Of a stretch of DNA of 64,000 nt, positions 1 through 64,000 are shown in pieces. Source of the DNA: an uncultured Bacillota bacterium. Its GTDB lineage: Bacteria; Bacillota_I; Bacilli_A; RFN20; CAG-288. Position numbers and translations under genes: made by a program. The stretch is taken from assembly GCA_949299015.1 (NCBI GenBank), contig CASFYT010000012.1, forward strand, positions 1 to 64,000, given 5' to 3'. The stretch's first letter is position 1, and each line of letters starts with the position of its first letter. The notes under the pieces are model-generated. The model saw only the letters and a list, made by a program, of their open reading frames with translations, was not told the origin of the DNA and did not search any database.

Positions 1-298
1 GCAAGTTATGGATATGCTAGGTATAGCTTTTAAAAATATAAGAATTTAGACAATTTAATTTTCCATTCTTATCTCTTGTATCTAGCCAATATTTAATAGT
101 AGATGGTATTAATCCATATTTCTTAACAAGGGCTCTTCTTCCTCCTTTCCCTTCAAGATATTCATTAATTACTTTTGCTTTAAGTTCGTTAGTAAATCTC
201 TTGGGTTTAGTCTTTTTCATAATAAAAAACCTCCTAAGTATATTTTAACTTAAGAGGTGTCTAATATGATAATGGTGAACTAAATGGGGTTCAGTTCA
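1..298 (-). mobile_element. End of an IS3-family (IS150-like) insertion sequence, cut by the window edge
   Basis: The first ~300 bases are much richer in A+T than the tRNA and protein genes that follow. Read on the minus strand, the element begins at 298 with TGAACTGAACCCC, which resembles the CCCC-containing terminal repeat of IS150-group elements, followed by a short leader with a Shine-Dalgarno (AGGAGG near 230) and an OrfA-like start at 220. Only this end is in the window, so the other terminus and any target duplication cannot be seen. Family assignment rests on the OrfA helix-turn-helix and the terminus, both read by eye. Confidence 0.6.
17..220 (-). pseudogene. IS3-family OrfA N-terminal fragment (transposase helix-turn-helix)
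   Basis: This 67-residue frame begins MKKTKPKRFTNELKAKVI and contains the HTH_Tnp_1 pattern of OrfA proteins (basic start, a turn around KKYGLIPSTIKYW, residues about 33-46). OrfA proteins are normally 90-170 residues, so this one stops early: after residue 46 the sequence no longer looks like OrfA, which suggests truncation or a junction. It has a good ribosome binding site. OrfA binds the IS ends and would need OrfB, not present here, for transposition. Most likely a remnant. Confidence 0.5.
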
Positions 299-327
299 TT
301 AATTGTATCAAAATGTTAGTTATAAGA

Positions 328-411
328 TGGTGACGCTGGAGAGACTTGAACTCTCACGGGCGAGCCACAGGATTCTAAGTCCTGCGTGTCTACCAATTCC
401 ACCACAGCGTC
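328..411 (-). tRNA. tRNA-Leu (anticodon TAG)
   Basis: On the minus strand the 84 bases fold into a class II tRNA: acceptor GACGCTG (411-405) pairs with CAGCGTC (338-332), a long variable arm is present, the anticodon loop is CTTAGAA giving anticodon TAG (reads CUA, and probably other CUN codons), and the T loop TTCAAGT is intact. The CCA end is encoded (330-328). It follows a small membrane-protein gene and two tRNA-Arg genes on the same strand, so one precursor transcript is plausible. Confidence 0.93.
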
Positions 412-688
412 AACGATTCTTTTCGCTCTCTTCTTCCTCTGGCTTGGTCCCGTAATTCGATGCCAGCGTCATGACGGCGACGGTCGCGAGGACAAGGACG
501 ATGACAAGGCTTCCGACCGCCAGGCAGGGAATGGCGAAGGCGGGAGGGACGACGTCGGGGAGAACGTAGAGGATTCCCGTTAGGAAAAGGGCGATCCCGA
601 CAAGGAAGACAAGAGTCAACACGATAGCGAAGACGACGCTGGCCCGGCGGGACATGCCGGCAAGCCAGCAGAGGAATTTCCTTATCAT
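410..688 (-). CDS. Small two-helix membrane protein of unknown function
   Basis: 92 residues. Two hydrophobic helices are visible, about residues 18-42 and 52-78, separated by a short proline-containing loop; the N-terminus is basic (MIRKFLCWLAGMSRR) and the C-terminus is acidic (KPEEEESEKNR), which predicts both ends in the cytoplasm. The gene sits between tRNA-Arg(CCG) and tRNA-Leu(TAG) on the same strand and its TGA stop overlaps the first two bases of the tRNA-Leu. The ribosome binding site is weak. No family recognised. An antisense frame of similar length exists but has no membrane pattern. Confidence 0.6.
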   Translation of the reverse strand: MIRKFLCWLAGMSRRASVVFAIVLTLVFLVGIALFLTGILYVLPDVVPPAFAIPCLAVGSLVIVLVLATVAVMTLASNYGTKPEEEESEKNR

Positions 689-700
689 GTTTCAAGCAGA

Positions 701-778
701 TGGTGCGCCCGAAGGGATTTGAACCCTTGGCACCAGGCTTCGGAGGCCTGTGCTCTATCCAGGCTGAGCTACGGGCGC
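701..778 (-). tRNA. tRNA-Arg (anticodon CCG)
   Basis: Minus-strand cloverleaf with acceptor GCGCCCG (778-772) pairing with CGGGCGC (711-705), D arm AGCTCAG, anticodon loop CTCCGAA (anticodon CCG, reads CGG) and T loop TTCAAAT. The CCA end is encoded at 703-701. Only two bases separate its 5' end from the CCA of the upstream tRNA-Arg(CCT), so the pair must be cut from one precursor. Confidence 0.94.
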
Positions 779-780
779 AA

Positions 781-858
781 TGGCGCTCCCAGCAAGATTT
801 GAACTTGCGGCCTACCGCTTAGGAGGCGGTCGCTCTATCCGGGCTGAGCTATGGGAGC
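781..858 (-). tRNA. tRNA-Arg (anticodon CCT)
   Basis: Minus-strand cloverleaf with acceptor GCTCCCA (858-852) and its partner TGGGAGC ending at 785, anticodon loop CTCCTAA (anticodon CCT, reads AGG), T loop TTCAAAT and encoded CCA (783-781). It is the first gene of the tRNA-Arg, tRNA-Arg, membrane protein, tRNA-Leu group; a promoter lies just upstream. Confidence 0.94.
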
Positions 859-868
859 AGCAAAAGTA

Positions 869-877
869 ATTATAACA
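869..877 (-). promoter_or_regulatory. Extended -10 promoter of the tRNA-Arg group
   Basis: On the minus strand TGTTATAAT (877-869) is a perfect TATAAT preceded by the TGn extension, 10 bases before the tRNA-Arg(CCT) 5' end. No good -35 is seen at 16-18 bases, which fits an extended -10 promoter. Confidence 0.6.
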
Positions 878-971
878 CATCGGATTCATCAAGTCTTTGA
901 AATCATGCAACGAATTCCATGTTTGCACAAAAGTCCCTCTTTCGCCCAATAGAGAGTGAAGGAGGAAGATC

Positions 972-2810
972 ATGAAGAAAAAGAACGTCGCCTGTCTTGC
1001 CCTGCTGATGCCGATGATCGTCAACGCCCCACTGGGAGAGGGAAGGGGAGAAGGCGAGGGAGTTCCCGCCATTCGACAGGCCAGCTATGGCGTCTGCACG
1101 ACAGGGAACCTGATGGCCGGCACCGGAAAGGGAGCCAATCTTCTCCCGCCAGGATTCTACGGGAACCATCCCGACATGGGCGTCCTCGAAGTCGGCCGGA
1201 CCGCAGGAGACCCCTACGGAAAGGAAGTCCCGACGCTTTCCCTGCCGGAGACGAACCGCTACCTCCTTGCCGTCTCGTTTCGGGAGAGCATCCGGGAACT
1301 GAGCGATGCCAAGTACCTCGGCCGCGTCGGTTACGTCCTTGAGGTCGAGACACCGGAGGGAGTGCTTGTCGACGACGTTCGTTCGACCGAGAGCGTCCTT
1401 CGAATCGAAGATTACTTCAAAAAAACACCGAATGGAAACTACAATTCCCCGTCGAGGGGAAAGAGCGATCTCGACAGCTTCGCCATGTTCGACGTCGAAC
1501 TCAACGCCTTCGTCATCACCTTCCACTACGAGGTTTCCTGGCGGGTCAAGAGCTTTCGGCTCTACTATTCGGACGTGCCCGCCACCATCGAAAACGTCGC
1601 CCTTTCCGTCTACGACACGAACGAGGAGACGATCGCCTCCGCCCTCTACCAAGGCCCCTCCTGCCAAGACGGGTACCTCGTGAACCTCGGGCGCAACCCG
1701 ATCTACGAACTCGAAAGCCAGTACGGGACCGTCTTTTCCAAGGACTACCTGACCCGATCCTTCCTGGCCCGAGACGCGAACATGGAGGACGTCCATCCGA
1801 CGATCGAAGATCCGGACAATTATTTTGCCGAAGGAGCCAGTGCGCCGCTGGGAAGGAAGTTCTGCGTCTACCTTCGGGCCGAAGACGACTACGGAAACCA
1901 ATCGAGGATCACGCTGAACATCACCGTCGTCGACAGGAGAGCCCCGAACATCCTCCCGCTCTCCGGCTGGCACGTCACCTCGTCCTACGCCGCCGACTTT
2001 CGGTCAATCGATTTCGTCCGAAGGCATTTCATCGTCGAGGACAACGCCGACGAGGAGGTCTCCGTCAAGGTCCTTCAGACGAACGGGGAAGGCATCCCGA
2101 AGAACGAAATCGGAACCTTCCAGGCCCGCCTCGTCGCCACCGACAAATCGGAAAACGAGAGCCATCGGGACTTCGAGCTCGAACTCATCGACGACGTTCC
2201 GCCCGTCCTGGAATGCAAGGCCGACGAGATCGTCCTTTCCTATGGAACAAGATACAGCCGGGAAAAGATCCTCTCCCTGTTCGAGGCCGAGGACGAGATC
2301 GACGGGAGCTGCCCCGTCCTCGTCGAAGAGGACGAATACCTCGGCAACGAAGACACCATCGGCTCCTATCGGTTCACGGTGCGGTCCAGCGACCTTTCCG
2401 GAAACGTCGCCACCAAGACGATCCGCATCCTCGTCCAGGACAACGAAGGCCCGACCTTCTATGCCAAGGAATCCTTCCTGCAGGTCGTCCAGGGCGAAGT
2501 CCCCACGCTCGAGGAGATCGTCCGTTCCCTGATCCGGCAGGAAGTCCTCGAGAACAGGAACTATCCGACCGTGGAGATCGTCCAGGGCGAGGCGATCGAC
2601 CGCCATCTTTCCCTGGGCCTTCACCAGTTCACCCTCCGGCTCGTGGACCAGGAAGGAAGGGAGGAATACGTCCACCTTTCCATCGAGGTCGTCCCCAAGG
2701 AGCAGATGGACGATATCGCACCCGCCAAGCTGACCTTCTGGGCCCGGTTCTGTCAGTTCTGGATCGACCTCTGGAATCAAATCGTCGCGTTTTTTACAGG
2801 CAACAATTGA
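972..2810 (+). CDS. Secreted protein with bacterial Ig-like (DUF5011-type) domains
   Basis: 612 residues. A signal peptide is visible (KKK then a hydrophobic stretch, residues 1-20). The second half holds repeated Ig-like units each opening with a D-x-x-x-P motif (VDRRAPNILPL near 318, DDVPPVLECK near 409, DNEGPTFYAK near 492) and ending in alternating hydrophobic strands, as in DUF5011/HYR surface proteins. The first ~300 residues are not recognised. The C-terminus is a Trp/Phe-rich hydrophobic helix (FWARFCQFWIDLW) that may associate with the membrane; there is no LPXTG motif. The start has a strong Shine-Dalgarno (AAGGAGG). Probably a cell-surface adhesin or envelope protein; function unknown. 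It is transcribed alone, upstream of tRNA-Leu. Confidence 0.8.
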   Translation: MKKKNVACLALLMPMIVNAPLGEGRGEGEGVPAIRQASYGVCTTGNLMAGTGKGANLLPPGFYGNHPDMGVLEVGRTAGDPYGKEVPTLSLPETNRYLLAVSFRESIRELSDAKYLGRVGYVLEVETPEGVLVDDVRSTESVLRIEDYFKKTPNGNYNSPSRGKSDLDSFAMFDVELNAFVITFHYEVSWRVKSFRLYYSDVPATIENVALSVYDTNEETIASALYQGPSCQDGYLVNLGRNPIYELESQYGTVFSKDYLTRSFLARDANMEDVHPTIEDPDNYFAEGASAPLGRKFCVYLRAEDDYGNQSRITLNITVVDRRAPNILPLSGWHVTSSYAADFRSIDFVRRHFIVEDNADEEVSVKVLQTNGEGIPKNEIGTFQARLVATDKSENESHRDFELELIDDVPPVLECKADEIVLSYGTRYSREKILSLFEAEDEIDGSCPVLVEEDEYLGNEDTIGSYRFTVRSSDLSGNVATKTIRILVQDNEGPTFYAKESFLQVVQGEVPTLEEIVRSLIRQEVLENRNYPTVEIVQGEAIDRHLSLGLHQFTLRLVDQEGREEYVHLSIEVVPKEQMDDIAPAKLTFWARFCQFWIDLWNQIVAFFTGNN

Positions 2811-2835
2811 ACTTCGGAAAGAGATGCGATATACT
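2807..2835 (+). promoter_or_regulatory. Promoter of tRNA-Leu(CAG)
   Basis: TTGAAC (2807-2812), a 17-base spacer and TATACT (2830-2835), 11 bases before the tRNA. The -35 overlaps the stop codon of the preceding gene. Confidence 0.8.
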
Positions 2836-2846
2836 TATTTTCTGCT

Positions 2847-2929
2847 GGGGCCGTGGCGGAAATGGTAGACGCGCTAGATTCAGGTTCTAGTGAGCAATCG
2901 TGGGGATTCGAGTTCCCCCGGCCCCACCA
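2847..2929 (+). tRNA. tRNA-Leu (anticodon CAG)
   Basis: Class II cloverleaf: acceptor GGGGCCG (2847-2853) pairs with CGGCCCC (2919-2925), anticodon loop TTCAGGT (anticodon CAG, reads CUG), long variable arm, T loop TTCGAGT, encoded CCA (2927-2929). Transcribed from its own consensus promoter and followed by a terminator hairpin. Confidence 0.95.
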
Positions 2930-2947
2930 TCATCGGCAGAAAGACAA

Positions 2948-2971
2948 AGCGACCTTCGGGCCGCTTTTTTT
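2948..2971 (+). terminator. Rho-independent terminator of tRNA-Leu(CAG)
   Basis: Stem AGCGACC, loop TTCG, GGCCGCT with one internal mismatch, followed by a run of Ts. Confidence 0.75.
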
Positions 2972-2989
2972 CGTATCCTCGACCGAGGA

Positions 2990-4201
2990 TCAGCAGGAGT
3001 GGATGACCTTCGCAAGCCCGCCGAGAGACGTCTCCTTCAGGCTGTGGGGAAGCTCCTTCCCCGTGAGCTTCATCGCCCGGACGACGTTGTCGAAGCTGAC
3101 GACGTTCTCCCGGCAGGGGCAGATGTCCTTGGCGAAGAGATAGGACGTATAGGCATGGACGGCCGCCATCGCGTTGCGCTCGATGCAGGGAACCTGGACA
3201 TAGCCGTCGATGGGGTCGCAGGTCAATCCGAGGAAATGCTCCATGGCGACCTCGCTCGCGTACTCGATCTGGTGGACGTCGAGCCCCATCAGATAGGAAT
3301 AGCTTGCAGCCGCAAAGGAGCAGGCAGAACCGATTTCCGCCTGGCATCCAAGGACGGCTCCTGAAAGAGAAGCGTTTGCCTTGATGAAGTTGGCGACGAG
3401 AGCACCGACAAGATAGGCTTTCGACAATTCCTCGATTCCCTTTCCGGACCGATGGGCGTGATAGAGCAGGGCCGGGACGACGCCGCTGGACCCGCAGGTC
3501 GGCGCCGTGACGACCTCGGCGCCGCGGGCGTTCTCCTCGCTGGTCGCATAGGCCTAGGCGGACAGGAGCAGGAGAAGCCTTTCTCCCTCTTCGGAGCAGC
3601 TCTCGGCGACCCGGCGGACCTTGGCGCTGACCGGGGAGAGGTTCAAGGGACCGGGAAGGGGGCTTGTTTCCTCCAACCCGCGTTCGATGGTCCGGAAGGA
3701 GTGTTCGAGCAGTCGCCGTGAGAAATCCCAGATCTCCGGGCCCTCGAGCCTCTCGATGGCCTGGGCGACGTCGTCGATCCGTTCCTTCCGCAGATAGTCC
3801 TTCATCTCGTCAAAGCTTTGGAAGGGATAGACGTCCTTGCTCTTCCTTCGCTCGCCCATCCTCCGATAGGCGCCTCCTCCCAGGGAGAAGAACGTCTCCC
3901 GAATCCGTTTCCCTTCCTTCGTGACAGCTTCCACGACCATGGTGTTGGGATGAGGAAGGTGGTCGAAGTCCGAGTCGAAGACGATCTCCGTCGGAACGTT
4001 CGAAAACGCCCGCAGGAGGACCTGGTCGGTCCGATGTCCCTTTCCCGTCAGGGAGAGGGAACCCCGCAGGAGGACGCGGATGCGGGCAAGCCCTTCGTCC
4101 TTGTGTTCGGAAAGGAAACGCTCAGCGATGCGATAGGGCGCGATGGTATGGCTGGACGAAGGACCAGGTCCGAGGAGCAGGAGCTCACGTAGCGATTTCA
4201 T
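2990..4201 (-). pseudogene. sdaA: Single-chain L-serine dehydratase (4Fe-4S) interrupted by one in-frame TAG
   Basis: L-serine ammonia-lyase makes pyruvate and ammonia from serine. The beta domain (from MKSLRELLLLGPGPSSSHT at 4201) and the alpha domain (TSEENARGAEVVTAPTCGSSG to the C-terminus) lie in the same frame, about 403 residues, with a single TAG codon at 3554-3556 between LLLLLSA and AYATSEENA. No other defect is seen: the SSSHT motif, the alpha-domain cysteines (APTCG, GSACS, LTCDP) and the C-terminal Cys, which in type 2 enzymes caps the cluster, are all there. A Tyr codon is common at the TAG position, so one base change could explain it. It may be a recent pseudogene, a readthrough site, or a sequencing error. 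The MKSL start fits the SSSHT spacing and the adjacent -10 box; eight codons upstream another ATG exists. Confidence 0.8.
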
Positions 4202-4207
4202 GCCACC

Positions 4208-4236
4208 ATTATAGCGCCGTTCCACCGCAAGGTCAT
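4208..4236 (-). promoter_or_regulatory. Promoter of sdaA, predicted leaderless
   Basis: Minus strand: ATGACC (4236-4231), 17 bases, TATAAT (4213-4208), then six bases to the ATG at 4201. Initiation 6-7 bases after the -10 would fall on the start codon, and no Shine-Dalgarno is present. Confidence 0.6.
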
Positions 4237-4274
4237 GCCCCGTCGTCCGTTCCGCTCCGAGGCAGACGGGAAGA

Positions 4275-4305
4275 AAAAAGCGCGGGCGACTTCTCGCCTG
4301 CGCTC
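4275..4305 (-). terminator. Terminator of the lipoprotein gene at 4325
   Basis: Minus strand: AGCGCAGGCGA, loop GAAG, TCGCCCGCGCT (one mismatch) then six Ts. Confidence 0.75.
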
Positions 4306-4324
4306 TGTTCTTTCCTCGACGGTC

Positions 4325-5194
4325 TCAGGAGACCAGCTGGTAGAGGATCGTCCCGTCGTTCTGAACGACCTTTTCGAAGAGCAGCCTCTCCCGCTGTCCG
4401 TTTTCGACCACGTTGCAGCGGATGAGCGTCCGGTTCTGCTGACGGAAGAAGGCGAATTCCAGGTAGAGGTTGGAACCGATCGACTCGGAGTGGAGCTCGA
4501 CTTCGTCGTCCTCCATCTCGAGAGAATAGGAGTGGATCATCCTTCGGTTCTCGTAGACTTCGTACTGGAACTCCTGTTCGCCGCGCTCGATCTCCTGGGA
4601 GACCCGGACGTAGTTGCTGTCGTCGATGTGATAGGAGAAGGAGACCTCGAACTCGTCGTCCTCGCGCTCCTTGGTCCCGCGCATCGCATACTCCGCATCG
4701 CCGATGACGACGAGGCCGTCGATGCGGCTCTCCTCTTCGTCGTCGAAGCGGTCGTCGAAGTCGTCATCCACCAGCGGCGTCTCGTTGTAGTACATCGTGA
4801 AGGAGACGTCCTCGGCGGCGATGTCCTGATATTGGACTTCCAGCTTGTATTCGTATTCCGTCCTGTCGGAGGGGACGAGACGATTCTGGAGCAGGATTTC
4901 CTCTCCTCTCAGCGCCGCCTCGATGGAAGGGAGATAGGAGGTGATCTGGTCGACCAGGGTCTCGCTCACGGCGCGGTTTGCCGCCTTGACGGTCGAGGTG
5001 TCGATCGTCGCCAGCAATCCGATGGACGTCGCAGCCTCGTAGGCGAAGAGGTCGCTGGACTCCGACGTGTTGATGACGTCCTCGATGCCGCCCGTCGTCG
5101 AGGTGCCGGCGCTGGAGCCGGAACTGGACGTCGAAGCGCAGCCCGCAAGGAGCACCAAAGAGAAGAGAGGCCAAAGAAACTTTGTCTTTTTCAT
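4325..5194 (-). CDS. Lipoprotein of unknown function
   Basis: 289 residues. A lipoprotein signal peptide is clear: basic MKKTK, hydrophobic core, lipobox LLAGC with the acylated Cys at about residue 19, then a Ser/Thr/Gly-rich linker (CASTSSSGSSAGTSTT). The mature part is acidic and predicted rich in beta strands, with repeated D/E clusters (around residues 140-155 DDDFDDRFDDEEES). No family recognised. It would be anchored on the outer face of the membrane. It has a Shine-Dalgarno (GAAAGGA), its own promoter and terminator, so it is a single-gene unit. An 8-9 bp inverted repeat lies in its leader. Confidence 0.8.
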   Translation of the reverse strand: MKKTKFLWPLFSLVLLAGCASTSSSGSSAGTSTTGGIEDVINTSESSDLFAYEAATSIGLLATIDTSTVKAANRAVSETLVDQITSYLPSIEAALRGEEILLQNRLVPSDRTEYEYKLEVQYQDIAAEDVSFTMYYNETPLVDDDFDDRFDDEEESRIDGLVVIGDAEYAMRGTKEREDDEFEVSFSYHIDDSNYVRVSQEIERGEQEFQYEVYENRRMIHSYSLEMEDDEVELHSESIGSNLYLEFAFFRQQNRTLIRCNVVENGQRERLLFEKVVQNDGTILYQLVS

Positions 5195-5210
5195 TTTTTT
5201 GATCCTTTCT

Positions 5211-5236
5211 TTTGAGAAAACTTAAGCTTTCTCAAA
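5211..5236. repeat. Inverted repeat in the leader of the lipoprotein gene
   Basis: TTTGAGAAA (5211-5219) and TTTCTCAAA (5228-5236) form a perfect 9-bp inverted repeat around ACTTAAGC, just upstream of the Shine-Dalgarno. It could be an operator or an RNA hairpin; nothing shows which. Confidence 0.5.
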
Positions 5237-5259
5237 GTTTCCGTTCCTTGTGCCACCAA

Positions 5260-5287
5260 TGTATCAAATTGCATGCGCCAGATTCAA
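5260..5287 (-). promoter_or_regulatory. Candidate promoter of the lipoprotein gene
   Basis: Minus strand TTGAAT (5287-5282), 16-base spacer, GATACA (5265-5260). Confidence 0.45.
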
Positions 5288-5363
5288 CAGAAACGCTCAT
5301 GCCCGCACAAGCCGCTTGGCGAGGAAAGGATTCGTCCCAGTTCGTCGCCCAGGCAGGAGGGAA

Positions 5364-5393
5364 CAAAAAAACGAGTCCCGAACCCGGGACTCG
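5364..5393 (-). terminator. Terminator of tRNA-Ser(GGA)
   Basis: Minus strand: CGAGTCCCG, short loop, CGGGACTCG followed by seven Ts; a strong hairpin 12 bases after the tRNA. Confidence 0.85.
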
Positions 5394-5405
5394 CTCCTGT
5401 TTCGA

Positions 5406-5496
5406 TGGCGGAGCGAGAGAGATTTGAACTCTCGCACAGTTTTACCTGTCTATGAGCTTTCCAAGCCCACCCCTTCAACCACTTGGGTATCGCTCC
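5406..5496 (-). tRNA. tRNA-Ser (anticodon GGA)
   Basis: Class II cloverleaf on the minus strand: acceptor GGAGCGA (5496-5490) pairs with TCGCTCC (5416-5410), anticodon loop TTGGAAA (anticodon GGA, reads UCC/UCU), long variable arm, T loop TTCAAAT and encoded CCA (5408-5406). Single-gene unit with promoter and terminator. Confidence 0.94.
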
Positions 5497-5529
5497 AGAG
5501 TGCCGATGGCCGCAAAAGCAGCATATAGT

Positions 5530-5557
5530 ATTTTAAGGCATCGGGGTTTCTTGTCAA
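5530..5557 (-). promoter_or_regulatory. Promoter of tRNA-Ser(GGA)
   Basis: Minus strand TTGACA (5557-5552), 16-base spacer, TAAAAT (5535-5530). Perfect -35 consensus. Confidence 0.7.
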
Positions 5558-5584
5558 GGTTTTTCCTTTCGGGCCGGATAGAGA

Positions 5585-5593
5585 TGGTATAAT
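5585..5593 (+). promoter_or_regulatory. Extended -10 promoter of the rlu gene, predicted leaderless
   Basis: TGGTATAAT (5585-5593) is a perfect extended -10, seven bases before ATG 5601. There is no Shine-Dalgarno in that gap and no clear -35. Confidence 0.6.
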
Positions 5594-5600
5594 TGAAACC

Positions 5601-6581
5601 ATGAAATTCACGATCCAAGAAACGGACGCCCATCAGCGGGTCGACAAGTTCCTTCGCCGTGCGCTGAAGGACGCCCCTGTCTCCTTCCTCTACCGCATGT
5701 TCCGCCAGAAGGACGTCAAGGTCAACGGAAGGAAGGCCGCCATCGACTATCTCCTTCAGGAAGGGGACGTCGTCGACGTCTACCTGAAGGAAGACCTCCT
5801 GGAGCAATTCCGCAGGGAACAGGTCCTGCGGCCCGTCAAGCCGGACTTCAAGATCCTCTACGAGGACGAGAACATCCTGGTCATCGACAAGAAGAAGGGA
5901 CTGCTCGTCCACGCCGAAGGAGAGGAGAAGGACCTCACCCTTCAGAACATGGTCCTGAACTATCTCAGCGCGAAAGGCGAATTCGACATCAACGACGCGA
6001 AGGGATTCCTCCCTTCCCCGGCCCATCGTCTGGACCGGAACACGAGCGGCATCGTCCTCTTCGGAAAGAACCTCCTCGCCCTGAACGAACTCATCCGCCT
6101 CTTTCGCGAGCGCAGGGACATCGAGAAGAAATACACCCTCCTCGTCTGCGGCCGCGTGAAGAGGGACGGGAACATCGACTTTCCGCTTCGGAAGGATTCC
6201 CAGACGCACAAGGTCCACGTCGCGACCATCAAGGGCGGCGGCAAGGAGGCCCATACCGTCTACCACCGGCTCAAGGCCTACAACGCCGGCTATTCGCTGG
6301 TCGAGGCCGAGCTCCTGACCGGAAGGACGCACCAGCTCCGCGTCCACTTCGCGGCGATTGGAAATCCCATCGTCGGCGACGCCAAATACGGCGACTTCGA
6401 GGTCAACGACTTCTTCAAGAGGATGTATTCCTACCGCAACCAGTTCCTTCACGCGTCCTTCTTCCGCTTCAAGGAGACGGTGGAGGGGCCGCTGTCCTAT
6501 CTCCGCGGCAAGGAATTCGTCTCTCCCCTGCCCCAGAGGGAGGCGCACATCATCGACTCCCTCAAGAGGATCAATGGATGA
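5601..6581 (+). CDS. RluA-family 23S rRNA pseudouridine synthase (RluC/RluD-like)
   Basis: 326 residues, the usual length. It isomerises specific uridines in large-subunit rRNA. An S4 RNA-binding domain covers about residues 12-75; the synthase domain follows, with the catalytic motif HRLDRNTSG at 142-150 (Asp145 is the nucleophile in this family) and the RTHQLRVH motif near 240. RluC and RluD types cannot be separated by eye. The start ATG is seven bases after a perfect extended -10 with no ribosome binding site. The last four bases overlap the next gene (ATGA), so the three downstream unknown genes are probably translated from the same message. Confidence 0.92.
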   Translation: MKFTIQETDAHQRVDKFLRRALKDAPVSFLYRMFRQKDVKVNGRKAAIDYLLQEGDVVDVYLKEDLLEQFRREQVLRPVKPDFKILYEDENILVIDKKKGLLVHAEGEEKDLTLQNMVLNYLSAKGEFDINDAKGFLPSPAHRLDRNTSGIVLFGKNLLALNELIRLFRERRDIEKKYTLLVCGRVKRDGNIDFPLRKDSQTHKVHVATIKGGGKEAHTVYHRLKAYNAGYSLVEAELLTGRTHQLRVHFAAIGNPIVGDAKYGDFEVNDFFKRMYSYRNQFLHASFFRFKETVEGPLSYLRGKEFVSPLPQREAHIIDSLKRING

Positions 6582-7087
6582 GCCTTTCCCTTCTCTTCCT
6601 CCTCGCCTTTCCCCTCTTCCTCCTCCCCTCCCTCCTGCTCCCGAGCCATCGGCTGAAGGTCTACGTCCTCTCCTCCCTTTTGGGAGGAGTTTTCGTGCTT
6701 CTCTTCTACTTCGTGGACCTCGCCTTTCCCGAGATCGGGCTCGTCGCCATCGTCGGCCAGCCGCTCCTTCCCCTTCTCTCCTCGACCTTCGGACCCGAGC
6801 AGACGCTTGCGGAGCGATGCCAGGTCGCGACGGCCTTCCTGCTTCTCTTCGTCTACCTGGTCCTCTACCTCGTCAGCTACCTGCTCCAGAAGGTCTTCCT
6901 CATGGGCGGGAACATGACGATCCACTGGTCGGGAAAGATCCTGCGCCACATCGGCTTCTCCCTCCTCTTCCTCCTCCTCACCTTCCTCCCCTTCGTCCTC
7001 TTCTTCCTCAACATCCGGATCCTGCTGCCGATCCCGGACGGATTCCTTTCCCCGCTCTTCCAATTCTTCTTCCCCCTGGAGGCCTAG
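6578..7087 (+). CDS. Polytopic membrane protein of unknown function (cassette gene 1)
   Basis: 169 residues. Four hydrophobic helices are visible: about 3-22, 27-48, 84-108 and 125-150, with basic residues in the short loops. No motif of a known family is recognised. Its ATG overlaps the end of the rlu gene by four bases and the next gene begins five bases after its TAG, so it belongs to a four-gene operon. Codon use matches the chromosome, so recent transfer is not suggested. Confidence 0.7.
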   Translation: MSLSLLFLLAFPLFLLPSLLLPSHRLKVYVLSSLLGGVFVLLFYFVDLAFPEIGLVAIVGQPLLPLLSSTFGPEQTLAERCQVATAFLLLFVYLVLYLVSYLLQKVFLMGGNMTIHWSGKILRHIGFSLLFLLLTFLPFVLFFLNIRILLPIPDGFLSPLFQFFFPLEA

Positions 7088-7091
7088 GACG

Positions 7092-8162
7092 ATGGACGCG
7101 CGGATGAAGTTCTTCCTCCTGGCGGAGATGGTCGGTTGGAACGTCACGCCCGAGCTGAAGAAGGAGAAGGAACGCCTGAGGAACGGAACCGCCTACCGGA
7201 TCCTTCAGGAGAACGTGCCGGAGGCCCGGAAGCATTTCTCCGGAAAGGCCCGGGAAGTCTGCCGTTCCTTCGAGATGCTTCGGATCGACCCGAAGTCCCT
7301 CTACCAGGATTTCATCACGGAAACGTCGCTCGACTACCTGGCGCTCCACTCCTTCCCCGAATATTACCTCAATCCTTTCGCCATCGACCCCGACGACGAC
7401 TGCCCCCTGGATACGATCGGAGAGCTCATCGTCGATGTCGAGGGAAAGGAATTCACCATCAACGAAATCATTCTGAATCAAACCATCCCGAGCCAGGTCA
7501 AGAAGGACGCCATCGACCGAAAGCTGGAGGAAGACCTCGCGGACATGAACCGCATCGTCGGCGACAGCCTGAAGGTCATCACCCGGAACCAGCGCCTCGG
7601 GAAAGGATTCGGCCTGCGCACCCTGCTCCAGGTCGCCGAAATCCTCCTCTTCCTGACCCTCCACGTCTTCCTCCTCGTCCTCTTCACCCAGCGCTTCGAG
7701 ATCTTCTTCTCCCTGATCGCCTCGCCCTCCCCGCTCCGGGCCATGTCCTACGTCGGATACGGCTATCCGCTCCTCCTGCTCCTCTACGACCTCTCCTTCG
7801 TCCTCTTCCACAGCTACCATGCCCGCGTGAGGGAACCCTACGACTACGCCAAGCGGTTCCTCTCCCGCTCCTCGGAAAGCCTCTTCGAGAGCATCCGCGA
7901 GACCAAGGAGGGTCTCTACGACTACCTCTGCGGCGCCATCAACAACCGCATCGAGCTCAAGGGAGACATCAAGGACTTCTCGCGCCTGAAGGACTCCTAC
8001 GTCGACTTCCGTTCCGTCCTGCTCTCCGAGGAGTTCAAGAAGAAGAGAAGCTACCGCCTCTTGCGCTCCCTGCTCTTGACCCTCTCGACCCTGATGGTCC
8101 TCTTCTTCGTCTTCTCCGTCGTCGTCTACGTCCTGGGAATCTCTCTCCAGGTCGCGATTTGA
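7092..8162 (+). CDS. Membrane protein of unknown function with cytoplasmic N-domain (cassette gene 2)
   Basis: 356 residues. A soluble N-terminal region of about 175 residues is followed by two hydrophobic hairpin helices (about 180-200 and 215-240), a charged stretch (about 245-320) and a last helix (about 325-350). The N-domain includes an acidic DPDDDCPLDT stretch. No family recognised. It has a Shine-Dalgarno (GGAGG just upstream) and lies between two other unknown genes with gaps of four and nine bases, which suggests the three products work together, possibly at the membrane. Confidence 0.72.
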   Translation: MDARMKFFLLAEMVGWNVTPELKKEKERLRNGTAYRILQENVPEARKHFSGKAREVCRSFEMLRIDPKSLYQDFITETSLDYLALHSFPEYYLNPFAIDPDDDCPLDTIGELIVDVEGKEFTINEIILNQTIPSQVKKDAIDRKLEEDLADMNRIVGDSLKVITRNQRLGKGFGLRTLLQVAEILLFLTLHVFLLVLFTQRFEIFFSLIASPSPLRAMSYVGYGYPLLLLLYDLSFVLFHSYHARVREPYDYAKRFLSRSSESLFESIRETKEGLYDYLCGAINNRIELKGDIKDFSRLKDSYVDFRSVLLSEEFKKKRSYRLLRSLLLTLSTLMVLFFVFSVVVYVLGISLQVAI

Positions 8163-8171
8163 GGAGGAAGC

Positions 8172-8897
8172 ATGCCCTATCGGTACCAAGGAAGGAAGGT
8201 CGCATCGCTGGAAGAGCTCGCCCTGCTCCTGCACCAGGACGTCCCGTTCTTCGTCAAGGAGCTCAAGGAGGGGAGGCTCCTCCCCTTTCTGATGGAGCAG
8301 GACCGGGAGAAGGCCGACAAGATCAACCGCATCCTTCCCCTCTCCTATCCCAACGACGTCTTCCTCTTCTTCTGCACCTACATCCTCAATCCGCACCTGG
8401 ACTTCATCTTCCACGACCGCATCTACGCCTCCTACCAGGAACTGGGCGAGAGGATGCTTTCCGTCTCCCCGAACATCGACTCCGTCCTCCTTCCCATCGT
8501 GACCAACTCCCTCCTCTCCCGGCACATGCACTTCACCGGAGCGGACCTCCGGAATCCCGAGCTCTATCGCCGGATCGTGGAGATCGAGAGGGGCGCCGCA
8601 ACGTCGCACGAGAAGGCCTATTTCCTCCTCGCCTACGAGCTCTCGGGAAAGAAGACCATCCTCTACAAGGGAGTGGAATACAAGGACGTCTTCAACCTGA
8701 CCTACTACCTCTCCCGCCGCGAGAAGGACCTCGCGACGCTGGGATCCTACCTCGCCAGCTCTCCCCTGCTCCAGGCCTACAAGGAATACTCCCCGGAGAA
8801 GCAGGCCCTCGAAACCTATCTCCACCTTGTCGCCAGCCAGGAAAGGGAGGAGAGAAGGCTTCGATCGTTCCTCGAAAAAAAGGGCTGGAAAGGCTGA
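8172..8897 (+). CDS. Soluble protein of unknown function (cassette gene 3)
   Basis: 241 residues, no signal peptide or membrane helix, predicted mostly helical with many Leu/Tyr/Glu residues. The C-terminus is strongly charged (EREERRLRSFLEKKGWKG). No known motif. It starts after a strong GAGGAGG and is the last gene of the operon that begins with the rlu gene. It may be a cytoplasmic partner of the two preceding membrane proteins; this is inferred only from position. Confidence 0.72.
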   Translation: MPYRYQGRKVASLEELALLLHQDVPFFVKELKEGRLLPFLMEQDREKADKINRILPLSYPNDVFLFFCTYILNPHLDFIFHDRIYASYQELGERMLSVSPNIDSVLLPIVTNSLLSRHMHFTGADLRNPELYRRIVEIERGAATSHEKAYFLLAYELSGKKTILYKGVEYKDVFNLTYYLSRREKDLATLGSYLASSPLLQAYKEYSPEKQALETYLHLVASQEREERRLRSFLEKKGWKG

Positions 8898-8904
8898 TTC
8901 CTCC

Positions 8905-8934
8905 TTTTCACTCCCTCTTCCTTTGGCATATAAT
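8905..8934 (+). promoter_or_regulatory. Promoter of the phosphoglucomutase gene
   Basis: TTTTCA (8905-8910), an 18-base spacer, TATAAT (8929-8934), then a ~57-base leader with AAGGAGG before ATG 8998. Confidence 0.6.
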
Positions 8935-8997
8935 GTCTATGGTTTTTGCCTTGGTCGATCATCGGCAGAAATATCGTCAAGAAGGAGGAATTTCGAA

Positions 8998-10746
8998 ATG
9001 GACTATCTCTCTCGAATGGAAGCCTGGCTTTCCTCTCCCTTGGTCTCGGAGAGCGAGAAGGAGCTGATCAGGAACAGCGACGACAACACCCACCGCGAGA
9101 TGTTCTCTTCCAGCCTCGCCTTCGGCACCGGCGGCATGCGGGCCCTCCTGGGTCCCGGTTCGGCACGGCTGAATCTCCTGACGGTCCGCCGGGCGACGAT
9201 CGGCGTGGGCAAGTTCCTCCTCAAGAAATACGGGCCGGCGGCCTGCAAGGAGCGCGGATTCGCCATCTCCTTCGACAACCGGCACATGTCGAAGGAGTTC
9301 CGCGACACCTGCGTCCAGGTCCTGACCGAGATGGGATTCGACGTCTATACCTTCCGCGATCCGCATCCGACCCCGGAGCTGAGCTATACCGTCCGCCACT
9401 TCCGCTGCGTGGGAGGCGTGATGATTACGGCCAGCCACAATCCCAAGGAATACAACGGCTACAAGTTCTACGACGAGAAGGGATGCCAAGGCGTCTATGA
9501 GATCGTGGACCAGCTGATCTCCGTCATCACCTCCCTTCCCGACGAGCTCCAGGTCGACTACGAGAAGGTCCGTCCCGAATGCCGGGGCAAGGTCCGCTAT
9601 CTCGACGAGGACTCCTCCTACGACATCGCCTTCGTCAACAAGGAGATCGCCACCTCCCTCTACAAGGACGTCTTCGCGGGAAGGCGGCTGACCAAGATCG
9701 TCTTCTCCCCGGAATGCGGCGCCGACTGCATCGTCGGCCCGATGACCCTCCGCGGAGCCGGATACGAGGTCGTCACGGTCCCGGGACAGGACTTCTTCGA
9801 TCCCGACTTCAGCGGAACGAAGAACCCCAACCCGGAGACGCCCGAGGCCTACGAGGGCGCCATCGAGACGCTGCGGAAGCTCAACGGGGAAGGCGGAAAG
9901 TTCAACCTCATCCTCGTGACCGATCCGGATGCCGACCGCTGCGGACTGGCCTTCCTCGACTCGAAGGGAGAGATCAAGCGCCTGACGGGAAACCAGACCG
10001 GCGCCCTGCTCATCGACTTCGTCCTCCGCACCAAGAAGGAGCGGAACGAGCTCAACTCGACGGGCGTCGTCTGCAACACCTTCGTGACGGGAAACCAGGG
10101 GGCCAAGGTCGCCTCCCTCTACGGCGTGAAGGTCCGGACCACCGCGACGGGATTCAAGTACATCGGAACGATGGCGGACATGCTGGAGCGAAACGGCGAG
10201 ACCTACCTCTTCGGCTACGAGGAATCCTACGGCTACCTGCTGAGGGATTTCGTCCGCGACAAGGACTCCCTGCAGTCGATCCTCGCCATCGCCGACATGA
10301 CGGAATACTACCTCCGCCAGGGCAAGACGCTCGATATCGCCTATGCGGAGCTCTCCCGCCGGACGGGCCTGTTCTTCAACGACCAGGTCAGCGTCTACTT
10401 CTATGGAGCGGACAGCCAGAAGACGATGAGCGAAGAGATCGAGAAGCTCCGTGAAAATCCTCCTTCCGAGGTCGGAGGGGAAAAGGTCAAGATTCTCTAC
10501 GACTATGGAAAGAGATTCACGACCGACTTCGAGAAACGGACGAAGATGCCTCTTGTCGACCACGATATCGACTACAACGACTGCCTGAAGTTCGTCTTCC
10601 ACGACGATTCCTTCCTCGCCATCCGTCCCAGCGGAACCGAACCCAAGGTGAAGTTCTACGTCGAGGTCCGGGGCCTTGCCGACGAGGAAGCCCGCAGGGT
10701 CATGGAGCGGCGCGTCGAGGACGTCAAGAAGATCATGGGCCTCTAG
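8998..10746 (+). CDS. pgcA: Alpha-D-phosphohexomutase (phosphoglucomutase/phosphomannomutase, PgcA-like)
   Basis: 582 residues, as in the Bacillus PgcA group. It interconverts glucose-1-phosphate and glucose-6-phosphate (or the mannose forms), feeding cell-wall sugar nucleotides. Motifs in order: FGTGGMR near residue 40; TASHNP with the phosphoserine at Ser146; the Mg-binding DPDADRCG near 310; the sugar-binding GYEESYG near 405; and the phosphate-binding RPSGTEPK near 545. The start at 8998 has AAGGAGG eight bases upstream and matches the family; longer in-frame extensions upstream lie before the promoter and are rejected. Single-gene unit ending in a bidirectional terminator. Confidence 0.93.
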   Translation: MDYLSRMEAWLSSPLVSESEKELIRNSDDNTHREMFSSSLAFGTGGMRALLGPGSARLNLLTVRRATIGVGKFLLKKYGPAACKERGFAISFDNRHMSKEFRDTCVQVLTEMGFDVYTFRDPHPTPELSYTVRHFRCVGGVMITASHNPKEYNGYKFYDEKGCQGVYEIVDQLISVITSLPDELQVDYEKVRPECRGKVRYLDEDSSYDIAFVNKEIATSLYKDVFAGRRLTKIVFSPECGADCIVGPMTLRGAGYEVVTVPGQDFFDPDFSGTKNPNPETPEAYEGAIETLRKLNGEGGKFNLILVTDPDADRCGLAFLDSKGEIKRLTGNQTGALLIDFVLRTKKERNELNSTGVVCNTFVTGNQGAKVASLYGVKVRTTATGFKYIGTMADMLERNGETYLFGYEESYGYLLRDFVRDKDSLQSILAIADMTEYYLRQGKTLDIAYAELSRRTGLFFNDQVSVYFYGADSQKTMSEEIEKLRENPPSEVGGEKVKILYDYGKRFTTDFEKRTKMPLVDHDIDYNDCLKFVFHDDSFLAIRPSGTEPKVKFYVEVRGLADEEARRVMERRVEDVKKIMGL

Positions 10747-10754
10747 GCAAACGA

Positions 10755-10786
10755 AAAGGGATGGCGAGCGGGCCATCCCTTTTTTC
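10755..10786. terminator. Bidirectional terminator between pgcA and the HAD phosphatase
   Basis: AAGGGATGGC, loop GAGC region, GCCATCCCTT with A-run on the left and T-run on the right, so it can stop transcription from both convergent genes. Confidence 0.85.
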
Positions 10787-10789
10787 TTC

Positions 10790-11602
10790 CTAGAGACCGA
10801 GCATTCCCTCCAGGGCCAGGGCGATGCCGTCGTGGTCGTTGTCCGCCGGGGTGACGTAGTCGGCGACCTTCTTCAGCTCGTCCGAGCCGTTCTTCATCGC
10901 GAACGAGATTCCCGCCGTCCCGATCATCTCGACGTCGTTGTCGGCATCGCCGAAGCAGATGACGTGGGCGCGGTCGACGCCGTAGATCTTCTCCAGCTCG
11001 CGGATGGCCGTCGCCTTGTTGACGTCGTAGAAATAGAATTCCCCGACGTGGTCGCTGTCGTACCAGAAGCGAAGGCCGACGTCGTCGTATCGTTCGACGA
11101 ACTTCGACATCGCCGGACGGTCTGCGGGATCCTTCACCTCGATCAGGAAGGCGTTCAGGTCCTCTCTCAGGAGGTCCTTCATCTCGCCATAATGGCAGTT
11201 CATCCCTTCGCGGTGGAAGTAGTCCTCGTACTTCTCCTGGGGACGGAGGAAGAACATCTCGTTCCCGTATTCCGCCTCGACGTTGAGGAAGAGGTCGCTG
11301 GGAAAGCTCTCGAGGAAGGCCTTCACCTTCGGGAGGGAGAAGCGGCGCTCGAAGAGGACCTTCTCCTCGTCGGGCAGGAGGATGATCGAACCGTTGTATC
11401 CGACCATGGGCGCCGAGAGGCCCAGCATCCGGTAGAAGGGAAGGATGGCACGCGGCGGACGGCCGCTGGCCATCGTGACGACGTGGCCCTCGCGGGAAAG
11501 GCGGAGCAGGACTTCCTTCGTCTTCGGCGAAATCGTCTTCTCGCTTGTCAGTAGCGTCCCGTCCAAGTCCAGGACGATCAGGAACTTCTGGTTATGGAAC
11601 AT
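10790..11602 (-). CDS. Cof-type HAD-IIB phosphatase
   Basis: 270 residues. Sugar-phosphate or flavin-type phosphatase of the HAD superfamily. Motif I is DLDGTLL (residues 12-18, the first Asp is the nucleophile); motif II is the Ser in the MASGRPP region near 44; the Lys-containing motif III and the acidic motif IV (CFGDADNDVEM near 217) are all present. The C2 cap characteristic of the IIB/Cof group lies between about 85 and 190. Substrate cannot be told. Start has GGGAGG. It is convergent with pgcA and shares its terminator; TACAAT at 11626-11621 on the minus strand could be its -10. Confidence 0.88.
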   Translation of the reverse strand: MFHNQKFLIVLDLDGTLLTSEKTISPKTKEVLLRLSREGHVVTMASGRPPRAILPFYRMLGLSAPMVGYNGSIILLPDEEKVLFERRFSLPKVKAFLESFPSDLFLNVEAEYGNEMFFLRPQEKYEDYFHREGMNCHYGEMKDLLREDLNAFLIEVKDPADRPAMSKFVERYDDVGLRFWYDSDHVGEFYFYDVNKATAIRELEKIYGVDRAHVICFGDADNDVEMIGTAGISFAMKNGSDELKKVADYVTPADNDHDGIALALEGMLGL

Positions 11603-11715
11603 GTCGTTTCCTCCCGGTCTATTGTAACCGATGGCGGCGCGCCTCGGCTTCCCTTTTTGCCTCGGCGATCGTTTTTTCCTAGTCCCCCGGCACCGGAAGC
11701 AGGTAGAATAGAGTC

Positions 11716-13419
11716 ATGAAACTCATCCTGACATGGATTCTCCCCTTCCTTCTCTCCCCGGCCCTTTCCCCGCGTGCCACCTTCCAGGGAAAGGCCTTCG
11801 ACGCCAGCCAGCCTCTCGACCTGACCCCGTCGACGGCGGAGGAGATCGACCTCTACTACCAGGACGTCGACACCTCCCTTTCCGGCGACGCCTTCATCGC
11901 CTCCCTCTACGAGACCATCTCGGCGGACAACCACTTCGTCTCCTACAGCCAGGTCAACGACTGGTACAAGGTCACCGACCGCAACGACAGCCTCTCCCAG
12001 GCCATCGATCCGGCGACGTACGACTTCGACCTCGACAAGGAGGGAAACTACTTCCTGGTCCAGCTGTATTCCTCCCAGAACGACGACCCGGCCAAGGCCT
12101 ACAACACCGATGCCAACAAGATCACCGGCAAGGAGAACTACGATCCCACGCTGACGCGGATCGACTGGGAGAACGGAAAGAAGAACAACGTCTCCATCCA
12201 GGTCGACAGGGAACACTGCTGGGCCAAGAGCCACGGCTTCGAGGGCGATCCCGTCAAAGGGGCGGGGACGGATCTCCACCACCTGATCGCGGCCGACCAC
12301 AACACCAACAGCGCCGGCCACAACGACAACGACTTCGGCGAGGTCGACCTCAGCCAGGAATACAAGGAGATCTACTCCTACAATGCCGACGGCACGAAAG
12401 ACCTCTCCGGATACCTCGGGGTGGACGAAGATGGCCATTCCGTCTTCGAGCCGATGGACGAGTGGAAGGGCGACGTCGCCCGCGCCCTGCTCTACATGGG
12501 GACCCGCTACTCCTCCGACGTGGACAACAGCAAGGAGGAGCCGCACCTCGTCCTGACCGACGACTTCGGGCTGGAAGACGACAACGACCTCTTCTTCGGC
12601 GTCCAGCACGGACTGAGCACCTTCCTGGAATGGAACGAGCTCGACCCGGTCGACGACTACGAGCGCCAGCGCAACGACCGCATCGCGAAGAACGTCCAGA
12701 ACAACCGCAATCCCTACGTCGACCATCCCGAATGGGCGCGCAAGGCCTACGCCCCCGAGACCGAGCTCCCCTACGACCTCTCCTCCCTTAAGGATCGTTA
12801 CGACGGCTACGTGGGCGAGGACTTCGGCCTGGACGTCCGCCTCGAGGAAGGAGCCTCCTACACGGCGACCTCCTCCGACGAGGACGTCGTCACGATCGCC
12901 GAGGACGGAAGGACCGTCCATCCCCGGAAGGAGGGCGAGGCGACGATCACCTACGAGGTCCAGGACGGAGAGGAGACCCTCCGGGCCGCAACGACCATCG
13001 CCGTCCATCCCCTTCCCACCCTCGGCGGCCTTCCGGAAAACACGGGATCGTACCTCTTCACCCTCGAGGTCGGGCAGTCCCAGCCCCTGTCCCTCGTCCT
13101 CCAGGGGGGACGCGGCGAGACGCTCCGCTACCGCTCCACCGACGAAGAGGTCGCCACCTGCGACGAGGACGGGACCGTCCACGCCGTCGGCGCCGGGGAA
13201 TGCCAGATCGAGGTCTCCATCGACTATCACGGCCGGTCGCTCCTCCTGGCCCAGGTCTCCCTCTCGATCCAGCCGCGGAGCGTGACGACCTACGTCATCA
13301 TCATCGCCGTCTGCGCCGTCCTGCTGATCCTCTTCTTCGTCATCCTCGCCCTCGTCGGGAGGAAGAAGAAAAAAGGCAGGAAGGTCAAGGATAAGGAACT
13401 GACGAAAAGGAGGAAATGA
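11716..13419 (+). CDS. Secreted endonuclease I-family nuclease with Ig-like repeats and a C-terminal membrane anchor
   Basis: 567 residues. Order: signal peptide (1-21); Endonuclease_1 domain (about 55-350) with the metal/His region DREHCWAKSHGF near 169 and GTDLHHLIAADHNTNSAGHN near 190; a Big2-like domain (about 370-435) with the TSSDEDVVTIAEDG pattern; a second (about 455-520) with RSTDEEVATCDEDG; a transmembrane helix (about 528-555) and a basic tail (GRKKKKGRK). It would sit on the outer face of the membrane and cut DNA or RNA, for nutrient recovery or DNA processing. TAGAAT ends six bases before the ATG and there is no Shine-Dalgarno, so a leaderless message is possible. It is followed one base later by a small unknown gene. 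Confidence 0.87.
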   Translation: MKLILTWILPFLLSPALSPRATFQGKAFDASQPLDLTPSTAEEIDLYYQDVDTSLSGDAFIASLYETISADNHFVSYSQVNDWYKVTDRNDSLSQAIDPATYDFDLDKEGNYFLVQLYSSQNDDPAKAYNTDANKITGKENYDPTLTRIDWENGKKNNVSIQVDREHCWAKSHGFEGDPVKGAGTDLHHLIAADHNTNSAGHNDNDFGEVDLSQEYKEIYSYNADGTKDLSGYLGVDEDGHSVFEPMDEWKGDVARALLYMGTRYSSDVDNSKEEPHLVLTDDFGLEDDNDLFFGVQHGLSTFLEWNELDPVDDYERQRNDRIAKNVQNNRNPYVDHPEWARKAYAPETELPYDLSSLKDRYDGYVGEDFGLDVRLEEGASYTATSSDEDVVTIAEDGRTVHPRKEGEATITYEVQDGEETLRAATTIAVHPLPTLGGLPENTGSYLFTLEVGQSQPLSLVLQGGRGETLRYRSTDEEVATCDEDGTVHAVGAGECQIEVSIDYHGRSLLLAQVSLSIQPRSVTTYVIIIAVCAVLLILFFVILALVGRKKKKGRKVKDKELTKRRK

Positions 13420-13420
13420 G

Positions 13421-13840
13421 ATGTCCGAAGAAAAGAAAGGCTTCTTCCAGAAGCTGAAGAAGAACCTCAGCGACACGGTTCTCGAGACGAAGATCCAGTT
13501 CGCCTTCGACAAGGCCAATCCGGCCTACACGCTCTCGTCGTCGAGCGAGATCCTCGAGGGCGAGGTCTACCACGGGATCCTGGAGGGAAACGTCCTCACC
13601 CTGCTGGGCGAGCGGGACATTCCCGTCGGGACGATCGCCATGGACGGAAAGGACAAGCCCTACCAAGTCCTTTCCTGCCGTCACGAAAAGGACGACGTCA
13701 TCTCCGTCGCCCTCAGCGAGGACGGAAAGGAAGTCCTCTACCCGAGGCCGGCGACGCGCCTTGAGCTGACGGAGGACGTCGTCGAAGTCGAGGTCGTCCG
13801 CTGCCGCAAGCGCTACTTCCTCAAGAATCCGCAGAAATAA
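13421..13840 (+). CDS. Small soluble protein of unknown function
   Basis: 139 residues, no signal peptide. The N-terminus is amphipathic and basic (KKGFFQKLKKNL), the rest is a predicted beta-rich domain with an acidic stretch near the end. No family recognised. Its ATG is one base after the nuclease stop and it has AAGGAGG, so the two are co-transcribed. Its 3' end overlaps the convergent recU by 28 bases. Confidence 0.7.
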   Translation: MSEEKKGFFQKLKKNLSDTVLETKIQFAFDKANPAYTLSSSSEILEGEVYHGILEGNVLTLLGERDIPVGTIAMDGKDKPYQVLSCRHEKDDVISVALSEDGKEVLYPRPATRLELTEDVVEVEVVRCRKRYFLKNPQK

Positions 13841-14457
13841 TCCGGAAATTCCTTCTCAAGGGCCTCGATGAGCCGATAGGGCGGGAGATAGGATCGTTCG
13901 ACCCGCGTCCCTTTCTGCTGGAAGAAGCTCCGCTTGAGACCCTGATGCCGGCCTTCCTCCTCGACGGCGAGGACCTTGCGGGCGTCGATCAGGTAGACCT
14001 CTCCGTACTTCTTGAAGGAGACGAGGAAGAAGCCGATTCCTCCCATCCGGAGGATCGTGTCGAGATGCCGGTACTGCTGCTCGCGGATCATGTGGTAGGG
14101 AATCGAGTCGTGGATGGTCTCCTTGCACTCGAAATCGACGTAGAAGCCACGGTAGATGCCGACGTAGTCCGTCGTCGACTTCTCCTGGAAGTAGGCTTCT
14201 TCGATCATGCCCTTCCGGACCTTGCTCATGCGGACCACCTTGATCGGGGTCGGTCGTTTGTAGATGTCGGCGATTTCCCTTTCCCGGTAGTAGTCGCAGC
14301 TTTTCGAGACGTCGGATTCGAAGGCCATGCCCATGTTGGTCCGGACCATCTTGTCCCGGATCCGTTCCTCCTCGGTCCTGTTCTCGCTTCTTCTCCGGTC
14401 CTTTCCGGGCTGCTTCTCGACAAAGGGAGCCTTTCTTCCGTCCGGATAGCGAATCAT
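13813..14457 (-). CDS. recU: Holliday junction resolvase RecU
   Basis: 214 residues, normal for the Firmicute RecU. It cuts four-way DNA junctions during recombination repair. The catalytic signature is present: TTDYVGIYRGFYVDFECKET at about residues 94-113, holding the Asp, Glu and Lys of the active site, plus the conserved HDSIPYHMIREQQ that follows. The basic N-terminal tail matches the family. It is the second gene after a MarR regulator (27-base gap), an arrangement that gives no obvious functional link. In Bacillus recU neighbours ponA; no penicillin-binding protein gene is seen here. Confidence 0.93.
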   Translation of the reverse strand: MIRYPDGRKAPFVEKQPGKDRRRSENRTEEERIRDKMVRTNMGMAFESDVSKSCDYYREREIADIYKRPTPIKVVRMSKVRKGMIEEAYFQEKSTTDYVGIYRGFYVDFECKETIHDSIPYHMIREQQYRHLDTILRMGGIGFFLVSFKKYGEVYLIDARKVLAVEEEGRHQGLKRSFFQQKGTRVERSYLPPYRLIEALEKEFPDYFCGFLRK

Positions 14458-14484
14458 GGTTCCATCCTCCGCGCGTGGAAGGGA

Positions 14485-14973
14485 TCAGTCATCGAGGAAC
14501 ATCTTCTTCAGGTCCTCGTTGAGGACGTTCGGCTGGCAGGAAAGGTCCAGGATGCGGAAGAGATGCTGGCATTCCTCCGGGCCGAGGATGTCCAGCCAGG
14601 ACGCGAAGAGGAAGTTCAGCTTCAGGCCGACGCGATGGATGTGCCTCTTCCCTTCCTCCGTCAGGTAGACGTGGATCTGCCGGTGGTTGGTCTCGTCGAT
14701 CTGCCGGACGATGTACTTCTTCTCGTCCAGGATCCGGAGGTTGGCCGCGACGTTGGGACGGGTGACGTTGAGCTGCTCCGCAAGGACGGAGGGCTGCGCC
14801 CCGGGATTGCGGACGAGATACATCAGGATGCGGTAGTCCGTCTGCATCAGCGGAGAGAAAAGGTTCAAGGTTCCGTTGGAGAAGACCTTGTCGACATAGG
14901 AAAGCAGCTTCTCCACGTCGCCCTTCTTCTTGGGGTCCAGCTCCAAGGCCTGTCTGAGATCGAATGTCTTCAT
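14485..14973 (-). CDS. MarR-family transcriptional regulator
   Basis: 162 residues, typical length. The winged helix-turn-helix lies at about 45-115: LVRNPGAQPSVLAEQLNVTRPNVAANLRILDEKKYI, then the wing region HRQIHVYLTEEGK. Flanking helices would form the dimer. MarR proteins usually repress their own or a neighbouring gene and release DNA on binding a small ligand; neither target nor ligand can be read here. Two copies of AAATGATTT lie in its promoter region, consistent with self-control. Start has AGAGGT. recU follows on the same strand. Confidence 0.88.
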   Translation of the reverse strand: MKTFDLRQALELDPKKKGDVEKLLSYVDKVFSNGTLNLFSPLMQTDYRILMYLVRNPGAQPSVLAEQLNVTRPNVAANLRILDEKKYIVRQIDETNHRQIHVYLTEEGKRHIHRVGLKLNFLFASWLDILGPEECQHLFRILDLSCQPNVLNEDLKKMFLDD

Positions 14974-14993
14974 GGCAATACCTCTTGTGCATC

Positions 14994-15037
14994 ATTCTAT
15001 CACAAAAGATGGAAATGATTTCAAAGACAAATGATTT
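14994..15037 (-). promoter_or_regulatory. marR promoter region with two direct AAATGATTT repeats
   Basis: Minus-strand -10 TAGAAT (14999-14994) with TTGAAA (15024-15019) 19 bases upstream. AAATGATTT occurs at 15013-15021 and 15029-15037 in the same orientation, 16 bases apart, over and upstream of the -35. This is a plausible operator, inferred. Confidence 0.45.
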
Positions 15038-15043
15038 GACCGC

Positions 15044-15077
15044 AAAAAAATCCGCCAGGTTTGCGGTCCTGGCGGAT
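15044..15077 (-). terminator. Terminator of the ADH-SDR-NfnAB operon
   Basis: Minus strand: ATCCGCCAGG, 8-base loop, CCTGGCGGAT followed by seven Ts. Confidence 0.9.
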
Positions 15078-15087
15078 CGTTCGTCTC

Positions 15088-16545
15088 CTACTTGGACGAG
15101 AGGTATTCGTCGATGGCCTTGGCCGCCTTCTTGCCGGCGCCCATCGCCAGGATGACCGTCGCCGCTCCGGTGACGGCATCGCCGCCCGCATAGACGTGCT
15201 CCTTGGTCGTCTCGTTGGTCTCCTCGTTCACGATCAGGCAGCCATGGGCGTTGGTCTCGATTCCCGGGGTCGTGCTCTTGATCAGCGGATTGGGGCTCGT
15301 TCCGAGGGACATGATGACGCAGTCGACGTCCAGCTCGAACTCACTGTCCGGAATCGGTTCCGGCCTTCTTCTTCCGGAAGCGTCCGGTTCTCCGAGCTTC
15401 ATCCGGATGCAACGGATCTTCTTGACGCATCCATAGTTCGGATTGGTCTTGGGCGTGCCCTCGAGATCCTCGATGATGGCGACCGGGTTGGTCAGCAGCT
15501 GGAAGTCCACGCCTTCCTCCTCGGCATGCTCGACCTCCTCCCGACGCGCCGGAAGTTCCTCACGGCCACGTCGATAGACGCAATAGACGTGCTCGGCGCC
15601 CAGACGAAGGGCCGAACGGCAGGCATCCATGGCGACGTTTCCTCCGCCGACGACCGCCACGCGCTTGGCATGCTCGATCGGCGTCTTGCTTTCTTCGCGA
15701 TAGGCCTTCATCAGGTTCATGCGGGTCAGGAACTCGTTGGCCGAGTAGACGCCCTTGGCATTCTCGCCCGGGATGTTCATGAAGCGAGGAAGACCGGCGC
15801 CCGAGCCGACGAAGACGGCCTCGAACCCCTGCTCCTGCATCAGCTCGTCGATGGAGTAGACCTGGCCGATCACCATGTCGGTCTCGATTCGGACCCCCAT
15901 CTTCCTCAGGCCGTCGATCTCCGACTGGACGATGGCCTTGGGGAGACGGAATTCCGGAATGCCGTACATCAGGACGCCGCCCGCGACGTGAAGCGCTTCG
16001 AAGATCGTCACGTCGTAGCCCTTGCGCGCAAGGTCCCCGGCGCAGGTCAGTCCCGAGGGGCCCGACCCGATGACGGCCACCTTGTGGCCGTTCTTCTCGA
16101 TCGTCCTATCCTCTTCCTTGGCGTGCGTGCGGTGGTAGTCCGCGACGAAGCGCTCGAGGCGGCCGATGCCGACGGCCTCCATGTGCTCGCCGGTCGGCTT
16201 GCCGTCCTTGAGGACCGGAAGCCGGAGCTTGATGCACTTTCCTTCGCATTGGTTTTCCTGCGGGCAGACGCGGCCGCAGACGGCCGGAAGGGCGCTCGAA
16301 CGGCTGATGACCTGATAGGCTTCCTCGAAGCGGCCCTCGCTGACCTCATGGATGAAGGCGGGAATGTCGATACGGACCGGGCAGCCCTGGACGCAGGAAG
16401 GGTTGCGGCAGTTGAGGCATCGCTTGGCCTCGTCGATAGCGGTCTCCTCGTCATAGCCGAGGGCGACTTCGTCGAAGTTGCGGGCGCGGACCTTGGGATC
16501 CTGCGTCGGCATCGGATTCTTCTTCGGTCTCATGTTGATGGCCAT
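15088..16545 (-). CDS. nfnB: NfnB subunit of NADH-dependent ferredoxin:NADP+ oxidoreductase (GltD-like)
   Basis: 485 residues. NfnAB couples ferredoxin and NADH oxidation to NADPH formation by flavin bifurcation. Two 4Fe-4S clusters are placed by CLNCRNPSCVQGCP (about 43-56) and CGRVCPQENQCEGKC (about 90-104). An FAD-binding GSGPSG lies near 160 and a NADPH-binding GGGNVAMD near 300; the C-terminal GDAVTGAATVILAMGAGK completes the FAD site. The sequence alone would also fit the small subunit of glutamate synthase, but the partner two bases upstream is a ferredoxin-NADP reductase-like NfnA and no large glutamate synthase gene is near, which favours NfnB. Last gene of the operon; terminator follows. 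Confidence 0.88.
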   Translation of the reverse strand: MAINMRPKKNPMPTQDPKVRARNFDEVALGYDEETAIDEAKRCLNCRNPSCVQGCPVRIDIPAFIHEVSEGRFEEAYQVISRSSALPAVCGRVCPQENQCEGKCIKLRLPVLKDGKPTGEHMEAVGIGRLERFVADYHRTHAKEEDRTIEKNGHKVAVIGSGPSGLTCAGDLARKGYDVTIFEALHVAGGVLMYGIPEFRLPKAIVQSEIDGLRKMGVRIETDMVIGQVYSIDELMQEQGFEAVFVGSGAGLPRFMNIPGENAKGVYSANEFLTRMNLMKAYREESKTPIEHAKRVAVVGGGNVAMDACRSALRLGAEHVYCVYRRGREELPARREEVEHAEEEGVDFQLLTNPVAIIEDLEGTPKTNPNYGCVKKIRCIRMKLGEPDASGRRRPEPIPDSEFELDVDCVIMSLGTSPNPLIKSTTPGIETNAHGCLIVNEETNETTKEHVYAGGDAVTGAATVILAMGAGKKAAKAIDEYLSSK

Positions 16546-16547
16546 GG

Positions 16548-17390
16548 TCAGTGGACCTCCTTCTGGAAGAGATGGCAGGTCTCCTCGTATTTCTTCCGTT
16601 CCCAGGGACGATACATCGTGTTGCGCATCATCGCCGAGTCGAAGTCGATCTCATGCCCGTCGAAGTCCGGGCCGTCGACGCAGGCGAAGCGCATCTTTCC
16701 GCCGACCATGACCCGGCAGCAGCCGCACATGCCGGTGCCGTCGATCATGATGGGATTCATCGAGCAGAGGGTCTTGACGCCGTACTTCTTGGTGACGTCG
16801 CAGACGAACTTCATCATGATCAGGGGACCGATGGCGACGACGCAGTCAAACTTCTCGCCGCCCTGGATCAGGTCTTCCAACGCCTTGGTGACCAATCCCT
16901 TCTCGCCCCACGTCCCATCGTCGGACATCCGGACGAAGCGATCGGAGCAGGCCTCGAAGTCCTTCTCGAGGATGACGAGGTCCTTGCTGCGGAAGCCGAC
17001 GATCGAGGTCACTCGGGCGCCCAGCTGATGCAGTTCCTTGGCCTCGGGAAGGGCGATGGCGCAGCCCGCCCCGCCGCCGATGACGCAGACGTTCCTGTAG
17101 CCTTCCAGTTCCGTCGGCCGTCCCAAGGGGCCCACGAAGTCCTCGAGGAAGTCTCCTTCCTCCTTCTGATTGAGCTCCATCGTGGTCGCGCCGACGACCT
17201 GATAGATGATTTCGACCAATCCCTTCTCCTTGTCCGTCCCCGCGACAGTCAGCGGGATTCTCTCCCCTTCCTTGTCGACGCGGAGGATGATGAATTGTCC
17301 CGCCTTCGCCTTCCTCGCGATGGGTCGAGCGTCGATCCACATCCGCGAGACCGTCGGATTGAGGACTTCCTTCTTGACAATACGATACAT
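16548..17390 (-). CDS. nfnA: NfnA subunit of NADH-dependent ferredoxin:NADP+ oxidoreductase
   Basis: 280 residues, as for NfnA/SfnA. An FAD-binding beta-barrel occupies about 1-100 (AKAGQFIILRV, then RIPLTVAG), an NAD(H)-binding Rossmann part follows (VCVIGGGAGCAIALPEA near 100), and the C-terminus carries the 2Fe-2S cluster cysteines (DGTGMCGCCRVMVGGKMRFAC, about 220-240). It handles NADH and passes electrons to NfnB, ending only two bases before it. The start has GAGGAG. A hairpin lies between it and the preceding SDR gene, so nfnAB may be expressed at a different level from the alcohol dehydrogenase pair. Confidence 0.88.
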   Translation of the reverse strand: MYRIVKKEVLNPTVSRMWIDARPIARKAKAGQFIILRVDKEGERIPLTVAGTDKEKGLVEIIYQVVGATTMELNQKEEGDFLEDFVGPLGRPTELEGYRNVCVIGGGAGCAIALPEAKELHQLGARVTSIVGFRSKDLVILEKDFEACSDRFVRMSDDGTWGEKGLVTKALEDLIQGGEKFDCVVAIGPLIMMKFVCDVTKKYGVKTLCSMNPIMIDGTGMCGCCRVMVGGKMRFACVDGPDFDGHEIDFDSAMMRNTMYRPWERKKYEETCHLFQKEVH

Positions 17391-17416
17391 ATGGTTCTCC
17401 TCTATGGAACACGAAA

Positions 17417-17445
17417 GGAGGGACTATGGGTCTCACAGTCCCTCC
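17417..17445 (-). other. Hairpin between the SDR gene and nfnA
   Basis: GGAGGGACT and AGTCCCTCC form a perfect 9-bp inverted repeat with an 11-base loop. On the minus strand only three Ts follow, so it is at best a weak terminator and may instead stabilise or separate transcripts. Confidence 0.5.
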
Positions 17446-17458
17446 GAAGAAGACGGAT

Positions 17459-18214
17459 TTACTGAAGGACGAAGCCGCCGTTGGGCGAGATGACCTGTCC
17501 CGTCAGATAGGAAGCCTTGAGGATGTATTCGAGCGCACCGGCAATGTCTTCAACATCTCCGATGTATCCTTCAGGAATGGTTGCAGCCAAGGCATGCAGT
17601 TCATCCTGATTCACTCCACGGAGCATATCGGTCATAATCATTCCAGGTGCAATGACGTTGACACGGATGCCGCGCTTGGCGAATTCCAAGGCCAGGGCAC
17701 GGCTGAGGCCGATGACTCCGCTCTTGGCGGCGCAATAGTCCGCCTGGTTGATGACGCCCGTCATGCCGCCGACGGAGGACGTGTTGACGATGCAGCACTG
17801 ATGGTCCTTGTCGGAGTGGTTGACCATGTAGGGGAGGACGAGGTGCGACATGTGGAGGAAGGACATCAGGTTGGTGGCGATGACCTTCTCGTAGGCTTCC
17901 GGCTTGATGTCGATGAAGTTGCAATTGTTGGTGATGCCGGCGTTGTTGACGAGGACGTCGACCTTGTCGCCAAAGCGCTTGACGGCTTCCTCGACGAGGT
18001 GCCGGCATTGTTCGAAGGAGGAGACGTCCGCCTTGACGACCAGCGTCTGGACGTGGTACTTCTCCTCGATTTCGCGTGCAAGCTCGTCGGAGAGGGCCTT
18101 GGACGAATCCGAACGGTAGTTGATGACGACGTTGTACCCCAGTTCGCCCAGCTTGAGGGCAAGGGCCCTTCCGATGCCACGGGATCCGCCCGTGATGATC
18201 GCGTTTTGGTTCAT
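17459..18214 (-). CDS. Short-chain dehydrogenase/reductase (FabG-like)
   Basis: 251 residues, classical SDR length. Cofactor motif TGGSRGIG (8-15), NNAG (near 94), catalytic Ser in NTSSVGG (near 143) and YCAAK (near 158) are all present. FabG-type enzymes reduce 3-oxoacyl groups with NADPH, but many SDRs reduce other carbonyls. It begins two bases after an iron alcohol dehydrogenase and is followed by nfnAB, and no fatty-acid synthesis gene is near, so a role in carbonyl or alcohol reduction is more likely than lipid synthesis. Substrate unknown. Confidence 0.87.
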   Translation of the reverse strand: MNQNAIITGGSRGIGRALALKLGELGYNVVINYRSDSSKALSDELAREIEEKYHVQTLVVKADVSSFEQCRHLVEEAVKRFGDKVDVLVNNAGITNNCNFIDIKPEAYEKVIATNLMSFLHMSHLVLPYMVNHSDKDHQCCIVNTSSVGGMTGVINQADYCAAKSGVIGLSRALALEFAKRGIRVNVIAPGMIMTDMLRGVNQDELHALAATIPEGYIGDVEDIAGALEYILKASYLTGQVISPNGGFVLQ

Positions 18215-18216
18215 GC

Positions 18217-19407
18217 CTAGAAGTCGATGACGGTGTTGTAGTAGCAGGCCGTCAGGATCTTCTCAAAGTCGGCTGCTTCCGTCTTGCGCGGATTCTCGAA
18301 GGTGCAGGCATCCAGGACGGCGTTCTTGGCGATGGTCGGAAGCTTCTCCTTGAACTCCTCCTCCTTGACGCCGAATTCCTTCAGGCCGTGAGGGATGTTG
18401 AGCTCTTCGTTGAGCTTGTAGATGAGGTCGATGTACTTCTGGCACTTAGCCTCGTCGCTGTCGCCTTCCGCGGTGATGTGGAGATGGTCGGCAATCTCGG
18501 CATACTTGCGAAGGGCGCGCGGATCCTTGCGGTTCCACTCGATGACGTGAGGCAGGTACATCGCGTTGGCTTCGCCGTGAGGAACGTGTCCCGTGGAGAA
18601 GGCCGCACCCGTCTTGTGCGCCATCGAATGGCAGATGCCGAGGAGGGCGTTGGAGAAGGCCATGCCGGCGAGGCACTGGGCGTAGTGCATCTCCGCGCGG
18701 GCTTCGGTGTCGCCATTGTAGGACTTGACAAGATACTTCACGATGAGGTCGATGGCGCGGAGGCAGAGAGGATCGGTGAAGTCGCCGTTGGTCAGGTAGT
18801 TGGCAACGTAGGCTTCCGTCGCATGGGTCAGGGCATCCATGCCCGTGAAGGCCGTGACGCTCTTGGGCATCGTCTGCGGCAGGGCCGGGTCGACGATGGC
18901 GATGTCCGGAGTGATGTTGAAGTCGGCAAGAGGATACTTGATTCCCTTCTCCGGATCGGTGATGACCGCAAAGGCCGTGACTTCGGTCGCCGTTCCCGAG
19001 GTGGAACCGATGGCGACGAAGTGCGCCTTCTGCCTCAGGGTCGGGAAGGAATAGGGCTGGATGATGTTTTCGAAGGTCTCGTTGGGATATTCATAGAAGA
19101 CCCACATCGCCTTGGCGGCATCGATCGGCGATCCGCCACCGAGGGCGATGATCCAATCCGGCTCGAATTCGCGCATGGCGGCAGCACCCTTCATGACAGT
19201 CTGAACGCTCGGGTCGTTCTCGACGCCTTCGAAGGTGCGGACTTCGAGTCCCGCTTCCTTCAGGTACTCTTCCGTCTTCGCCAGGAAGCCGAACTTCTGC
19301 ATGGCGTGGCCGCCCGTGACGATGATGGCCTTCTTGCCCTTCAGGTTCTTCAGCTCGGCAAGAGCCCCTTCGCCAAAGTAGATGTCTCTCGGTAATGTGA
19401 ATCTCAT
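18217..19407 (-). CDS. Iron-containing alcohol dehydrogenase (BDH-like)
   Basis: 396 residues. The N-terminal nucleotide-binding half has ALGGGSPIDAAKAMW (about 94-108) and GSTSGTATEVTAF (about 137-149); the metal-binding half has DALTHATEAY (near 195) and CHSMAHKTGAAFSTGHVPHG (near 262), which supplies the metal-binding His residues. It would reduce an aldehyde to an alcohol with NAD(P)H. First gene of the operon ADH-SDR-nfnA-nfnB, from a near-consensus promoter. It differs from the AdhE-type enzyme at 63584. TAGGAGGA precedes the start. Confidence 0.92.
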   Translation of the reverse strand: MRFTLPRDIYFGEGALAELKNLKGKKAIIVTGGHAMQKFGFLAKTEEYLKEAGLEVRTFEGVENDPSVQTVMKGAAAMREFEPDWIIALGGGSPIDAAKAMWVFYEYPNETFENIIQPYSFPTLRQKAHFVAIGSTSGTATEVTAFAVITDPEKGIKYPLADFNITPDIAIVDPALPQTMPKSVTAFTGMDALTHATEAYVANYLTNGDFTDPLCLRAIDLIVKYLVKSYNGDTEARAEMHYAQCLAGMAFSNALLGICHSMAHKTGAAFSTGHVPHGEANAMYLPHVIEWNRKDPRALRKYAEIADHLHITAEGDSDEAKCQKYIDLIYKLNEELNIPHGLKEFGVKEEEFKEKLPTIAKNAVLDACTFENPRKTEAADFEKILTACYYNTVIDF

Positions 19408-19433
19408 TGTTTGTTCCTCCTATTACCGGTCGA

Positions 19434-19462
19434 AGTATAGTTCGAAAGGGCTTCCATTTCAA
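19434..19462 (-). promoter_or_regulatory. Promoter of the ADH-SDR-nfnAB operon
   Basis: Minus strand TTGAAA (19462-19457), 17-base spacer, TATACT (19439-19434), 26 bases before the start codon. Confidence 0.8.
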
Positions 19463-19710
19463 TCGCCTTTCCACATTTTCGAACATTTCGGAAAAAGGCG
19501 ATGATCATGGTTTTTTTGGCGGTTTCCTCAAACGACGGTCAGGCTTCTTTGATCTTTTTTTGCTCATTTTTGATTCCGATTTTCGTGAAAAGAATGCGCA
19601 TTGCGCATCATTTGTCCTTCATGACAGAAGTTCCGGCCCGTTTTTTCTTGTCAGAGAGAAAAAAATGTAAAGCGTCTTATTTTTTTTCCATCCGCAGGAT
19701 GGGAAGCGTA
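19463..19710. other. AT-rich intergenic region with a 7-bp palindrome
   Basis: Divergent region between the alcohol dehydrogenase operon and gpsB. No gene is seen. It contains ATGCGCA-T-TGCGCAT (19594-19608), a perfect inverted repeat that could be an operator, and several T-runs. No Rex-type operator (TTGTGA...TCACAA) was found. Confidence 0.4.
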
Positions 19711-19716
19711 TATAAT
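19711..19716 (+). promoter_or_regulatory. -10 box of gpsB
   Basis: TATAAT 30 bases before the gpsB start; the -35 is unclear. Confidence 0.5.
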
Positions 19717-19746
19717 GAGGGGAGAAATCAGAGGACATCACGGACC

Positions 19747-20109
19747 ATGGATATCAAGCTCAAGCTCGATTCGAGCCGCATCCTTCATAAGGAGTTCACG
19801 GGAACCAAGCCGGGGTACGATGCCTTGCAGGTCGACACCTTCCTCGACCTGGTCATCGAGGACTACAAGCAGATGGAGAGGTACCTTCGCGAGGAGCAGA
19901 AGACCCGGGAGGAACTCATCGACCAAGTCCGGCTCTCGAAGAAGGAAATCGAGAAGCTCAAGGTCGAGAACGCCTCCCTGAAGTCGCGCCTCTCGGGAAT
20001 TTCCACCTCAGACGACGTCTCGCTCTCGAACCTCGAGCACCTCAAGCGCATCGCCGCCCTGGAAAAAGCCCTCGCCAAGGCCGGAATCAACCCCAACGAC
20101 ATCTCCTGA
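19747..20109 (+). CDS. gpsB: Cell-division protein GpsB (DivIVA-like)
   Basis: 120 residues. The N-terminus has the DivIVA/GpsB lipid-binding pattern (ILHKEFTGTKPGYDALQVDTFLDLVIEDY, about 11-39), followed by a coiled coil (about 40-75) and a short C-terminal helical tail (about 95-118), the layout of GpsB rather than the longer DivIVA. GpsB moves between the division site and side wall and guides penicillin-binding proteins. It lies directly upstream of rnpB, as in Bacillus, which supports the name. A Shine-Dalgarno-like AGAGG is 11 bases upstream. Confidence 0.85.
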   Translation: MDIKLKLDSSRILHKEFTGTKPGYDALQVDTFLDLVIEDYKQMERYLREEQKTREELIDQVRLSKKEIEKLKVENASLKSRLSGISTSDDVSLSNLEHLKRIAALEKALAKAGINPNDIS

Positions 20110-20165
20110 CGATTTCACCTCTTTTTTGCTGTCGAACGACCCGGCTGTGTAGTAAAATCTTTACT

Positions 20166-20505
20166 GCTGACCCTGATGGCTGCGGGGGCATTTTTGCCCT
20201 TGAGGAAAGTCCATGCTCGCGCCCCCTGCGATGGGAGCAGTGTCTGCGCCAAAGGAAACGATAACTTTGGGCTTGGGAAACCAAGACGGCGGGAGAGAAT
20301 CTAAACCTTCGGGCACGATGTCCCTCCCCTAAGGCTCCACAGTGACGAACCTTCGGGAAACCGGAGGAATGCAACGAGGAAAGCCCCACAAGCGAGAAAC
20401 CTAAATTTTGGTAAGGGAAGCCCGAATCGGGAAACGAACCGAGGAGGACAGGCGAAAGCCTAGATAAATGGCCATCCACGACAGAACATGGCTTACCGGG
20501 TCAGC
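20166..20505 (+). ncRNA. rnpB: RNase P RNA
   Basis: Ribozyme that trims tRNA 5' ends. The universally conserved blocks are visible: GAGGAAAGTCCATGCTCG near the 5' end, and the 3' block GATAAATGGCC...ACGACAGAACATGGCTTA. The 5' GCTGACCC and 3' GGGTCAGC pair to form P1, which sets the ends. About 340 bases, the usual size. TAAAAT (20154-20159) is a likely -10. It follows gpsB and lies 30 bases before pgsA with no terminator hairpin between, so the RNA may be processed from a longer transcript. Confidence 0.93.
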
Positions 20506-20535
20506 TTCGTTTGTCAAAGATGAAGGAGGAAACGT

Positions 20536-21177
20536 ATGAATACGCCGAACCGAATCACGCTGGCACGATTTGCCCTTTCCTTCGTCATGATCGCCGTCTT
20601 CTGCCTCTCCTTCCTCCCCCAGAGCGCCGACTTCGCCCCGAAGCTCGGGACGACGAACTTCACCTGGATCGATCTCGTGAGCGCCGTCACCTTCGTCATC
20701 GCCGCCGTCACCGACTCCATCGACGGACATCTGGCGCGGTCCAAGAACATCGTCACCGACTTCGGCAAGTTCCTCGATCCCCTGGCCGACAAGTTCCTCG
20801 TCGACTCCTCCCTCATCCTGCTCTCGACGCGCCTGGACCGCTTCGGGAACTTCTACCTCTTCCCCCTGATCACCGTCCTCTTCATCGGGCGGGACCTCGC
20901 CGTCGACGGCCTTCGCATGATCGCCACGAACAAAGGGAAGGTCCTGGCGGCCAACAAGTACGGGAAGCTCAAGACGGTCCTGCAGATGATCGTCATCCCC
21001 ATCCTCTACCTCAACGGCTTCCCCTTCAACTATCTCGACTTCCAGGGAAGGGGAGACTTCGCCTATACCAACGTCATCACCAACGTCCTCGCCGCCATCG
21101 CCCTCCTTGCCTCCCTCTTCTCCGCCGTCGTCTACTTCGTCCAGAACAAGGACGTGTTGAAAGAAAAGGAGTCATGA
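20536..21177 (+). CDS. pgsA: CDP-diacylglycerol-glycerol-3-phosphate 3-phosphatidyltransferase
   Basis: 213 residues. Makes phosphatidylglycerol phosphate, the first step to phosphatidylglycerol and cardiolipin. The CDP-alcohol phosphotransferase signature is complete at about residues 60-87: DSIDGHLAR, eight residues, G, then D-x-x-x-D in GKFLDPLADKF. About five membrane helices are visible (5-30, 47-60, 95-120, 150-165, 180-205). Start has AAGGAGG. The neighbours pgsA-cinA-recA follow the Bacillus order. Confidence 0.92.
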   Translation: MNTPNRITLARFALSFVMIAVFCLSFLPQSADFAPKLGTTNFTWIDLVSAVTFVIAAVTDSIDGHLARSKNIVTDFGKFLDPLADKFLVDSSLILLSTRLDRFGNFYLFPLITVLFIGRDLAVDGLRMIATNKGKVLAANKYGKLKTVLQMIVIPILYLNGFPFNYLDFQGRGDFAYTNVITNVLAAIALLASLFSAVVYFVQNKDVLKEKES

Positions 21178-21179
21178 CC

Positions 21180-21650
21180 ATGATGGAAAGAAAGAATCTC
21201 CTCGACCTCCTCGTCGCCAACCACCTCACGCTCTCTTCGGTCGAAAGCCTGACGGGCGGCCTCTTTGCCAGCACCTTCACGTCCCTTCCCGGAGCGAGCA
21301 AGGCCTTCCGCGGAAGCCTCGTCACGTACTCGACCGAAAGCAAATGCCACTTCGGCATCGGGGAGGACCTCCTCAAGGAGAAGGGAGCGATCTCTCCAGA
21401 ATGCGCCCGTGAGATGGCCTTGATCGGAAGCGAGCAATTCCAGAGCGACTGCACCGTCTCCTTCACCGGAAACGCCGGACCGGAGGCCCAGGAAGGAAAG
21501 GACGTCGGGCTGGCCTATGTCTGCATCAAGGTCCGGGACAAGCTCTATTCCTATCGGCTCGACCTTCAGGGCTCCCGGCAGTCCATCCGCCAGCAGCTCG
21601 TCGACTTCGCCTTCCGCACGCTCTCCGATCTGATTTCGCAATCGCTGTAA
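21180..21650 (+). CDS. pncC: Nicotinamide-nucleotide amidase (CinA C-terminal domain)
   Basis: 156 residues from ATG 21180. This is only the CinA_C/PncC amidase domain, which recycles NMN to NaMN; the N-terminal MoCF-like domain of full-length Bacillus CinA is absent. Motifs: [13 protein letters not shown] (about 18-30), [13 protein letters not shown] (about 43-55) and [10 protein letters not shown] (near 100). An in-frame ATG at 21174 overlaps the pgsA stop, but AAGGAG is better spaced for 21180. It lies between pgsA and recA, the place of cinA in Bacillus. Confidence 0.88.
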
Positions 21651-21697
21651 GACGGACGCCCGAAGCGACAATAACGATTGAAGGAGGAATTGTCTCC

Positions 21698-22735
21698 ATG
21701 GAAAAGAAGACCAAGGAAGAAGAGAAGGCCAAGAAGGAAGTCGACAAGGACATCGAGGCGACGCTGAAGGAGATTCGAAACTACTACAACGACAAGGGCA
21801 TCATCATGCGGATGGGCGAGAATCCGGAAAGGGACGTCCGCGTCATTCCCTCCGGTTCGCTCCTGATCGACGCCGCCCTCGGCGTCGGCGGATATCCCAA
21901 GGGCAGGATCGTCGAGATCTACGGCCCCGAGTCCTCCGGCAAGACCACCCTGGCCCTGGAAGCCATCGCCCAAGCCCAGGAGATGGGCGGACGCTGCGCC
22001 TTCATCGACGCCGAACACGCCATCGACCCGGAATACGCCAAGACCCTGGGCGTCGACATCGACAACCTGATCCTCTCCCAGCCCGATTACGGGGAGCAGG
22101 CCCTCGAGATCGTCGACATGCTGGCCAAGAGCAACGCCTTCGACCTCATCGTCGTCGATTCCGTCGCCGCCCTCGTCCCGAAGGCGGAACTGGAAGGGAC
22201 GTTCGAGGAATCCTCGGTCGGACTTCAGGCGCGCCTCATGAGCAAGGCCCTGAGAAAGCTCGCCGGCATCCTCTCCAAGACCAGCTGCACCGTCATCTTC
22301 ATCAACCAGCTGCGCGAGAAGGTCGGCGTGATGTACGGGAATCCCGAGACCACGACCGGCGGACGCGCGCTCAAGTTCTACGCCACCATCCGCATGGAAA
22401 TCCGCAGGGGAGAGCAGATCAAGGAAGGCGACAAATACGTGGGGAACGTCGTCAACGTCAAGGTCGTCAAGAACAAGGTCGCCCCTCCCTATCGCTCCTG
22501 CAAGGTCACGCTCATCTTCGGCAAGGGCATCAACCGCGACAACGAGCTTGCCCTGCTCGCCGTCGACTACGGCATCATCGAGAAGAGCGGATCCTGGTTC
22601 AGCTACCAAGGCGAACGCCTGGGCCAGGGCATCACCTCCGTCTACGACTTCTTCAAGACGAATCCCGAGCGGAAGGCGGAGATCGAAGGCCTCCTCCAGG
22701 AGCACCTCGGAGGAAAGAAGGCGCAGCAGCAATAA
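21698..22735 (+). CDS. recA: Recombinase RecA
   Basis: 345 residues. Strand-exchange protein and SOS co-protease. Walker A is GPESSGKT (76-83), Walker [11 protein letters not shown] near 150, loop L2 and the [22 protein letters not shown] region near 210 are normal. Slight departures from the common sequence: AEHAIDP for AEHALDP, and DYGEQALEI for DTGEQALEI. The N-terminus is longer and more charged than usual ([16 protein letters not shown]). Strong GAAGGAGG precedes the start. No LexA-like palindrome was recognised upstream. Confidence 0.97.
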
Positions 22736-22739
22736 AATC

Positions 22740-22761
22740 GGGTCGCTTCGAGCGACCCTTT
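22740..22761 (+). terminator. Terminator of recA
   Basis: GGGTCGCT, TCG loop, AGCGACCC followed by TTTT. Confidence 0.85.
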
Positions 22762-22889
22762 TCTTGTCGCATTCGAATCGATGCTTCTTTTGCAATCACG
22801 CGGATACCATCTTCCCGAAAGTGATCGAAATACGCGAAGCAGGGCCTCTCTTCCGCTTTTTTTGCTGTCCTTCCTCCCTCTCCTTGTTA

Positions 22890-23064
22890 TATAATGTCTG
22901 CGGTATAAACTTCTCACTTATACCATTCGGATAAAGATTTTAGACAGGACACTACCTTCTGATAGAGAACAGTCATTGAATCTTTCGAGAGAATTTCGGT
23001 TTTCAGGGCACGGGAACCAGAACTTCGTTGTTTTTTTGTATGTGTCCAGAAAGGAACAGACGCC
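22890..23064 (+). promoter_or_regulatory. -10 box and long 5' leader of rny
   Basis: TATAAT at 22890-22895 is followed by about 165 untranslated bases before ATG 23065. The leader is AT-rich with weak pairing (for example around TCTTTCGAGAGA) and no recognised riboswitch. The -35 is unclear. Between the recA terminator and this box no gene is seen. Confidence 0.5.
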
Positions 23065-24627
23065 ATGGAATGGTGGGTAGGTTTATTGATTGGCCTCGCT
23101 TTCGCCTTCGTCGCCGCCGGCTTTTCGGTCTTAATGACCTCGCGGTATTACAAGAAGAGAAAGAACTCCATCCTCAACGAGAGCGAACGGCTCCTGGAGC
23201 AGTCCAAGGAGAAGGCCGACAAGCTTCTTGAGCACGCCAAGCTGGAAGGCAAGGCCGAAAAGGAAGAATTGCTCCGTGCGGCGGAAAAGGACATCAACGA
23301 CCGCAAGAAGCAGATCCTGCAGAACGAAAGCAAGCTCGATCAAAGGGAGAACGCCCTCGACAAGAGGGAGGACATCCTCATTCAAAGGGAAGAGGTCCTT
23401 GATCAGAGAAAGAACGCCGTCGAGCAGCGTGAGGAGCGCATCGGCGAGCGGGAGAAGTCCGTCCAGGAACGGATCGACCGAGCCGAAGAGGAACTCCAGC
23501 GCGTCGCCAACCTCACCCAGGAGGAGGCGCGCAAGGAGATCATGGCCAAGGTGGAGGAAAGGGAGGCCAAGCGCATCGCCCTCTACCGGGAGCAGATGGA
23601 AGAGGAGGCGGAAAGCCATGTCCAGGACAAGGCCCGCGCGATGCTGGCGATGGCGATGGACAAGTACGCCCAGGACGTCACCAGCGAGCATTCCACTTCC
23701 ACCGTCGCCCTTCCCTCCGACGAGATGAAGGGAAGGATCATCGGCCGCGAAGGCCGCAACATCAAGTCGATGGAGCAGATCTTCGGCGTCTCCCTCATCA
23801 TCGACGACACGCCGGAGACGATCACCTGCTCCTGCTTCGACCCCATCCGCCGCGAAAAGGCCAAGCTGACCTTGGAAGCCCTCATCAAGGACGGCCGAAT
23901 CCAGCCGGGAAGAATCGAAGACCTGTACCGGAAGATTTCCGCGGAATTCGACGAATCCCTGCGCCGCATCGGCGAACAGACCATCTTCAAGCTCGGCCTG
24001 CCCCGCATCTCCGCGGGCCTGATGCCCTACATCGGTAGGCTCCGCTACCGCACCTCCTACGGTCAGAACGTCCTCGACCATTCCATCCAGGTCGCCTATC
24101 TCGCCTCGGTCATGGCCTCGGAGCTCAACCTCGACCCCGTGATGGCCAAGAGGGCCGGCCTGCTTCACGACATCGGCAAGGCGATCGACGCCGAGCAGGA
24201 AGGAAGCCACGTCCAGCTCGGGAGCCAGCTTGCCAAGAAGTTCAACGAACCGGAAGCCGTCATCAACGCCATCGAATCGCACCACGGCGACGCCCCGAAG
24301 AAGTACCTGATCTCCGAGCTCGTCCAGGCGGCCGACACCCTCTCCGCCGCCAGGCCCGGCGCCCGTAGCGAGACCCTGGAGACCTACATCAAGCGTCTCG
24401 AGCAGATCGAGACGATCTGCAAGAGCTTCGACGGCGTCCAGACCACCTACGCCCTTCAGTCGGGCCGTGACGTCCGCGTGATGGTCGTCCCGGAGAAGAT
24501 CTCCGACGAGGACGCCAAGGCCATGGCCATCCAGATTCGCGACAAGATCGAGAACGAGATGCAGTTCCCGGGACAGATCAAGATCTCGGTCATCCGCGAG
24601 ACGAGGGCCGTCCAAATTGCCAAGTAG
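23065..24627 (+). CDS. rny: Ribonuclease Y
   Basis: 520 residues, the normal length. Membrane-anchored endoribonuclease that starts mRNA decay. Order: N-terminal membrane helix (3-25), long charged coiled coil (about 30-185), KH domain with GRIIGREGRNIKSMEQIFGV (about 220-240), HD domain with the metal-binding LLHDIGKA (near 370) and ESHHGD. The RNase Y partners YmdB and YmcA are encoded just downstream. The only ribosome binding site is AGAAAGGAACAG, moderate. Confidence 0.96.
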   Translation: MEWWVGLLIGLAFAFVAAGFSVLMTSRYYKKRKNSILNESERLLEQSKEKADKLLEHAKLEGKAEKEELLRAAEKDINDRKKQILQNESKLDQRENALDKREDILIQREEVLDQRKNAVEQREERIGEREKSVQERIDRAEEELQRVANLTQEEARKEIMAKVEEREAKRIALYREQMEEEAESHVQDKARAMLAMAMDKYAQDVTSEHSTSTVALPSDEMKGRIIGREGRNIKSMEQIFGVSLIIDDTPETITCSCFDPIRREKAKLTLEALIKDGRIQPGRIEDLYRKISAEFDESLRRIGEQTIFKLGLPRISAGLMPYIGRLRYRTSYGQNVLDHSIQVAYLASVMASELNLDPVMAKRAGLLHDIGKAIDAEQEGSHVQLGSQLAKKFNEPEAVINAIESHHGDAPKKYLISELVQAADTLSAARPGARSETLETYIKRLEQIETICKSFDGVQTTYALQSGRDVRVMVVPEKISDEDAKAMAIQIRDKIENEMQFPGQIKISVIRETRAVQIAK

Positions 24628-25417
24628 ACCCTTCCGCCTGCTCTTCCTGGGCGACGTCGTCGGTCCGCTCGGTCGCAGGGCCGTCCACGACTACCTCCTG
24701 GCTCACAAGAGCCAGGACGGCATCGACTTCGTCGTCGCCAACGGCGAGAACGCCACGCACGGGCACGGCCTCTCCCACGCCCACTACCGGGAGCTCCTGG
24801 AGAGCGGCGTCGACCTCCTCACCAGCGGAAACCATTTCCTCAACTGCAGGGACGTGTTCCATCCCGAGATGGACTTCTCCCGCCTCATCCGTCCGCTCAA
24901 CCTCGACCCCTCCTGCCCCCTGAAAGGGACGACGGTCGTGAAGGTGAGGGGTCTCTCCCTCCGCGTCACCAACCTCCTGGGCCGCGTCTTCCTCGCCATG
25001 GCACAGTCGAACCCGTTCCAGGATCTGGAAGACGTCCTGGACGAAGGCGAGAAGGCCGACATCCATCTCGTCGACTTCCATGCCGAGGCGACGGCGGAAA
25101 AGCGTTGCCTCGCCGAATTCTTCGACGGTCGCGTGACGGCCGTCATCGGAACCCATACCCACGTCCAAACGAACGATCCGAAGCTCCTTCCCCAAGGCAC
25201 CTTCTTCCTCACCGACGCCGGGATGAACGGCGCCTACGACTCGGTCCTTGGCGACGTCAAGGAGAATTCCATCTATCGGACGAGGACGGGCCTTCCGGCC
25301 CCCATGGACGTTCCCCGGACCGGGAAAGGCATGGTCAACGGCGTCCTCCTGGACATCGATTGCGATTCCAGGCGCGTCGTCTCCTTCCGGCTCATCGACG
25401 AGCTCCTTCCCGAATGA
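24617..25417 (+). CDS. ymdB: YmdB-like metallophosphoesterase (TIGR00282)
   Basis: 266 residues. In Bacillus YmdB cleaves 2',3'-cyclic nucleotides and affects RNase Y activity and biofilm choice. Metal-binding motifs: FLGDVVG (10-16), NGENATHGHG (near 42), SGNHFL (near 70), FHAEAT (near 155), GTHTHVQTND (near 180). The start is TTG, overlapping the rny stop by 11 bases, with GAGGG nine bases upstream; this gives a few extra residues before LLFLGD. The overlap implies translational coupling with rny. A terminator follows. Confidence 0.9.
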   Translation: MPSRPFRLLFLGDVVGPLGRRAVHDYLLAHKSQDGIDFVVANGENATHGHGLSHAHYRELLESGVDLLTSGNHFLNCRDVFHPEMDFSRLIRPLNLDPSCPLKGTTVVKVRGLSLRVTNLLGRVFLAMAQSNPFQDLEDVLDEGEKADIHLVDFHAEATAEKRCLAEFFDGRVTAVIGTHTHVQTNDPKLLPQGTFFLTDAGMNGAYDSVLGDVKENSIYRTRTGLPAPMDVPRTGKGMVNGVLLDIDCDSRRVVSFRLIDELLPE

Positions 25418-25420
25418 GAC

Positions 25421-25445
25421 AAGCCCCGCGACGGCGGGGCTTTTT
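25421..25445 (+). terminator. Terminator of rny-ymdB
   Basis: AGCCCCGC, short loop, GCGGGGCT then five Ts. Confidence 0.85.
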
Positions 25446-25507
25446 CCTTTCCGAGAGCCGACCCTGCCCTCGTGAAAGGAGAAAGAAGACGAAGAAGCGT
25501 TTTTTTC

Positions 25508-25535
25508 TTGTATGAAACGAAAAAATGAATATAAT
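25508..25535 (+). promoter_or_regulatory. Promoter of the spoVS-miaB-mutSL operon
   Basis: TTGTAT (25508-25513), 16-base spacer, TATAAT (25530-25535), 26 bases before the start. Confidence 0.65.
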
Positions 25536-25561
25536 TATATGTCGAAAGAGGTATACCTAAA

Positions 25562-25903
25562 ATGACCACATTAAAGGCTAGCGGAAGCACTCAGATTCAG
25601 AAGTTGGCCGGCGCCATCGCCGGAAACATCCGTCAGGAAGGCGAGGTCCAGATCTCCTTGGTCGGCGCCAGCGCCCTCAACCAGGCGATCAAGGCCTGCA
25701 TCGTCGCTCGTCGGTTCCTCAAGGACGATCCGACCCCCAGCGACATCGCGGTCCAGCCGGAATTCCTGATGCAGAACTTCTCGGAGCCTGCCGCGGACGA
25801 TTCGCGTGAAGTCACCACCATCATGCTTCACATCAAGAAGGTCGACTTCGATCCGGAGCACGCGGTTTCCAGCGAAGTTCCTCATCACGAAGGAATCCTC
25901 TAA
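25562..25903 (+). CDS. spoVS: SpoVS-family (Alba-like) protein
   Basis: 113 residues; the first ~85 match SpoVS (LKASGSTQIQKLAGAIAGNIRQ, then GASALNQAIKACIVARRFL), with a 25-residue tail beyond the Bacillus protein. SpoVS is a small Alba-fold protein that in Bacillus acts in sporulation and septation, but relatives occur in bacteria that do not sporulate. No other sporulation gene is in the window and cotE, which in Bacillus lies two genes downstream, is missing. Ribosome binding site AAAGAGG. First gene of a long operon. Confidence 0.9.
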   Translation: MTTLKASGSTQIQKLAGAIAGNIRQEGEVQISLVGASALNQAIKACIVARRFLKDDPTPSDIAVQPEFLMQNFSEPAADDSREVTTIMLHIKKVDFDPEHAVSSEVPHHEGIL

Positions 25904-25906
25904 GGA

Positions 25907-27370
25907 ATGAAGAAAGGCCGTCTTGTCTCGCTTCCCTCGCTGAGGGAAGCGGCTCGACGGAATCCGGATTCGGTTCTGCCACGGCAGAGGGCTGAAATTC
26001 GCCCATCAGCTTTTCTTGTCTCTTGGGGGCAGGAAAAGCTTTTTTGTATCAGAACCTACGGCTGTCAGGCCAATGTCCGCGATTCCGAGATTCTTCGCCT
26101 CTTCCTTCTCCAGATGGGGATGAAGGAAACGGAAGACATTTTGCGTGCCGACTTCGTCCTCTTCAACACCTGTGCGATCCGCGAAAACGCGGAAAACCAT
26201 CTCTTCGGAGAACTGGGACGGATCAAGGCTTCCGTCCTCTCCCGCCGCGCCTTCGTCGCCATCGGCGGCTGCATGATGCAGGAAGAGAAGCCCGTCTCGA
26301 CCCTCCTGTCCCGGTATCCCTTCGTCCGCCTCCTGTTCGGAACGAACAACATCGAGCGCTTCTACGAGCTTCTGGAGCAGGCCCTGCGGGAGGAGGATAC
26401 CTATGTCGACGTCCGAAGCCAGCCGCAGGCCCTCGTCGAATACGAATGCGAGCAGGAGAAGGGACGACTCTCCCCCTATTCGGCCTTTGTCGACATCACC
26501 TACGGCTGCGACAACTTCTGCACCTACTGCATCGTTCCCTACACCAGGGGAAGGGAACGCTCGCGCCGGAAGGAGGACATCGTCCGGGAAGTGCTCGCCC
26601 TCAAGGAACGAGGCTACCGCCAGGTGACCCTTCTGGGTCAGAACGTCGATTCCTACGGCAAGGACTTCCACGGTCCCTATGCCTTTGCGGACCTCCTGGA
26701 AAGCGTCGCCCAGACCGGAATCGACCGAATCCGCTTCACTACCCCCTATCCCAGCGACTTCAACGCCAAGGTCTTCTCCGTGATGGCGCGGTATCCAAAC
26801 ATCATGCCCAGCCTTCATCTTCCCGTCCAGTCGGGATCGGATGCGATCCTCCGCCGGATGAACCGGCGTTACACGCGGGAGGAATACCTGAACGTCGTGC
26901 GCCTGCTCCGTTCCATGATCCCGGACGTCTTCCTGACGACGGACATCATCGTCGGATTCCCCGGAGAGACGGAAAAGGACTTCCAGGACACGCTCTCCCT
27001 GTGCGAGGAATGTCAGTTCGACGGCGCCTTCACCTTCCTCTTCTCCCCCCGGCCCGGCACGCCGGCCAGCCGGATGGAGGACACGGCGACCGACGAGGAG
27101 AAGCACGACCGCTTCGAACGCCTGAAGGACCGGATCGACCAGCTGGCGACGAAGTCGGCATCCAGGACCGTCTCCACCACGGTCCCTGTCCTCTTCGAGG
27201 AGGTCTCCAAGAGGGATCCCTCGCGCATCTCGGGCTATGACGAGCACGGAAGGCTCGTCCACGTCACCGGGGACAAGTCCCTCCTGGGAACGATCCGGCC
27301 GGTCGACATTCTCGAGAGCCACACCTATTCCCTGATCGGAGCGCTCCATGACGAAGGACCTTCTTTCTGA
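25907..27370 (+). CDS. miaB: tRNA-2-methylthio-N6-dimethylallyladenosine synthase MiaB
   Basis: 487 residues. Radical-SAM enzyme that adds a methylthio group to i6A37 of tRNA. The N-terminal cluster domain begins FCIRTYGCQANVRDSE (about 46-61; first Cys of cluster II), followed by FNTCAIRENA and GGCMMQ. The radical-SAM motif is CDNFCTYC (near 200), then PYTRGRERSRR. A TRAM domain ends the protein. The first ~45 residues are a basic extension seen in Firmicute MiaB. It acts on the product of MiaA, encoded five genes downstream. Starts three bases after the spoVS stop. Confidence 0.94.
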   Translation: MKKGRLVSLPSLREAARRNPDSVLPRQRAEIRPSAFLVSWGQEKLFCIRTYGCQANVRDSEILRLFLLQMGMKETEDILRADFVLFNTCAIRENAENHLFGELGRIKASVLSRRAFVAIGGCMMQEEKPVSTLLSRYPFVRLLFGTNNIERFYELLEQALREEDTYVDVRSQPQALVEYECEQEKGRLSPYSAFVDITYGCDNFCTYCIVPYTRGRERSRRKEDIVREVLALKERGYRQVTLLGQNVDSYGKDFHGPYAFADLLESVAQTGIDRIRFTTPYPSDFNAKVFSVMARYPNIMPSLHLPVQSGSDAILRRMNRRYTREEYLNVVRLLRSMIPDVFLTTDIIVGFPGETEKDFQDTLSLCEECQFDGAFTFLFSPRPGTPASRMEDTATDEEKHDRFERLKDRIDQLATKSASRTVSTTVPVLFEEVSKRDPSRISGYDEHGRLVHVTGDKSLLGTIRPVDILESHTYSLIGALHDEGPSF

Positions 27371-27653
27371 GATCGACGCCTTCCTCTCCGAACTGGAGCA
27401 GTGCCCTCTCGTCCTCCTCCTCCATCGCTACGACCAGGAAATCCAGTCCCTCCGCCTGGATCGGCTGTTGGCGGAGTCGGAGCGTCTCCAGTCGGAAGCG
27501 AAAAGACAGCCTTACGAGATCAGAAAGAAGATGCTTTCCGAGGCGAAGGCTAAATATGACGAGTACCAAAACCACCCTCTTGTCCTGAATAGAAAGAGCG
27601 TGCGAACAGAACTTCTGGATGCCCTCGCCCCTCTTCATCCCTTTGCGTCCTGA
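27348..27653 (+). CDS. ymcA: YmcA/YlbF-family protein (Ric complex subunit)
   Basis: 101 residues, all helical, with the Com_YlbF pattern (LLAESERLQSEAKRQPYE, then the LSEAKAKYDEYQNHPLVLNRKSV stretch). In Bacillus YmcA, YlbF and YaaT form a complex that steers RNase Y cleavage and aids competence and biofilm genes. Position between miaB and mutS is that of ymcA. It overlaps miaB by 23 bases and has GGAG six bases before the ATG. Only this member of the complex is in the window. Confidence 0.82.
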   Translation: MTKDLLSEIDAFLSELEQCPLVLLLHRYDQEIQSLRLDRLLAESERLQSEAKRQPYEIRKKMLSEAKAKYDEYQNHPLVLNRKSVRTELLDALAPLHPFAS

Positions 27654-27671
27654 TCGAAGGAGGACAGCTGC

Positions 27672-30209
27672 ATGAAAGAAAAGAAGGAAGAGTCGTTTAC
27701 GCCGATGGTCGAACAGTACCTCTCCTTCAAGAAGCAATACGGCGACATCATCCTCTTCTTTCGCATCGGCGACTTCTACGAGATGTTTCTCTCCGACGCC
27801 GAGCTCTGCTCGAGGGAACTCCAGCTCTACCTGACCTCCAAGTCCTGCGGCAACGGAAAGAAGATCCCCATGTGCGGCATCCCTCACCGCTCCTACCTTT
27901 CCTATGCCCAGAAGCTGATCGACCGCGGATACAAGGTCGCCATCTGCGAGCAGGTCGAGGATCCCAAGCTGGCCAAGAAGCTCGTCAAGCGGGACGTCAT
28001 CCAGATCATCACTCCCGGCGTCAACCTGGACCTCAACACGAAGAACAGCAACTACATCGCCGCCCTCGGCCTCTATCCGGGGGCGGCCGTCCTCTCCTAC
28101 GCCGACGTCACGACGGGAGAGATGTTCTGCCTGAACCTGGACCCGGAGAAGGAGAAGATCCTCGAGGAACTCCTCTTCCTGGACATCAAGGAGCTCGTCT
28201 GCTCCACTTCGGCCGACAGCGAAACGCTCCTCTATCTCCAGAAGAACAGCTCGATTCCCCTCTCCTACTTCAACGATTCCACCGCCTCCCTCGAGCTGGA
28301 ACCGCTGTTCGTGCACCTCAAGGACGAGCGTCAGGTCGAGACCTCGGCCCGCCTCTACAACTATCTCTCCAGCATGGAGCGCCGTCCGCTCTCCTACTTC
28401 AAGCCCGTCGAGAACCGCATGGGAGAGAAGAGGATGCGCATCGACTATTCGGCCCAGAGCAACATGGAGCTGGTCAAGAGCCTGGAGGGAAAGACCTTCG
28501 GCACCCTCTTCTGGCTCCTGGACAAGACGAAGACGCCGATGGGCTCACGTTATCTCAAGAACCGCCTGACCGCCCCGATGGCCGACGAGAAGCGCATCCA
28601 GGAGAGCCTGGACATGACCGAGGCCTTCGTCGAGGACTATCGGACGCGAGAGAGGCTTCGCGAGGACCTCTCCGACATCTTCGACATGGAGCGGCTGATC
28701 GCACGCATGGGCTACGAGAACTGCAACGGACACGACCTGCTTCAGCTCAAGCGCTCCCTGCTCGTCCTCCCTCAGCTGGAAAAGGACCTCCGGGCGATGG
28801 GGAAGACGACCCCGGCCCTGGAGGAGCTTTGCGACGCTCTCGGCCACTACGACGAGCTGACCGACCTGCTCGAAAGGGCCCTGCGCGAGGACTGCCCGCT
28901 GACCATCACCGAAGGCGAGATCTTCAAGCGCGGGTACGACGCCGAGCTCGACGAGCTGATCGACCTCACCAGCGACGCCAAGGAATGGATCGCCCGGCTG
29001 GAGGAGAAGGAGCGGGAGAGGACCGGCATCAAGACCCTGAAGGTCGGATACAACACCGTCTTCGGCTACTACATCGAGGTCAGCGCCGGACAGGTCAAGG
29101 AGGTCAAGGAGGAATACGGATACCTCCGCAAGCAGACCCTGAAGACCGGGGAGCGCTACGTCACTTCCGAGCTCAAGGAGAAGGAAGATCGGATCCTGCG
29201 GGCCAAGGACGAGAAGATGTCCCTGGAATACCGCCTCTTCAAGGAACTGAGGAAGAAGGTCGCGACCTTCACCCAGAGGATCCAGCAGACCAGCGAAGCC
29301 ATCGCCCGCCTCGACTTCTTCCTCGCCCTCTCCACCGTCGCCAGCGAATACCACTACGTCCGGCCGACCTTCACCCGCGACGGAAGCATCGAGATCCACG
29401 AGGCCCGCCATCCCATCATCGAAGTCGCCTCGCCCCAGACCCTCTTCGTCAGCAACGACTACCGGATGGACCCGGAGACCGACGTCCTGATCATCACCGG
29501 GCCCAACATGGGCGGAAAGTCGACGTACATGAAGGAGTTCGGACTCATCGCCATCCTCGCCCAGATCGGATCCTTCGTCCCCGCCCGTTCCTGCGCCGTC
29601 CCGATCTTCGACGCCCTCTTCACCCGGATCGGCGCCAGCGACAACCTCATCAAGGGACAGTCCACCTTCATGACCGAGATGAGCGAGGTCGCCCAGGCCC
29701 TGCACGAGGCGACGGGAAACTCGCTCCTCCTCTTCGACGAGATCGGAAGGGGGACGGCGACCTACGACGGCATGGCCATCGCCGAGAGCATCATCGAGCA
29801 CATCGTCAAGCACATCCGGGCCAAGACCTTCTTCTCCACCCACTACCACGAGATCACGACCCTGAGCCAGAAGATCAAGGCCGTCAGGAACATCCACTGC
29901 GACGTAGAGGACGTCGCGGGCGAGATCACCTTCCTCTACAAGATGAAGGAGGGGGCGATGGACCGCTCCTACGGCATCCATGTCGCCCGCCTGGCCGGCC
30001 TCCCCGACGAATGCGTCGACCGGGCGAAGGAACTCCTCGCCTCCTTCGAAAGCCAGGGCCGGATCGAGAAGGACCAGATCCGGGAGGTCCTCCCGCAGAA
30101 GAAGGAGAAGGACGGCCTGAGGGAGGAGCTCCTCGCCCTGGATCCGCTGAAGATGACTCCGCTGGAGGCCCTCAACTTCCTCTACGACCTCAAGAAGAAG
30201 GTGAAGTGA
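27672..30209 (+). CDS. mutS: DNA mismatch recognition protein MutS
   Basis: 845 residues, MutS1 type. The mismatch-binding motif DIILFFRIGDFYEMF (about 20-34) holds the Phe-x-Glu (FYE) that intercalates at the mispair. Connector, lever and clamp domains follow; the ATPase has Walker A GPNMGGKST (about 610-618), Walker B LLLFDEIGRGTATYDG and the STHYHE motif. The short C-terminus ends in a helical region. AAGGAGG precedes the start. Its stop overlaps the mutL start by one base. Confidence 0.97.
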   Translation: MKEKKEESFTPMVEQYLSFKKQYGDIILFFRIGDFYEMFLSDAELCSRELQLYLTSKSCGNGKKIPMCGIPHRSYLSYAQKLIDRGYKVAICEQVEDPKLAKKLVKRDVIQIITPGVNLDLNTKNSNYIAALGLYPGAAVLSYADVTTGEMFCLNLDPEKEKILEELLFLDIKELVCSTSADSETLLYLQKNSSIPLSYFNDSTASLELEPLFVHLKDERQVETSARLYNYLSSMERRPLSYFKPVENRMGEKRMRIDYSAQSNMELVKSLEGKTFGTLFWLLDKTKTPMGSRYLKNRLTAPMADEKRIQESLDMTEAFVEDYRTRERLREDLSDIFDMERLIARMGYENCNGHDLLQLKRSLLVLPQLEKDLRAMGKTTPALEELCDALGHYDELTDLLERALREDCPLTITEGEIFKRGYDAELDELIDLTSDAKEWIARLEEKERERTGIKTLKVGYNTVFGYYIEVSAGQVKEVKEEYGYLRKQTLKTGERYVTSELKEKEDRILRAKDEKMSLEYRLFKELRKKVATFTQRIQQTSEAIARLDFFLALSTVASEYHYVRPTFTRDGSIEIHEARHPIIEVASPQTLFVSNDYRMDPETDVLIITGPNMGGKSTYMKEFGLIAILAQIGSFVPARSCAVPIFDALFTRIGASDNLIKGQSTFMTEMSEVAQALHEATGNSLLLFDEIGRGTATYDGMAIAESIIEHIVKHIRAKTFFSTHYHEITTLSQKIKAVRNIHCDVEDVAGEITFLYKMKEGAMDRSYGIHVARLAGLPDECVDRAKELLASFESQGRIEKDQIREVLPQKKEKDGLREELLALDPLKMTPLEALNFLYDLKKKVK

Positions 30210-32065
30210 TGTCCAAGATCCACCTGATGAAGCCCGAGCTCTCCAACCTGATCGCCGCCGGAGAGGTCATCGAGCGCCCCGCCAGCGTCGTCAAGGAGCT
30301 CGTCGAGAACAGCATCGACGCCCACGCCAAGAGCATCTACGTTGGCATCGTTTCGGCTGGAAAGGGAAAAATCCTTGTCAAGGACGATGGAGACGGCATG
30401 GATGCGGAAGATGCAAGAAATTGCTTCCTTCGCCATGCGTCATCCAAGATTCGAACGGAATTCGATCTGACAAGAATCAAGACGATGGGATTTCGAGGGG
30501 AAGCGATTCCCTCCATCGCATCCGTCAGCCACGTCGTGCTGACGACCTCCGACGGAAACGGGGCCGGGACGAGGGTCGAGAGCGAGCCCGACAAGGAGCT
30601 TCTCGTCTCATCCGCCCCGTCTCGGAAGGGAACGGTCTTCGAGGTCAGCGACCTCTTCTTCAACACGCCCGCCCGCCTGAAGTACCTCCGGTCGGACAAG
30701 GTCGAGACCTCCGCCATCATCGAGCAGGTCGAGCACCTCTCCCTGGGCTTTCCCGACATCGCCTTCTCCCTTTCGGTCGACGGAAGGGAAGTGCTGCGGA
30801 CGACCGGACGCGGGGACCTGCTGGAGACGATCATGAAGGTCTACGGCACGCCGATTGTCGATTCCCTCTACGAGATCAAGGAGGAAGGCCTCTACTTCTC
30901 CTTTTCCGGCTACGTCTCCAAGCCCGAGCTTTCCTATTCCAAGAAGTACAACATGCTGACCTATCTCAACAACCGCTCCATCTACGACTATCGGATCAAC
31001 AAGGCCATCGAGGAGAGCTACCGCGACTACCTGCCCCCGCTGCGCTATCCCTTCTCCCTCGTCAAGCTGACCATCGATCCCGCCCTGGTCGACGTCAACG
31101 TCCACCCCTCCAAGAAGGAGGTCCGCATCTCCCTGGAAGGCGAGATGGCCTCCGCGCTCAAGAAGGCCATCGTCCAGACGCTTCAGACGCGCCGGCCCCT
31201 CTACGACCTCTCCCACGACCCGAAGTTCCAATCCGGCCTCGGCCAGGACGAGTTCGACGTCGAGGACCTGCGCCAGGAGGAAGAGAGGAAGATCCAGGAA
31301 AGCCACGGCGACGAGAGAAGGCGCGAAACGACCATCACCTTCCAGGACTCGCTCCCCTCGCCCCTCGACTACGTCTCGCCCCATGCTCCGGAAGAGAGGA
31401 CAAAGACCGCTCCCCAGGAGGAAGCAGGGGGAGAAGGGAAGACCTTCTCCGACATCTTCCGGGGCGAGGAATACTCCCGGAAGCTTCCGGAGATGCATCC
31501 CGTCGGCCAGGTCCTGAGGACCTACATCGTCTGCGACGGCCCGGACGGCTTCTACCTCATCGACCAGCACGCCGCCAACGAAAGGATCAACTTCGAGAAG
31601 ACGGAGCGGCTCTTCTCCCAGGTCCGGTCCCGGGTCGTTCCCCTTTTCCCGCTGACCACCGAGCTCTCCTTCAAGGAGAAGGAGAACCTCGACGAGGAAC
31701 ATCTCGGCCGCCTCCTCTCCTGCTCCATCCTCGTCGAGCCCTTCGGCGAGAGGACGCTCCTCCTCCGCGAGATTCCCTCCTTCCTCTCCGATCCCGACTA
31801 CGCGCCGATCCTCCTCGACTGCGTCCACGCCGTCCTCAACGACGAGAAGGCCGATCCGATCCGGGAGATGCGCCTGGAGATCGCCAACATCGCCTGCAAG
31901 AAGTCGATCCGCGCCAACCAGACCCTGACCCTGGGGGAGATGGAGAGCCTGATCCAGGACCTGGCCCGGTGCGTCAATCCTGCCAACTGCCCCCACGGCC
32001 GTCCGACCCTCGTCAAGCTGACGAAGGCCGACGTCGAGAAGCTCTTCCGGAGGTCCGGGTTTTGA
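30209..32065 (+). CDS. mutL: DNA mismatch repair endonuclease MutL
   Basis: 618 residues. GHKL ATPase: LVENSIDA (near 30), DDGDGM (near 55), TMGFRGEAIPSIASVS (near 92). The C-terminal domain has the endonuclease motif DQHAANERINFE starting at residue 452 (DQHA-x2-E-x4-E), the ACKKSIRANQ motif and a C-terminal CPHGRPT, so this is a nicking MutL as in bacteria without MutH. The linker (about 340-420) is poorly conserved. A stretch at 30361-30480 is 46 percent GC against 60-70 percent in neighbouring blocks. Start ATG overlaps the mutS stop. Confidence 0.96.
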   Translation: MSKIHLMKPELSNLIAAGEVIERPASVVKELVENSIDAHAKSIYVGIVSAGKGKILVKDDGDGMDAEDARNCFLRHASSKIRTEFDLTRIKTMGFRGEAIPSIASVSHVVLTTSDGNGAGTRVESEPDKELLVSSAPSRKGTVFEVSDLFFNTPARLKYLRSDKVETSAIIEQVEHLSLGFPDIAFSLSVDGREVLRTTGRGDLLETIMKVYGTPIVDSLYEIKEEGLYFSFSGYVSKPELSYSKKYNMLTYLNNRSIYDYRINKAIEESYRDYLPPLRYPFSLVKLTIDPALVDVNVHPSKKEVRISLEGEMASALKKAIVQTLQTRRPLYDLSHDPKFQSGLGQDEFDVEDLRQEEERKIQESHGDERRRETTITFQDSLPSPLDYVSPHAPEERTKTAPQEEAGGEGKTFSDIFRGEEYSRKLPEMHPVGQVLRTYIVCDGPDGFYLIDQHAANERINFEKTERLFSQVRSRVVPLFPLTTELSFKEKENLDEEHLGRLLSCSILVEPFGERTLLLREIPSFLSDPDYAPILLDCVHAVLNDEKADPIREMRLEIANIACKKSIRANQTLTLGEMESLIQDLARCVNPANCPHGRPTLVKLTKADVEKLFRRSGF

Positions 32066-33609
32066 TCTACGTCCTCCTCGGCCAGACCGCCAGCGGCAAG
32101 ACGTCCCTCGCCCTTCGCCTGGCGAGGCGCTTTCGCCTTCCCGTCCTCTCGGCCGACGCCTACCAATGCTATCGGATGATGCAGATCGGCACGGACAAGC
32201 CGCGGCGGGAGGACGTCGCCGATCTCGACTACCGGTTCTACGACTGCTACGATCCCGACGAAGAGGTCAACGTCTCGCTCTTCCAGAAAACCTATCGCCC
32301 CTACGTCGAGGAGAAGGTCCGCAACGGCGAGGACCTGATCGTAACCGGCGGAACCTTCCTCTACATCAAGGCCCTGCTCTTCGACTACCAGTTCCCCGCC
32401 GAGGACGGGGAGAAGGACCGCTTCTCCGGCCTTTCCCTCTCCGAGCAGGTCGAGGCGCTCCGGAGCCTGGCCCCGCAGGTCGCCGAGGAGATCGACTTGA
32501 AGAATCCTCGTCGCGTGCTCCGCGCCCTGCTCCAGGCGGCGAACGGCTTCGACCGCGACCGCCTCCGCTCCCAGCCGATGGACCGACCCCTCTACCCCTC
32601 CCTCTTCTTCCAGATCAAGACCGATCGGGAGGAAGGAAACCGGCGGATCGACGAGCGCGTCGACAGGATGTTTCAGGAAGGCTTCGTCTCCGAGGTCCAG
32701 TCGCTCCTCGAACGATACCCTTCCTCGCTCCGTTCCTTCCAGTCCCTGGGCTATCGAGAACTGATCGAAGCGCTGAGGACGGGGGAGGACCTCGAGGCGT
32801 GCAAGGAGAAGATCAAGGTGCACACGCACCAGTATGCGAAGAAGCAACGGACCTTCCTGCGGCACCAGTTCCGGGACGTCCATGTCCTCTCCGGCGCGGA
32901 AATCGAGGAGGCCGTCGCCCGTCACCAGGCGCTTCGCCAACGGACGGACCTTTTGGTCGCGGACCGGAAACGAAAGATCGAGTCCTCCTCCATCCTGCTT
33001 GCCGGAATCGGAGGTGTCGGAGGAATTGTCGCCGAAGGACTCGCTCGTCTCGGCGTCATGGACCTCAGCCTTCTGGACAAGGACATCGTCGATGGAACCA
33101 ACCTCAACCGCCAGCTCCTCTATACGCTCGACGACGTCGGGAAGAGGAAGGTCGACGTCGCGTCCCTTCGCCTGGAACGGATCAACCCGCTGATGAAGGT
33201 CCTTCCCCTCTTCCAGGACGCGAAGGAGGACCTGCCACGCCGGTACGACGTGATCCTGGACTGCATCGACGACGTCGACGGGAAGGTCGCGCTCTACCGA
33301 AAGGCGAAGAAGGACGGTTCCCTCTACCTCACCAGCGCCGGCTTCGGCTTCCACCTCGACTCGACCAAGGTCGCCTACGGCTTCCTGAAGGATGTCCACG
33401 ATCCCTTGACGACAAGGTTCAAGAAGGCGCTTCAGGAGAGCGGGGAGGAGGGAATCGATTCGATTCCTGTCGTCTATCCCAAGGACGCCCGGCGCAAGTC
33501 CCGGTGCCCGAACGGGACGATCGGGTCCGTCTTTCCGGAAGTCAATGCGGCCGGGCTGGCGCTCCTGACCCTGCTGCTGAAGAAATGGGAGGTGCAAGAA
33601 GATGAATGA
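32062..33609 (+). CDS. MiaA-TcdA fusion: tRNA dimethylallyltransferase joined to a ct6A-forming E1-like enzyme
   Basis: 515 residues in one frame. Residues 1 to about 285 are MiaA, which puts an isopentenyl group on A37 of tRNAs reading UNN codons: P-loop GQTASGKT (7-14), SADAYQCYRMMQIGTDKP (about 32-49), VTGGTFLYIKAL (near 95), HQYAKKQRTFLRHQF (near 256-270). Residues about 290-515 are a ThiF/E1-like domain of the TcdA (YrvM/CsdL) kind, which uses ATP to cyclise t6A37 to ct6A: GIGGVGG (315-321), DKDIVDGTNLNRQ (near 339-351), GKRKVD, ERINP, DCIDDVDGK, LTSAGFGFHLDSTK and a C-terminal VNAAGLALLTLLLKKW. Start TTG 32062 overlaps the mutL stop by four bases and has GGAGG eight bases before it. The two halves modify the same tRNA position in different tRNAs. 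Confidence 0.88.
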   Translation: MIYVLLGQTASGKTSLALRLARRFRLPVLSADAYQCYRMMQIGTDKPRREDVADLDYRFYDCYDPDEEVNVSLFQKTYRPYVEEKVRNGEDLIVTGGTFLYIKALLFDYQFPAEDGEKDRFSGLSLSEQVEALRSLAPQVAEEIDLKNPRRVLRALLQAANGFDRDRLRSQPMDRPLYPSLFFQIKTDREEGNRRIDERVDRMFQEGFVSEVQSLLERYPSSLRSFQSLGYRELIEALRTGEDLEACKEKIKVHTHQYAKKQRTFLRHQFRDVHVLSGAEIEEAVARHQALRQRTDLLVADRKRKIESSSILLAGIGGVGGIVAEGLARLGVMDLSLLDKDIVDGTNLNRQLLYTLDDVGKRKVDVASLRLERINPLMKVLPLFQDAKEDLPRRYDVILDCIDDVDGKVALYRKAKKDGSLYLTSAGFGFHLDSTKVAYGFLKDVHDPLTTRFKKALQESGEEGIDSIPVVYPKDARRKSRCPNGTIGSVFPEVNAAGLALLTLLLKKWEVQEDE

Positions 33610-35191
33610 GATCGACGTTCAAAGGACCGCTGCGAAGCTGGGGCTCGCTCCGGAAGACCTGTTCTGCTACGGGAAGGAGATGGCCAAGGTCCTCTCGTCC
33701 CCGAAAGGGGGGAGGAAGGGAAGGCTCATCCTCACGACGGCGATGACGCCGACGAAGGCCGGAGAAGGCAAGACCACGACCGCCATCGGATTGTCCGACG
33801 GCCTTTCCCTGATGGGAAGGAAGGCCTGCTGCGCGCTTCGCGAGCCCTCCCTCGGCCCGGTCTTCGGCGTCAAGGGAGGAGGAACCGGAGGTGGAAGGGA
33901 AAGGATCGTCCCCGAAGAGAAGATCAACCTGCACTTCACCGGCGACCTCCACGCCCTGACGTCCACGACCAACCTGATCGCGGCCGTCCTGGACAACGAG
34001 CTGTACCAGGGAAACGAGCTTCGAATCGACCCCGAGACGATCTCCTTCCCGCGCGCCATGGACATGAACGACCGCTCCCTCCGCCAGATCGACACCTGCC
34101 TCTCCCCCAAGGACGGGATGCGGCACCGCTCCTCCTTCGTCATCACGGCAGCCAGCGAGCTGATGGCGATCTTCTGCCTTGCCAAGGACCGGAAGGACTT
34201 CCTGGACCGGGTCGAATCGATTTCGCTTGCCCGCCGGCAGGACGGAAGCGTCGTCCGCGTCCGGGACCTCCACATCCGAGGCGCCGTCGAGAAGCTGATG
34301 CAGGACGCTCTCCTGCCCAACCTCGTCCAGACCATGGAAGGGACGCCCGCCATCGTCCACGGCGGCCCCTTTGCCAACATCGCCCACGGGACCAATTCCA
34401 TCCTCGCCACCGACCTGGCCCTCCGGCTTTCGGACTACGTCGTCACCGAGGCCGGCTTCGGAAGCGACCTCGGCATGGAGAAGTACCTGGACATCGTCGC
34501 CCCGCTCGCCGGCTTTTCCCCCGACCTCATCGTCCTGGTGGGAACGATCCGCGCCATGAAGCTCCATGGAGGGGTCCTGTTCCCGTGCCTCGACGAAAGG
34601 AACGACGAGGCCCTGAAGGAAGGATTCCGGAATCTGCTCTTCCACGTCCGAAACGGACGTCAATACGGTATTCCCGTCCTCGTCTCGCTCAACGTCTTCC
34701 CCCAGGACCGGAAGGAGGAGATCGAACGGGTCGAAGGATGGCTAAAGGAGAGAGGCATCCCCTGTGCCGTCAACACCTCCTACCAGGAGGGGGGCCGGGG
34801 CGCCCTCGCGCTCTCCGAGGAGGTCCTCCGCCTCCTGGAAGCCGGCGGAAAGGACTACCGTCCCCTCGTCCGGAACGAGGAGGACGTCCAGGAGCGAATC
34901 GAGACGATCGCGAGGAAGGTCTACGGCGCCAAGGAAGTCGTCTACGACGAAGAGGTCCAAAAGCTCCTCCCCTCCCTGACGGCGGAGCAGAGGCACTACG
35001 CCCTCTGCCTCAGCAAGACGCCCAACTCGCTCAGCGACGATCCCCACAGGCTCAACGTCCCGGAGCACGTCCTTCACGTCCGCTCCCTCCGCATCTTCGA
35101 CGGCGCCCGCTTCCTCGTCCCCCTGACGGGTTCGGTCGTCACGATGCCCGGACTGCCCCGGGAACCCCTGGCCAAGAGGATGGGCCGATGA
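33602..35191 (+). CDS. fhs: Formate-tetrahydrofolate ligase
   Basis: 529 residues, slightly shorter than the common 555. ATP-dependent formation of 10-formyl-THF from formate. The P-loop TPTKAGEGKTTT is at about 50-61, REPSLGPVFGVKGG near 81-94 and GGPFANIAHGTNS near 255. It overlaps the MiaA-TcdA gene by eight bases and its own stop overlaps the folD-like start by four, so it lies in the mismatch-repair/tRNA operon. GGGAGG is nine bases before the start. With FolD it would supply one-carbon units for purines and formyl-Met. Confidence 0.95.
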   Translation: MNEIDVQRTAAKLGLAPEDLFCYGKEMAKVLSSPKGGRKGRLILTTAMTPTKAGEGKTTTAIGLSDGLSLMGRKACCALREPSLGPVFGVKGGGTGGGRERIVPEEKINLHFTGDLHALTSTTNLIAAVLDNELYQGNELRIDPETISFPRAMDMNDRSLRQIDTCLSPKDGMRHRSSFVITAASELMAIFCLAKDRKDFLDRVESISLARRQDGSVVRVRDLHIRGAVEKLMQDALLPNLVQTMEGTPAIVHGGPFANIAHGTNSILATDLALRLSDYVVTEAGFGSDLGMEKYLDIVAPLAGFSPDLIVLVGTIRAMKLHGGVLFPCLDERNDEALKEGFRNLLFHVRNGRQYGIPVLVSLNVFPQDRKEEIERVEGWLKERGIPCAVNTSYQEGGRGALALSEEVLRLLEAGGKDYRPLVRNEEDVQERIETIARKVYGAKEVVYDEEVQKLLPSLTAEQRHYALCLSKTPNSLSDDPHRLNVPEHVLHVRSLRIFDGARFLVPLTGSVVTMPGLPREPLAKRMGR

Positions 35192-36000
35192 TGACGATTC
35201 TCTCAGGAAAAGAGCTCCGGAAGGAACGCTTCGAGGCGCTCCTTGCCCTCCGGAAGAAGGCGCAGCCCTCCTTCCTCTTCCTCCTTCCCAAGGGAGACAA
35301 GGACGCGCGATCCTATGTCGACGGAATCGAAAGGCTGCTCCGAAGGCTCGACCTTCCCTTTCAGGAAGAGGAGGTCGCTGAAGGCGAGGAGGAGAAAGGC
35401 CTTCTTCTCCTCCAACGGGAGAGGAAGGCGAAGCAGGTCGTCCTCGCCCGCCCCCTGGGAAGGAGGGAAGAGGAGTTCGCGCGCCTGATCGAAGCCGACC
35501 ACGACCCGGACATGACGACCGATAGAAACATCGGACGCCTCTTCGCCGGCGACCTCGACTATCTCCCGGCGACCGCCAAGAGCGTCATGGCGATCGTCGA
35601 CCACTATCGAATCCCTATCCAGGGAAGGAAGGTCCTTCTCGTCGGAAGAAGCCGGACCGTCGGCCTTCCCCTCTTCGCCTTCTTTCAGAGGAGGAACGCC
35701 ATGGTGACGGTCGTCCACTCGCGCATCGATCGCCGGACGATCATCGAGTCCGCGACCGAAAGCGACCTCGTCGTCCTCTGCTCGGGGGTCGAGGGATTGA
35801 TTCCCCGCCAAGCGTTCCGCCCCTGTCAAGTCGTCCTGGACTGCGGGTATCACGATGGTCGCGGCGACTTGGGATTCCTGCCTGAGGAAAGCGAATTATC
35901 CGCCTATACTCCTGTTCCTGGAGGAATTGGGGCATTGACTTCTTCCTTTGTAGTCGAAAACGGTTTCTTCCTTCATTCCAACTCGATGAAGAATATTTGA
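35188..36000 (+). CDS. FolD-like protein lacking two catalytic residues
   Basis: 270 residues, close to FolD (about 285), which interconverts 5,10-methylene- and 10-formyl-THF. The NADP-binding half is good: VLLVGRSRTVGLPL (about 151-164), VVHSRI, and the C-terminal YTPVPGGIGALTSSFVVEN. In the N-terminal half the catalytic Lys after the YV motif (E. coli Lys54) is Ile47 (SYVDGIER), and the Gln of QLPLP (E. coli Gln98) is Ala87 (VVLARPL); PCTP reads PATA. The Asp region (DPD) remains. Cyclohydrolase activity is therefore doubtful; the protein may keep only dehydrogenase activity or another role. It follows fhs directly, so the pathway context is right. Confidence 0.75.
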   Translation: MMTILSGKELRKERFEALLALRKKAQPSFLFLLPKGDKDARSYVDGIERLLRRLDLPFQEEEVAEGEEEKGLLLLQRERKAKQVVLARPLGRREEEFARLIEADHDPDMTTDRNIGRLFAGDLDYLPATAKSVMAIVDHYRIPIQGRKVLLVGRSRTVGLPLFAFFQRRNAMVTVVHSRIDRRTIIESATESDLVVLCSGVEGLIPRQAFRPCQVVLDCGYHDGRGDLGFLPEESELSAYTPVPGGIGALTSSFVVENGFFLHSNSMKNI

Positions 36001-36037
36001 CTTTTTTCTGTTCTTTCCTGTTTTTGAAAACATTCTG

Positions 36038-36066
36038 CCTCCTCACGCCCAACAAGGGTGAGGAGG
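36038..36066 (+). promoter_or_regulatory. Hairpin that includes the ribosome binding site of the ABC transporter gene
   Basis: CCTCCTCACgCCC (36038-36050) pairs with GGGTGAGGAGG (36056-36066), 11 pairs with one bulged g and a five-base loop. The GGAGG of the 3' arm is the Shine-Dalgarno for ATG 36071. No T-run follows, so it is not a simple terminator; it should block ribosome entry until opened. Confidence 0.6.
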
Positions 36067-36070
36067 AGAC

Positions 36071-38035
36071 ATGGGAACGATCGACTTCTGCGACGTCTCG
36101 TTCGCCTATGGCGACGAAGCCGTCCTTCGCCACCTGAGCTATTCCTTTCCCGCCACAGGGCTCTTCATCATCATCGGTCCTTCCGGATGCGGAAAGACCA
36201 CCTTTCTTTCGCTCTGCGCCAGGACCCTGTCCCCGACTTCGGGAACGATTTCGTTTGCCGAAGGCTTCTCTCCGGCCCTGGTCCTTCAGTCCCCTCTCCT
36301 TTTGGACTACATGGACGTCGAAGACAATCTTCTGCTCTCCTTCCTCCTGAGGGGAAGGAAAAGGAAGGACTGCCTGGACAAGGTGGATTCCCTGCTCTCC
36401 CTCGTCGACCTCAAAGCGGCGAGGAGCCAGGACGTCCGCACCCTTTCGGGCGGAGAGCAGATGCGCCTTTCCATCGCCCGAGCCCTTGCCGCCGAGGGAA
36501 ATGCCTTGATCCTCGACGAACCGACGGGTCAACTCGACGAGAAGAGCTCCCAGGAAATCTATTTCCTGCTGGAAAGGCTCAGCCAGGACCGTTTGGTCCT
36601 CCTTGTCACGCATGACGAGAAAAACGCCCTCCGATTGCAGGGGACGATTCTTCGGCTGGAGAAGGGAAGGCTCTGTCTCGAGCGAAGAGGGCCCGAGACG
36701 GACGGGACGCCTTCCCCATCGAAGGGAGACGTCAGGCCTCTTTCCCTCCGGGAGTCCTTCCGCTGGACCCTCCTCTTTCTTCGAAGGAGAAGGCTTCGCC
36801 TCCTCCTCTCCGCCTTCTTCCTGGCCTTGAACCTCTCCCTCCTCGGACTCGGCATCAACGTGGCCTTCCACGTCGACCCGGCGATGGACCTCTGGCTGGA
36901 CACCTTCTACGACAGCGCCGTCGTCCGCGTCTCCCGGGTCGAGGAGATCGCCCAGTCGGACCATCTTCTCCTCACTCGCCGGCAGGCGGCGGACGAAGAC
37001 ACGTGCCTCCAGCTCGGCCTCATGGAAACCTGCCCCTCCCTCTCCTTCTTCCTTCCGGAGAGCCAGGAAACCCAGATCAATGGCGTTCGGGAAAGCTTCT
37101 CCCTCCTTCCCGTCCTCTCCCAGGATCCCGGAAAGATCTCGCGGGGAGAGGTCGCCAAGGGGAACTCCGTCGTCGTCAACCGTCTCTTCCTTCAGGCCTT
37201 CCGCCTCGAGGAGGAAGAGGCGGTCGGAACTTCCTTCTTCCTCTCCCATTCGGCCGTCGTCCGTCCCAGCGCCTTCCGGGAAGGAGACCTCGTCCGGCTC
37301 CCTCTGACGCTGACGATTGCCGGGATCTGCTCCGAGGAAGAGGCCTTCCTCGTCCCGACGGCCTACTACGACCAGGCCTTCCTGGAGGAAAGGCTTTCCG
37401 GCGTCTACCTGGAGAACATCTCGGAAGAGAGAGGAAAGCCCACCTCCGTGATCGACCTCTTTTCCGTCACGGACGACGCCGGAGACGATTTCCGGGGCGG
37501 ATGCGTCCTCGCCGAATGCGCCGACGTTCCGCCCGTCCTCTCCCGCGCCGAGAAGCTCTATCGGGGGTCCGTTCAGGTCCAGTCCAAGAAGGAGGCGACA
37601 AGGGAGAACACGGAAGAACTCGTCTCTTCCCTGCTCCTGGTCCTCCTGGCCTTCGTGGCGATGACGCTGCTCTCCTCGTTCCTGCTCTCCTTTCTGTCCG
37701 TTTCCTCCCTCTACCAGGAGAACATCCGGCTCCTCGCCCTCATGAGGACCTATCCCTGCGCCCGAAAGAACCAGTTTCGTCTCGGAGGGGGCATGTGGCT
37801 TTCCTTCCTCCTGCTCACGGCCTCCCTTCTCCTCTTCCTGTCCACCCTGATCCAAGCTTCGGCAGGGGCGGCCATGCGGGCGATGGGGATGCCGGCCTTC
37901 GTCACGGCGCTGCACATGCCAAGCCTCCTTTCCGCCCTGCTTCTGGCCGCCCTCTTCTCCGCTCTCGCCGCCCTTCTTCCCCTGAGGAAAGTCCGGGAGC
38001 GGGACATCAAGGAACAATTGGAGGGCGAGGACTGA
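36071..38035 (+). CDS. ABC transporter, fused ATPase-permease (MacB/FtsX type), first half
   Basis: 654 residues. The ATPase is N-terminal: Walker A GPSGCGKTT (about 36-44), signature TLSGGEQ (near 137), Walker B ALILDEPTGQLDE and the THDEKN switch His. After a linker come a membrane helix (about 238-262), an extracytoplasmic domain (about 263-510), and three helices at the end (about 517-545, 575-600, 618-640), the MacB_PCD/FtsX layout. These transporters usually export peptides or lipoproteins or pass mechanical force. The Shine-Dalgarno lies inside a hairpin. The next gene overlaps by one base and encodes a second, larger fused half, so the working unit is probably a heterodimer. Confidence 0.87.
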   Translation: MGTIDFCDVSFAYGDEAVLRHLSYSFPATGLFIIIGPSGCGKTTFLSLCARTLSPTSGTISFAEGFSPALVLQSPLLLDYMDVEDNLLLSFLLRGRKRKDCLDKVDSLLSLVDLKAARSQDVRTLSGGEQMRLSIARALAAEGNALILDEPTGQLDEKSSQEIYFLLERLSQDRLVLLVTHDEKNALRLQGTILRLEKGRLCLERRGPETDGTPSPSKGDVRPLSLRESFRWTLLFLRRRRLRLLLSAFFLALNLSLLGLGINVAFHVDPAMDLWLDTFYDSAVVRVSRVEEIAQSDHLLLTRRQAADEDTCLQLGLMETCPSLSFFLPESQETQINGVRESFSLLPVLSQDPGKISRGEVAKGNSVVVNRLFLQAFRLEEEEAVGTSFFLSHSAVVRPSAFREGDLVRLPLTLTIAGICSEEEAFLVPTAYYDQAFLEERLSGVYLENISEERGKPTSVIDLFSVTDDAGDDFRGGCVLAECADVPPVLSRAEKLYRGSVQVQSKKEATRENTEELVSSLLLVLLAFVAMTLLSSFLLSFLSVSSLYQENIRLLALMRTYPCARKNQFRLGGGMWLSFLLLTASLLLFLSTLIQASAGAAMRAMGMPAFVTALHMPSLLSALLLAALFSALAALLPLRKVRERDIKEQLEGED

Positions 38036-40860
38036 TGATCGAAATCCGACATCTCACGAAGGGCTACCCCGGACAGAGGGAGAACACGCTCAGGGAGATC
38101 GACCTCACCCTATCCGACATCGGCCTCTATTTCCTGATCGGCAAGTCCGGATCCGGGAAAAGCACCCTCTTGTCCTTGCTGGGTGGGATGGACTTCGACT
38201 ACGAGGGGGAAATCCTCGTCGACGGAAAGGACCTGAAGTCCTTGACGGAAAGGGAACGGGAAGACTATCGCTTCAAACGCGTCTGCTTCGCCTTCCAGGA
38301 CTTCAAGGCGGAGGAGACGGAACGGGTCGGGGAGATTCTCCGACGAGCCCTGGATCTGACCGACCTGAGCGAAGACCGGAAGAAGGAACGCATCGACAGC
38401 CTGCTGAGGAGGGTCGGTCTCAGGGACAAGGGATCGGCGCGCTTTCAGGAGCTCTCGGGAGGCGAGAAGAAACGCATCTCCCTCGTGAGGGCGCTTGTAA
38501 AGGAGGGGGATATCCTTTTGGCGGATGAACCCCTGGCCTCCCTGGATCCGAAAAAGAGAAGGGAGATCCTGTCCCTTCTCGCCATGGAAGGCCGACGTCG
38601 CCTCGTCTTGGTCATCACCCATGAGGAGAGAGAAATCCCAAGCGATGCGACTCTCCTTCGGCTATCGGACGGAAAGATTCATGTAGAAAAGGCATCTCAT
38701 CACATCGGAACAAAGATAGTTCCTTCCTATCAAAGGAAACGCTTCTCTGGTCTTCCTTTCTGGAAAGCCATGGTCCAAAGCCTCTTCAACAAGAGATCCC
38801 TCTTGGTCGTCGTCCTTTCGAGCCTCATCCTCTCCCTCTTCGCCATCGGCTTCTCCTTCCTTCTTTCGGGAAGCGTCGAGTCGGCGATGTCCAAGGCTCT
38901 CGAAGGCTACATGGACGAAGGATCGATGGTCGTCTCGCTTCGCGAGGACGATGCCCTCGATGAGGATCCCACCCTCCTTTCCGCCGCTTCCCTGCAGCAG
39001 ATCGAACGAAGGCTCGACGACAAGGTCCTCTCCGTCACGGCCTTCTACCTCGACTCGCTCAACGAAATCTTCCTCGATGCCGCAACCCTTTCCCTCTCCT
39101 ACCTCGACCGGAGCATCGCCCTCCCGACGCTCTCCTTCGATTCCTTCCTGCAGTTCGAGCTTCCCGAGGAAAGCGAAGGACTTTCCGACCCGGCCCTCGA
39201 TTGGGAGGACCTTTCCCATGAGGATGTCGTCCTTGGTCTCGACGAGGCCAGCATGGTCGCCCTCTATCTCCTTCTCTTTCACGAAGAACCGTCCCACGGC
39301 ATCACTCCGGAGACGCTTCTGGCGATTCGAAAGAGGGTCTGGTTTCGAAGCCTTTCCCTTCAGCTGCAGGCCGCGAAAGGGGAATGGAGCTATTACCTCG
39401 ACCATTCCTATACCGTCTGCGACGTCTTCCTGGCCGAGCGAAGCGTCCTTGTCTCCCCTCTTCCCGACTTCCATGAGCATTTTGTCTCGGAAGTCCTCCA
39501 GTTCGTCGAGATCGACGCCGATGGAGAACGGACCGTCCCCTGGACCCTGAGGAAGGCCTACGGACTTCGGCTCCTTCCCGGGACCAATGCCGACTTCCTG
39601 GCCGATTTCCTCCACGAGGAAGACTTCGACTCCTGGACCCTGGAGGTCGTCCGGGATCCTCCCTACTACGTCGACGCGGAGAGCGAGACGCACAACCGCC
39701 TGCTCTGCTACGAGGATTCCTTTCCACGTCTTTCCGTCGGCCAGATCGAGCGCTTCGCCTCGCTTCACCCGGAAGGAGTCCGCAGCATCAGCTATTCCTC
39801 GTCGGTCTATACCTATACGGCTTCGGGCTTCATCTCCGGATTCCAGAAGCCCTTCTTCTTTTCCCCGGCCAAGGAGAAGCTCAACGCCATCATGGACGAA
39901 TCCTCGCTTTCCGCCGTCAATCTCGGATCCTTCCAGGGCTCGGGAATCCAGGTTCCCGACGGTGTCCTGAAGGCGGACCTGCTCTCCTCGATGGAAGAGC
40001 AGGGACTCCGCTTCTCCTCTCTCGACGGCTCCGCCGTCCTTCCTCTCTACGGAGAGGAGCCGTCATCCTACGAAGAGATCGGCATTTCGGAAGGGATGGC
40101 CGAGAAGCTCTTCGGCGACGTCCAGAAGGCGGCCGGAGAAACGCTTCATACGCTGACCTTGGACCGGATCGTCCAGGAGGGAGATCAGTTCCGCAACGTC
40201 TTCTCAGAGGGATCGCTCCGGATCTCCGGCATCTATCCCGGGGAGGAGGCCCAGCTCTACCACCATTCGCTCTTCCCCCTCTGCTACGCCTTCAGCCACA
40301 CCAGCCTCACGATGGCCGACATCCGCATCCAGGAGGCGGTCCTCGACTGCGACCTGGAAAGGAAAAAGGCGGAAGAGTACCTTCAGGAAATCACGGCGTA
40401 CGGCCCATTTCGCGCCTCCTTTCCGATGCTGGAGATGACGCAGGAAATCCGGGTCCTGCTGGACAACCTCTCCCTCCTCTTCCTGGCCTTCGCCCTCCTC
40501 TCCCTCCTCAGCTCCGCCTTTCTTTCCGCCCTGGCCCTCTTCCTCATCGTCCGCAAGGACAGGAAGTCCATCGGAATCCTGCTGTCCCTCGGATATCGGA
40601 AGGGGGAGATCCTTCGCTACTATGCCGGCATGGCCGGCTCGCTGGTCCTCTTCGCGAGCGCCGCTTCCCTGCTTCTCGGGCTGTGGTGCGAGCAAACCAT
40701 CCAGAGGACGCTGGACGTCCTCCTGGAGGCGGGAGAGGGCGGATTCCTTCCCTACCTCCTTCCGCCCCTGGTCGGCTTCTTCCTCCTTGGAGGCCTGATC
40801 GTTCTTCTCGCCCGAGCGCTCAAGCCCCTCTCCCCCAAGGAGAGCTTCCTCAAGGGATAA
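38035..40860 (+). CDS. ABC transporter, fused ATPase-permease with large extracellular domain, second half
   Basis: 941 residues. N-terminal ATPase: GKSGSGKST (about 37-45), LSGGEKKR (near 140), ILLADEPLASLD, THEER. A membrane helix lies at about 255-285, then an unusually large extracytoplasmic region of about 500 residues (290-795), then three helices (about 808-840, 858-885, 900-925). The external domain is acidic and not recognised. Same architecture as the preceding gene with which it overlaps by one base; both ATP sites look intact. Substrate unknown; export of a peptide, a lipid or a lipoprotein is typical. DNA near 38641-38760 is lower in GC than the rest. Confidence 0.86.
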   Translation: MIEIRHLTKGYPGQRENTLREIDLTLSDIGLYFLIGKSGSGKSTLLSLLGGMDFDYEGEILVDGKDLKSLTEREREDYRFKRVCFAFQDFKAEETERVGEILRRALDLTDLSEDRKKERIDSLLRRVGLRDKGSARFQELSGGEKKRISLVRALVKEGDILLADEPLASLDPKKRREILSLLAMEGRRRLVLVITHEEREIPSDATLLRLSDGKIHVEKASHHIGTKIVPSYQRKRFSGLPFWKAMVQSLFNKRSLLVVVLSSLILSLFAIGFSFLLSGSVESAMSKALEGYMDEGSMVVSLREDDALDEDPTLLSAASLQQIERRLDDKVLSVTAFYLDSLNEIFLDAATLSLSYLDRSIALPTLSFDSFLQFELPEESEGLSDPALDWEDLSHEDVVLGLDEASMVALYLLLFHEEPSHGITPETLLAIRKRVWFRSLSLQLQAAKGEWSYYLDHSYTVCDVFLAERSVLVSPLPDFHEHFVSEVLQFVEIDADGERTVPWTLRKAYGLRLLPGTNADFLADFLHEEDFDSWTLEVVRDPPYYVDAESETHNRLLCYEDSFPRLSVGQIERFASLHPEGVRSISYSSSVYTYTASGFISGFQKPFFFSPAKEKLNAIMDESSLSAVNLGSFQGSGIQVPDGVLKADLLSSMEEQGLRFSSLDGSAVLPLYGEEPSSYEEIGISEGMAEKLFGDVQKAAGETLHTLTLDRIVQEGDQFRNVFSEGSLRISGIYPGEEAQLYHHSLFPLCYAFSHTSLTMADIRIQEAVLDCDLERKKAEEYLQEITAYGPFRASFPMLEMTQEIRVLLDNLSLLFLAFALLSLLSSAFLSALALFLIVRKDRKSIGILLSLGYRKGEILRYYAGMAGSLVLFASAASLLLGLWCEQTIQRTLDVLLEAGEGGFLPYLLPPLVGFFLLGGLIVLLARALKPLSPKESFLKG

Positions 40861-40899
40861 CCGCTTACATCTTTTTTGCTTTCCTCTTGGCGAAAGCTG

Positions 40900-40908
40900 T
40901 GGTATAGT
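40900..40908 (+). promoter_or_regulatory. Extended -10 promoter of the cold-shock gene
   Basis: TGGTATAGT, an extended -10, 44 bases before the start. Confidence 0.5.
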
Positions 40909-40952
40909 TATATCCGCATGGCTAGAAAGCCTGCAAAGAAAGGGTTTAGACA

Positions 40953-41153
40953 ATGAAGGGTATCGTTAAGAAGTTCGACAAAGAGAAGGGCTATGGATTC
41001 ATCACCGGCGAGGATGGCAAGGATTATTTCTTCCACTATTCTCAGCTCATGATGGATGGATTCAAGACCGCCGAAGTCGGTCAGCACGTCGAGTACGAGC
41101 CGACCACCACGGAAAAGGGCTATCGCGCCAACAACATCCACTTCGTCGACTAA
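40953..41153 (+). CDS. Cold-shock domain protein (CspA family)
   Basis: 66 residues, the standard length. RNA-binding OB fold with RNP1 KGYGFIT (12-18) and RNP2 KDYFFHY (23-29). The C-terminal half is a little unusual (EVGQHVEYEPTTTEKGYRANNIHFVD) but keeps the strand pattern. It binds single-stranded nucleic acid as an RNA chaperone. Ribosome binding site AAAGGG. Single-gene unit with its own promoter and a strong hairpin after it. Confidence 0.92.
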   Translation: MKGIVKKFDKEKGYGFITGEDGKDYFFHYSQLMMDGFKTAEVGQHVEYEPTTTEKGYRANNIHFVD

Positions 41154-41194
41154 TCCAGTCCCAAAGCTCTTCGCTCACGTGCCCGCGCGGTATA

Positions 41195-41253
41195 GTTGAA
41201 CGAAGGAACGAAAACGGCCAGGGCAGTTCGCTCTGGCCGTTTTTTCGTTCAAC
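41195..41253. terminator. Long bidirectional terminator between the cold-shock gene and the kinase gene
   Basis: Inner stem AACGGCCAG / CTGGCCGTT with T-run on one side and A-run on the other, extended outward by GTTGAACGAA / TTCGTTCAAC. Serves both convergent genes. Confidence 0.85.
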
Positions 41254-42886
41254 GCGCGTCCTTGAAGGACGAGCCTCCGATGAACTCCCTCATCAGGGAG
41301 TTGCAGGGGATGTCGTCCAGCGGCATCGGAAGGAAGTACTTGAGCACGTTCTTCAGCCTCTGGGCGGTGGAGTACTCCTCCTCGTCGGGACGGATCGACT
41401 CCAGAAGGGGGAGGGCGATGCTCCGCATCGCGCAGGTCTCGTAGGGAAGGAAGGAGTCGAAGACGAAGTCGGCGTTTTCCTGCGTCGGATAGATGTAGCG
41501 GAACTCTCCGTTGCGGACGTTCTTCCACATCGAGATCGTCTCCTTGGCGTCCGATCCCCGCGTGCGGGCGTCGCGCGTGATGCGGCGGATGAGGCGAAGG
41601 TCCGTCATGCTCAGGGGCGTATGGTTGTCGAGGTTGAGCTGCGGCTGGGGAGCGATGTAGACCTTGAACTTCTGATGCTCCGGAATGTTCTCGGTGAGCC
41701 GCCGATTGAGGGCGTGGATTCCCTCGATGATGATGGGCTGGTTCGCCCCCAAGGAAATCTCCTTTCCCTTCGAGCGGACGCCGTCCTTGAAGGAATAGGT
41801 CGGCAGGAAGACCCTCTCGCCCTGGATCAGAAGGCTCATCGTCTCCTCGAAGAAGGGGATGTCGATCGTATCCAAAGACTCCAGGTCCGCCCCGGGAGGG
41901 AGGAGGCGCTTGGGGATATAGAAATCGTCGATGGAGATGCGGATCGGCCTCAGCCCCATCGCCATGAGCTGATAGGTCAGGCGATTGGCGAAGCTCGTCT
42001 TGCCGGAACTGGAAGGCCCGGCGATGCCGATCAGACGGACGGGGTCCTCGTTGTCGACGATCTTCTTCGCCAGGTCCCCGATCATCATGTTGAACTTGGC
42101 CTCGCTGAGGTTGACGAATGCCATCGGCCCCTGCTTCTTCAGGAATCGATTGACGGACGAGGCGGTGTCGAGGTGGTTGAGCTCCGCCCAGCGGGAGGAA
42201 CCGGCGAGCGTGCTGGCGAACTTCAGCTCGTCGCTGAAGGGGGGAATCTCCCCGGCGCACTCGGCACGCGGGAACTGCATCATCAGGCCGGGCTCGTAAT
42301 ACCGCAGGGAAAAGCGATTCAGGTAGCCGGTGGAAGGAACCATGGGACTGTAGAGATAGTCCCAGTATTCCTTTCCCTGGAACTGGACGCCGTAGAGATG
42401 GGCGAAGTTCTCCGGCCGATACTTCAGCACGTCGATCTTGTCCTGCTGGCCCGCCAGCCGATAACGCTCTAAGGCCTCCTTCTTGCTGAGGCGAACGCGC
42501 ACGATGTCCAGGTCGAGGGAGATGAGTTCCTCCATCCTCCGCTGTACTTTGTCGACAAAGGACTGATTGACGCGGAAATTCTTCCTGCCAAGGATCCGGC
42601 AGAAGATCGAACGGGAGACATTGTAGAAGAAGCGAACGTCCAACCTCTTGTCAATTGACCTAATTGCTACAGCCATCAAAAAGCGAAGCGACGCCTCATA
42701 GATCCGAACGGCATCAGAATTCGTTAAATCAAGGAATTCGACTTCGTGTTCGCCGTCTTCTCCAATCGAATGGTTCAGATCCTGAATCTGTCCATCCACC
42801 TTGCAGCAGATGTAGTTCTTCCTTTCCGGAGAAGGAAGAAGCGTCGACACTTTCGTCCCTTTCGTCAAAAATCGGTGAATCGTCAT
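41249..42886 (-). CDS. Uridine kinase-like nucleoside kinase with ThrRS-like N-terminal domains
   Basis: 545 residues, matching a known Firmicute family in which a TGS domain (about 1-60) and a threonyl-tRNA synthetase-like editing (SAD) region (about 65-200) precede a phosphoribulokinase/uridine kinase domain. The kinase has the P-loop GIAGPSSSGKTSF (about 290-302), the DDFYIPK substrate loop and the IIIEGIHALN Walker-B-like strand. It probably phosphorylates a nucleoside; the role of the N-domains is unknown. AAGGAGC lies before the start and a TTGATT-17-TATAAT promoter upstream. The first ~250 bases of the gene are lower in GC. Confidence 0.87.
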   Translation of the reverse strand: MTIHRFLTKGTKVSTLLPSPERKNYICCKVDGQIQDLNHSIGEDGEHEVEFLDLTNSDAVRIYEASLRFLMAVAIRSIDKRLDVRFFYNVSRSIFCRILGRKNFRVNQSFVDKVQRRMEELISLDLDIVRVRLSKKEALERYRLAGQQDKIDVLKYRPENFAHLYGVQFQGKEYWDYLYSPMVPSTGYLNRFSLRYYEPGLMMQFPRAECAGEIPPFSDELKFASTLAGSSRWAELNHLDTASSVNRFLKKQGPMAFVNLSEAKFNMMIGDLAKKIVDNEDPVRLIGIAGPSSSGKTSFANRLTYQLMAMGLRPIRISIDDFYIPKRLLPPGADLESLDTIDIPFFEETMSLLIQGERVFLPTYSFKDGVRSKGKEISLGANQPIIIEGIHALNRRLTENIPEHQKFKVYIAPQPQLNLDNHTPLSMTDLRLIRRITRDARTRGSDAKETISMWKNVRNGEFRYIYPTQENADFVFDSFLPYETCAMRSIALPLLESIRPDEEEYSTAQRLKNVLKYFLPMPLDDIPCNSLMREFIGGSSFKDAR

Positions 42887-42946
42887 TGAAATAAGCTCCT
42901 TGTCCTAAGAGAGAAAAATCCGTCTTCCGAAATCTCGCTGTCTCCT

Positions 42947-42975
42947 ATTATATCGGGACAGAGGGGGACAATCAA
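42947..42975 (-). promoter_or_regulatory. Promoter of the nucleoside kinase gene
   Basis: Minus strand TTGATT (42975-42970), 17-base spacer, TATAAT (42952-42947). Confidence 0.7.
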
Positions 42976-43050
42976 ACCCTCCCTGCGCCTCTTCTTTCCT
43001 TCGACCGCCGATTTTCCGTCGATTTCCCATCGTGCAGCACCTCCTTGATG

Positions 43051-43059
43051 TGCTATAAT
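43051..43059 (+). promoter_or_regulatory. Extended -10 promoter of greA
   Basis: TGCTATAAT, perfect extended -10, 28 bases before the greA start. Confidence 0.6.
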
Positions 43060-43087
43060 GTCCGATGCGAAAAACGAGGTATACACA

Positions 43088-43579
43088 ATGGCAGATAACA
43101 ATAAGGAAATCCTGACCAGGGAAGGAAAGGAAGCAATCGAGAAGAAGCTGGCCCAGCTGATCGACGTGGAGAAGCCCCGCGCCCTCTCCGACCTGAATCT
43201 CGCCCGTTCTCAGGGAGACCTGAGCGAAAACGCGGACTACGATTCCGCGCGCGACCGCCTGCAGGAGCTCGAGTCGGAGATCAATCGCCTCCAGTACACC
43301 CTGGACCATGCCGTCATCCTTGAGGCGGATGCGGTCAGCGCGACGGACCTGAAGACCTGCCGCCTCGGCGGTGGAAAGATCACCGTCCTCAACATCGAGA
43401 AGAACACGCGCAGCACCTTCACCATCGTCGGTTCCGCCGAAGCCGATCCTCTGCAGGGCAAGATCTCGAACACCTGCCCCGTCGCCATTGCCGTCCTCGG
43501 ACATCGGGCAGGCGACACGGTCGAGGTCGAGGTCAGCAAGCCCTATTCCATGCTCATCGAGAGCGTCGAAGAGAACTGA
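43088..43579 (+). CDS. greA: Transcript cleavage factor GreA
   Basis: 163 residues, normal length. Rescues backtracked RNA polymerase. The N-terminal coiled coil carries the acidic tip: LNLARSQGDLSENADYDSARD (about 36-56), including the D and E that hold catalytic Mg. The C-terminal FKBP-like domain ends in the GDTVEVEV strand. ATG 43088 has GAGGT ahead of it; an in-frame ATG at 43058 sits directly behind the -10 and would add ten residues foreign to the family. A hairpin that also serves the next gene follows. Confidence 0.95.
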   Translation: MADNNKEILTREGKEAIEKKLAQLIDVEKPRALSDLNLARSQGDLSENADYDSARDRLQELESEINRLQYTLDHAVILEADAVSATDLKTCRLGGGKITVLNIEKNTRSTFTIVGSAEADPLQGKISNTCPVAIAVLGHRAGDTVEVEVSKPYSMLIESVEEN

Positions 43580-43599
43580 CCGCTCTCCCGACACTGAAC

Positions 43600-43643
43600 A
43601 AAAGCCTCCTTCGCCAGCAATAACGGGTGAAGGAGGTTTTCTT
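43600..43643 (+). terminator. greA terminator whose 3' arm contains the comEA ribosome binding site
   Basis: CCTCCTTCGCC (43605-43615) pairs with GGTGAAGGAGG (43626-43636), extended by AAAA/TTTT, then TTTTCTT. The 3' arm AAGGAGG is nine bases from the comEA ATG, so the same element ends greA transcripts and hides the comEA ribosome binding site. Confidence 0.75.
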
Positions 43644-43645
43644 AT

Positions 43646-44194
43646 ATGCTCAAGACCATCATCATCGGCCTGGTGATCACTGTCGTGACGATCGTCGCCT
43701 TTTCCGTCATCCAAAAGTCGTCGGCCAACAATTCGTCCAGCGGCATCCTCAACGGGGAGACGACGCAGGAAGTCGTCGAGGACGGAGACGTCAAGGTCAA
43801 CATCTCCGGAGAGATCAACCATCCGGGCGACTACTCCATCGCGCCGACGGAGACTCTGGGTACCCTCATCGCCATGGCCGGCGGGGTGACGAGCAAGGCC
43901 GACAGCAAGGCCTACAACTCCTCCATCTACATCGGTTCCTATGTCTCCTTCTACATTCCGCCCGTCAGTGAGGTTCCGGACATCTGCGTGGAAGAGACCA
44001 TCGAGAAGGTCAACATCAACCTGGCCGACGAGACGGAGCTCAAGGAAGTCGGATTCAATACGTCCCAGGCCTCCAACCTCGTCGCCTACCGCCAGCAGAA
44101 CGGGGATTTCCAGGTCCTGGAGGACATCCTCAACGTCAAGGGAATCGGAGAGGCGACCTTCAACAAGGTGAAGAACAAGATCTGTCTCTTCTGA
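43646..44194 (+). CDS. comEA: Competence protein ComEA (DNA receptor)
   Basis: 182 residues. A membrane helix (3-24) anchors the protein outside; an SLBB-like domain (VNISGEINHPGDYSIAPTETLGTLIAMAGG, about 52-81) follows; the C-terminal helix-hairpin-helix DNA-binding domain includes VNINLADETELKEV and ILNVKGIGEATFNKVKNKI (about 118-180). It binds incoming DNA at the cell surface and hands it to ComEC, encoded two bases downstream; comEB, between them in Bacillus, is absent. The ribosome binding site is in a hairpin. Confidence 0.92.
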   Translation: MLKTIIIGLVITVVTIVAFSVIQKSSANNSSSGILNGETTQEVVEDGDVKVNISGEINHPGDYSIAPTETLGTLIAMAGGVTSKADSKAYNSSIYIGSYVSFYIPPVSEVPDICVEETIEKVNINLADETELKEVGFNTSQASNLVAYRQQNGDFQVLEDILNVKGIGEATFNKVKNKICLF

Positions 44195-44195
44195 G

Positions 44196-46211
44196 ATGCT
44201 GTTCTCCGCCTTTCTTGGAATGACGATCGGCCTCCTTTCCGTCCTCGTCCATCCCCTGCTCCTCCTGCTCCTCCTTCCCGCGACCTTCTTCCTCTTCCGA
44301 AGGAGGGAGAAGGGGAAGCTCCTTGCCCTCCTTCTTGCCCTCGGCACGGGCATCCTGCTCGTCCTTCTCTTTCCGAAGGGAGAGGTGGGACCGCTCGAGG
44401 ACGTCTTCCTTGTCCTCCAGAGGAAGGAAAGCTATTGTCTCCTTCTCTCCGCAAAAGGAAGGTACCTCTGCTATGACGACGGTCGCTTCAACCTCTTCAG
44501 CCTCGTACGGATTCAAGGAGAAAGTCTCGAGTTTCGCTTCCGGCACTACGAACACTCCTTCGACTTCGAGGGCTACCTTCGGACGCGGGGCGTCTTCCAC
44601 GAGCTTCGGATGGAGGAAGCGGAGCCTCTCTTCGACTCGCCTTTGAACCTGGACGGCCTGAAGACCTACGCCTTCTCCTTTCTCGAAGGGGAAAGCCGTT
44701 CCTTGGTCGACAGCCTGCTGTTCGGAGGATCGCTCGCCGACCTTTCCTCCTATCCCGACCTGGCCGACCTCGGATGGACCTCCCTCTTCGCCCTCGGAGG
44801 CTTCCACCTCTCCTTCCTGCTCTGGATCGCGGACAAGGTCCTCGGTCGCAAGGGAAGGAGCATCCATCGCCTCTTCTCCCTCCTGCTTTCCTTCCTCTTC
44901 CTGATCCTTTCGCTCTTCCGCGCTTCGATGATCCGCATCTTCCTTCTCCGCGCCCTCTCCCTGCTCAACCGCCGATTCAAGAGAAAGCTCCCTCCACTGG
45001 AGATCCTTTCCCTCGTCGCCCTCCTGTTCCTGCTCTTCAACCCGTATTTCCTCCTCTCCTCGTCCTTCGCCTACAGCTTTCCCCTCCTCTTCCTCCTGAG
45101 AATCTTTCCCCGGCGAGGGCGTGGAAAGGGAACCTTCTTCCTGTTCCTGACCCTCTTCTTCCTCCCCTACCGACTCGCCGCGGAATATGAATTCGTCCTC
45201 TTGGGCCCCGTGCTTCAATTCTTCCTGATGCCCCTGAGCCATCTTCTCTTCCTTCTATCCCTCCTTTTGTTCCTCCTTCCGCAGATCGGATTGGCCATCC
45301 ATTCGATATCGATGTTCATCTTGTCTCTATCAAAAAAAGTCGTTTCCATTTCTCCTTCTTTTTCCACAGGAAGACTTCCAATTCTGTTTTTCGTCCTATT
45401 CTATCTTCTCTTCTTTCTTTTTCTTCTCTTTGGGACCTACCGGATCAAAAAGTATTCCCTACTCTCCCTTCTCGGCATCGGGTCCCTTCTGGGGCTGAGC
45501 GTCCTTCCCGACTTCTCGAACCACGAGGAGATCCATTTCATCGACGTCGGCCAGGGAGACGCCACCCTCGTCCGCCACGGACGCTCCAACCTTCTCATCG
45601 ACACCGGCGGCGACGTCCATAACGACCTGGCGACCGACTGCCTGATTCCCTACTTCCAATCGCTGAAGATCACCCGAATCGACGCCGTCTTGATCACCCA
45701 CTATGACTTCGACCACTACGGCGCCCTGGAGAGCCTGAGAAGGAACTTCCCCGTCGGAGAGGTCCTCGACGTCTACGACTTCCTCGAGGACGAGGACGGA
45801 CGATTGACGGTCGCAGGCCTGGAGATCGAGAACCTGAACCTCTGGGGAGAGGGGGACAGCAACAGCCAGTCCGCCGTCTTCTCCTTTGCGCTGGGAGAGA
45901 AGGAGGTGCTCATCATGGGCGATGCCCCACGCACCGTCGAAGCGAAGATCATGGAACGGTTCCCGAACCTGGAATGCGACGTCCTCCGCCTTGGCCACCA
46001 TGGATCCAAGACGAGCAGCGATCCGATCTTCCTCTCCTTCCTCGACCCGGAGGTCGGCATCCTCTCCGTCGGCGTCGACAATCCCTATGGACATCCCGAT
46101 TCGGAAACGATCCAATCCCTGGAACAGCGGAACATTCCCTATCGTCGGACCGACGAGGATGGAACGATCGCCTTCCGCTTTTCCCCCACCTTTTCTATAA
46201 TGGAGACGTGA
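44196..46211 (+). CDS. comEC: DNA uptake channel ComEC
   Basis: 671 residues. The first ~430 residues hold many hydrophobic helices and the OB/competence region (FEGYLRTRGVFHEL near 127, then LADLGWTSLFALGGFHLSFL near 188-207, the Competence-domain motif). The C-terminal metallo-beta-lactamase domain starts HFIDVGQGDATLVRHG (about 448) with LLIDTGGD and LITHYDFDHYG, the metal ligands. It moves single-stranded DNA across the membrane. The 3' end overlaps coaX by four bases. DNA at 45301-45420 falls to about 34 percent GC within this otherwise GC-rich gene. Confidence 0.93.
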   Translation: MLFSAFLGMTIGLLSVLVHPLLLLLLLPATFFLFRRREKGKLLALLLALGTGILLVLLFPKGEVGPLEDVFLVLQRKESYCLLLSAKGRYLCYDDGRFNLFSLVRIQGESLEFRFRHYEHSFDFEGYLRTRGVFHELRMEEAEPLFDSPLNLDGLKTYAFSFLEGESRSLVDSLLFGGSLADLSSYPDLADLGWTSLFALGGFHLSFLLWIADKVLGRKGRSIHRLFSLLLSFLFLILSLFRASMIRIFLLRALSLLNRRFKRKLPPLEILSLVALLFLLFNPYFLLSSSFAYSFPLLFLLRIFPRRGRGKGTFFLFLTLFFLPYRLAAEYEFVLLGPVLQFFLMPLSHLLFLLSLLLFLLPQIGLAIHSISMFILSLSKKVVSISPSFSTGRLPILFFVLFYLLFFLFLLFGTYRIKKYSLLSLLGIGSLLGLSVLPDFSNHEEIHFIDVGQGDATLVRHGRSNLLIDTGGDVHNDLATDCLIPYFQSLKITRIDAVLITHYDFDHYGALESLRRNFPVGEVLDVYDFLEDEDGRLTVAGLEIENLNLWGEGDSNSQSAVFSFALGEKEVLIMGDAPRTVEAKIMERFPNLECDVLRLGHHGSKTSSDPIFLSFLDPEVGILSVGVDNPYGHPDSETIQSLEQRNIPYRRTDEDGTIAFRFSPTFSIMET

Positions 46212-46996
46212 ACGACATCGTTTTCCTGGACATCGGCAACACGTCGGTCGACGTCCTTTCTCCCCTCCGCGGGCACCGGAAGTTCTCTCCTCGCCGTCTT
46301 TCCTCCCTCGCCCGCTTCCTCTCCTCCTGCCGGTCGAGGCGAGCGGTCCTCTCCTCGGTCGTCCCCTCGACGACGAAAAGGCTCCTCACCCTCCTTTCCG
46401 CCAGCGGAATCGAGGCCTGGGTCCTGGACTCGGGGCGCATGAGGGACTTTGCCTCCCGGGAAGGATACCGAATCGACAACATCGACGTCCTGGGGGCGGA
46501 CCTCTTCTGCGACCTGGTCGCCGAGGAATCGGAGAAGGGGTGGATCGTCCTCGACTGCGGGACGGCGACCAAGATCCTCGCCCTCGACGGGAGGAAAGCC
46601 TTCCTTGGCGGCGCGCTCCTCCCCGGCCTCTCCTCCTTTTCCCTCGGCCTGACGAAGAAGGCCGCCCTGATTCCCCTGGCACGGGAGGTCGAACAGGCCC
46701 CCTTGATCTCCCTGGACACCGACGAGGCCATCGCCGCCGGGACCTTCCACGGCACGGCCTTCGTCCTCGAGGGATACGTCTCCGCCCTTCGGAAGAGACC
46801 CGGGATGGAGAGGGCCGGCCTCGTCCTGACCGGCGGCGAGGCGCAGAAGATCCTTCCGTTCCTTTCCGACCGCTGCCGCCGAAAGGTCCGGCTCGACCTG
46901 GAGTGGACGTTGAAGGGACTTCGGCGCTGCTATCAGGAAGAAACCGATTTCTCCGCGGGAAGAAGTAGCCAAAAGGGGACAAATCAAATAGAATAG
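46208..46996 (+). CDS. coaX: Type III pantothenate kinase
   Basis: 262 residues. First step of coenzyme A synthesis from pantothenate. ASKHA fold: phosphate loop FLDIGNTSVDV (about 6-16), GADLFCDLV (near 98) with the catalytic Asp, and DCGTATKI (near 117-124). The start is GTG 46208, overlapping the comEC stop (GTGA). TATAAT (46196-46201) ends six bases before it, inside comEC, so an internal leaderless promoter is possible besides readthrough. The C-terminal residues (SSQKGTNQIE) are a short non-conserved tail. Confidence 0.9.
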   Translation: MNDIVFLDIGNTSVDVLSPLRGHRKFSPRRLSSLARFLSSCRSRRAVLSSVVPSTTKRLLTLLSASGIEAWVLDSGRMRDFASREGYRIDNIDVLGADLFCDLVAEESEKGWIVLDCGTATKILALDGRKAFLGGALLPGLSSFSLGLTKKAALIPLAREVEQAPLISLDTDEAIAAGTFHGTAFVLEGYVSALRKRPGMERAGLVLTGGEAQKILPFLSDRCRRKVRLDLEWTLKGLRRCYQEETDFSAGRSSQKGTNQIE

Positions 46997-47019
46997 TGAG
47001 CGCATTTCAGGAGGTTTGC

Positions 47020-48423
47020 ATGAAGAAGGAAACCCAACGCACGAAAATCGACTCGACCTACGCCAAGCTCGTCGCCCCCTACGCCGACGAGGCCCTCAAG
47101 GTCCTGAGCGAATATGTCGCCATCCCCTCCGTCTACGACGAACAGACGAGGACGACCGAGAAGCCCTTCGGCGAAAACGTCGATCGCGCCCTCGCCTTCG
47201 CCGCCGAACTGGGAGCGAGGCTGGGCTTCGAAGTCGACCGCTGCGACGGCTACGCGACGGAACTGACCTATGGAAAGGGAGACAAGACCCTGGACATCTA
47301 TGCCCACGCCGACGTCGTCCCCGTCCGCAGGGACGGATGGAGGCACGAGCCCTTTGCCCTGACGCTTGAGGAGGGAAACCTCTACGGGCGCGGCACGGCG
47401 GACGACAAAGGCCCCGGCATCAGCTGCCTCTACGCCCTGAAGGCGCTGATCGACAGCAAGAAGGCGGAAGGCGTCAAGATCCGCTTCTTCATCGGCGGGG
47501 ACGAGGAGAGGGGCTCTTCCTGCCTCGACCACTACTTCCATGCGATGAAGAGGCCCTACCCGACCTTCGGCTTTTCCCCGGATTCCGACTATCCCGTCAT
47601 CTATGGCGAAAAATCCATCTACGCCTACAAGGCGACCTATGAATGTCATCTCGACTGCGAGAATTTCCAGTGCGGAGACGCCCTCAACATCGTCATCCCG
47701 AAGTGCTCCGTCACGCTCAGGTCCCGCATCGACGAGGCGAAGCTGCTCGCCCTCCGGCTCTCGGAGCGCTGTCCCAAGATTCGGATTTCCATCGTAGGAG
47801 ACAAGCTCACCATCGAAGGAAAGCCTGCGCACGGTTCCATGCCTTGGGAAGGAATCAACGCCGGGCTCTACATGCTCCGTTTCCTGGGCTACCTCTATGA
47901 CGAAAAACGCGCAAGAGACATCTTCGACCACTACGCCTCCGGCAAGGGGGAAAGCTTCCGCGGCGACTTCCGAGACAAGGACTTCGACTGCACCTCCTAC
48001 AACGTCGGAAGGATCGTCTATGACGGAGAGAAGGTGGAGGTCTATGTCAACCTCCGCTTCCCCGCGACGATGGAAGTCGAGGACGTCCTCCACAACTGCG
48101 CCCTCAACACCGAAGCGGAGATCGAGGACCTGGGCGGTTCCCGAGGCTTTGTCTTCGACCTCTCCTCCCCCTGCCTGAAGGCCTTGGTCGAGGCCTACCA
48201 GGAGGAGACGGGAGACAGTGAAAGCAAGCCCCTGGCCATCGGAGGCGGAACCTACGCCAGGGAGAGCCGGAACGCGGTCGCCTTCGGCGCCCAGTTCCCC
48301 GGCCGGGACTATCGGATGCACGGAGACGACGAGTTCTTCCCCTTGGCGGACTTCCGAGACAACATGGTCATCTACGCCCACGCCATCGATTCCCTGCTCC
48401 GGATCCTTCGGGAGGAGAAATGA
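47020..48423 (+). CDS. pepV: M20-family dipeptidase (PepV-like)
   Basis: 467 residues. Zinc aminopeptidase cutting dipeptides and some tripeptides. Motifs: YAHADVVP (metal-binding His and catalytic Asp, near 93), GRGTADDKGP (near 125, bridging Asp), GGDEERGSSC (near 160, catalytic Glu pair), GGGTYARE near the C-terminus. The insertion domain between about 185 and 390 is the PepV lid. CAGGAGG is eight bases before ATG 47020; eight codons upstream an in-frame GTG exists but has no ribosome binding site. TAGAAT at 46989 may be a -10. The trmB start overlaps by four bases. Confidence 0.91.
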   Translation: MKKETQRTKIDSTYAKLVAPYADEALKVLSEYVAIPSVYDEQTRTTEKPFGENVDRALAFAAELGARLGFEVDRCDGYATELTYGKGDKTLDIYAHADVVPVRRDGWRHEPFALTLEEGNLYGRGTADDKGPGISCLYALKALIDSKKAEGVKIRFFIGGDEERGSSCLDHYFHAMKRPYPTFGFSPDSDYPVIYGEKSIYAYKATYECHLDCENFQCGDALNIVIPKCSVTLRSRIDEAKLLALRLSERCPKIRISIVGDKLTIEGKPAHGSMPWEGINAGLYMLRFLGYLYDEKRARDIFDHYASGKGESFRGDFRDKDFDCTSYNVGRIVYDGEKVEVYVNLRFPATMEVEDVLHNCALNTEAEIEDLGGSRGFVFDLSSPCLKALVEAYQEETGDSESKPLAIGGGTYARESRNAVAFGAQFPGRDYRMHGDDEFFPLADFRDNMVIYAHAIDSLLRILREEK

Positions 48424-49049
48424 GGCTCCGCCATCGTCCCTGGACGGAAACGGTCCTGGAGGAGAACAAGGACATCGCCCTCTCCCTGGAGGACCTTTCG
48501 GAGGATTCCCTCAAGGGGTTCGACCACCTGGAGATCGGATGCGGCCTGGGAGGCTTCCTCCTCGAGCTCTCCCGCAGCGATCCCGAGGGAAGGTACCTCG
48601 GGGTCGAAGTCTCGCTCAACGCCTTCGCCTCCGCCGTCAAGAAGGCGAGCGCCGTCAAGAAGGAACAGACGAACTTCCTCCTGCTCCACGCCCCGATCGA
48701 AAGGCTCCTGCCCTACCTTCCGGCCGGCCGCCTGAAGGCCATCTACGTCAACTTCCCCGATCCCTGGCCCAAGAAGAGACAGCAGCATCGACGGCTTTCC
48801 TCCCCGAAGCTGCTCAAGGAGTACTATCGGATGCTCGTTCCCGGAGGAAAGGTCTACTTCCGGACCGACAACGTCCCTCTCTTCGAGGATTCGGTCGAAT
48901 CGTTCGTCGACTCCCGCCTCTTCCGCACCGAGACGATCGTCCCCTTCCTCTCCGAGACCTACGCCGGCCTCCCGCCGACGGAATACGAAAGGAAGTTCCG
49001 CGCCCGAGGCATCCCGATTCAACTGCTCGTCGCCACGAAAGAAGAGTGA
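48420..49049 (+). CDS. trmB: tRNA (guanine-N7-)-methyltransferase
   Basis: 209 residues, normal length. Methylates G46 of tRNA with S-adenosylmethionine. SAM motif LEIGCGLGGFLLEL (about 37-50), LGVEVSLNAF, and the signature NFPDPWPKKRQQHRR (about 117-131) are complete. It overlaps pepV by four bases (ATGA) and is followed by a terminator before the heat-shock operon. Confidence 0.94.
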   Translation: MRLRHRPWTETVLEENKDIALSLEDLSEDSLKGFDHLEIGCGLGGFLLELSRSDPEGRYLGVEVSLNAFASAVKKASAVKKEQTNFLLLHAPIERLLPYLPAGRLKAIYVNFPDPWPKKRQQHRRLSSPKLLKEYYRMLVPGGKVYFRTDNVPLFEDSVESFVDSRLFRTETIVPFLSETYAGLPPTEYERKFRARGIPIQLLVATKEE

Positions 49050-49070
49050 GCCGGCTCGTCCGGCTTTTCT
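49049..49070 (+). terminator. Terminator of the coaX-pepV-trmB run
   Basis: AGCCGG, CTCGT loop, CCGGCT then TTTTCTTCT. Confidence 0.75.
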
Positions 49071-49083
49071 TCTCTTCTCTTTT

Positions 49084-49110
49084 CTAGCACTCTATGCTTG
49101 AAATTGCTAA
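49084..49110. promoter_or_regulatory. CIRCE operator 1 (HrcA binding site)
   Basis: CTAGCACTC, nine bases, AATTGCTAA: left half 8/9 and right half 7/9 of the CIRCE consensus (TTAGCACTC-N9-GAGTGCTAA). It covers the -35 of the hrcA promoter. Confidence 0.75.
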
Positions 49111-49125
49111 AGCGATGGATATAAT
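49098..49125 (+). promoter_or_regulatory. Promoter of hrcA-grpE-dnaK-dnaJ
   Basis: TTGAAA (49098-49103), 16-base spacer, TATAAT (49120-49125). Confidence 0.8.
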
Positions 49126-49129
49126 AGTT

Positions 49130-49155
49130 GTAGCACTTCGAAAGAGGAGTGCTAG
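49130..49155. promoter_or_regulatory. CIRCE operator 2 (HrcA binding site)
   Basis: GTAGCACTT, eight bases, GAGTGCTAG; strong halves but the spacer is one base shorter than consensus. It covers the predicted transcription start. Confidence 0.75.
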
Positions 49156-49168
49156 CCCGGAGGTGTCG

Positions 49169-50275
49169 ATGGATCGAAAGAGAAAGGACCTCGTCCTGAA
49201 GTACATCGTGGAGGAGTTCGTCAAGACCGCCCAGCCCGTCGGCTCGGTCAGCCTGCTGAAGAACTATCCCCTCGACTGTTCCTCGGCGACCATCCGCAAC
49301 ACGATGGCGCAGCTCGAGAAGGAAGGACTCATCGAGAAGACGCACGTCTCCAGCGGACGCGTGCCCTCGGCCCTGGGCTATCAGTATTATCTGGACCACA
49401 TCCACGGCGAGAGCATGACGAGCTCGGTCGACATGGAATTCCAGCGGGAGTTCAAAAGGGCCCTCGACAGCAAGGCCCATTCCGTCGAAGAGGTCCTCTC
49501 GCGGTCCTGTCAGATGCTCTCGGAGCTGACCAACACGGCAACCGTCGTCCTCGGCCCGCGGGCAGACGAGGAACACCTCGTCTCCCTGCAGGTCCTGAAG
49601 CTCAACGACGACCAGGCGATGGGCATCTTCGTCACCGACTCCGGCTACGTGGAGAAGAAGACGTTCCTCCTCAAGGGAATGGGACTCAACTACGAGACGG
49701 CATCGTCGGCCATCGAAATGCTCAACGCGCGCATCGCCGGAACGAAGATCTCCGAGATTTCCGAGAAGGTCGAGAAGCTCACGCCCGTCATCGTCGCCCA
49801 GGTCGGACGCTCCAGCCAGAACATCCTCCGCGCCTTCCTCGAGGCGCTGACGACCTTCGCCCGAAAGCGATACACGGTCTACGGGAAGAAGAACCTTCTC
49901 TCCCTGCCGGAGTTCTCCAGCGATGCCGACGCCCTGCTTCACGCCATCGACACCCTCGAGGATCCGACGAAGCTCCAGCGCAGCATGACGAGGCAGGACG
50001 ACCTCGGATCGGTCTCGGTCGGATTCACGTCGAACGGGAACGGCGACTTCGCCATCGTCTCCAAGCCCATCAACAACAAGGACAAGATCGCCGTCGTCGG
50101 TCCGAAGCGCATGGACTACCGAAAGGTCCTCTCCGCCCTGGAATTCGTCGTCTTCATGATCGACAAGTATCTCAGCGGCGCAAGCAGCGAAGGCGCCCTC
50201 ATCCCCGTCTCCCCACCCGAAAACATCGTCGAAGCCAAGGCCACGAAGAGAAAGAAGAAAGGAGGCCGGAAATGA
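49169..50275 (+). CDS. hrcA: Heat-inducible transcription repressor HrcA
   Basis: 368 residues. Represses heat-shock genes by binding CIRCE; GroEL keeps it active. Winged helix-turn-helix at about 5-75: LVLKYIVEEFVKTAQPVGSVSL, SSATIRNTMAQLEKEGLIEKTHVSSGRVPSALGYQYYLD. The dimer and GAF-like domains follow. A Lys-rich C-terminal tail (ATKRKKKGGRK) is an addition. GGAGGT precedes ATG 49169. First gene of the operon, under two CIRCE sites, so it controls itself. Confidence 0.95.
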   Translation: MDRKRKDLVLKYIVEEFVKTAQPVGSVSLLKNYPLDCSSATIRNTMAQLEKEGLIEKTHVSSGRVPSALGYQYYLDHIHGESMTSSVDMEFQREFKRALDSKAHSVEEVLSRSCQMLSELTNTATVVLGPRADEEHLVSLQVLKLNDDQAMGIFVTDSGYVEKKTFLLKGMGLNYETASSAIEMLNARIAGTKISEISEKVEKLTPVIVAQVGRSSQNILRAFLEALTTFARKRYTVYGKKNLLSLPEFSSDADALLHAIDTLEDPTKLQRSMTRQDDLGSVSVGFTSNGNGDFAIVSKPINNKDKIAVVGPKRMDYRKVLSALEFVVFMIDKYLSGASSEGALIPVSPPENIVEAKATKRKKKGGRK

Positions 50276-50940
50276 AGAAGGAAGAAGAAAAGGAAAGAAA
50301 GGAAGAGCAGCCGCCGGCTCCCGAGCCGGAAAAGGCTCCGGAACCCCCGGCGGAAGATGAGGTCGCCGCCCTCCGGAAGCAGCTGGAAGACCTCAAGAAG
50401 GACGTCGATCGCATCGCGGACGAACGGGACGGCTGGAAGAACAAATACTACCTCGCCTACGCGGACATGGCCAACACCCGAAAGGAAGTCGAGAAGGAAA
50501 ACGCCGAGTTCAAGCGCTACGCCCGCCAATCCGTCATCGAAGAGTTCATCCCGGTCCTCGACAGCTTCGACATGGCCCTGAAGAACGAACCGGACGATCC
50601 CGTGCTCCGAAAGTATCTGGAAGGGTTCCAGATGATCCACAAGAAACTCCTGGGAGCCCTGACTCAGCTGGACGTCCGCATCATCGATCCTCAGCCGGGC
50701 GACGAGTTCGACCCGCACCTGATGGAGGCGTTCTCCGCCGTCGACGGGGATGAGGACAACAAGGTCCACGAGACCTTCCTCAAGGGATACCGCCTCCACG
50801 ACCATCTCCTGAGAGCGGCTGGCGTCGTCATCACAAAGAAGAAAGTCGAAGAGATGAAAGAAGAACCGAAGGAGGAGAAGAAGAATCCTTCGGAAGAAAC
50901 GAAGACGGAAGAAAAAGCCATTCCGGAAGAAGCAAAGTAA
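50272..50940 (+). CDS. grpE: Nucleotide exchange factor GrpE
   Basis: 222 residues. Releases ADP from DnaK. The first ~30 residues are charged and disordered (KKEEEKERKEEQPP), a coiled coil runs about 30-90, the conserved DLLPVLDNF-type motif reads EEFIPVLDSFDMAL (about 87-100), and the beta-wing domain follows (DEFDPHLMEAF). The C-terminus has a longer than usual Glu/Lys tail (about 185-222). Overlaps hrcA by four bases. Confidence 0.94.
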   Translation: MKKEEEKERKEEQPPAPEPEKAPEPPAEDEVAALRKQLEDLKKDVDRIADERDGWKNKYYLAYADMANTRKEVEKENAEFKRYARQSVIEEFIPVLDSFDMALKNEPDDPVLRKYLEGFQMIHKKLLGALTQLDVRIIDPQPGDEFDPHLMEAFSAVDGDEDNKVHETFLKGYRLHDHLLRAAGVVITKKKVEEMKEEPKEEKKNPSEETKTEEKAIPEEAK

Positions 50941-50958
50941 AACAAGGAGGAAACTCAA

Positions 50959-52821
50959 ATGGCAAAGGAAGTCATCATCGGTATCGATCTCGGTACCACC
51001 AATTCGGTCGTCTCCTATATGCAGGACGACAAGACGGTCAAGGTCATCCCCTCGCCCGAAGGCACCAACACCTGCCCTTCGGTCGTCTCGTTCAAGGCGG
51101 ACGGGGAGGTCATCGTCGGCAACGCCGCCAAGCGCATGCTCCTGACCAACCCCGACACGGTCTATTCCATCAAGCGGAAGATGGGCACCCGCGAAACGGT
51201 CCACATCAACTGCATCAACAAGGACTTCACGCCGGAAGAGATCTCGGCCAAGATCCTCTCCTTCATGAAGGGATACGCCGAAAGCTACCTCGGCCATGAA
51301 GTCAAGAAGGCCGTCATCACCTGCCCGGCCTACTTCAACGACGACCAGAGGCAGGCGACCAAGAACGCCGGAACCATCGCCGGACTGGACGTCGTCCGCG
51401 TCATCTCCGAGCCGACTGCCGCGGCCCTGGCCTATGGCATGGATTCCAAGAAGTCCGGCAAGATCCTCGTCTTCGACCTCGGCGGCGGAACCCTCGACGT
51501 CTCCATCCTCGACATCGGCGACGGAACCTTCGAAGTCCTCTCGACCTCGGGCGATACGCACCTGGGCGGAGACGACTGGGACCACCATGTCATGGATTGG
51601 CTCCGCAGCGAGATCCAGTCGCAGTGCGGAATCGCCATCGACGAGAACAATCCGAAGGATCGTCCGACCCTCCAGCGTCTCCGCGACGAAGCCGAGAAGG
51701 CGAAGATCAACCTCTCCAGCCAGACGCAGACCATCATCTCCCTGCCGTACATCGGCTTCAAGGACGGAGCTCCGGTCAACTTCGAGACGACCCTCACCCG
51801 TGCCAAGTTCCAGGACCTCACGGCTGACCTCATCGACCGCTGCATCAAGCCGTTCAACACGGCCCTCTCCGATGCCAAGCTGTCGATCGGCGACATCGAC
51901 GAGGTCATCCTCGTCGGCGGTTCGACGCGTATGCCGGCGGTCATCGACCTCGTCACGCGCCTCAACAACGGCAAGAAGCCCAATCAGTCCGTCAACCCGG
52001 ACGAAGCCGTCTCGGTCGGCGCCGCCATCCAGGGCGGTGTCATCCGCGGCGACATCAACGACGTCGTCCTGCTCGACGTCACTCCGCTGACGCTGGGCAT
52101 CGAGACCCTGGGCGGCGTCATGTCCGCCCTGATCCCTCGCAACACCACGATCCCCGTCACCCGTTCCCAGGTCTTCTCCACGGCAGAGGACAACCAGCCG
52201 GGCGTCGAGATCCAGGTCTACCAGGGCGAGAGGCCGATGGCAGCGGACAACAAGTTCCTCGGCCGCTTCAAGCTGGAAGGAATCCGTCCGGCCCGTCGCG
52301 GCGAGCCCCGCATCCAGGTCACCTTCTCCATCGACGTCAACGGCATCGTCTCCGTCTCGGCCAAGGACCTCGACACCAGCAAGGAGCAGCACATCACCAT
52401 CTCGAATTCCTCCGGCCTGTCCAAGGAAGAAATCGACCGCATGGTCAAGGAAGCGGAGGCCAACAAGGAGGCCGACGACAAGCGGAAGCAGGAGGCGGAC
52501 ACGCGCAACGAAGCCCAGCAGCTGATCGACACGATCGACCGCCAGGTCAACGACAAGGACCACCCAATCGACGAGAAGACGAAGGAAGAGGCCCTCAAGA
52601 TCCGCAACGAGATCAAGGAAGCCCTCGACAAGAACGACCTTGAGACGGTCCGTTCGAAGATCAGCCAGCTCCAGCAGGCGGCCAACGCCGTCTACCAGGC
52701 CAACGCCCAGGCCCAAGCCCAGGCCAGCAACGCCAACGCGAATCCCGAACAGCAGGGCGAGCAGGATCCCCACGTCGTCGACGCGACCTTCACGGAAAAG
52801 AAGGACGGTGAAAGCAAGTAA
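50959..52821 (+). CDS. dnaK: Chaperone DnaK (Hsp70)
   Basis: 620 residues. ATPase domain signatures: [15 protein letters not shown] (7-21), [17 protein letters not shown] (near 172-188) and [13 protein letters not shown] (near 315). The interdomain linker is [18 protein letters not shown] and the substrate-binding domain follows, with a helical lid and an Ala/Asn/Gln-rich C-terminal tail. As in other Gram-positive DnaK proteins, a segment present in the E. coli ATPase domain is missing. AAGGAGG precedes the start. Confidence 0.98.
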
Positions 52822-52831
52822 GAGAAGTTCG

Positions 52832-52870
52832 TCTCCCACCGCCCCCGGCATGACCTCGGGCGGCGGGAGA
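52832..52870 (+). other. GC-rich hairpin between dnaK and dnaJ
   Basis: TCTCCCaCCGCCC and GGGCGGcGGGAGA pair with one mismatch around a short loop; no T-run follows and the dnaJ Shine-Dalgarno is just beyond. It could lower dnaJ relative to dnaK or mark an RNA end. Confidence 0.55.
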
Positions 52871-52886
52871 AATGGGAGGTGTCCAT

Positions 52887-54026
52887 ATGGCGGGTAAGAG
52901 AGACTATTACGAAATCCTAGGCATCGACAAGAACGCCACCCCGGATCAGATCCAAAGCGCCTACCGACGCCTCGCCAAGAAGTACCATCCGGACCTCAAC
53001 CACGATCCGGACGCACCGGAGAAGTTCAAGGAAGTCACCGAGGCCTACGAGGTCCTCAAGGATCCGCAGAAGAGGGCGCAGTACGACCAGTTCGGTCACG
53101 CCGCCTTCGACAACAACGGAGCCAACGGCTTCCAGCAAGGCTTCAACGGCTTCGGAAACTTCTCCGAGGCCGACTTCGGCGACATCGGCGACATCTTCAG
53201 CCAGTTCTTCGGCGGCGGGAGAAGCCGCGGAGGAAGGAACGTCCCCCGGAGGGGGGCCGACCGGAAGGTCCAGGTCAAGCTTTCCTTCGACCAGGCCGTC
53301 CACGGAACCAAGGTCGACATTCCCCTCGACACGATCGAGACCTGCCCGCATTGCCACGGAAGCGGGGCCCGCTCGCCGGAAGACGTCACGACCTGCCCGA
53401 CCTGCAAGGGAAGGGGACACATCCGGACCCGGAGGCAGACCATCTTCGGCGTCATGGAATCGGACCAGGTCTGCCCGGACTGCAACGGCAGCGGAAAGAA
53501 GGTCCGCGCCAAGTGTCCGGAATGCGGCGGCAACGGTCGCGTCCGCAGCCGTTCGACCATCAGCGTCGCGATCCCGCATGGCGTCGACAACGACGATGTC
53601 ATCCGCATTTCCGGAAAGGGAGAAGCCGGAATCAACGGCGGTCCAAATGGAGATCTGGTTATTGCCATCTCCGTTTCTCCCAGCAAGACGTTCCAGCGTA
53701 AGGGAGCGGACGTCTACACGACCATCAACGTCTCGCTGGTCGATGCCCTCCTCGGCGCCACGGCGACCGTCAAGACGATCGACGGCGACGTCGAACTCGA
53801 CATTCCGCCCTGCACCCAGCCGGGGACCATCCTCAAGATGGGCGGAAAGGGCATCCTTCTTCCCCAGAGCAATCGCCCCGGCGACCAGTACGTCACCGTC
53901 AACGTCCTCTTCCCCAAGAGCCTGACAAACGACGAAAAGGCGCTGATCCAGCGCTTCGACGAAATCGAATCGAAGAAGCCCCAAGGTCTCTTCTCCTGGC
54001 TGAGAAGCAAGATCAAGGGCGAGTGA
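52887..54026 (+). CDS. dnaJ: Chaperone DnaJ
   Basis: 379 residues. J-domain (about 4-70) with the essential HPD in YHPDLN; Gly/Phe-rich linker (about 75-125); four zinc-binding repeats [32 protein letters not shown] (about 152-220); C-terminal substrate-binding domains. GGGAGG is spaced for ATG 52887; an earlier in-frame ATG at 52872 lies on that ribosome binding site and is rejected. Last gene of the operon, with a terminator. Confidence 0.96.
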
Positions 54027-54031
54027 GAAGG

Positions 54032-54057
54032 GAGGCCGCAACAGGCGGCCTCTTTTT
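54032..54057 (+). terminator. Terminator of the heat-shock operon
   Basis: GAGGCCGC, AACAG loop, GCGGCCTC then five Ts. Confidence 0.88.
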
Positions 54058-54209
54058 CCTTTCTCCCCTTCGTGGTCTCATTGGCCTCCACTCGTCTCAT
54101 GGACGAGATTCCTTTCTTTCTTCGTGGTTCCATGGAATTGATGATGACGTGATCAGGCCTCTGGCAATGCATTTCCAAGCCGTTATCTCGTCGACGATTT
54201 TCTCCTGAC

Positions 54210-54919
54210 TGAAGATCCTTCTTCCCACGCTCTATGAAAGTCAGTACTATCTCGTCGACCACGACTTCCGCTCGGACGGAACCTTCCAGATTCCCGTCCG
54301 TTCAGACGGCGGCCTGACCCTCGACAACTTCCGGACCGTGAACGCCTATCAGGGCGAGGAAAGCCTGACCCTGACGCCGACGCAACTCGAGAGATGCCAA
54401 GACAACGATTACCTTCTGACCGTCGAATCGTCCGAACCGGACGTTGCGATCGATCGGATCGATTTCCACATGTCCAACGGCGACTCCTACTCCCTCCCCG
54501 TCTATGTCCTCCTGAGGTCGTCGACGGAAACGCTCGAATTCTGGTCCGAGGGAATCGAGCTCCTCACCTCCGACATCTATGGCGAGAAGTTCGAGGTCAC
54601 CTATCACTTCCAGCCATCGGTGGAGACGACGCTCGACTTCCTGAGAATGCCCTCCTTCAACTATTCCCCGCTGACGGAACCGACGGAAATCCACATCCAA
54701 GAGAGCAACGAGGGACATTCCCTCACCGACCTGATCTATACGTTCCAGGCGAACGTCGAATGCGAAATCACCGTCTCGTTCCCCGAAAACTTCAACGCCT
54801 ATTTCTTCACGGATGCCCTCTCGCTCTACGGACGTGCCGGCAATGCCGAAGCCACCTTCTTCGCGGAAAGCTCCGCCGACTGCCTGAAGAAGGAGTTCGG
54901 CTACGTCTTCGACCGCTGA
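54210..54919 (+). pseudogene. 5'-truncated secreted or lipoprotein-like gene
   Basis: The frame is open from about 54210 to the stop at 54919 (about 236 residues) but has no signal peptide, no ATG and no ribosome binding site; the first possible start, GTG 54338, lies inside the conserved part. By eye it resembles the lipoprotein at 60351-61133: both have a FxxPVxxDxGL-like segment, then GxxYSxPVxVL and a similar C-terminal part. The N-terminal third with the lipobox seems lost. A terminator follows. It is probably a decayed paralogue at the edge of the accessory island. Confidence 0.55.
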
Positions 54920-54928
54920 GCCCCTTCC

Positions 54929-54953
54929 GGGTCGCCCTTCGTGGCGACCCTTT
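54929..54953 (+). terminator. Terminator after the truncated gene
   Basis: GGGTCGCC, CTTCGT loop, GGCGACCC then TTT. Confidence 0.75.
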
Positions 54954-54980
54954 CCCGTTCCTTTCGAGAGAAGAATCCAC

Positions 54981-55023
54981 TATAATCCACTCCATGAAAG
55001 GCCGAACGATCGATCTTGAGTAA
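54981..55023 (+). pseudogene. Promoter and first nine codons of a lost tyrosine-phosphatase paralogue
   Basis: TATAAT (54981-54986), seven bases, then ATG and codons for MKGRTIDLE followed by TAA. The same layout and almost the same peptide (MKDRTIKLEG) open the intact phosphatase gene at 59500, where TATAAT is eight bases from the ATG. Both also share AATCCAC before the -10. The rest of this copy is missing and foreign AT-rich DNA begins at the break. Confidence 0.6.
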
Positions 55024-55261
55024 GCTTCAAAGGAACAGTGAATTGAGACTTGAGGCGTTGTAAAATTGAGTAAAAAGATGATGGGTCTAGCCCTCATGCA
55101 CGGTTACCATGGCAGGTGATTTGTATGATTGGAGCTCTTGTCTCCTTTATCGGTCAGTTCCCTAATGACTTTGTCAAGTATTTGACTGGGCTTAGTTTGT
55201 TCTCTACGACAGCTTTGATTCTTGTTCTTTCACAGAAAGCAGTTTTTTCGGATTTGTTTTT
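55024..55261. other. AT-rich segment of unknown origin, left flank of the IS
   Basis: About 240 bases with composition unlike the core genome. A frame from GTG 55116 encodes about 50 hydrophobic residues (FPNDFVKYLTGLSLFSTTALILVL) and is cut by the IS at 55262; joining across the IS would add only about 20 codons. No family recognised and no good ribosome binding site, so I do not call it a gene. Confidence 0.4.
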
Positions 55262-56260
55262 GAGAAGGATCAACAATAGTGTTGCTGTCTTGGTCGAAGT
55301 TCCCGTCTTTTAAGGCATTTTCCGGATTCGAATATTCTTTGGTTGATCTTTGAGAAGTAGTCTTCGTATTTCCTATCGTCATGGATTTCTTTCCTTTCCA
55401 CGAAATCATCCAAGCATTTCTGAATGTTGCGTGGATGAATTCGGAGGCGGACTTTGAACAATCTTTGGATTGCATTGCAGAAACGATTGATGGGATTCAG
55501 GAGGGCATGGGCTTCTTTTGATTGGGAATCTATGGCGACCTCATCGCATCGTTCGAAGGCTTTTTCATACCAGCCCTTATCGTGAATCACAATAGAACCT
55601 AGTGCGACATGATTCTCGAATGCCTGCTCGGAATCTCGCTTGCTTGCCTTTCCCGTCGACAGCAACGGCAATCTGCGCGAGGTCCTTTGACAGACCTCTT
55701 CTCTTGATCTTGCTTCTCTCTTTTGCTTGGACATGAATATAGGTTTCATCGACGACTGTTTTCCCAGAAAGAACGAATTTTCTTGAGTTTTTTCTAAATG
55801 CTGAAGCTTTCTCTTCCAAAGAATGACTGTTTGAATCGACACCTTTGACTGATGGGCAATCTGATGCGTCAGGACACCGTCTGACAGTAAAGGCAGCATC
55901 CTTCTTGATTGTCCGGACTTCAGCTTCAAGGAGAAAAGAATCGTATTGGAACGACCGGTAAAGGTCTTATGGCAATCCCTGCAATACCATCTCTGATGTC
56001 TATGCTCTTTTCCATGTTTCTTGATGTCTGTGCGATCACAATGCGGACAGCAAAGAAAAGAAGCGGCAGAAAGACTTCTCCTGTCAAAAGAAGAGATGCC
56101 AGAAGACATGACAGCCCCTTTCCGAACGTTCGAAGGTCACCGAGAGGGAAAGTGCCATATCGTCGCTTGGTGACCCACGGACATTTACGATATGGCAGGA
56201 CAATTGTATCTCGATCGACTTCAAATCGATTCATCAGCAACACTATTGTTGATCCATCTT
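55262..56260 (-). mobile_element. IS1595-like insertion sequence, 999 bp, with 8-bp target duplication
   Basis: Both ends are visible. The terminal inverted repeats are 25 bases with 23 matches; the inner 20 (GGATCAACAATAG... at 55267-55286 and its complement at 56236-56255) are identical. The element is flanked by TTGTTTTT at 55254-55261 and 56261-56268, an 8-bp direct repeat as expected for IS1595-family insertions. The transposase gene inside is broken by frameshifts. Confidence 0.85.
55270..56109 (-). pseudogene. IS1595-family transposase, frameshifted
   Basis: The N-terminal zinc ribbon (CPHCDRTDIKKHG...YCRDCHKTF, about residues 20-50) and a helix-turn-helix are in one frame. The DDE core strand VVDETYIHVQ and the following AVDGKGK are in a second frame (near 55640-55780), and the rest (IVIHDKGWYEKAFERC, then INRFCNAIQRLFKVRLRIHP) returns to the first frame. 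Two compensating frameshifts are therefore needed to rebuild the protein, so it is probably inactive. The transposase would cut and paste the element using DDE chemistry. Confidence 0.8.
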
Positions 56261-56374
56261 TTGTTTTTTTATCGTTACAATCTCCTATTTCACCCTCGCC
56301 TCACCGGTCCCGTTGCAATTGATCATTTTTCCTAATTATGTTCAGAATAGTTCTCTCTCTTGTGGACGACGAAC

Positions 56375-56842
56375 ATGAAATGTAAGGCACTGTTTTCAGC
56401 CATCGCCCTCCTTTCCCTCCTTTCGCTTTCCTCCTGCTTTTGCTCGGGGAAGAACATGTGCACCAACTACTTCGTCGCTGGGGAATTCGCGGGCATGGAA
56501 GAAAAGGACCAGTCTCGATCCTATCTTTTCAATGTCTCTGAGATTTCTCAGCAAGAATACGAGGATGCCGGTGGTCTCAACGTCGTGGACGATTACGTCC
56601 TCGGAGCGTACTTCTCAATCGAGCTCACCATCGTCACGAAAGAAGGAAGTACGACCTACGACTTCATCAACATGGAAGAGGCGTGGACAACGAGGGATTT
56701 CCCCATTTCCTACCATGATGACAACCAGACGTGGATTACCCCGCATCGGGACAAAAAGGACTCCCCCTGGAATTATCGAGAACATTTCTATCTGATCGAA
56801 ATCACCGATTTGGACGCCCACGTTTTCTTCGATCCTGTCTAA
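56375..56842 (+). CDS. Small lipoprotein, paralogue A of a tandem family
   Basis: 155 residues from ATG 56375. Lipoprotein signal: MKCKALFSAIALLSLLSLSSC with acylated Cys21. The mature part (CFCSGKNMCTNYFVAGEFAG) continues to a conserved TWITPHRDKKDSPWNY near 126-141. The protein at 58681 is a close copy; the first ~125 bases differ at only about five positions. No known family. It precedes a cysteine peptidase gene. The ribosome binding site is weak (GTGGA), so expression may be low. A longer frame from 56360 is rejected since the lipobox would be displaced. Confidence 0.72.
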   Translation: MKCKALFSAIALLSLLSLSSCFCSGKNMCTNYFVAGEFAGMEEKDQSRSYLFNVSEISQQEYEDAGGLNVVDDYVLGAYFSIELTIVTKEGSTTYDFINMEEAWTTRDFPISYHDDNQTWITPHRDKKDSPWNYREHFYLIEITDLDAHVFFDPV

Positions 56843-57206
56843 GAGCAAGGCGAAGCGAAGAAACGTTTACATAAGAACTCAATCGAGGAAAATGTGGAAT
56901 CATCTAAAACATCTCTATATTTTGAATCCCTTTGTTCTCCCGAATGCTTCTGAATTTCTATCGCATTGCACACTACAAGATTTCTCTATATGTCATTTCT
57001 TCGATTGAAATCATCGCGTTTGAAGACGGCCGAAGATGGAAATTGATACGCAATATGAGAAAAACGCACCGCAAGGGCTAATTTGCATATTCGTTACCTC
57101 CATGCTATAAAGAAACTAGCAATCATTCAGAGCAGTCGCTTTCTCATTTCATGGCTTCATTCCTTTTTTCTTCCTTTGCCGTATTTCAAAGGAGGCCAAT
57201 CACATT
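56843..57206 (+). other. AT-rich intergenic region with the promoter of the cysteine peptidase gene
   Basis: 364 bases without a gene. TTGCAT (57083-57088), a 17-base spacer and TATAAA (57106-57111) form a good promoter about 95 bases before the peptidase start; AAAGGAGG lies near 57189. The leader between them shows no strong hairpin. Confidence 0.55.
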
Positions 57207-58679
57207 ATGAGCAATTTCACGGCCGTCGTCGGCTCATTCTCCCTTCTTTTGGCACCAGACACCACTTTTTCCGATGTACTCGCCAACGCTACCTTGTCCG
57301 ACCAGGCCTTCGCCGAACAACAGCAGATCACGGATTGGGAAAGCTATTTTGGTTATATGCGGTCAAGCAAAGGAGACAAGGACGAAGGCGAAGAAGAGAA
57401 AAGCTTGACGACCGCCATCTTTAACATTCCCATGCTCCTCCAGGAAGAGGAGCCGGAGTATTATTGGATAAAGAACGAAGAGAAGTCCGCAGAAACGATG
57501 GACGTCTCCAACGCCATTCCGGTCGAAATGCAATCTGAGGGATTTTATTCAGATTCAGAATTGAACCAAGCCATCCTTCTCGCGGAAGTGAGCGATGAAA
57601 CAAGTTATGGTGGCTGCGGCCCAATCGCGATGATCGGGATACTGGATTACTTTTCGCGCTATCTTGGGTACGACGAACTCATTCAAGATCCGACGGACTC
57701 TTTGCAACGGATACAGCTCGCCAAGGAAGTTCTGGAAGCGACCCATTTTTCCTTTTTTGGCAACCAAGAAAATACCCTCGTCTGGCCATGGGACGCACGG
57801 GATTCCTTCAATGCTGTCATCGAGAACCATGGACTTGACGACATCCTCTCTGCCCAGTCGGATTGGACGCTCTTCCTCGGGCATTACGAAGACTACTGGC
57901 CGATGGTCGTCGAAAGCATCGACAAGGGAATACCGACCACTCTCTTTGTGGGGTACAGAAACGGGAACGGCTCATTCGCGCAGCATTACACAAACATCTA
58001 TGGTTATGAAACCTGGACAGGCATTCCAAGGAGCGGAACGACAGGGGAACAGAAGAACAGAACCTTTCTCAAGGCTCGCTTGAACGGCGGAGACATGAGA
58101 GAATGCTACTGCAATGCCACCATCTTGGAATGTGCTCAAGTCGGTCTCATCACATATGACCTGAAGCCCAACAACAGCTATTCCTTCCAATCCGATGAAT
58201 TCACGGAATACTTCGTCAACTCAGAAGGCGAAGGATACTACAATCCGACTTCGCGTCTGGAATTTGGCACGCTTGACAACGGCATCGACATCATGACGGA
58301 GCGTTTGAGAACAGGGTATTTCGAAGACCAATATCTGCTTCTTTCCCCAAATCGGGCAGGGGCAGGAAATTCCTACCTTACCCTTTCCTTTCCTCACGAC
58401 ATCTCAAGACTGTCGTTCAAAGCCTCCGTTTTTAGTCGTAATGAATACAACGTCGATGAAGAATTCCGCATTCAGTACTTCAGAGACGGTACGACATACG
58501 ATCATATCGAAATTGACTTGAATTCCCTCGGATACTCGATTTTGAGTGCCGAACCGATCGACGTTCTCTTCCCGAAAGGTACACGACAATTCACGTTCTC
58601 GGCCATCGATCCTACACCTGCAGGCAACGAAGACCGCGGACGAATTCAACTTGAGAGTTTCGCGGTGGAGTACAACTGA
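57207..58679 (+). CDS. Papain-like cysteine peptidase (C39-like), probably extracytoplasmic
   Basis: 490 residues. The catalytic region has TSYGGCGPIAMIGILDYFSRYLG (about 132-154), with the Cys and helix typical of C39/papain-like peptidases, and FAQHYTNIYGYETW (near 257), with the His in a strand; an Asn/Asp follows. The C-terminal ~180 residues look like a beta-sandwich binding domain (LSFPHDISRLSFKASVFS). The N-terminus has a weak hydrophobic stretch (FSLLLAP, DVLANA), so export is likely but not proved. It is flanked by two copies of the same lipoprotein, which could be its partners or inhibitors (inference). Confidence 0.72.
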   Translation: MSNFTAVVGSFSLLLAPDTTFSDVLANATLSDQAFAEQQQITDWESYFGYMRSSKGDKDEGEEEKSLTTAIFNIPMLLQEEEPEYYWIKNEEKSAETMDVSNAIPVEMQSEGFYSDSELNQAILLAEVSDETSYGGCGPIAMIGILDYFSRYLGYDELIQDPTDSLQRIQLAKEVLEATHFSFFGNQENTLVWPWDARDSFNAVIENHGLDDILSAQSDWTLFLGHYEDYWPMVVESIDKGIPTTLFVGYRNGNGSFAQHYTNIYGYETWTGIPRSGTTGEQKNRTFLKARLNGGDMRECYCNATILECAQVGLITYDLKPNNSYSFQSDEFTEYFVNSEGEGYYNPTSRLEFGTLDNGIDIMTERLRTGYFEDQYLLLSPNRAGAGNSYLTLSFPHDISRLSFKASVFSRNEYNVDEEFRIQYFRDGTTYDHIEIDLNSLGYSILSAEPIDVLFPKGTRQFTFSAIDPTPAGNEDRGRIQLESFAVEYN

Positions 58680-58680
58680 C

Positions 58681-59217
58681 ATGAAATGCAAGACATTGTT
58701 TTCAGCCATCGCTCTCCTTTCCCTCCTTTCGCTTTCCTCCTGCTTTCGCTCGGGGAAGAACATGTGCACCAACTACTTCGTCGCTGGGGAATTCGCGGGT
58801 GTCGCGGAAGAGGATTCTTCCACCTCCTTTCTGTTCGTCGTGAAGGAGATCGCCCAACAGGAATACGAGGGTGCCGGTGGTCTCAACGTTGTGAACGATT
58901 ACGTCCTCGGAACGTACTTCTCGATCGAGCTGACCATCGTCACGGAAGAAGAAAGCACGCCATACGACTTCGTTAACATGAGGCTGTATTCCAAAACTCC
59001 TCACTTCCGTGCCACATACCATGACGACAAGGATACGTGGATTACCCCGCATCGGGACAAAAAGGACTCCCCATGGAATTATCTGGAGCATTTCTATCAA
59101 ATACAGCTTCCGAGATTGGGCCTTCATGCCTTCTTCGATCCTGTCGAAGAGGAAGAAGAAATATCCGCATCCAAACTCAATCAAAGAGATTGCCAAAGCC
59201 ACAATCCAGTGCATTAA
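58681..59217 (+). CDS. Small lipoprotein, paralogue B of a tandem family
   Basis: 178 residues. Signal and lipobox identical to paralogue A (FSAIALLSLLSLSSC, Cys21), then CTNYFVAGEFAG, and the same TWITPHRDKKDSPWNY block near 119-134. The C-terminus differs and is longer (EEEEEISASKLNQRD...). It begins one base after the peptidase stop, with GGAG inside the peptidase end as ribosome binding site, so peptidase and lipoprotein are co-translated. Function unknown. Confidence 0.75.
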   Translation: MKCKTLFSAIALLSLLSLSSCFRSGKNMCTNYFVAGEFAGVAEEDSSTSFLFVVKEIAQQEYEGAGGLNVVNDYVLGTYFSIELTIVTEEESTPYDFVNMRLYSKTPHFRATYHDDKDTWITPHRDKKDSPWNYLEHFYQIQLPRLGLHAFFDPVEEEEEISASKLNQRDCQSHNPVH

Positions 59218-59485
59218 CGCAGAGATGTCTATCGGTATTTTCATCCGAATTCCAATCCATATCGTTCTTTACTAGAAGGCGGCCTATGTATTTCGTTCCA
59301 TTCATCTCATCCAATCTCTACGAAGAGAAATTTGATGCGATCTGTCACATCAAATCCCTGTCTGATGAAACTCTCGACTTCATCCAGACGCACTTCTTCC
59401 GCTTCTCTCCTCTGACCGCTTCCAAGAACCAAGATCAATTCCCCACAAAACAAGACCTTTTCTTCCATCGCCAGAGGAAATCCAC
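59218..59485. other. Intergenic region upstream of the phosphatase gene
   Basis: About 270 bases. A frame from ATG 59287 (start YFVPFISSNLYEEKFDAI) is open but has no good ribosome binding site and runs out of frame into the phosphatase gene; I see no family. Possibly a remnant. Confidence 0.35.
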
Positions 59486-59491
59486 TATAAT
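59486..59491 (+). promoter_or_regulatory. -10 box of the phosphatase gene, predicted leaderless
   Basis: TATAAT ends eight bases before ATG 59500; the gap (CTCCTCGC) has no Shine-Dalgarno. Confidence 0.55.
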
Positions 59492-59499
59492 CTCCTCGC

Positions 59500-60354
59500 A
59501 TGAAAGACAGAACAATCAAGCTGGAAGGAACCATCAACACAAGGGACCTCGGAGGTCTTAGAAGCAAAGACGGAAGAAAGATCAGGAAAGGACTGCTCAT
59601 CCGGACAGACTGCCTCTATGCCCTGACGGAGAACGACATCCGTTCTCTTTCCGCCCTTCCTGCCCGTTACGACGTCGACTTCCGGAACGAAAGAGAAATC
59701 GCCGAACGTCCCGAGATCCCCATCCCCGGATGCAAACTCGTCAACCTCCCCATCGTCCAGGACCACAACATGGGAAAGAAGCCGTGGCCCCACGAGACCT
59801 ACGGCGTCGAGGATCGTCGCCTGCTCTCCCTCTTCGACTTCATCTACGTGCTCTCGAAGGAGGGCGATGCGAAGAAAGGGATGGAGCAGAGCTACCGGAA
59901 CTACGTCTCTTCTCCTCTCGGACAGAAAGGCTATTCCTCCTTCCTTCACCTCGTCCTCCGAAACGAGGGCAAGGGAGCCGTCCTCTTCCACTGCGCCGAC
60001 GGCAAGGACCGTGCCGGCGTCGGGGCGATGATCCTGCTCCTGGCGCTCGGCATTCCCTTCGACACCATCCTCGAGGACTATCTCGAGACGAATGACGCCG
60101 TCTCGGAAAAAAGGGAAGGCCGCCGAAGGATCCTCCATCAGCACGGCGTCCAGGATCCCCTCCTCTCCTCCGTCCTCTCCCTGACAGGAGTGGAACCAAA
60201 CTGGCTCCAGGCCGCCTACGACGAAATGAAGAGACAGGCCGGAAGCATCGATTCCTATTTCGACGGCTTCCTCCATTTTGACGAAAAGAAAAGAAGGCGC
60301 CTTCAAGAAATCTATCTCGAGGCGCCGGATCGTTCAAAGACAAGATCTTCCTAG
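59500..60354 (+). CDS. Dual-specificity/tyrosine phosphatase (Y_phosphatase3 family)
   Basis: 284 residues. The family opening TRDLGGLRSKDGRKI (about 14-28) and the P-loop HCADGKDRAG (about 166-175; Cys167 nucleophile, Arg173) are complete, and the general-acid loop region includes VEDRR. Such enzymes dephosphorylate Tyr or phosphoinositides; bacterial targets vary. No signal peptide, so cytoplasmic. The promoter lies directly before the start. Its TAG stop shares the bases CTAG with the stop of the convergent lipoprotein gene. A broken copy of its 5' end is at 54981. Confidence 0.88.
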   Translation: MKDRTIKLEGTINTRDLGGLRSKDGRKIRKGLLIRTDCLYALTENDIRSLSALPARYDVDFRNEREIAERPEIPIPGCKLVNLPIVQDHNMGKKPWPHETYGVEDRRLLSLFDFIYVLSKEGDAKKGMEQSYRNYVSSPLGQKGYSSFLHLVLRNEGKGAVLFHCADGKDRAGVGAMILLLALGIPFDTILEDYLETNDAVSEKREGRRRILHQHGVQDPLLSSVLSLTGVEPNWLQAAYDEMKRQAGSIDSYFDGFLHFDEKKRRRLQEIYLEAPDRSKTRSS

Positions 60355-61133
60355 GAATCGACTTCTTCCAAAAGGATTTCGTTGGAGATGGATTCGTTTT
60401 CGGGAACGAGGTATTTCGTCTTTCCCAGGGCAGTGAACGGGAAGGGGACGTTTTCGTTGTAGAAAAGGGCGTAGGGACTGGCTTCGCAGGTGATTGTCAC
60501 GAAGTACGTCTCTCCTTGCCGGAGAGAAGCACCGTATTGCGACGTCGTCACCTTCTCTCCGGAAGTCGACACCACTGTGCCTTTGCCCCAACGAAGAGGA
60601 TGGCCGTCATCGCAGTGGGGAGCGCCAAGGATGCCGTCCTCTTCGACATGGACGCGATAGATGGCCTCCATCTCCTTTTTGCCTTCCGGCGTCTCTTCCA
60701 TCGTGAAGGAGAGGCATTCGAGGCTTCCGGAAGATCTTTCCTCCGATTCGATCTCATAATACAGGACGTTGACCGGATAGGAATAGTCCTTGCCGCCGAT
60801 TCTCAGGGTGACCGTGTCCAACTTATCCATGTTCTCTGGACAATCGATGCGCAGAAGGTAGCCCTCTTCCTTCGCCTCGAGCGAAAAGGTGGTTTCCGCG
60901 GACTGATAGACAGTCGACAGGGACAGAGTCACCGAATCGACGTCCCGCTCCTGAAGGCCTTCGTCGGCCTTGAGAGGAAAGAGGAAGCTCTTCTCGCCGG
61001 AGTCGGCGAAACATCCGTCATAGTAGACGACGCCCTCCGGAAGGCTCGGGCATTCGACATGCCCCGAATACGTTTCGCAGGATGTGAGGAGAATGGAAAG
61101 GAGAGAGAAGGAAATCCGGTATTTTCTTTTCAT
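60351..61133 (-). CDS. Lipoprotein of unknown function
   Basis: 260 residues. Signal peptide MKRKYRISFSLLSILLTSC with Cys19 as lipobox. The mature part is acidic, beta-rich, with a GGKDYSYPVNVLYY stretch (near 108-121) that resembles the truncated gene at 54210. Last of a three-gene minus-strand operon of exported proteins; its ATG overlaps the end of the preceding gene by four bases. The stop codon overlaps that of the convergent phosphatase gene. No known family. Confidence 0.72.
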   Translation of the reverse strand: MKRKYRISFSLLSILLTSCETYSGHVECPSLPEGVVYYDGCFADSGEKSFLFPLKADEGLQERDVDSVTLSLSTVYQSAETTFSLEAKEEGYLLRIDCPENMDKLDTVTLRIGGKDYSYPVNVLYYEIESEERSSGSLECLSFTMEETPEGKKEMEAIYRVHVEEDGILGAPHCDDGHPLRWGKGTVVSTSGEKVTTSQYGASLRQGETYFVTITCEASPYALFYNENVPFPFTALGKTKYLVPENESISNEILLEEVDS

Positions 61134-61843
61134 AATCCGTAAACCTCCCGATATTGATTCAGGTCGTCGTGGTCATCAAAGCGTTCGATCAGAACAGCGC
61201 CATGGTCACTATAGAGGAAATGAACGTCGACGTCGAAGAACGAAAGGGTCTCGTCGGAGATGTCTTTCCGCTCGACGGACAGATAGACGTAGTATTGGGT
61301 CGGCGAGAGGAAGGAAACGACCTCGGCATAGATTCCGTAGAGAGTCTCCTCTCCATCCACATCAAGAACGACATCCAGCGAACTCTTGTCCGATGGCAAG
61401 TAGGAGAAAGCGTCGTCCCCATAAGGAAAGGAACTTCTCAATCCCAGGGAGAGAAAGAAGAGCATCCGGTCCAGCGGAATCTGTCCCTTTGAAGCGACCA
61501 TGAGCCGATCGGCAAGGTCGGATCCGAAATCAGAGTCGGGAAATTCGCTCGGAATCGAGAAGCGAATCGTTCGTGGCGAAAGAGCCTCCTGAACATTCGC
61601 CAGAAGGACCGGAACCGGGCCCTCCTTCTGCACTTCCCGATAGACGGCGTACGAGACGACGAGGACGTCCGAACTGTTGCTCATCTTCAGCCGCACCGAA
61701 TCCTCTCGGTGGAGGACGGCTCCCTCCTGGAGGTCCTTCTTGGCGAAGGAAATTGTCTCGCTTCTCCCATTACTGGCAGTAAGATTAAGTGAAGAGGATA
61801 GAAAAAGAAGTGCAAACCATGAGCATAACATCTTTAATCCCAT
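61130..61843 (-). CDS. Exported protein of unknown function
   Basis: 237 residues from ATG 61843, chosen because GAAGGA is nine bases upstream; an ATG two codons earlier (61849) is too close to it. The signal peptide is MLCSWFALLFLSSSLNLTASNG, with likely cleavage after LTA. The mature part has alternating strands and a region similar in style to its neighbours (DVLVVSYAVYREV, YGIYAEVVSFLSPTQYYVYLSVE). Middle gene of the three-gene operon, overlapping both neighbours. Confidence 0.68.
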   Translation of the reverse strand: MGLKMLCSWFALLFLSSSLNLTASNGRSETISFAKKDLQEGAVLHREDSVRLKMSNSSDVLVVSYAVYREVQKEGPVPVLLANVQEALSPRTIRFSIPSEFPDSDFGSDLADRLMVASKGQIPLDRMLFFLSLGLRSSFPYGDDAFSYLPSDKSSLDVVLDVDGEETLYGIYAEVVSFLSPTQYYVYLSVERKDISDETLSFFDVDVHFLYSDHGAVLIERFDDHDDLNQYREVYGL

Positions 61844-62553
61844 AACCATTGATCCTTCGCCTCGTTATAATCGTCCCAATTTGCAAAGTATTGCGTTTTG
61901 GCAAAAATGTTCGTGGAATCATTGGGGAGATAAATATGACAATCTGCCGTTTCATAATACTTGATGGTTTGATATTCACCAGGTTGTCCATAATTCGTAA
62001 AACGAGTATGAGACCAGTTGACATAATAACGATCAGCTGAGGAAAACATCAGCAAGTAGGTGTAGATTCCAAATGGAGTCTGTCCGCCATCAACAAATGT
62101 CCAGTCACCAGTCGACGATGTTTCCGATTGAAGAAAGTATTCCTCCAGTATCGTTTCTTTCATGAAATTGAATTCCCATGAGACATTCAGGCCGACCATT
62201 TCCGTAATTCCAATTTCGACACCAGCGCTGATTCCCATCTGATGAGAAATCTCCGTCACCATTCGATAAGAAGACAATTCTGTAGAAGTATGTTCAAAAG
62301 CAACAATTCCAGGAGATGTCTTTAAGACTGGAAGTGCCAGTTCACGAATGCCGACATTTTCGACATTTTCTTCCTCAAGATAGAAATTGAGCATATAAGA
62401 ATCTGCTTCGTTGTCGTCAGATTTCTCGACAGGTATCGCTGTCATCGCTTGGCCTATGTAACTGGAGCCTTCTTCACGATCATTTTTTCGATAATCGTAA
62501 GAAGGATAAGACAGAAGGAGGGTGCTAAGACAAATTGCTGAAAGTCCATTCAT
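61834..62553 (-). CDS. Exported protein of unknown function
   Basis: 239 residues. A short hydrophobic N-terminus (GLSAICLSTLLLSYPS) may be a signal peptide. The body has a Met/Gly-rich segment (SHQMGISAGVEIGITEMVGLNVSWEF, near 103-128) and an aromatic-rich C-terminus (YETADCHIYLP, FANWDDYNEAKDQWLWD). It resembles bacterial proteins of pore-forming or beta-rich surface type only loosely; no family claimed. Codon use is AT-rich compared with the flanking core, as expected for recent transfer. GAGGAGG precedes the start. First gene of the operon. Confidence 0.68.
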   Translation of the reverse strand: MNGLSAICLSTLLLSYPSYDYRKNDREEGSSYIGQAMTAIPVEKSDDNEADSYMLNFYLEEENVENVGIRELALPVLKTSPGIVAFEHTSTELSSYRMVTEISHQMGISAGVEIGITEMVGLNVSWEFNFMKETILEEYFLQSETSSTGDWTFVDGGQTPFGIYTYLLMFSSADRYYVNWSHTRFTNYGQPGEYQTIKYYETADCHIYLPNDSTNIFAKTQYFANWDDYNEAKDQWLWD

Positions 62554-62579
62554 TTATGTACTTCCTCCTCTTGCCAATA

Positions 62580-62588
62580 AGTATAGCA
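62580..62588 (-). promoter_or_regulatory. Extended -10 promoter of the three-gene exported-protein operon
   Basis: Minus strand TGCTATACT (62588-62580), 26 bases before the start codon. Confidence 0.6.
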
Positions 62589-62737
62589 CAAATTTTGGAA
62601 AGGGGTTACAACACTTCGGCAACGTTCGATTCGGGTCCGAACGCAATTCCTGCTGTCCACTCCGGTGCCGGTCCAACGGAAGAGGTCGATCGACGCGCGA
62701 GGAAAGCTCCTCTCGAAGCCATGCTCGCACCTCTTTG

Positions 62738-62763
62738 AAAAAAGGCGGGGATTTCTCCCCGCC
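62738..62763 (-). terminator. Terminator of the phosphotransferase gene
   Basis: Minus strand GGCGGGGA, GAAA loop, TCCCCGCC followed by six Ts. Confidence 0.85.
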
Positions 62764-62783
62764 GCTTCTTTCTTTAGAAGGAA

Positions 62784-63560
62784 TCAATAGTACTCGACGA
62801 CGTTGATGTTCCGCATCAGCATCGCACGGAGCGTCTCGTCCTTGGTCGTGGCGATCTTGGAAGCGGAGACGACGCTGATCCACTGCTGGACGTACTGGAT
62901 GGCGATGTCGGACTTCTTGCAGAACTCCTTGAGGTAGGTCTCGGCTCCCTTCTCGTCGCCGTTGAGGAGGAAGAGGAGGTAGGTCATGGCCGCATCGGCC
63001 GAGGCGTTGCCGCGCGTGCAGTGCGCCCAGTCGAGGACGTAGACCTTGTCGCCCTTGACGATGAGGTTGTGCGGAGCGAGGTCGCCGTGGCAGATCTTGT
63101 AGTGGTTGGGCATCTTCTCGAGGCGGACGTGGAGGTCGTAGCGCGTGGAGGCGTCGAGTCCCGAATTGGAGATGTAGTTGTTGAGCTTGTCCTTGAGCTT
63201 GGGAAGCTTGAGGTTGCTGGAGAGGTGCGAGAGGAGCTCAAGCTGGACCTTGACGAGGAGGCTGATGTACTTCTTCTCGTCCTTGGGGTTCTTCTTGATC
63301 AGCTCCGCGAGCGTATCGCCCTTGATTTCCTCGGAAGCGATGGCCCAGTCCTTCCCGATGGGGAAGACGTCGTAGACCTTCGGAGCGAGGAAGCCTTCTT
63401 CGCGGGCGTATTCCTGAATCATCGCCTCGCGGAGGACGGTGCTGGCGGGGTAGTGCTCGTGGTCGAAGACCTTGGTGATGACTCCGTCCTGACGATAGAT
63501 CTGCTTGTTGTGGTGCGTGAGGATCAGCTCGCCCAAATCCTTGATTTCCTTCTTGGCCAT
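62784..63560 (-). CDS. APH/choline kinase-like phosphotransferase
   Basis: 258 residues. Protein-kinase-like fold of the aminoglycoside phosphotransferase/Kdo kinase group. Brenner motif CHGDLAPHNLIV (about 157-168; catalytic Asp160) and the metal-binding VLDWAHCTRG (near 174-183) are complete. The N-lobe has a Lys in YRQDGVITKVF and a Glu (REAMIQEYAREE). Substrate is unknown: a sugar, choline or lipid head group is as likely as a drug. AAGGAG precedes the start. It follows adhE after 23 bases on the same strand, so they may be co-transcribed; a terminator ends the unit. Confidence 0.8.
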   Translation of the reverse strand: MAKKEIKDLGELILTHHNKQIYRQDGVITKVFDHEHYPASTVLREAMIQEYAREEGFLAPKVYDVFPIGKDWAIASEEIKGDTLAELIKKNPKDEKKYISLLVKVQLELLSHLSSNLKLPKLKDKLNNYISNSGLDASTRYDLHVRLEKMPNHYKICHGDLAPHNLIVKGDKVYVLDWAHCTRGNASADAAMTYLLFLLNGDEKGAETYLKEFCKKSDIAIQYVQQWISVVSASKIATTKDETLRAMLMRNINVVEYY

Positions 63561-63583
63561 AAGGTTTCTCCTTTTTCTCTATT

Positions 63584-64000
63584 CTACTTCTTTGCGGCTT
63601 TCTTTTCAGCTTCTTTTTCGCCGTAGTAGGCCTTGAGGTAGAGATCCTTCATCTCGGAGATGAGCGGATAACGCGGGTTGGTTCCGGTGCACTGGTCGTT
63701 GAAGGCCGCCTCCGCCATCTCGTCGAGGCTGGCGAGGAACTTCCCTTCGTCGACGCCCGCTTCCTGGATGGTCAGCGGCAATTCGATCTCCTTCTTCAGG
63801 GCGACGATCTTGTCGAGGAGCTTCTGGAACTTCTCCTGGTCGTCCTTGCCCTGGATGCCGAGCATCTCGGCGATCTCCGCATAGCGACGGAGCGTGTGCG
63901 GATACTTGTACTGCGGGAAGGTTCCCATCTTGGTCGGGACTTCGCCGGAGTTGAACTTCATGACCTCGTTGAGCATGAGAGAGACGCAGACGCCGTGCGG
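63584..64000 (-). CDS. adhE: AdhE, bifunctional acetaldehyde-CoA/alcohol dehydrogenase, C-terminal part
   Basis: The last ~138 codons of an iron alcohol dehydrogenase of AdhE type; the rest lies beyond the window end. It reads PHGVCVSLMLNEVMKFNSG, then YKYPHTLRRYAEIAEMLG, IQEAGVDEGKFLASLDEMAEAAFNDQCTGTNPRYPL and LYLKAYYG, the typical AdhE C-terminus, with PHG being a metal-site motif. AdhE turns acetyl-CoA to ethanol in fermentation. A short Lys/Glu/Ala tail (EKEAEKKAAKK) is added. Without the N-terminal aldehyde dehydrogenase part the bifunctional nature is inferred from similarity of this end only. Confidence 0.85.
   Translation of the reverse strand, partial: PHGVCVSLMLNEVMKFNSGEVPTKMGTFPQYKYPHTLRRYAEIAEMLGIQGKDDQEKFQKLLDKIVALKKEIELPLTIQEAGVDEGKFLASLDEMAEAAFNDQCTGTNPRYPLISEMKDLYLKAYYGEKEAEKKAAKK

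Follow-up and report, generated by a model that had tools for sequence, protein, structure and literature searches.

Five gene starts in the window, by which we mean the whole stretch of 64,000 nucleotides analysed here, very probably (about 0.88) represent a small class of genes in which a housekeeping-sigma promoter is fused to the start codon, and their messages are predicted from the sequence to be leaderless. The original prediction had seen in these starts a distinct class of leaderless messages. The geometry itself, the enrichment of the -10 hexamer at one narrow spacing, its mutual exclusion with Shine-Dalgarno (SD) sites and its conservation gene by gene are observed, and the last three give the proposal, as a prediction, good support.

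The source assembly has 1.14 Mb in 19 contigs and is 85% complete; the window comprises the first 64 kb of its contig 12. The RNase P RNA of the source genome is of class B, the Bacillota type, and genome sizes across the 59 comparison genomes range from 0.8 to 2.1 Mb. We sampled 408 kb of the assembly, with a GC content of 57% and 279 called genes, and 200 kb from each of two relatives of the same genus, G010 and G013. The gene caller was purpose-built; its calls span 78% of the source-genome sample, and it missed the phosphatase start in the window.

Geometry of the five starts

Throughout this work the gap is the number of nucleotides between the end of the hexamer and the start codon, and the SD score is the longest match to the anti-SD complement AAAGGAGGTGATC ending 3-13 nt 5' of the start. 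At sdaA, the perfect TATAAT described in the original prediction as ending six bases before the ATG is present on the minus strand at 4213-4208, followed by a gap of 6 (GGTGGC) and the ATG at 4201-4199. The coding frame (2993..4201, minus; PF03315 and PF03313) has its predicted leaderless start at 4201. A possible weak -35 element, ATGACC (4236-4231, minus), matches TTGACA at 4 of 6 positions across a 17-nt spacer; in the region upstream of sdaA no column exceeds 62% among the 8 aligned leaderless-like orthologues, and conservation of a -35 was not found there.

The same geometry without SD had been claimed for four other genes, and we found it at all of them, with TATAAT or TAGAAT at gaps of 6-8 and an SD match below 5 nt. 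The rlu gene, predicted to be leaderless, encodes an RNA pseudouridine synthase with an S4 domain (5601..6581, plus; PF00849, PF01479) and is, by gene spacing, the first in a run of closely spaced genes. Its extended -10 element TGGTATAAT lies at 5585..5593 (plus), with the TATAAT at 5588-5593 and a gap of 7 before the ATG at 5601. The nuclease, an endonuclease I family protein with a Big_2 domain (11716..13419, plus; PF04231, PF02368) and a predicted leaderless start, has TAGAAT at 11704..11709 (plus), 6 nt before its ATG at 11716. The tyrosine phosphatase family protein (59500..60354, plus; PF13350), likewise predicted to be leaderless, has TATAAT at 59486..59491 (plus) and a gap of 8 before its ATG at 59500. 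The type III pantothenate kinase gene coaX (46208..46996, plus; PF03309) has TATAAT at 46196..46201 (plus) and a gap of 6 before a GTG start at 46208 that overlaps the upstream gene by 4 nt.

The first T of the hexamer is at -12 in sdaA, the nuclease and coaX, at -13 in rlu and at -14 in the phosphatase. The longest SD match is 0 nt in every case except the nuclease, where a 4-nt match (AGGT) overlaps the hexamer itself. As a separate observation, the coaX hexamer falls within the final codons of the preceding comEC-like gene (PF03772, PF00753), and the promoter element of coaX, the stop of the comEC-like gene and the start of coaX are packed into the 16 bases at 46196-46211.

Enrichment at short gaps and exclusion of Shine-Dalgarno sites

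A count of TANAAT before start codons against shuffled sequence had been proposed together with the original prediction, and its outcome lies well above chance. Among the 279 called genes TANAAT occurs in 9 at gaps 6-8 and in none at gaps 9-14, and in 100 dinucleotide shuffles the number at gaps 6-8 averaged 0.61, with a maximum of 4. We also made a count independent of the gene caller, covering all ATG codons at the head of an ORF that was 60 or more codons long and had a coding score of 5 or higher. In the 408-kb sample this gave 7, 3 and 4 cases at gaps 6, 7 and 8, a total of 14; the remaining 17 gaps of the range 0-19 together hold 10, so that 1.76 would be expected at gaps 6-8 (Poisson p 6.3e-9). 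The corresponding numbers were 6 against 0.53 expected in G010 and 6 against 1.76 in G013, which brings the three samples of the genus to 26 against 4.06. In the whole assembly, the pattern TATAATN{5,8}ATGAA occurs 14 times; its reversed form and its version with a gap of 10-13 occur 0 times each. The excess of about 12 cases in 408 kb corresponds to an estimated 34 or so genes in the assembly, and the leaderless class would be an estimated 3-4% of the source genome if this has about a thousand genes.

In each of the three genus samples the TANAAT spacing before called genes has two modes, and gaps 9-14 are empty; in the caller-independent count the same gaps hold a few ATG cases per genome (3, 1 and 3). 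The second mode lies 20-35 nt 5' of the called genes, a pattern that fits what is expected of leadered promoters.

In giving strong AAGGAGG sites to most other genes the original prediction went too far, since an SD match of at least 5 nt precedes 154 of the 279 called genes (55%) and one of at least 7 nt precedes 59. The two kinds of start nevertheless exclude each other: in the three genome samples an SD of at least 5 nt was found in 1 of 18 leaderless-like genes versus 274 of 512 others (Fisher p 3.6e-5), the single case being L117 with a 5-nt match (AAAGG). The same holds for the 54 leaderless-like orthologues of the five genes described below, of which 51 start with ATG and 3 with GTG, and one has an SD of at least 5 nt.

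Conservation in orthologues of the family

For four of the genes the orthologues were counted from the best match downwards (22 of 30 family loci for rlu, 20 of 30 for coaX, 16 of 27 for the phosphatase and 16 of 30 for the nuclease), and for these four most of the uncounted loci are lower-scoring or additional hits in genomes already represented. For sdaA, 30 loci of 38 matches were used; 3 of the 20 coaX loci and 2 of the 16 nuclease loci were dropped before counting.

At rlu, 17 of these best 22 loci have TANAAT at a gap of 5-9 and none at a gap of 10-14; a further three carry TATATT or TAACAT with gaps of 6-9. Of the 17 hexamers, 14 follow a TGn, giving an extended -10 element (TGnTANAAT). 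With the 17 loci aligned on the hexamer, no column exceeds 65% outside TGnTATAAT and the A that precedes it, which indicates that the core of the promoter was kept and its surroundings drifted. A -35 element for rlu was considered and rejected, since no column outside the -10 block reaches 70%.

For coaX the hexamer is present at a gap of 5-9 in 12 of the 17 loci used and at a gap of 10-14 in none, and for the nuclease in 10 and 0 of the 14 loci used. The nuclease orthologues carry TAAAAT, TAGAAT or TACAAT and never TATAAT. The phosphatase has the hexamer at a gap of 5-9 in 7 of 16 loci used, with 1 of 16 at a gap of 10-14. For sdaA the numbers are 8 and 1 of 30 loci; all 8 leaderless-like loci are among the 14 of its own family, with 0 of 16 from the other families of the order, and of the remaining 22 of the 30 loci, 10 have an SD. 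By eye, two orthologues of sdaA (L007 and L008, in G012 and G003) have a terminator-like hairpin and T run that ends about 10 nt before the ATG and leaves no space for an SD, and TANAAT is absent there. Pattern counts in 23 genomes of the family gave more cases at gaps 5-8 than at gaps 10-13 in 18 genomes, fewer in 3 and equal numbers in 2.

Alternative explanations

Three other explanations of the five starts were weighed. That TATAAT-like words beside start codons were simply picked by eye from chance occurrences is barely credible. The pattern is indeed common at either gap in AT-rich members of the class, but the gap profiles and the shuffles rule out eye-picking in the source genome (14 against 1.76 expected, and 14 against 0 and 0 genome-wide), and the arrangement is conserved in five gene families. 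It is also highly improbable that the promoters are real but the ribosome uses an in-frame start farther 3' that has an SD, which would make the messages leadered and the starts misassigned. Such a downstream start is likely for two GTG candidates, L113 of the source genome and L265 of G010, which have AGGAGG or GAGGAG within a few codons 3', and perhaps for L114 and L123, two of the 14 ATG cases of the source genome, with GAGGA or GGGAGG just inside the frame; some motif-bearing genes, such as these four, may thus be leadered instead. The five genes of the window behave otherwise: an in-frame start with an SD was found within codons 2-40 in none of them, and only rlu has any other in-frame start there (codon 33, without SD). 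Moreover, the Pfam matches begin near the N-terminus, at residue 3 in sdaA, 12 in rlu and 6 in both coaX and the phosphatase, and the alignments to the G010 proteins begin at residue 1 for all five genes.

A third explanation places transcription farther upstream, with the nearby TATAAT secondary or silent and the leadered message translated without SD, through an AT-rich unstructured start or protein S1. At coaX, whose start lies within the last 4 nt of the gene before it, read-through is likely, and non-SD modes besides leaderless initiation are discussed for other phyla (PMC5397173). The genes 5' of rlu and of the nuclease, however, are both on the opposite strand. The GC content of the source-genome sample is 57%, and what has been conserved is the -10 hexamer with its narrow spacing and not AT richness in general, which makes this explanation very unlikely. 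The data thus favour the reading in which the promoter is fused to the start codon.

Proposed mechanism

Under the fused-promoter reading, RNA polymerase would recognise the -10 hexamer, for rlu in its extended form TGnTATAAT without a conserved -35, and the RNA would begin 6-9 nt 3' of the hexamer, at the first base of the ATG or GTG or no more than about two bases away from it. In the Mollicute Mesoplasma florum the measured spacing from the -10 to the transcription start site (TSS) is reported as mostly 6-7 (PMC7745072). Where the gap is 8-9, either the message would carry 1-2 leader bases or the TSS would be slightly late. Because there would be no room for a leader, the ribosome would meet a 5'-terminal AUG or GUG, and most likely it would recognise such an AUG directly, which is how initiation on other leaderless messages has been described. 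For the five starts, both the RNA 5' end and this mode of ribosome entry are what we infer from the arrangement. A longer transcript may serve as message for coaX as well. In Streptococcus pneumoniae an SD site added to one leaderless promoter fusion is reported to have left the luciferase output unchanged (PMC6212727), and by analogy such independence from the SD might also hold in the source genome.

We further considered whether leaderlessness could be under gene-specific selection in this lineage. Many members of two families have kept the rlu promoter joined, or almost joined, to the start codon, although about half of the genes in the sampled genomes of the genus have SD leaders. The product of rlu modifies RNA, and a feedback might operate in which the rlu message would be read only by ribosomes in a particular state, for example unmodified or 70S, and synthesis of the enzyme would track ribosome maturation; we regard this reading as a whole as very unlikely.

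Reading frame of sdaA

The sdaA frame contains an in-frame TAG at 3554-3556 (minus), after residue 215. In G010 the gene encodes one fused chain of 404 aa with a sense codon at this place, and most other sdaA open frames of the family are near 404 aa. The source-genome frame is 76% identical to the G010 chain from end to end and continues in the same frame past the TAG, which suggests that sdaA encodes a fused beta-alpha L-serine dehydratase as in the relatives. Reassignment of TAG as the explanation for this stop found no support in a limited test with other genes, in which 242 query proteins drawn from the samples of G010 and G013, sdaA not among them, gave 84 HSPs against the source-genome sample; an internal stop was present in 1 of the 84, a TGA in a gappy alignment of 31%. 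As no sign of TAG read-through appeared elsewhere, sdaA is either freshly broken by a nonsense mutation or the consensus is wrong at this place. The relatives still support a predicted leaderless start for sdaA.

Distribution beyond the family

In the neighbouring family f5, rlu matches were present in 54 genomes and 30 loci were taken, of which one was dropped. TANAAT lies at a gap of 5-9 in 14 of the 29 counted and at a gap of 10-14 in 6, and 2 of the 29 have an SD of at least 5 nt. In f3, f20 (two loci) and f25 the TATAAT-like word before rlu is farther off, and 3 of the 4 loci have an SD of at least 5 nt. At the three rlu loci outside the order of the source genome the SD matches are 6, 4 and 5 nt and the TATAAT-like word is likewise more distant. 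A search for rlu in 149 genomes of the phylum gave 10 hits among the matches listed, all of them in the class of the source genome; it added two new loci, L323 and L324.

Pattern counts for the class were summed for 8 of its 29 numbered families, and AT-rich members make these counts noisy. The ratio of gaps 5-8 to gaps 10-13 is above 1 in f1 (1.40), f5 (1.20), f25 (1.27) and f22 (1.48) and below 1 in f20 (0.71), f14 (0.84), f18 (0.83) and f27 (0.80). Six genomes of f3, a family of the same order as the source genome that was added by hand, total 255 and 259 at the two gap ranges and show no excess. A class-wide trait is rejected by these excesses and deficits and by the result for f3; leaderless use is patchy among families. 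Four more genomes of the class were profiled over 100 kb each, and at gaps 6-8 we counted 5 against a shuffle mean of 1.39 in G082, 4 against 1.19 in G079 (with another 4 at gaps 12-14), 1 against 1.83 in G081 and 1 against 1.55 in G061; some of these four may use another genetic code, which the gene caller does not model.

Comparison with known leaderless genes

The original prediction had placed these starts in a lineage where leaderless messages are not usually noted. This is right only in part. A survey of 209 Firmicutes genomes predicted leaderless genes in 56 of them, at an average of 4.2% and mainly in Lactobacillales and Mycoplasma, with patchy use in the former (PMC3160421). The TA-led signal of that study (Zheng 2011) is TANNNT about 12 nt 5' of the start, without SD; in Firmicutes it is TATAAT, preceded by TG in several low-GC genomes (PMC3160421). 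The source genome resembles this reported set in the position of the core, in the position-specific excess and in the absence of SD (5 of 5 genes). It differs in belonging to a separate lineage that is uncultured, in the 57% GC of its sample and in its hexamers, which are of the form TA(T/G/A/C)AAT.

In streptococci 8.6-9% of transcripts or operons are reported to be leaderless with the TSS at the start codon, and 81% of the leaderless mRNAs of S. pyogenes are also leaderless in S. agalactiae (PMC6431027, PMC6212727), so that conservation by gene is known behaviour. The streptococcal reports rest on mapped TSSs and, in S. pneumoniae, on a reporter test, whereas the source genome is known from its sequence alone. 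Mesoplasma florum, which shares a small genome with our organism, is described as having the TSSs of nine genes exactly on their start codons (PMC7745072). SD sites are reported to be scarce among the genes of Mollicutes (PMC10783764, PMC5397173), in contrast to the share of genes with an SD of at least 5 nt in the source genome. Apart from PMC10783764, which names Erysipelotrichia once, in an anti-SD table, our search for literature on leaderless genes in RF39, Erysipelotrich and metagenome-assembled Firmicutes found nothing, and it says little about the family studied here.

Predicted leaderless genes with a TA-led signal are therefore of a known kind, and what is new is the lineage and the gene-by-gene conservation. 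The best feature of the finding is the conservation at rlu in a moderately GC-rich, uncultured lineage. The finding corrects the annotation of starts and promoters for a group of uncultured Bacillota with small genomes, in which leaderless starts, used for particular genes, coexist with SD starts, and the conserved cases at rlu, coaX and the nuclease provide material for asking why some genes keep leaderless messages.

Other motif-bearing genes and features of the window

Functional themes were scanned in 20 further motif-bearing ORFs (11 of the source genome, 6 of G010 and 3 of G013), of which 3 have no Pfam match. They include a deformylase, D-Tyr-tRNA deacylase, IspD, Sir2, a SpoU methylase and Tgt, and MreB and ParA each bear the motif in two genomes. 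A common functional theme was rejected, since no single pathway emerged among the 20 ORFs and the five window genes; the motif-bearing genes look like housekeeping genes.

The leaderless-like gene at positions 13902-15536 of locus L117 encodes, in a single frame of 544 aa, a tyrosine recombinase together with a HAD hydrolase domain. Towards the end of the window, the GC content drops to 48.6% at 56-60 kb, the gene caller placed 0 genes between 54919 and 59770, a weak InsA zinc-ribbon match lies at 55273-56109, and four scanned ORFs at 57.2-62.6 kb have no Pfam match; the segment at 54900-62600 is possibly a genomic island.
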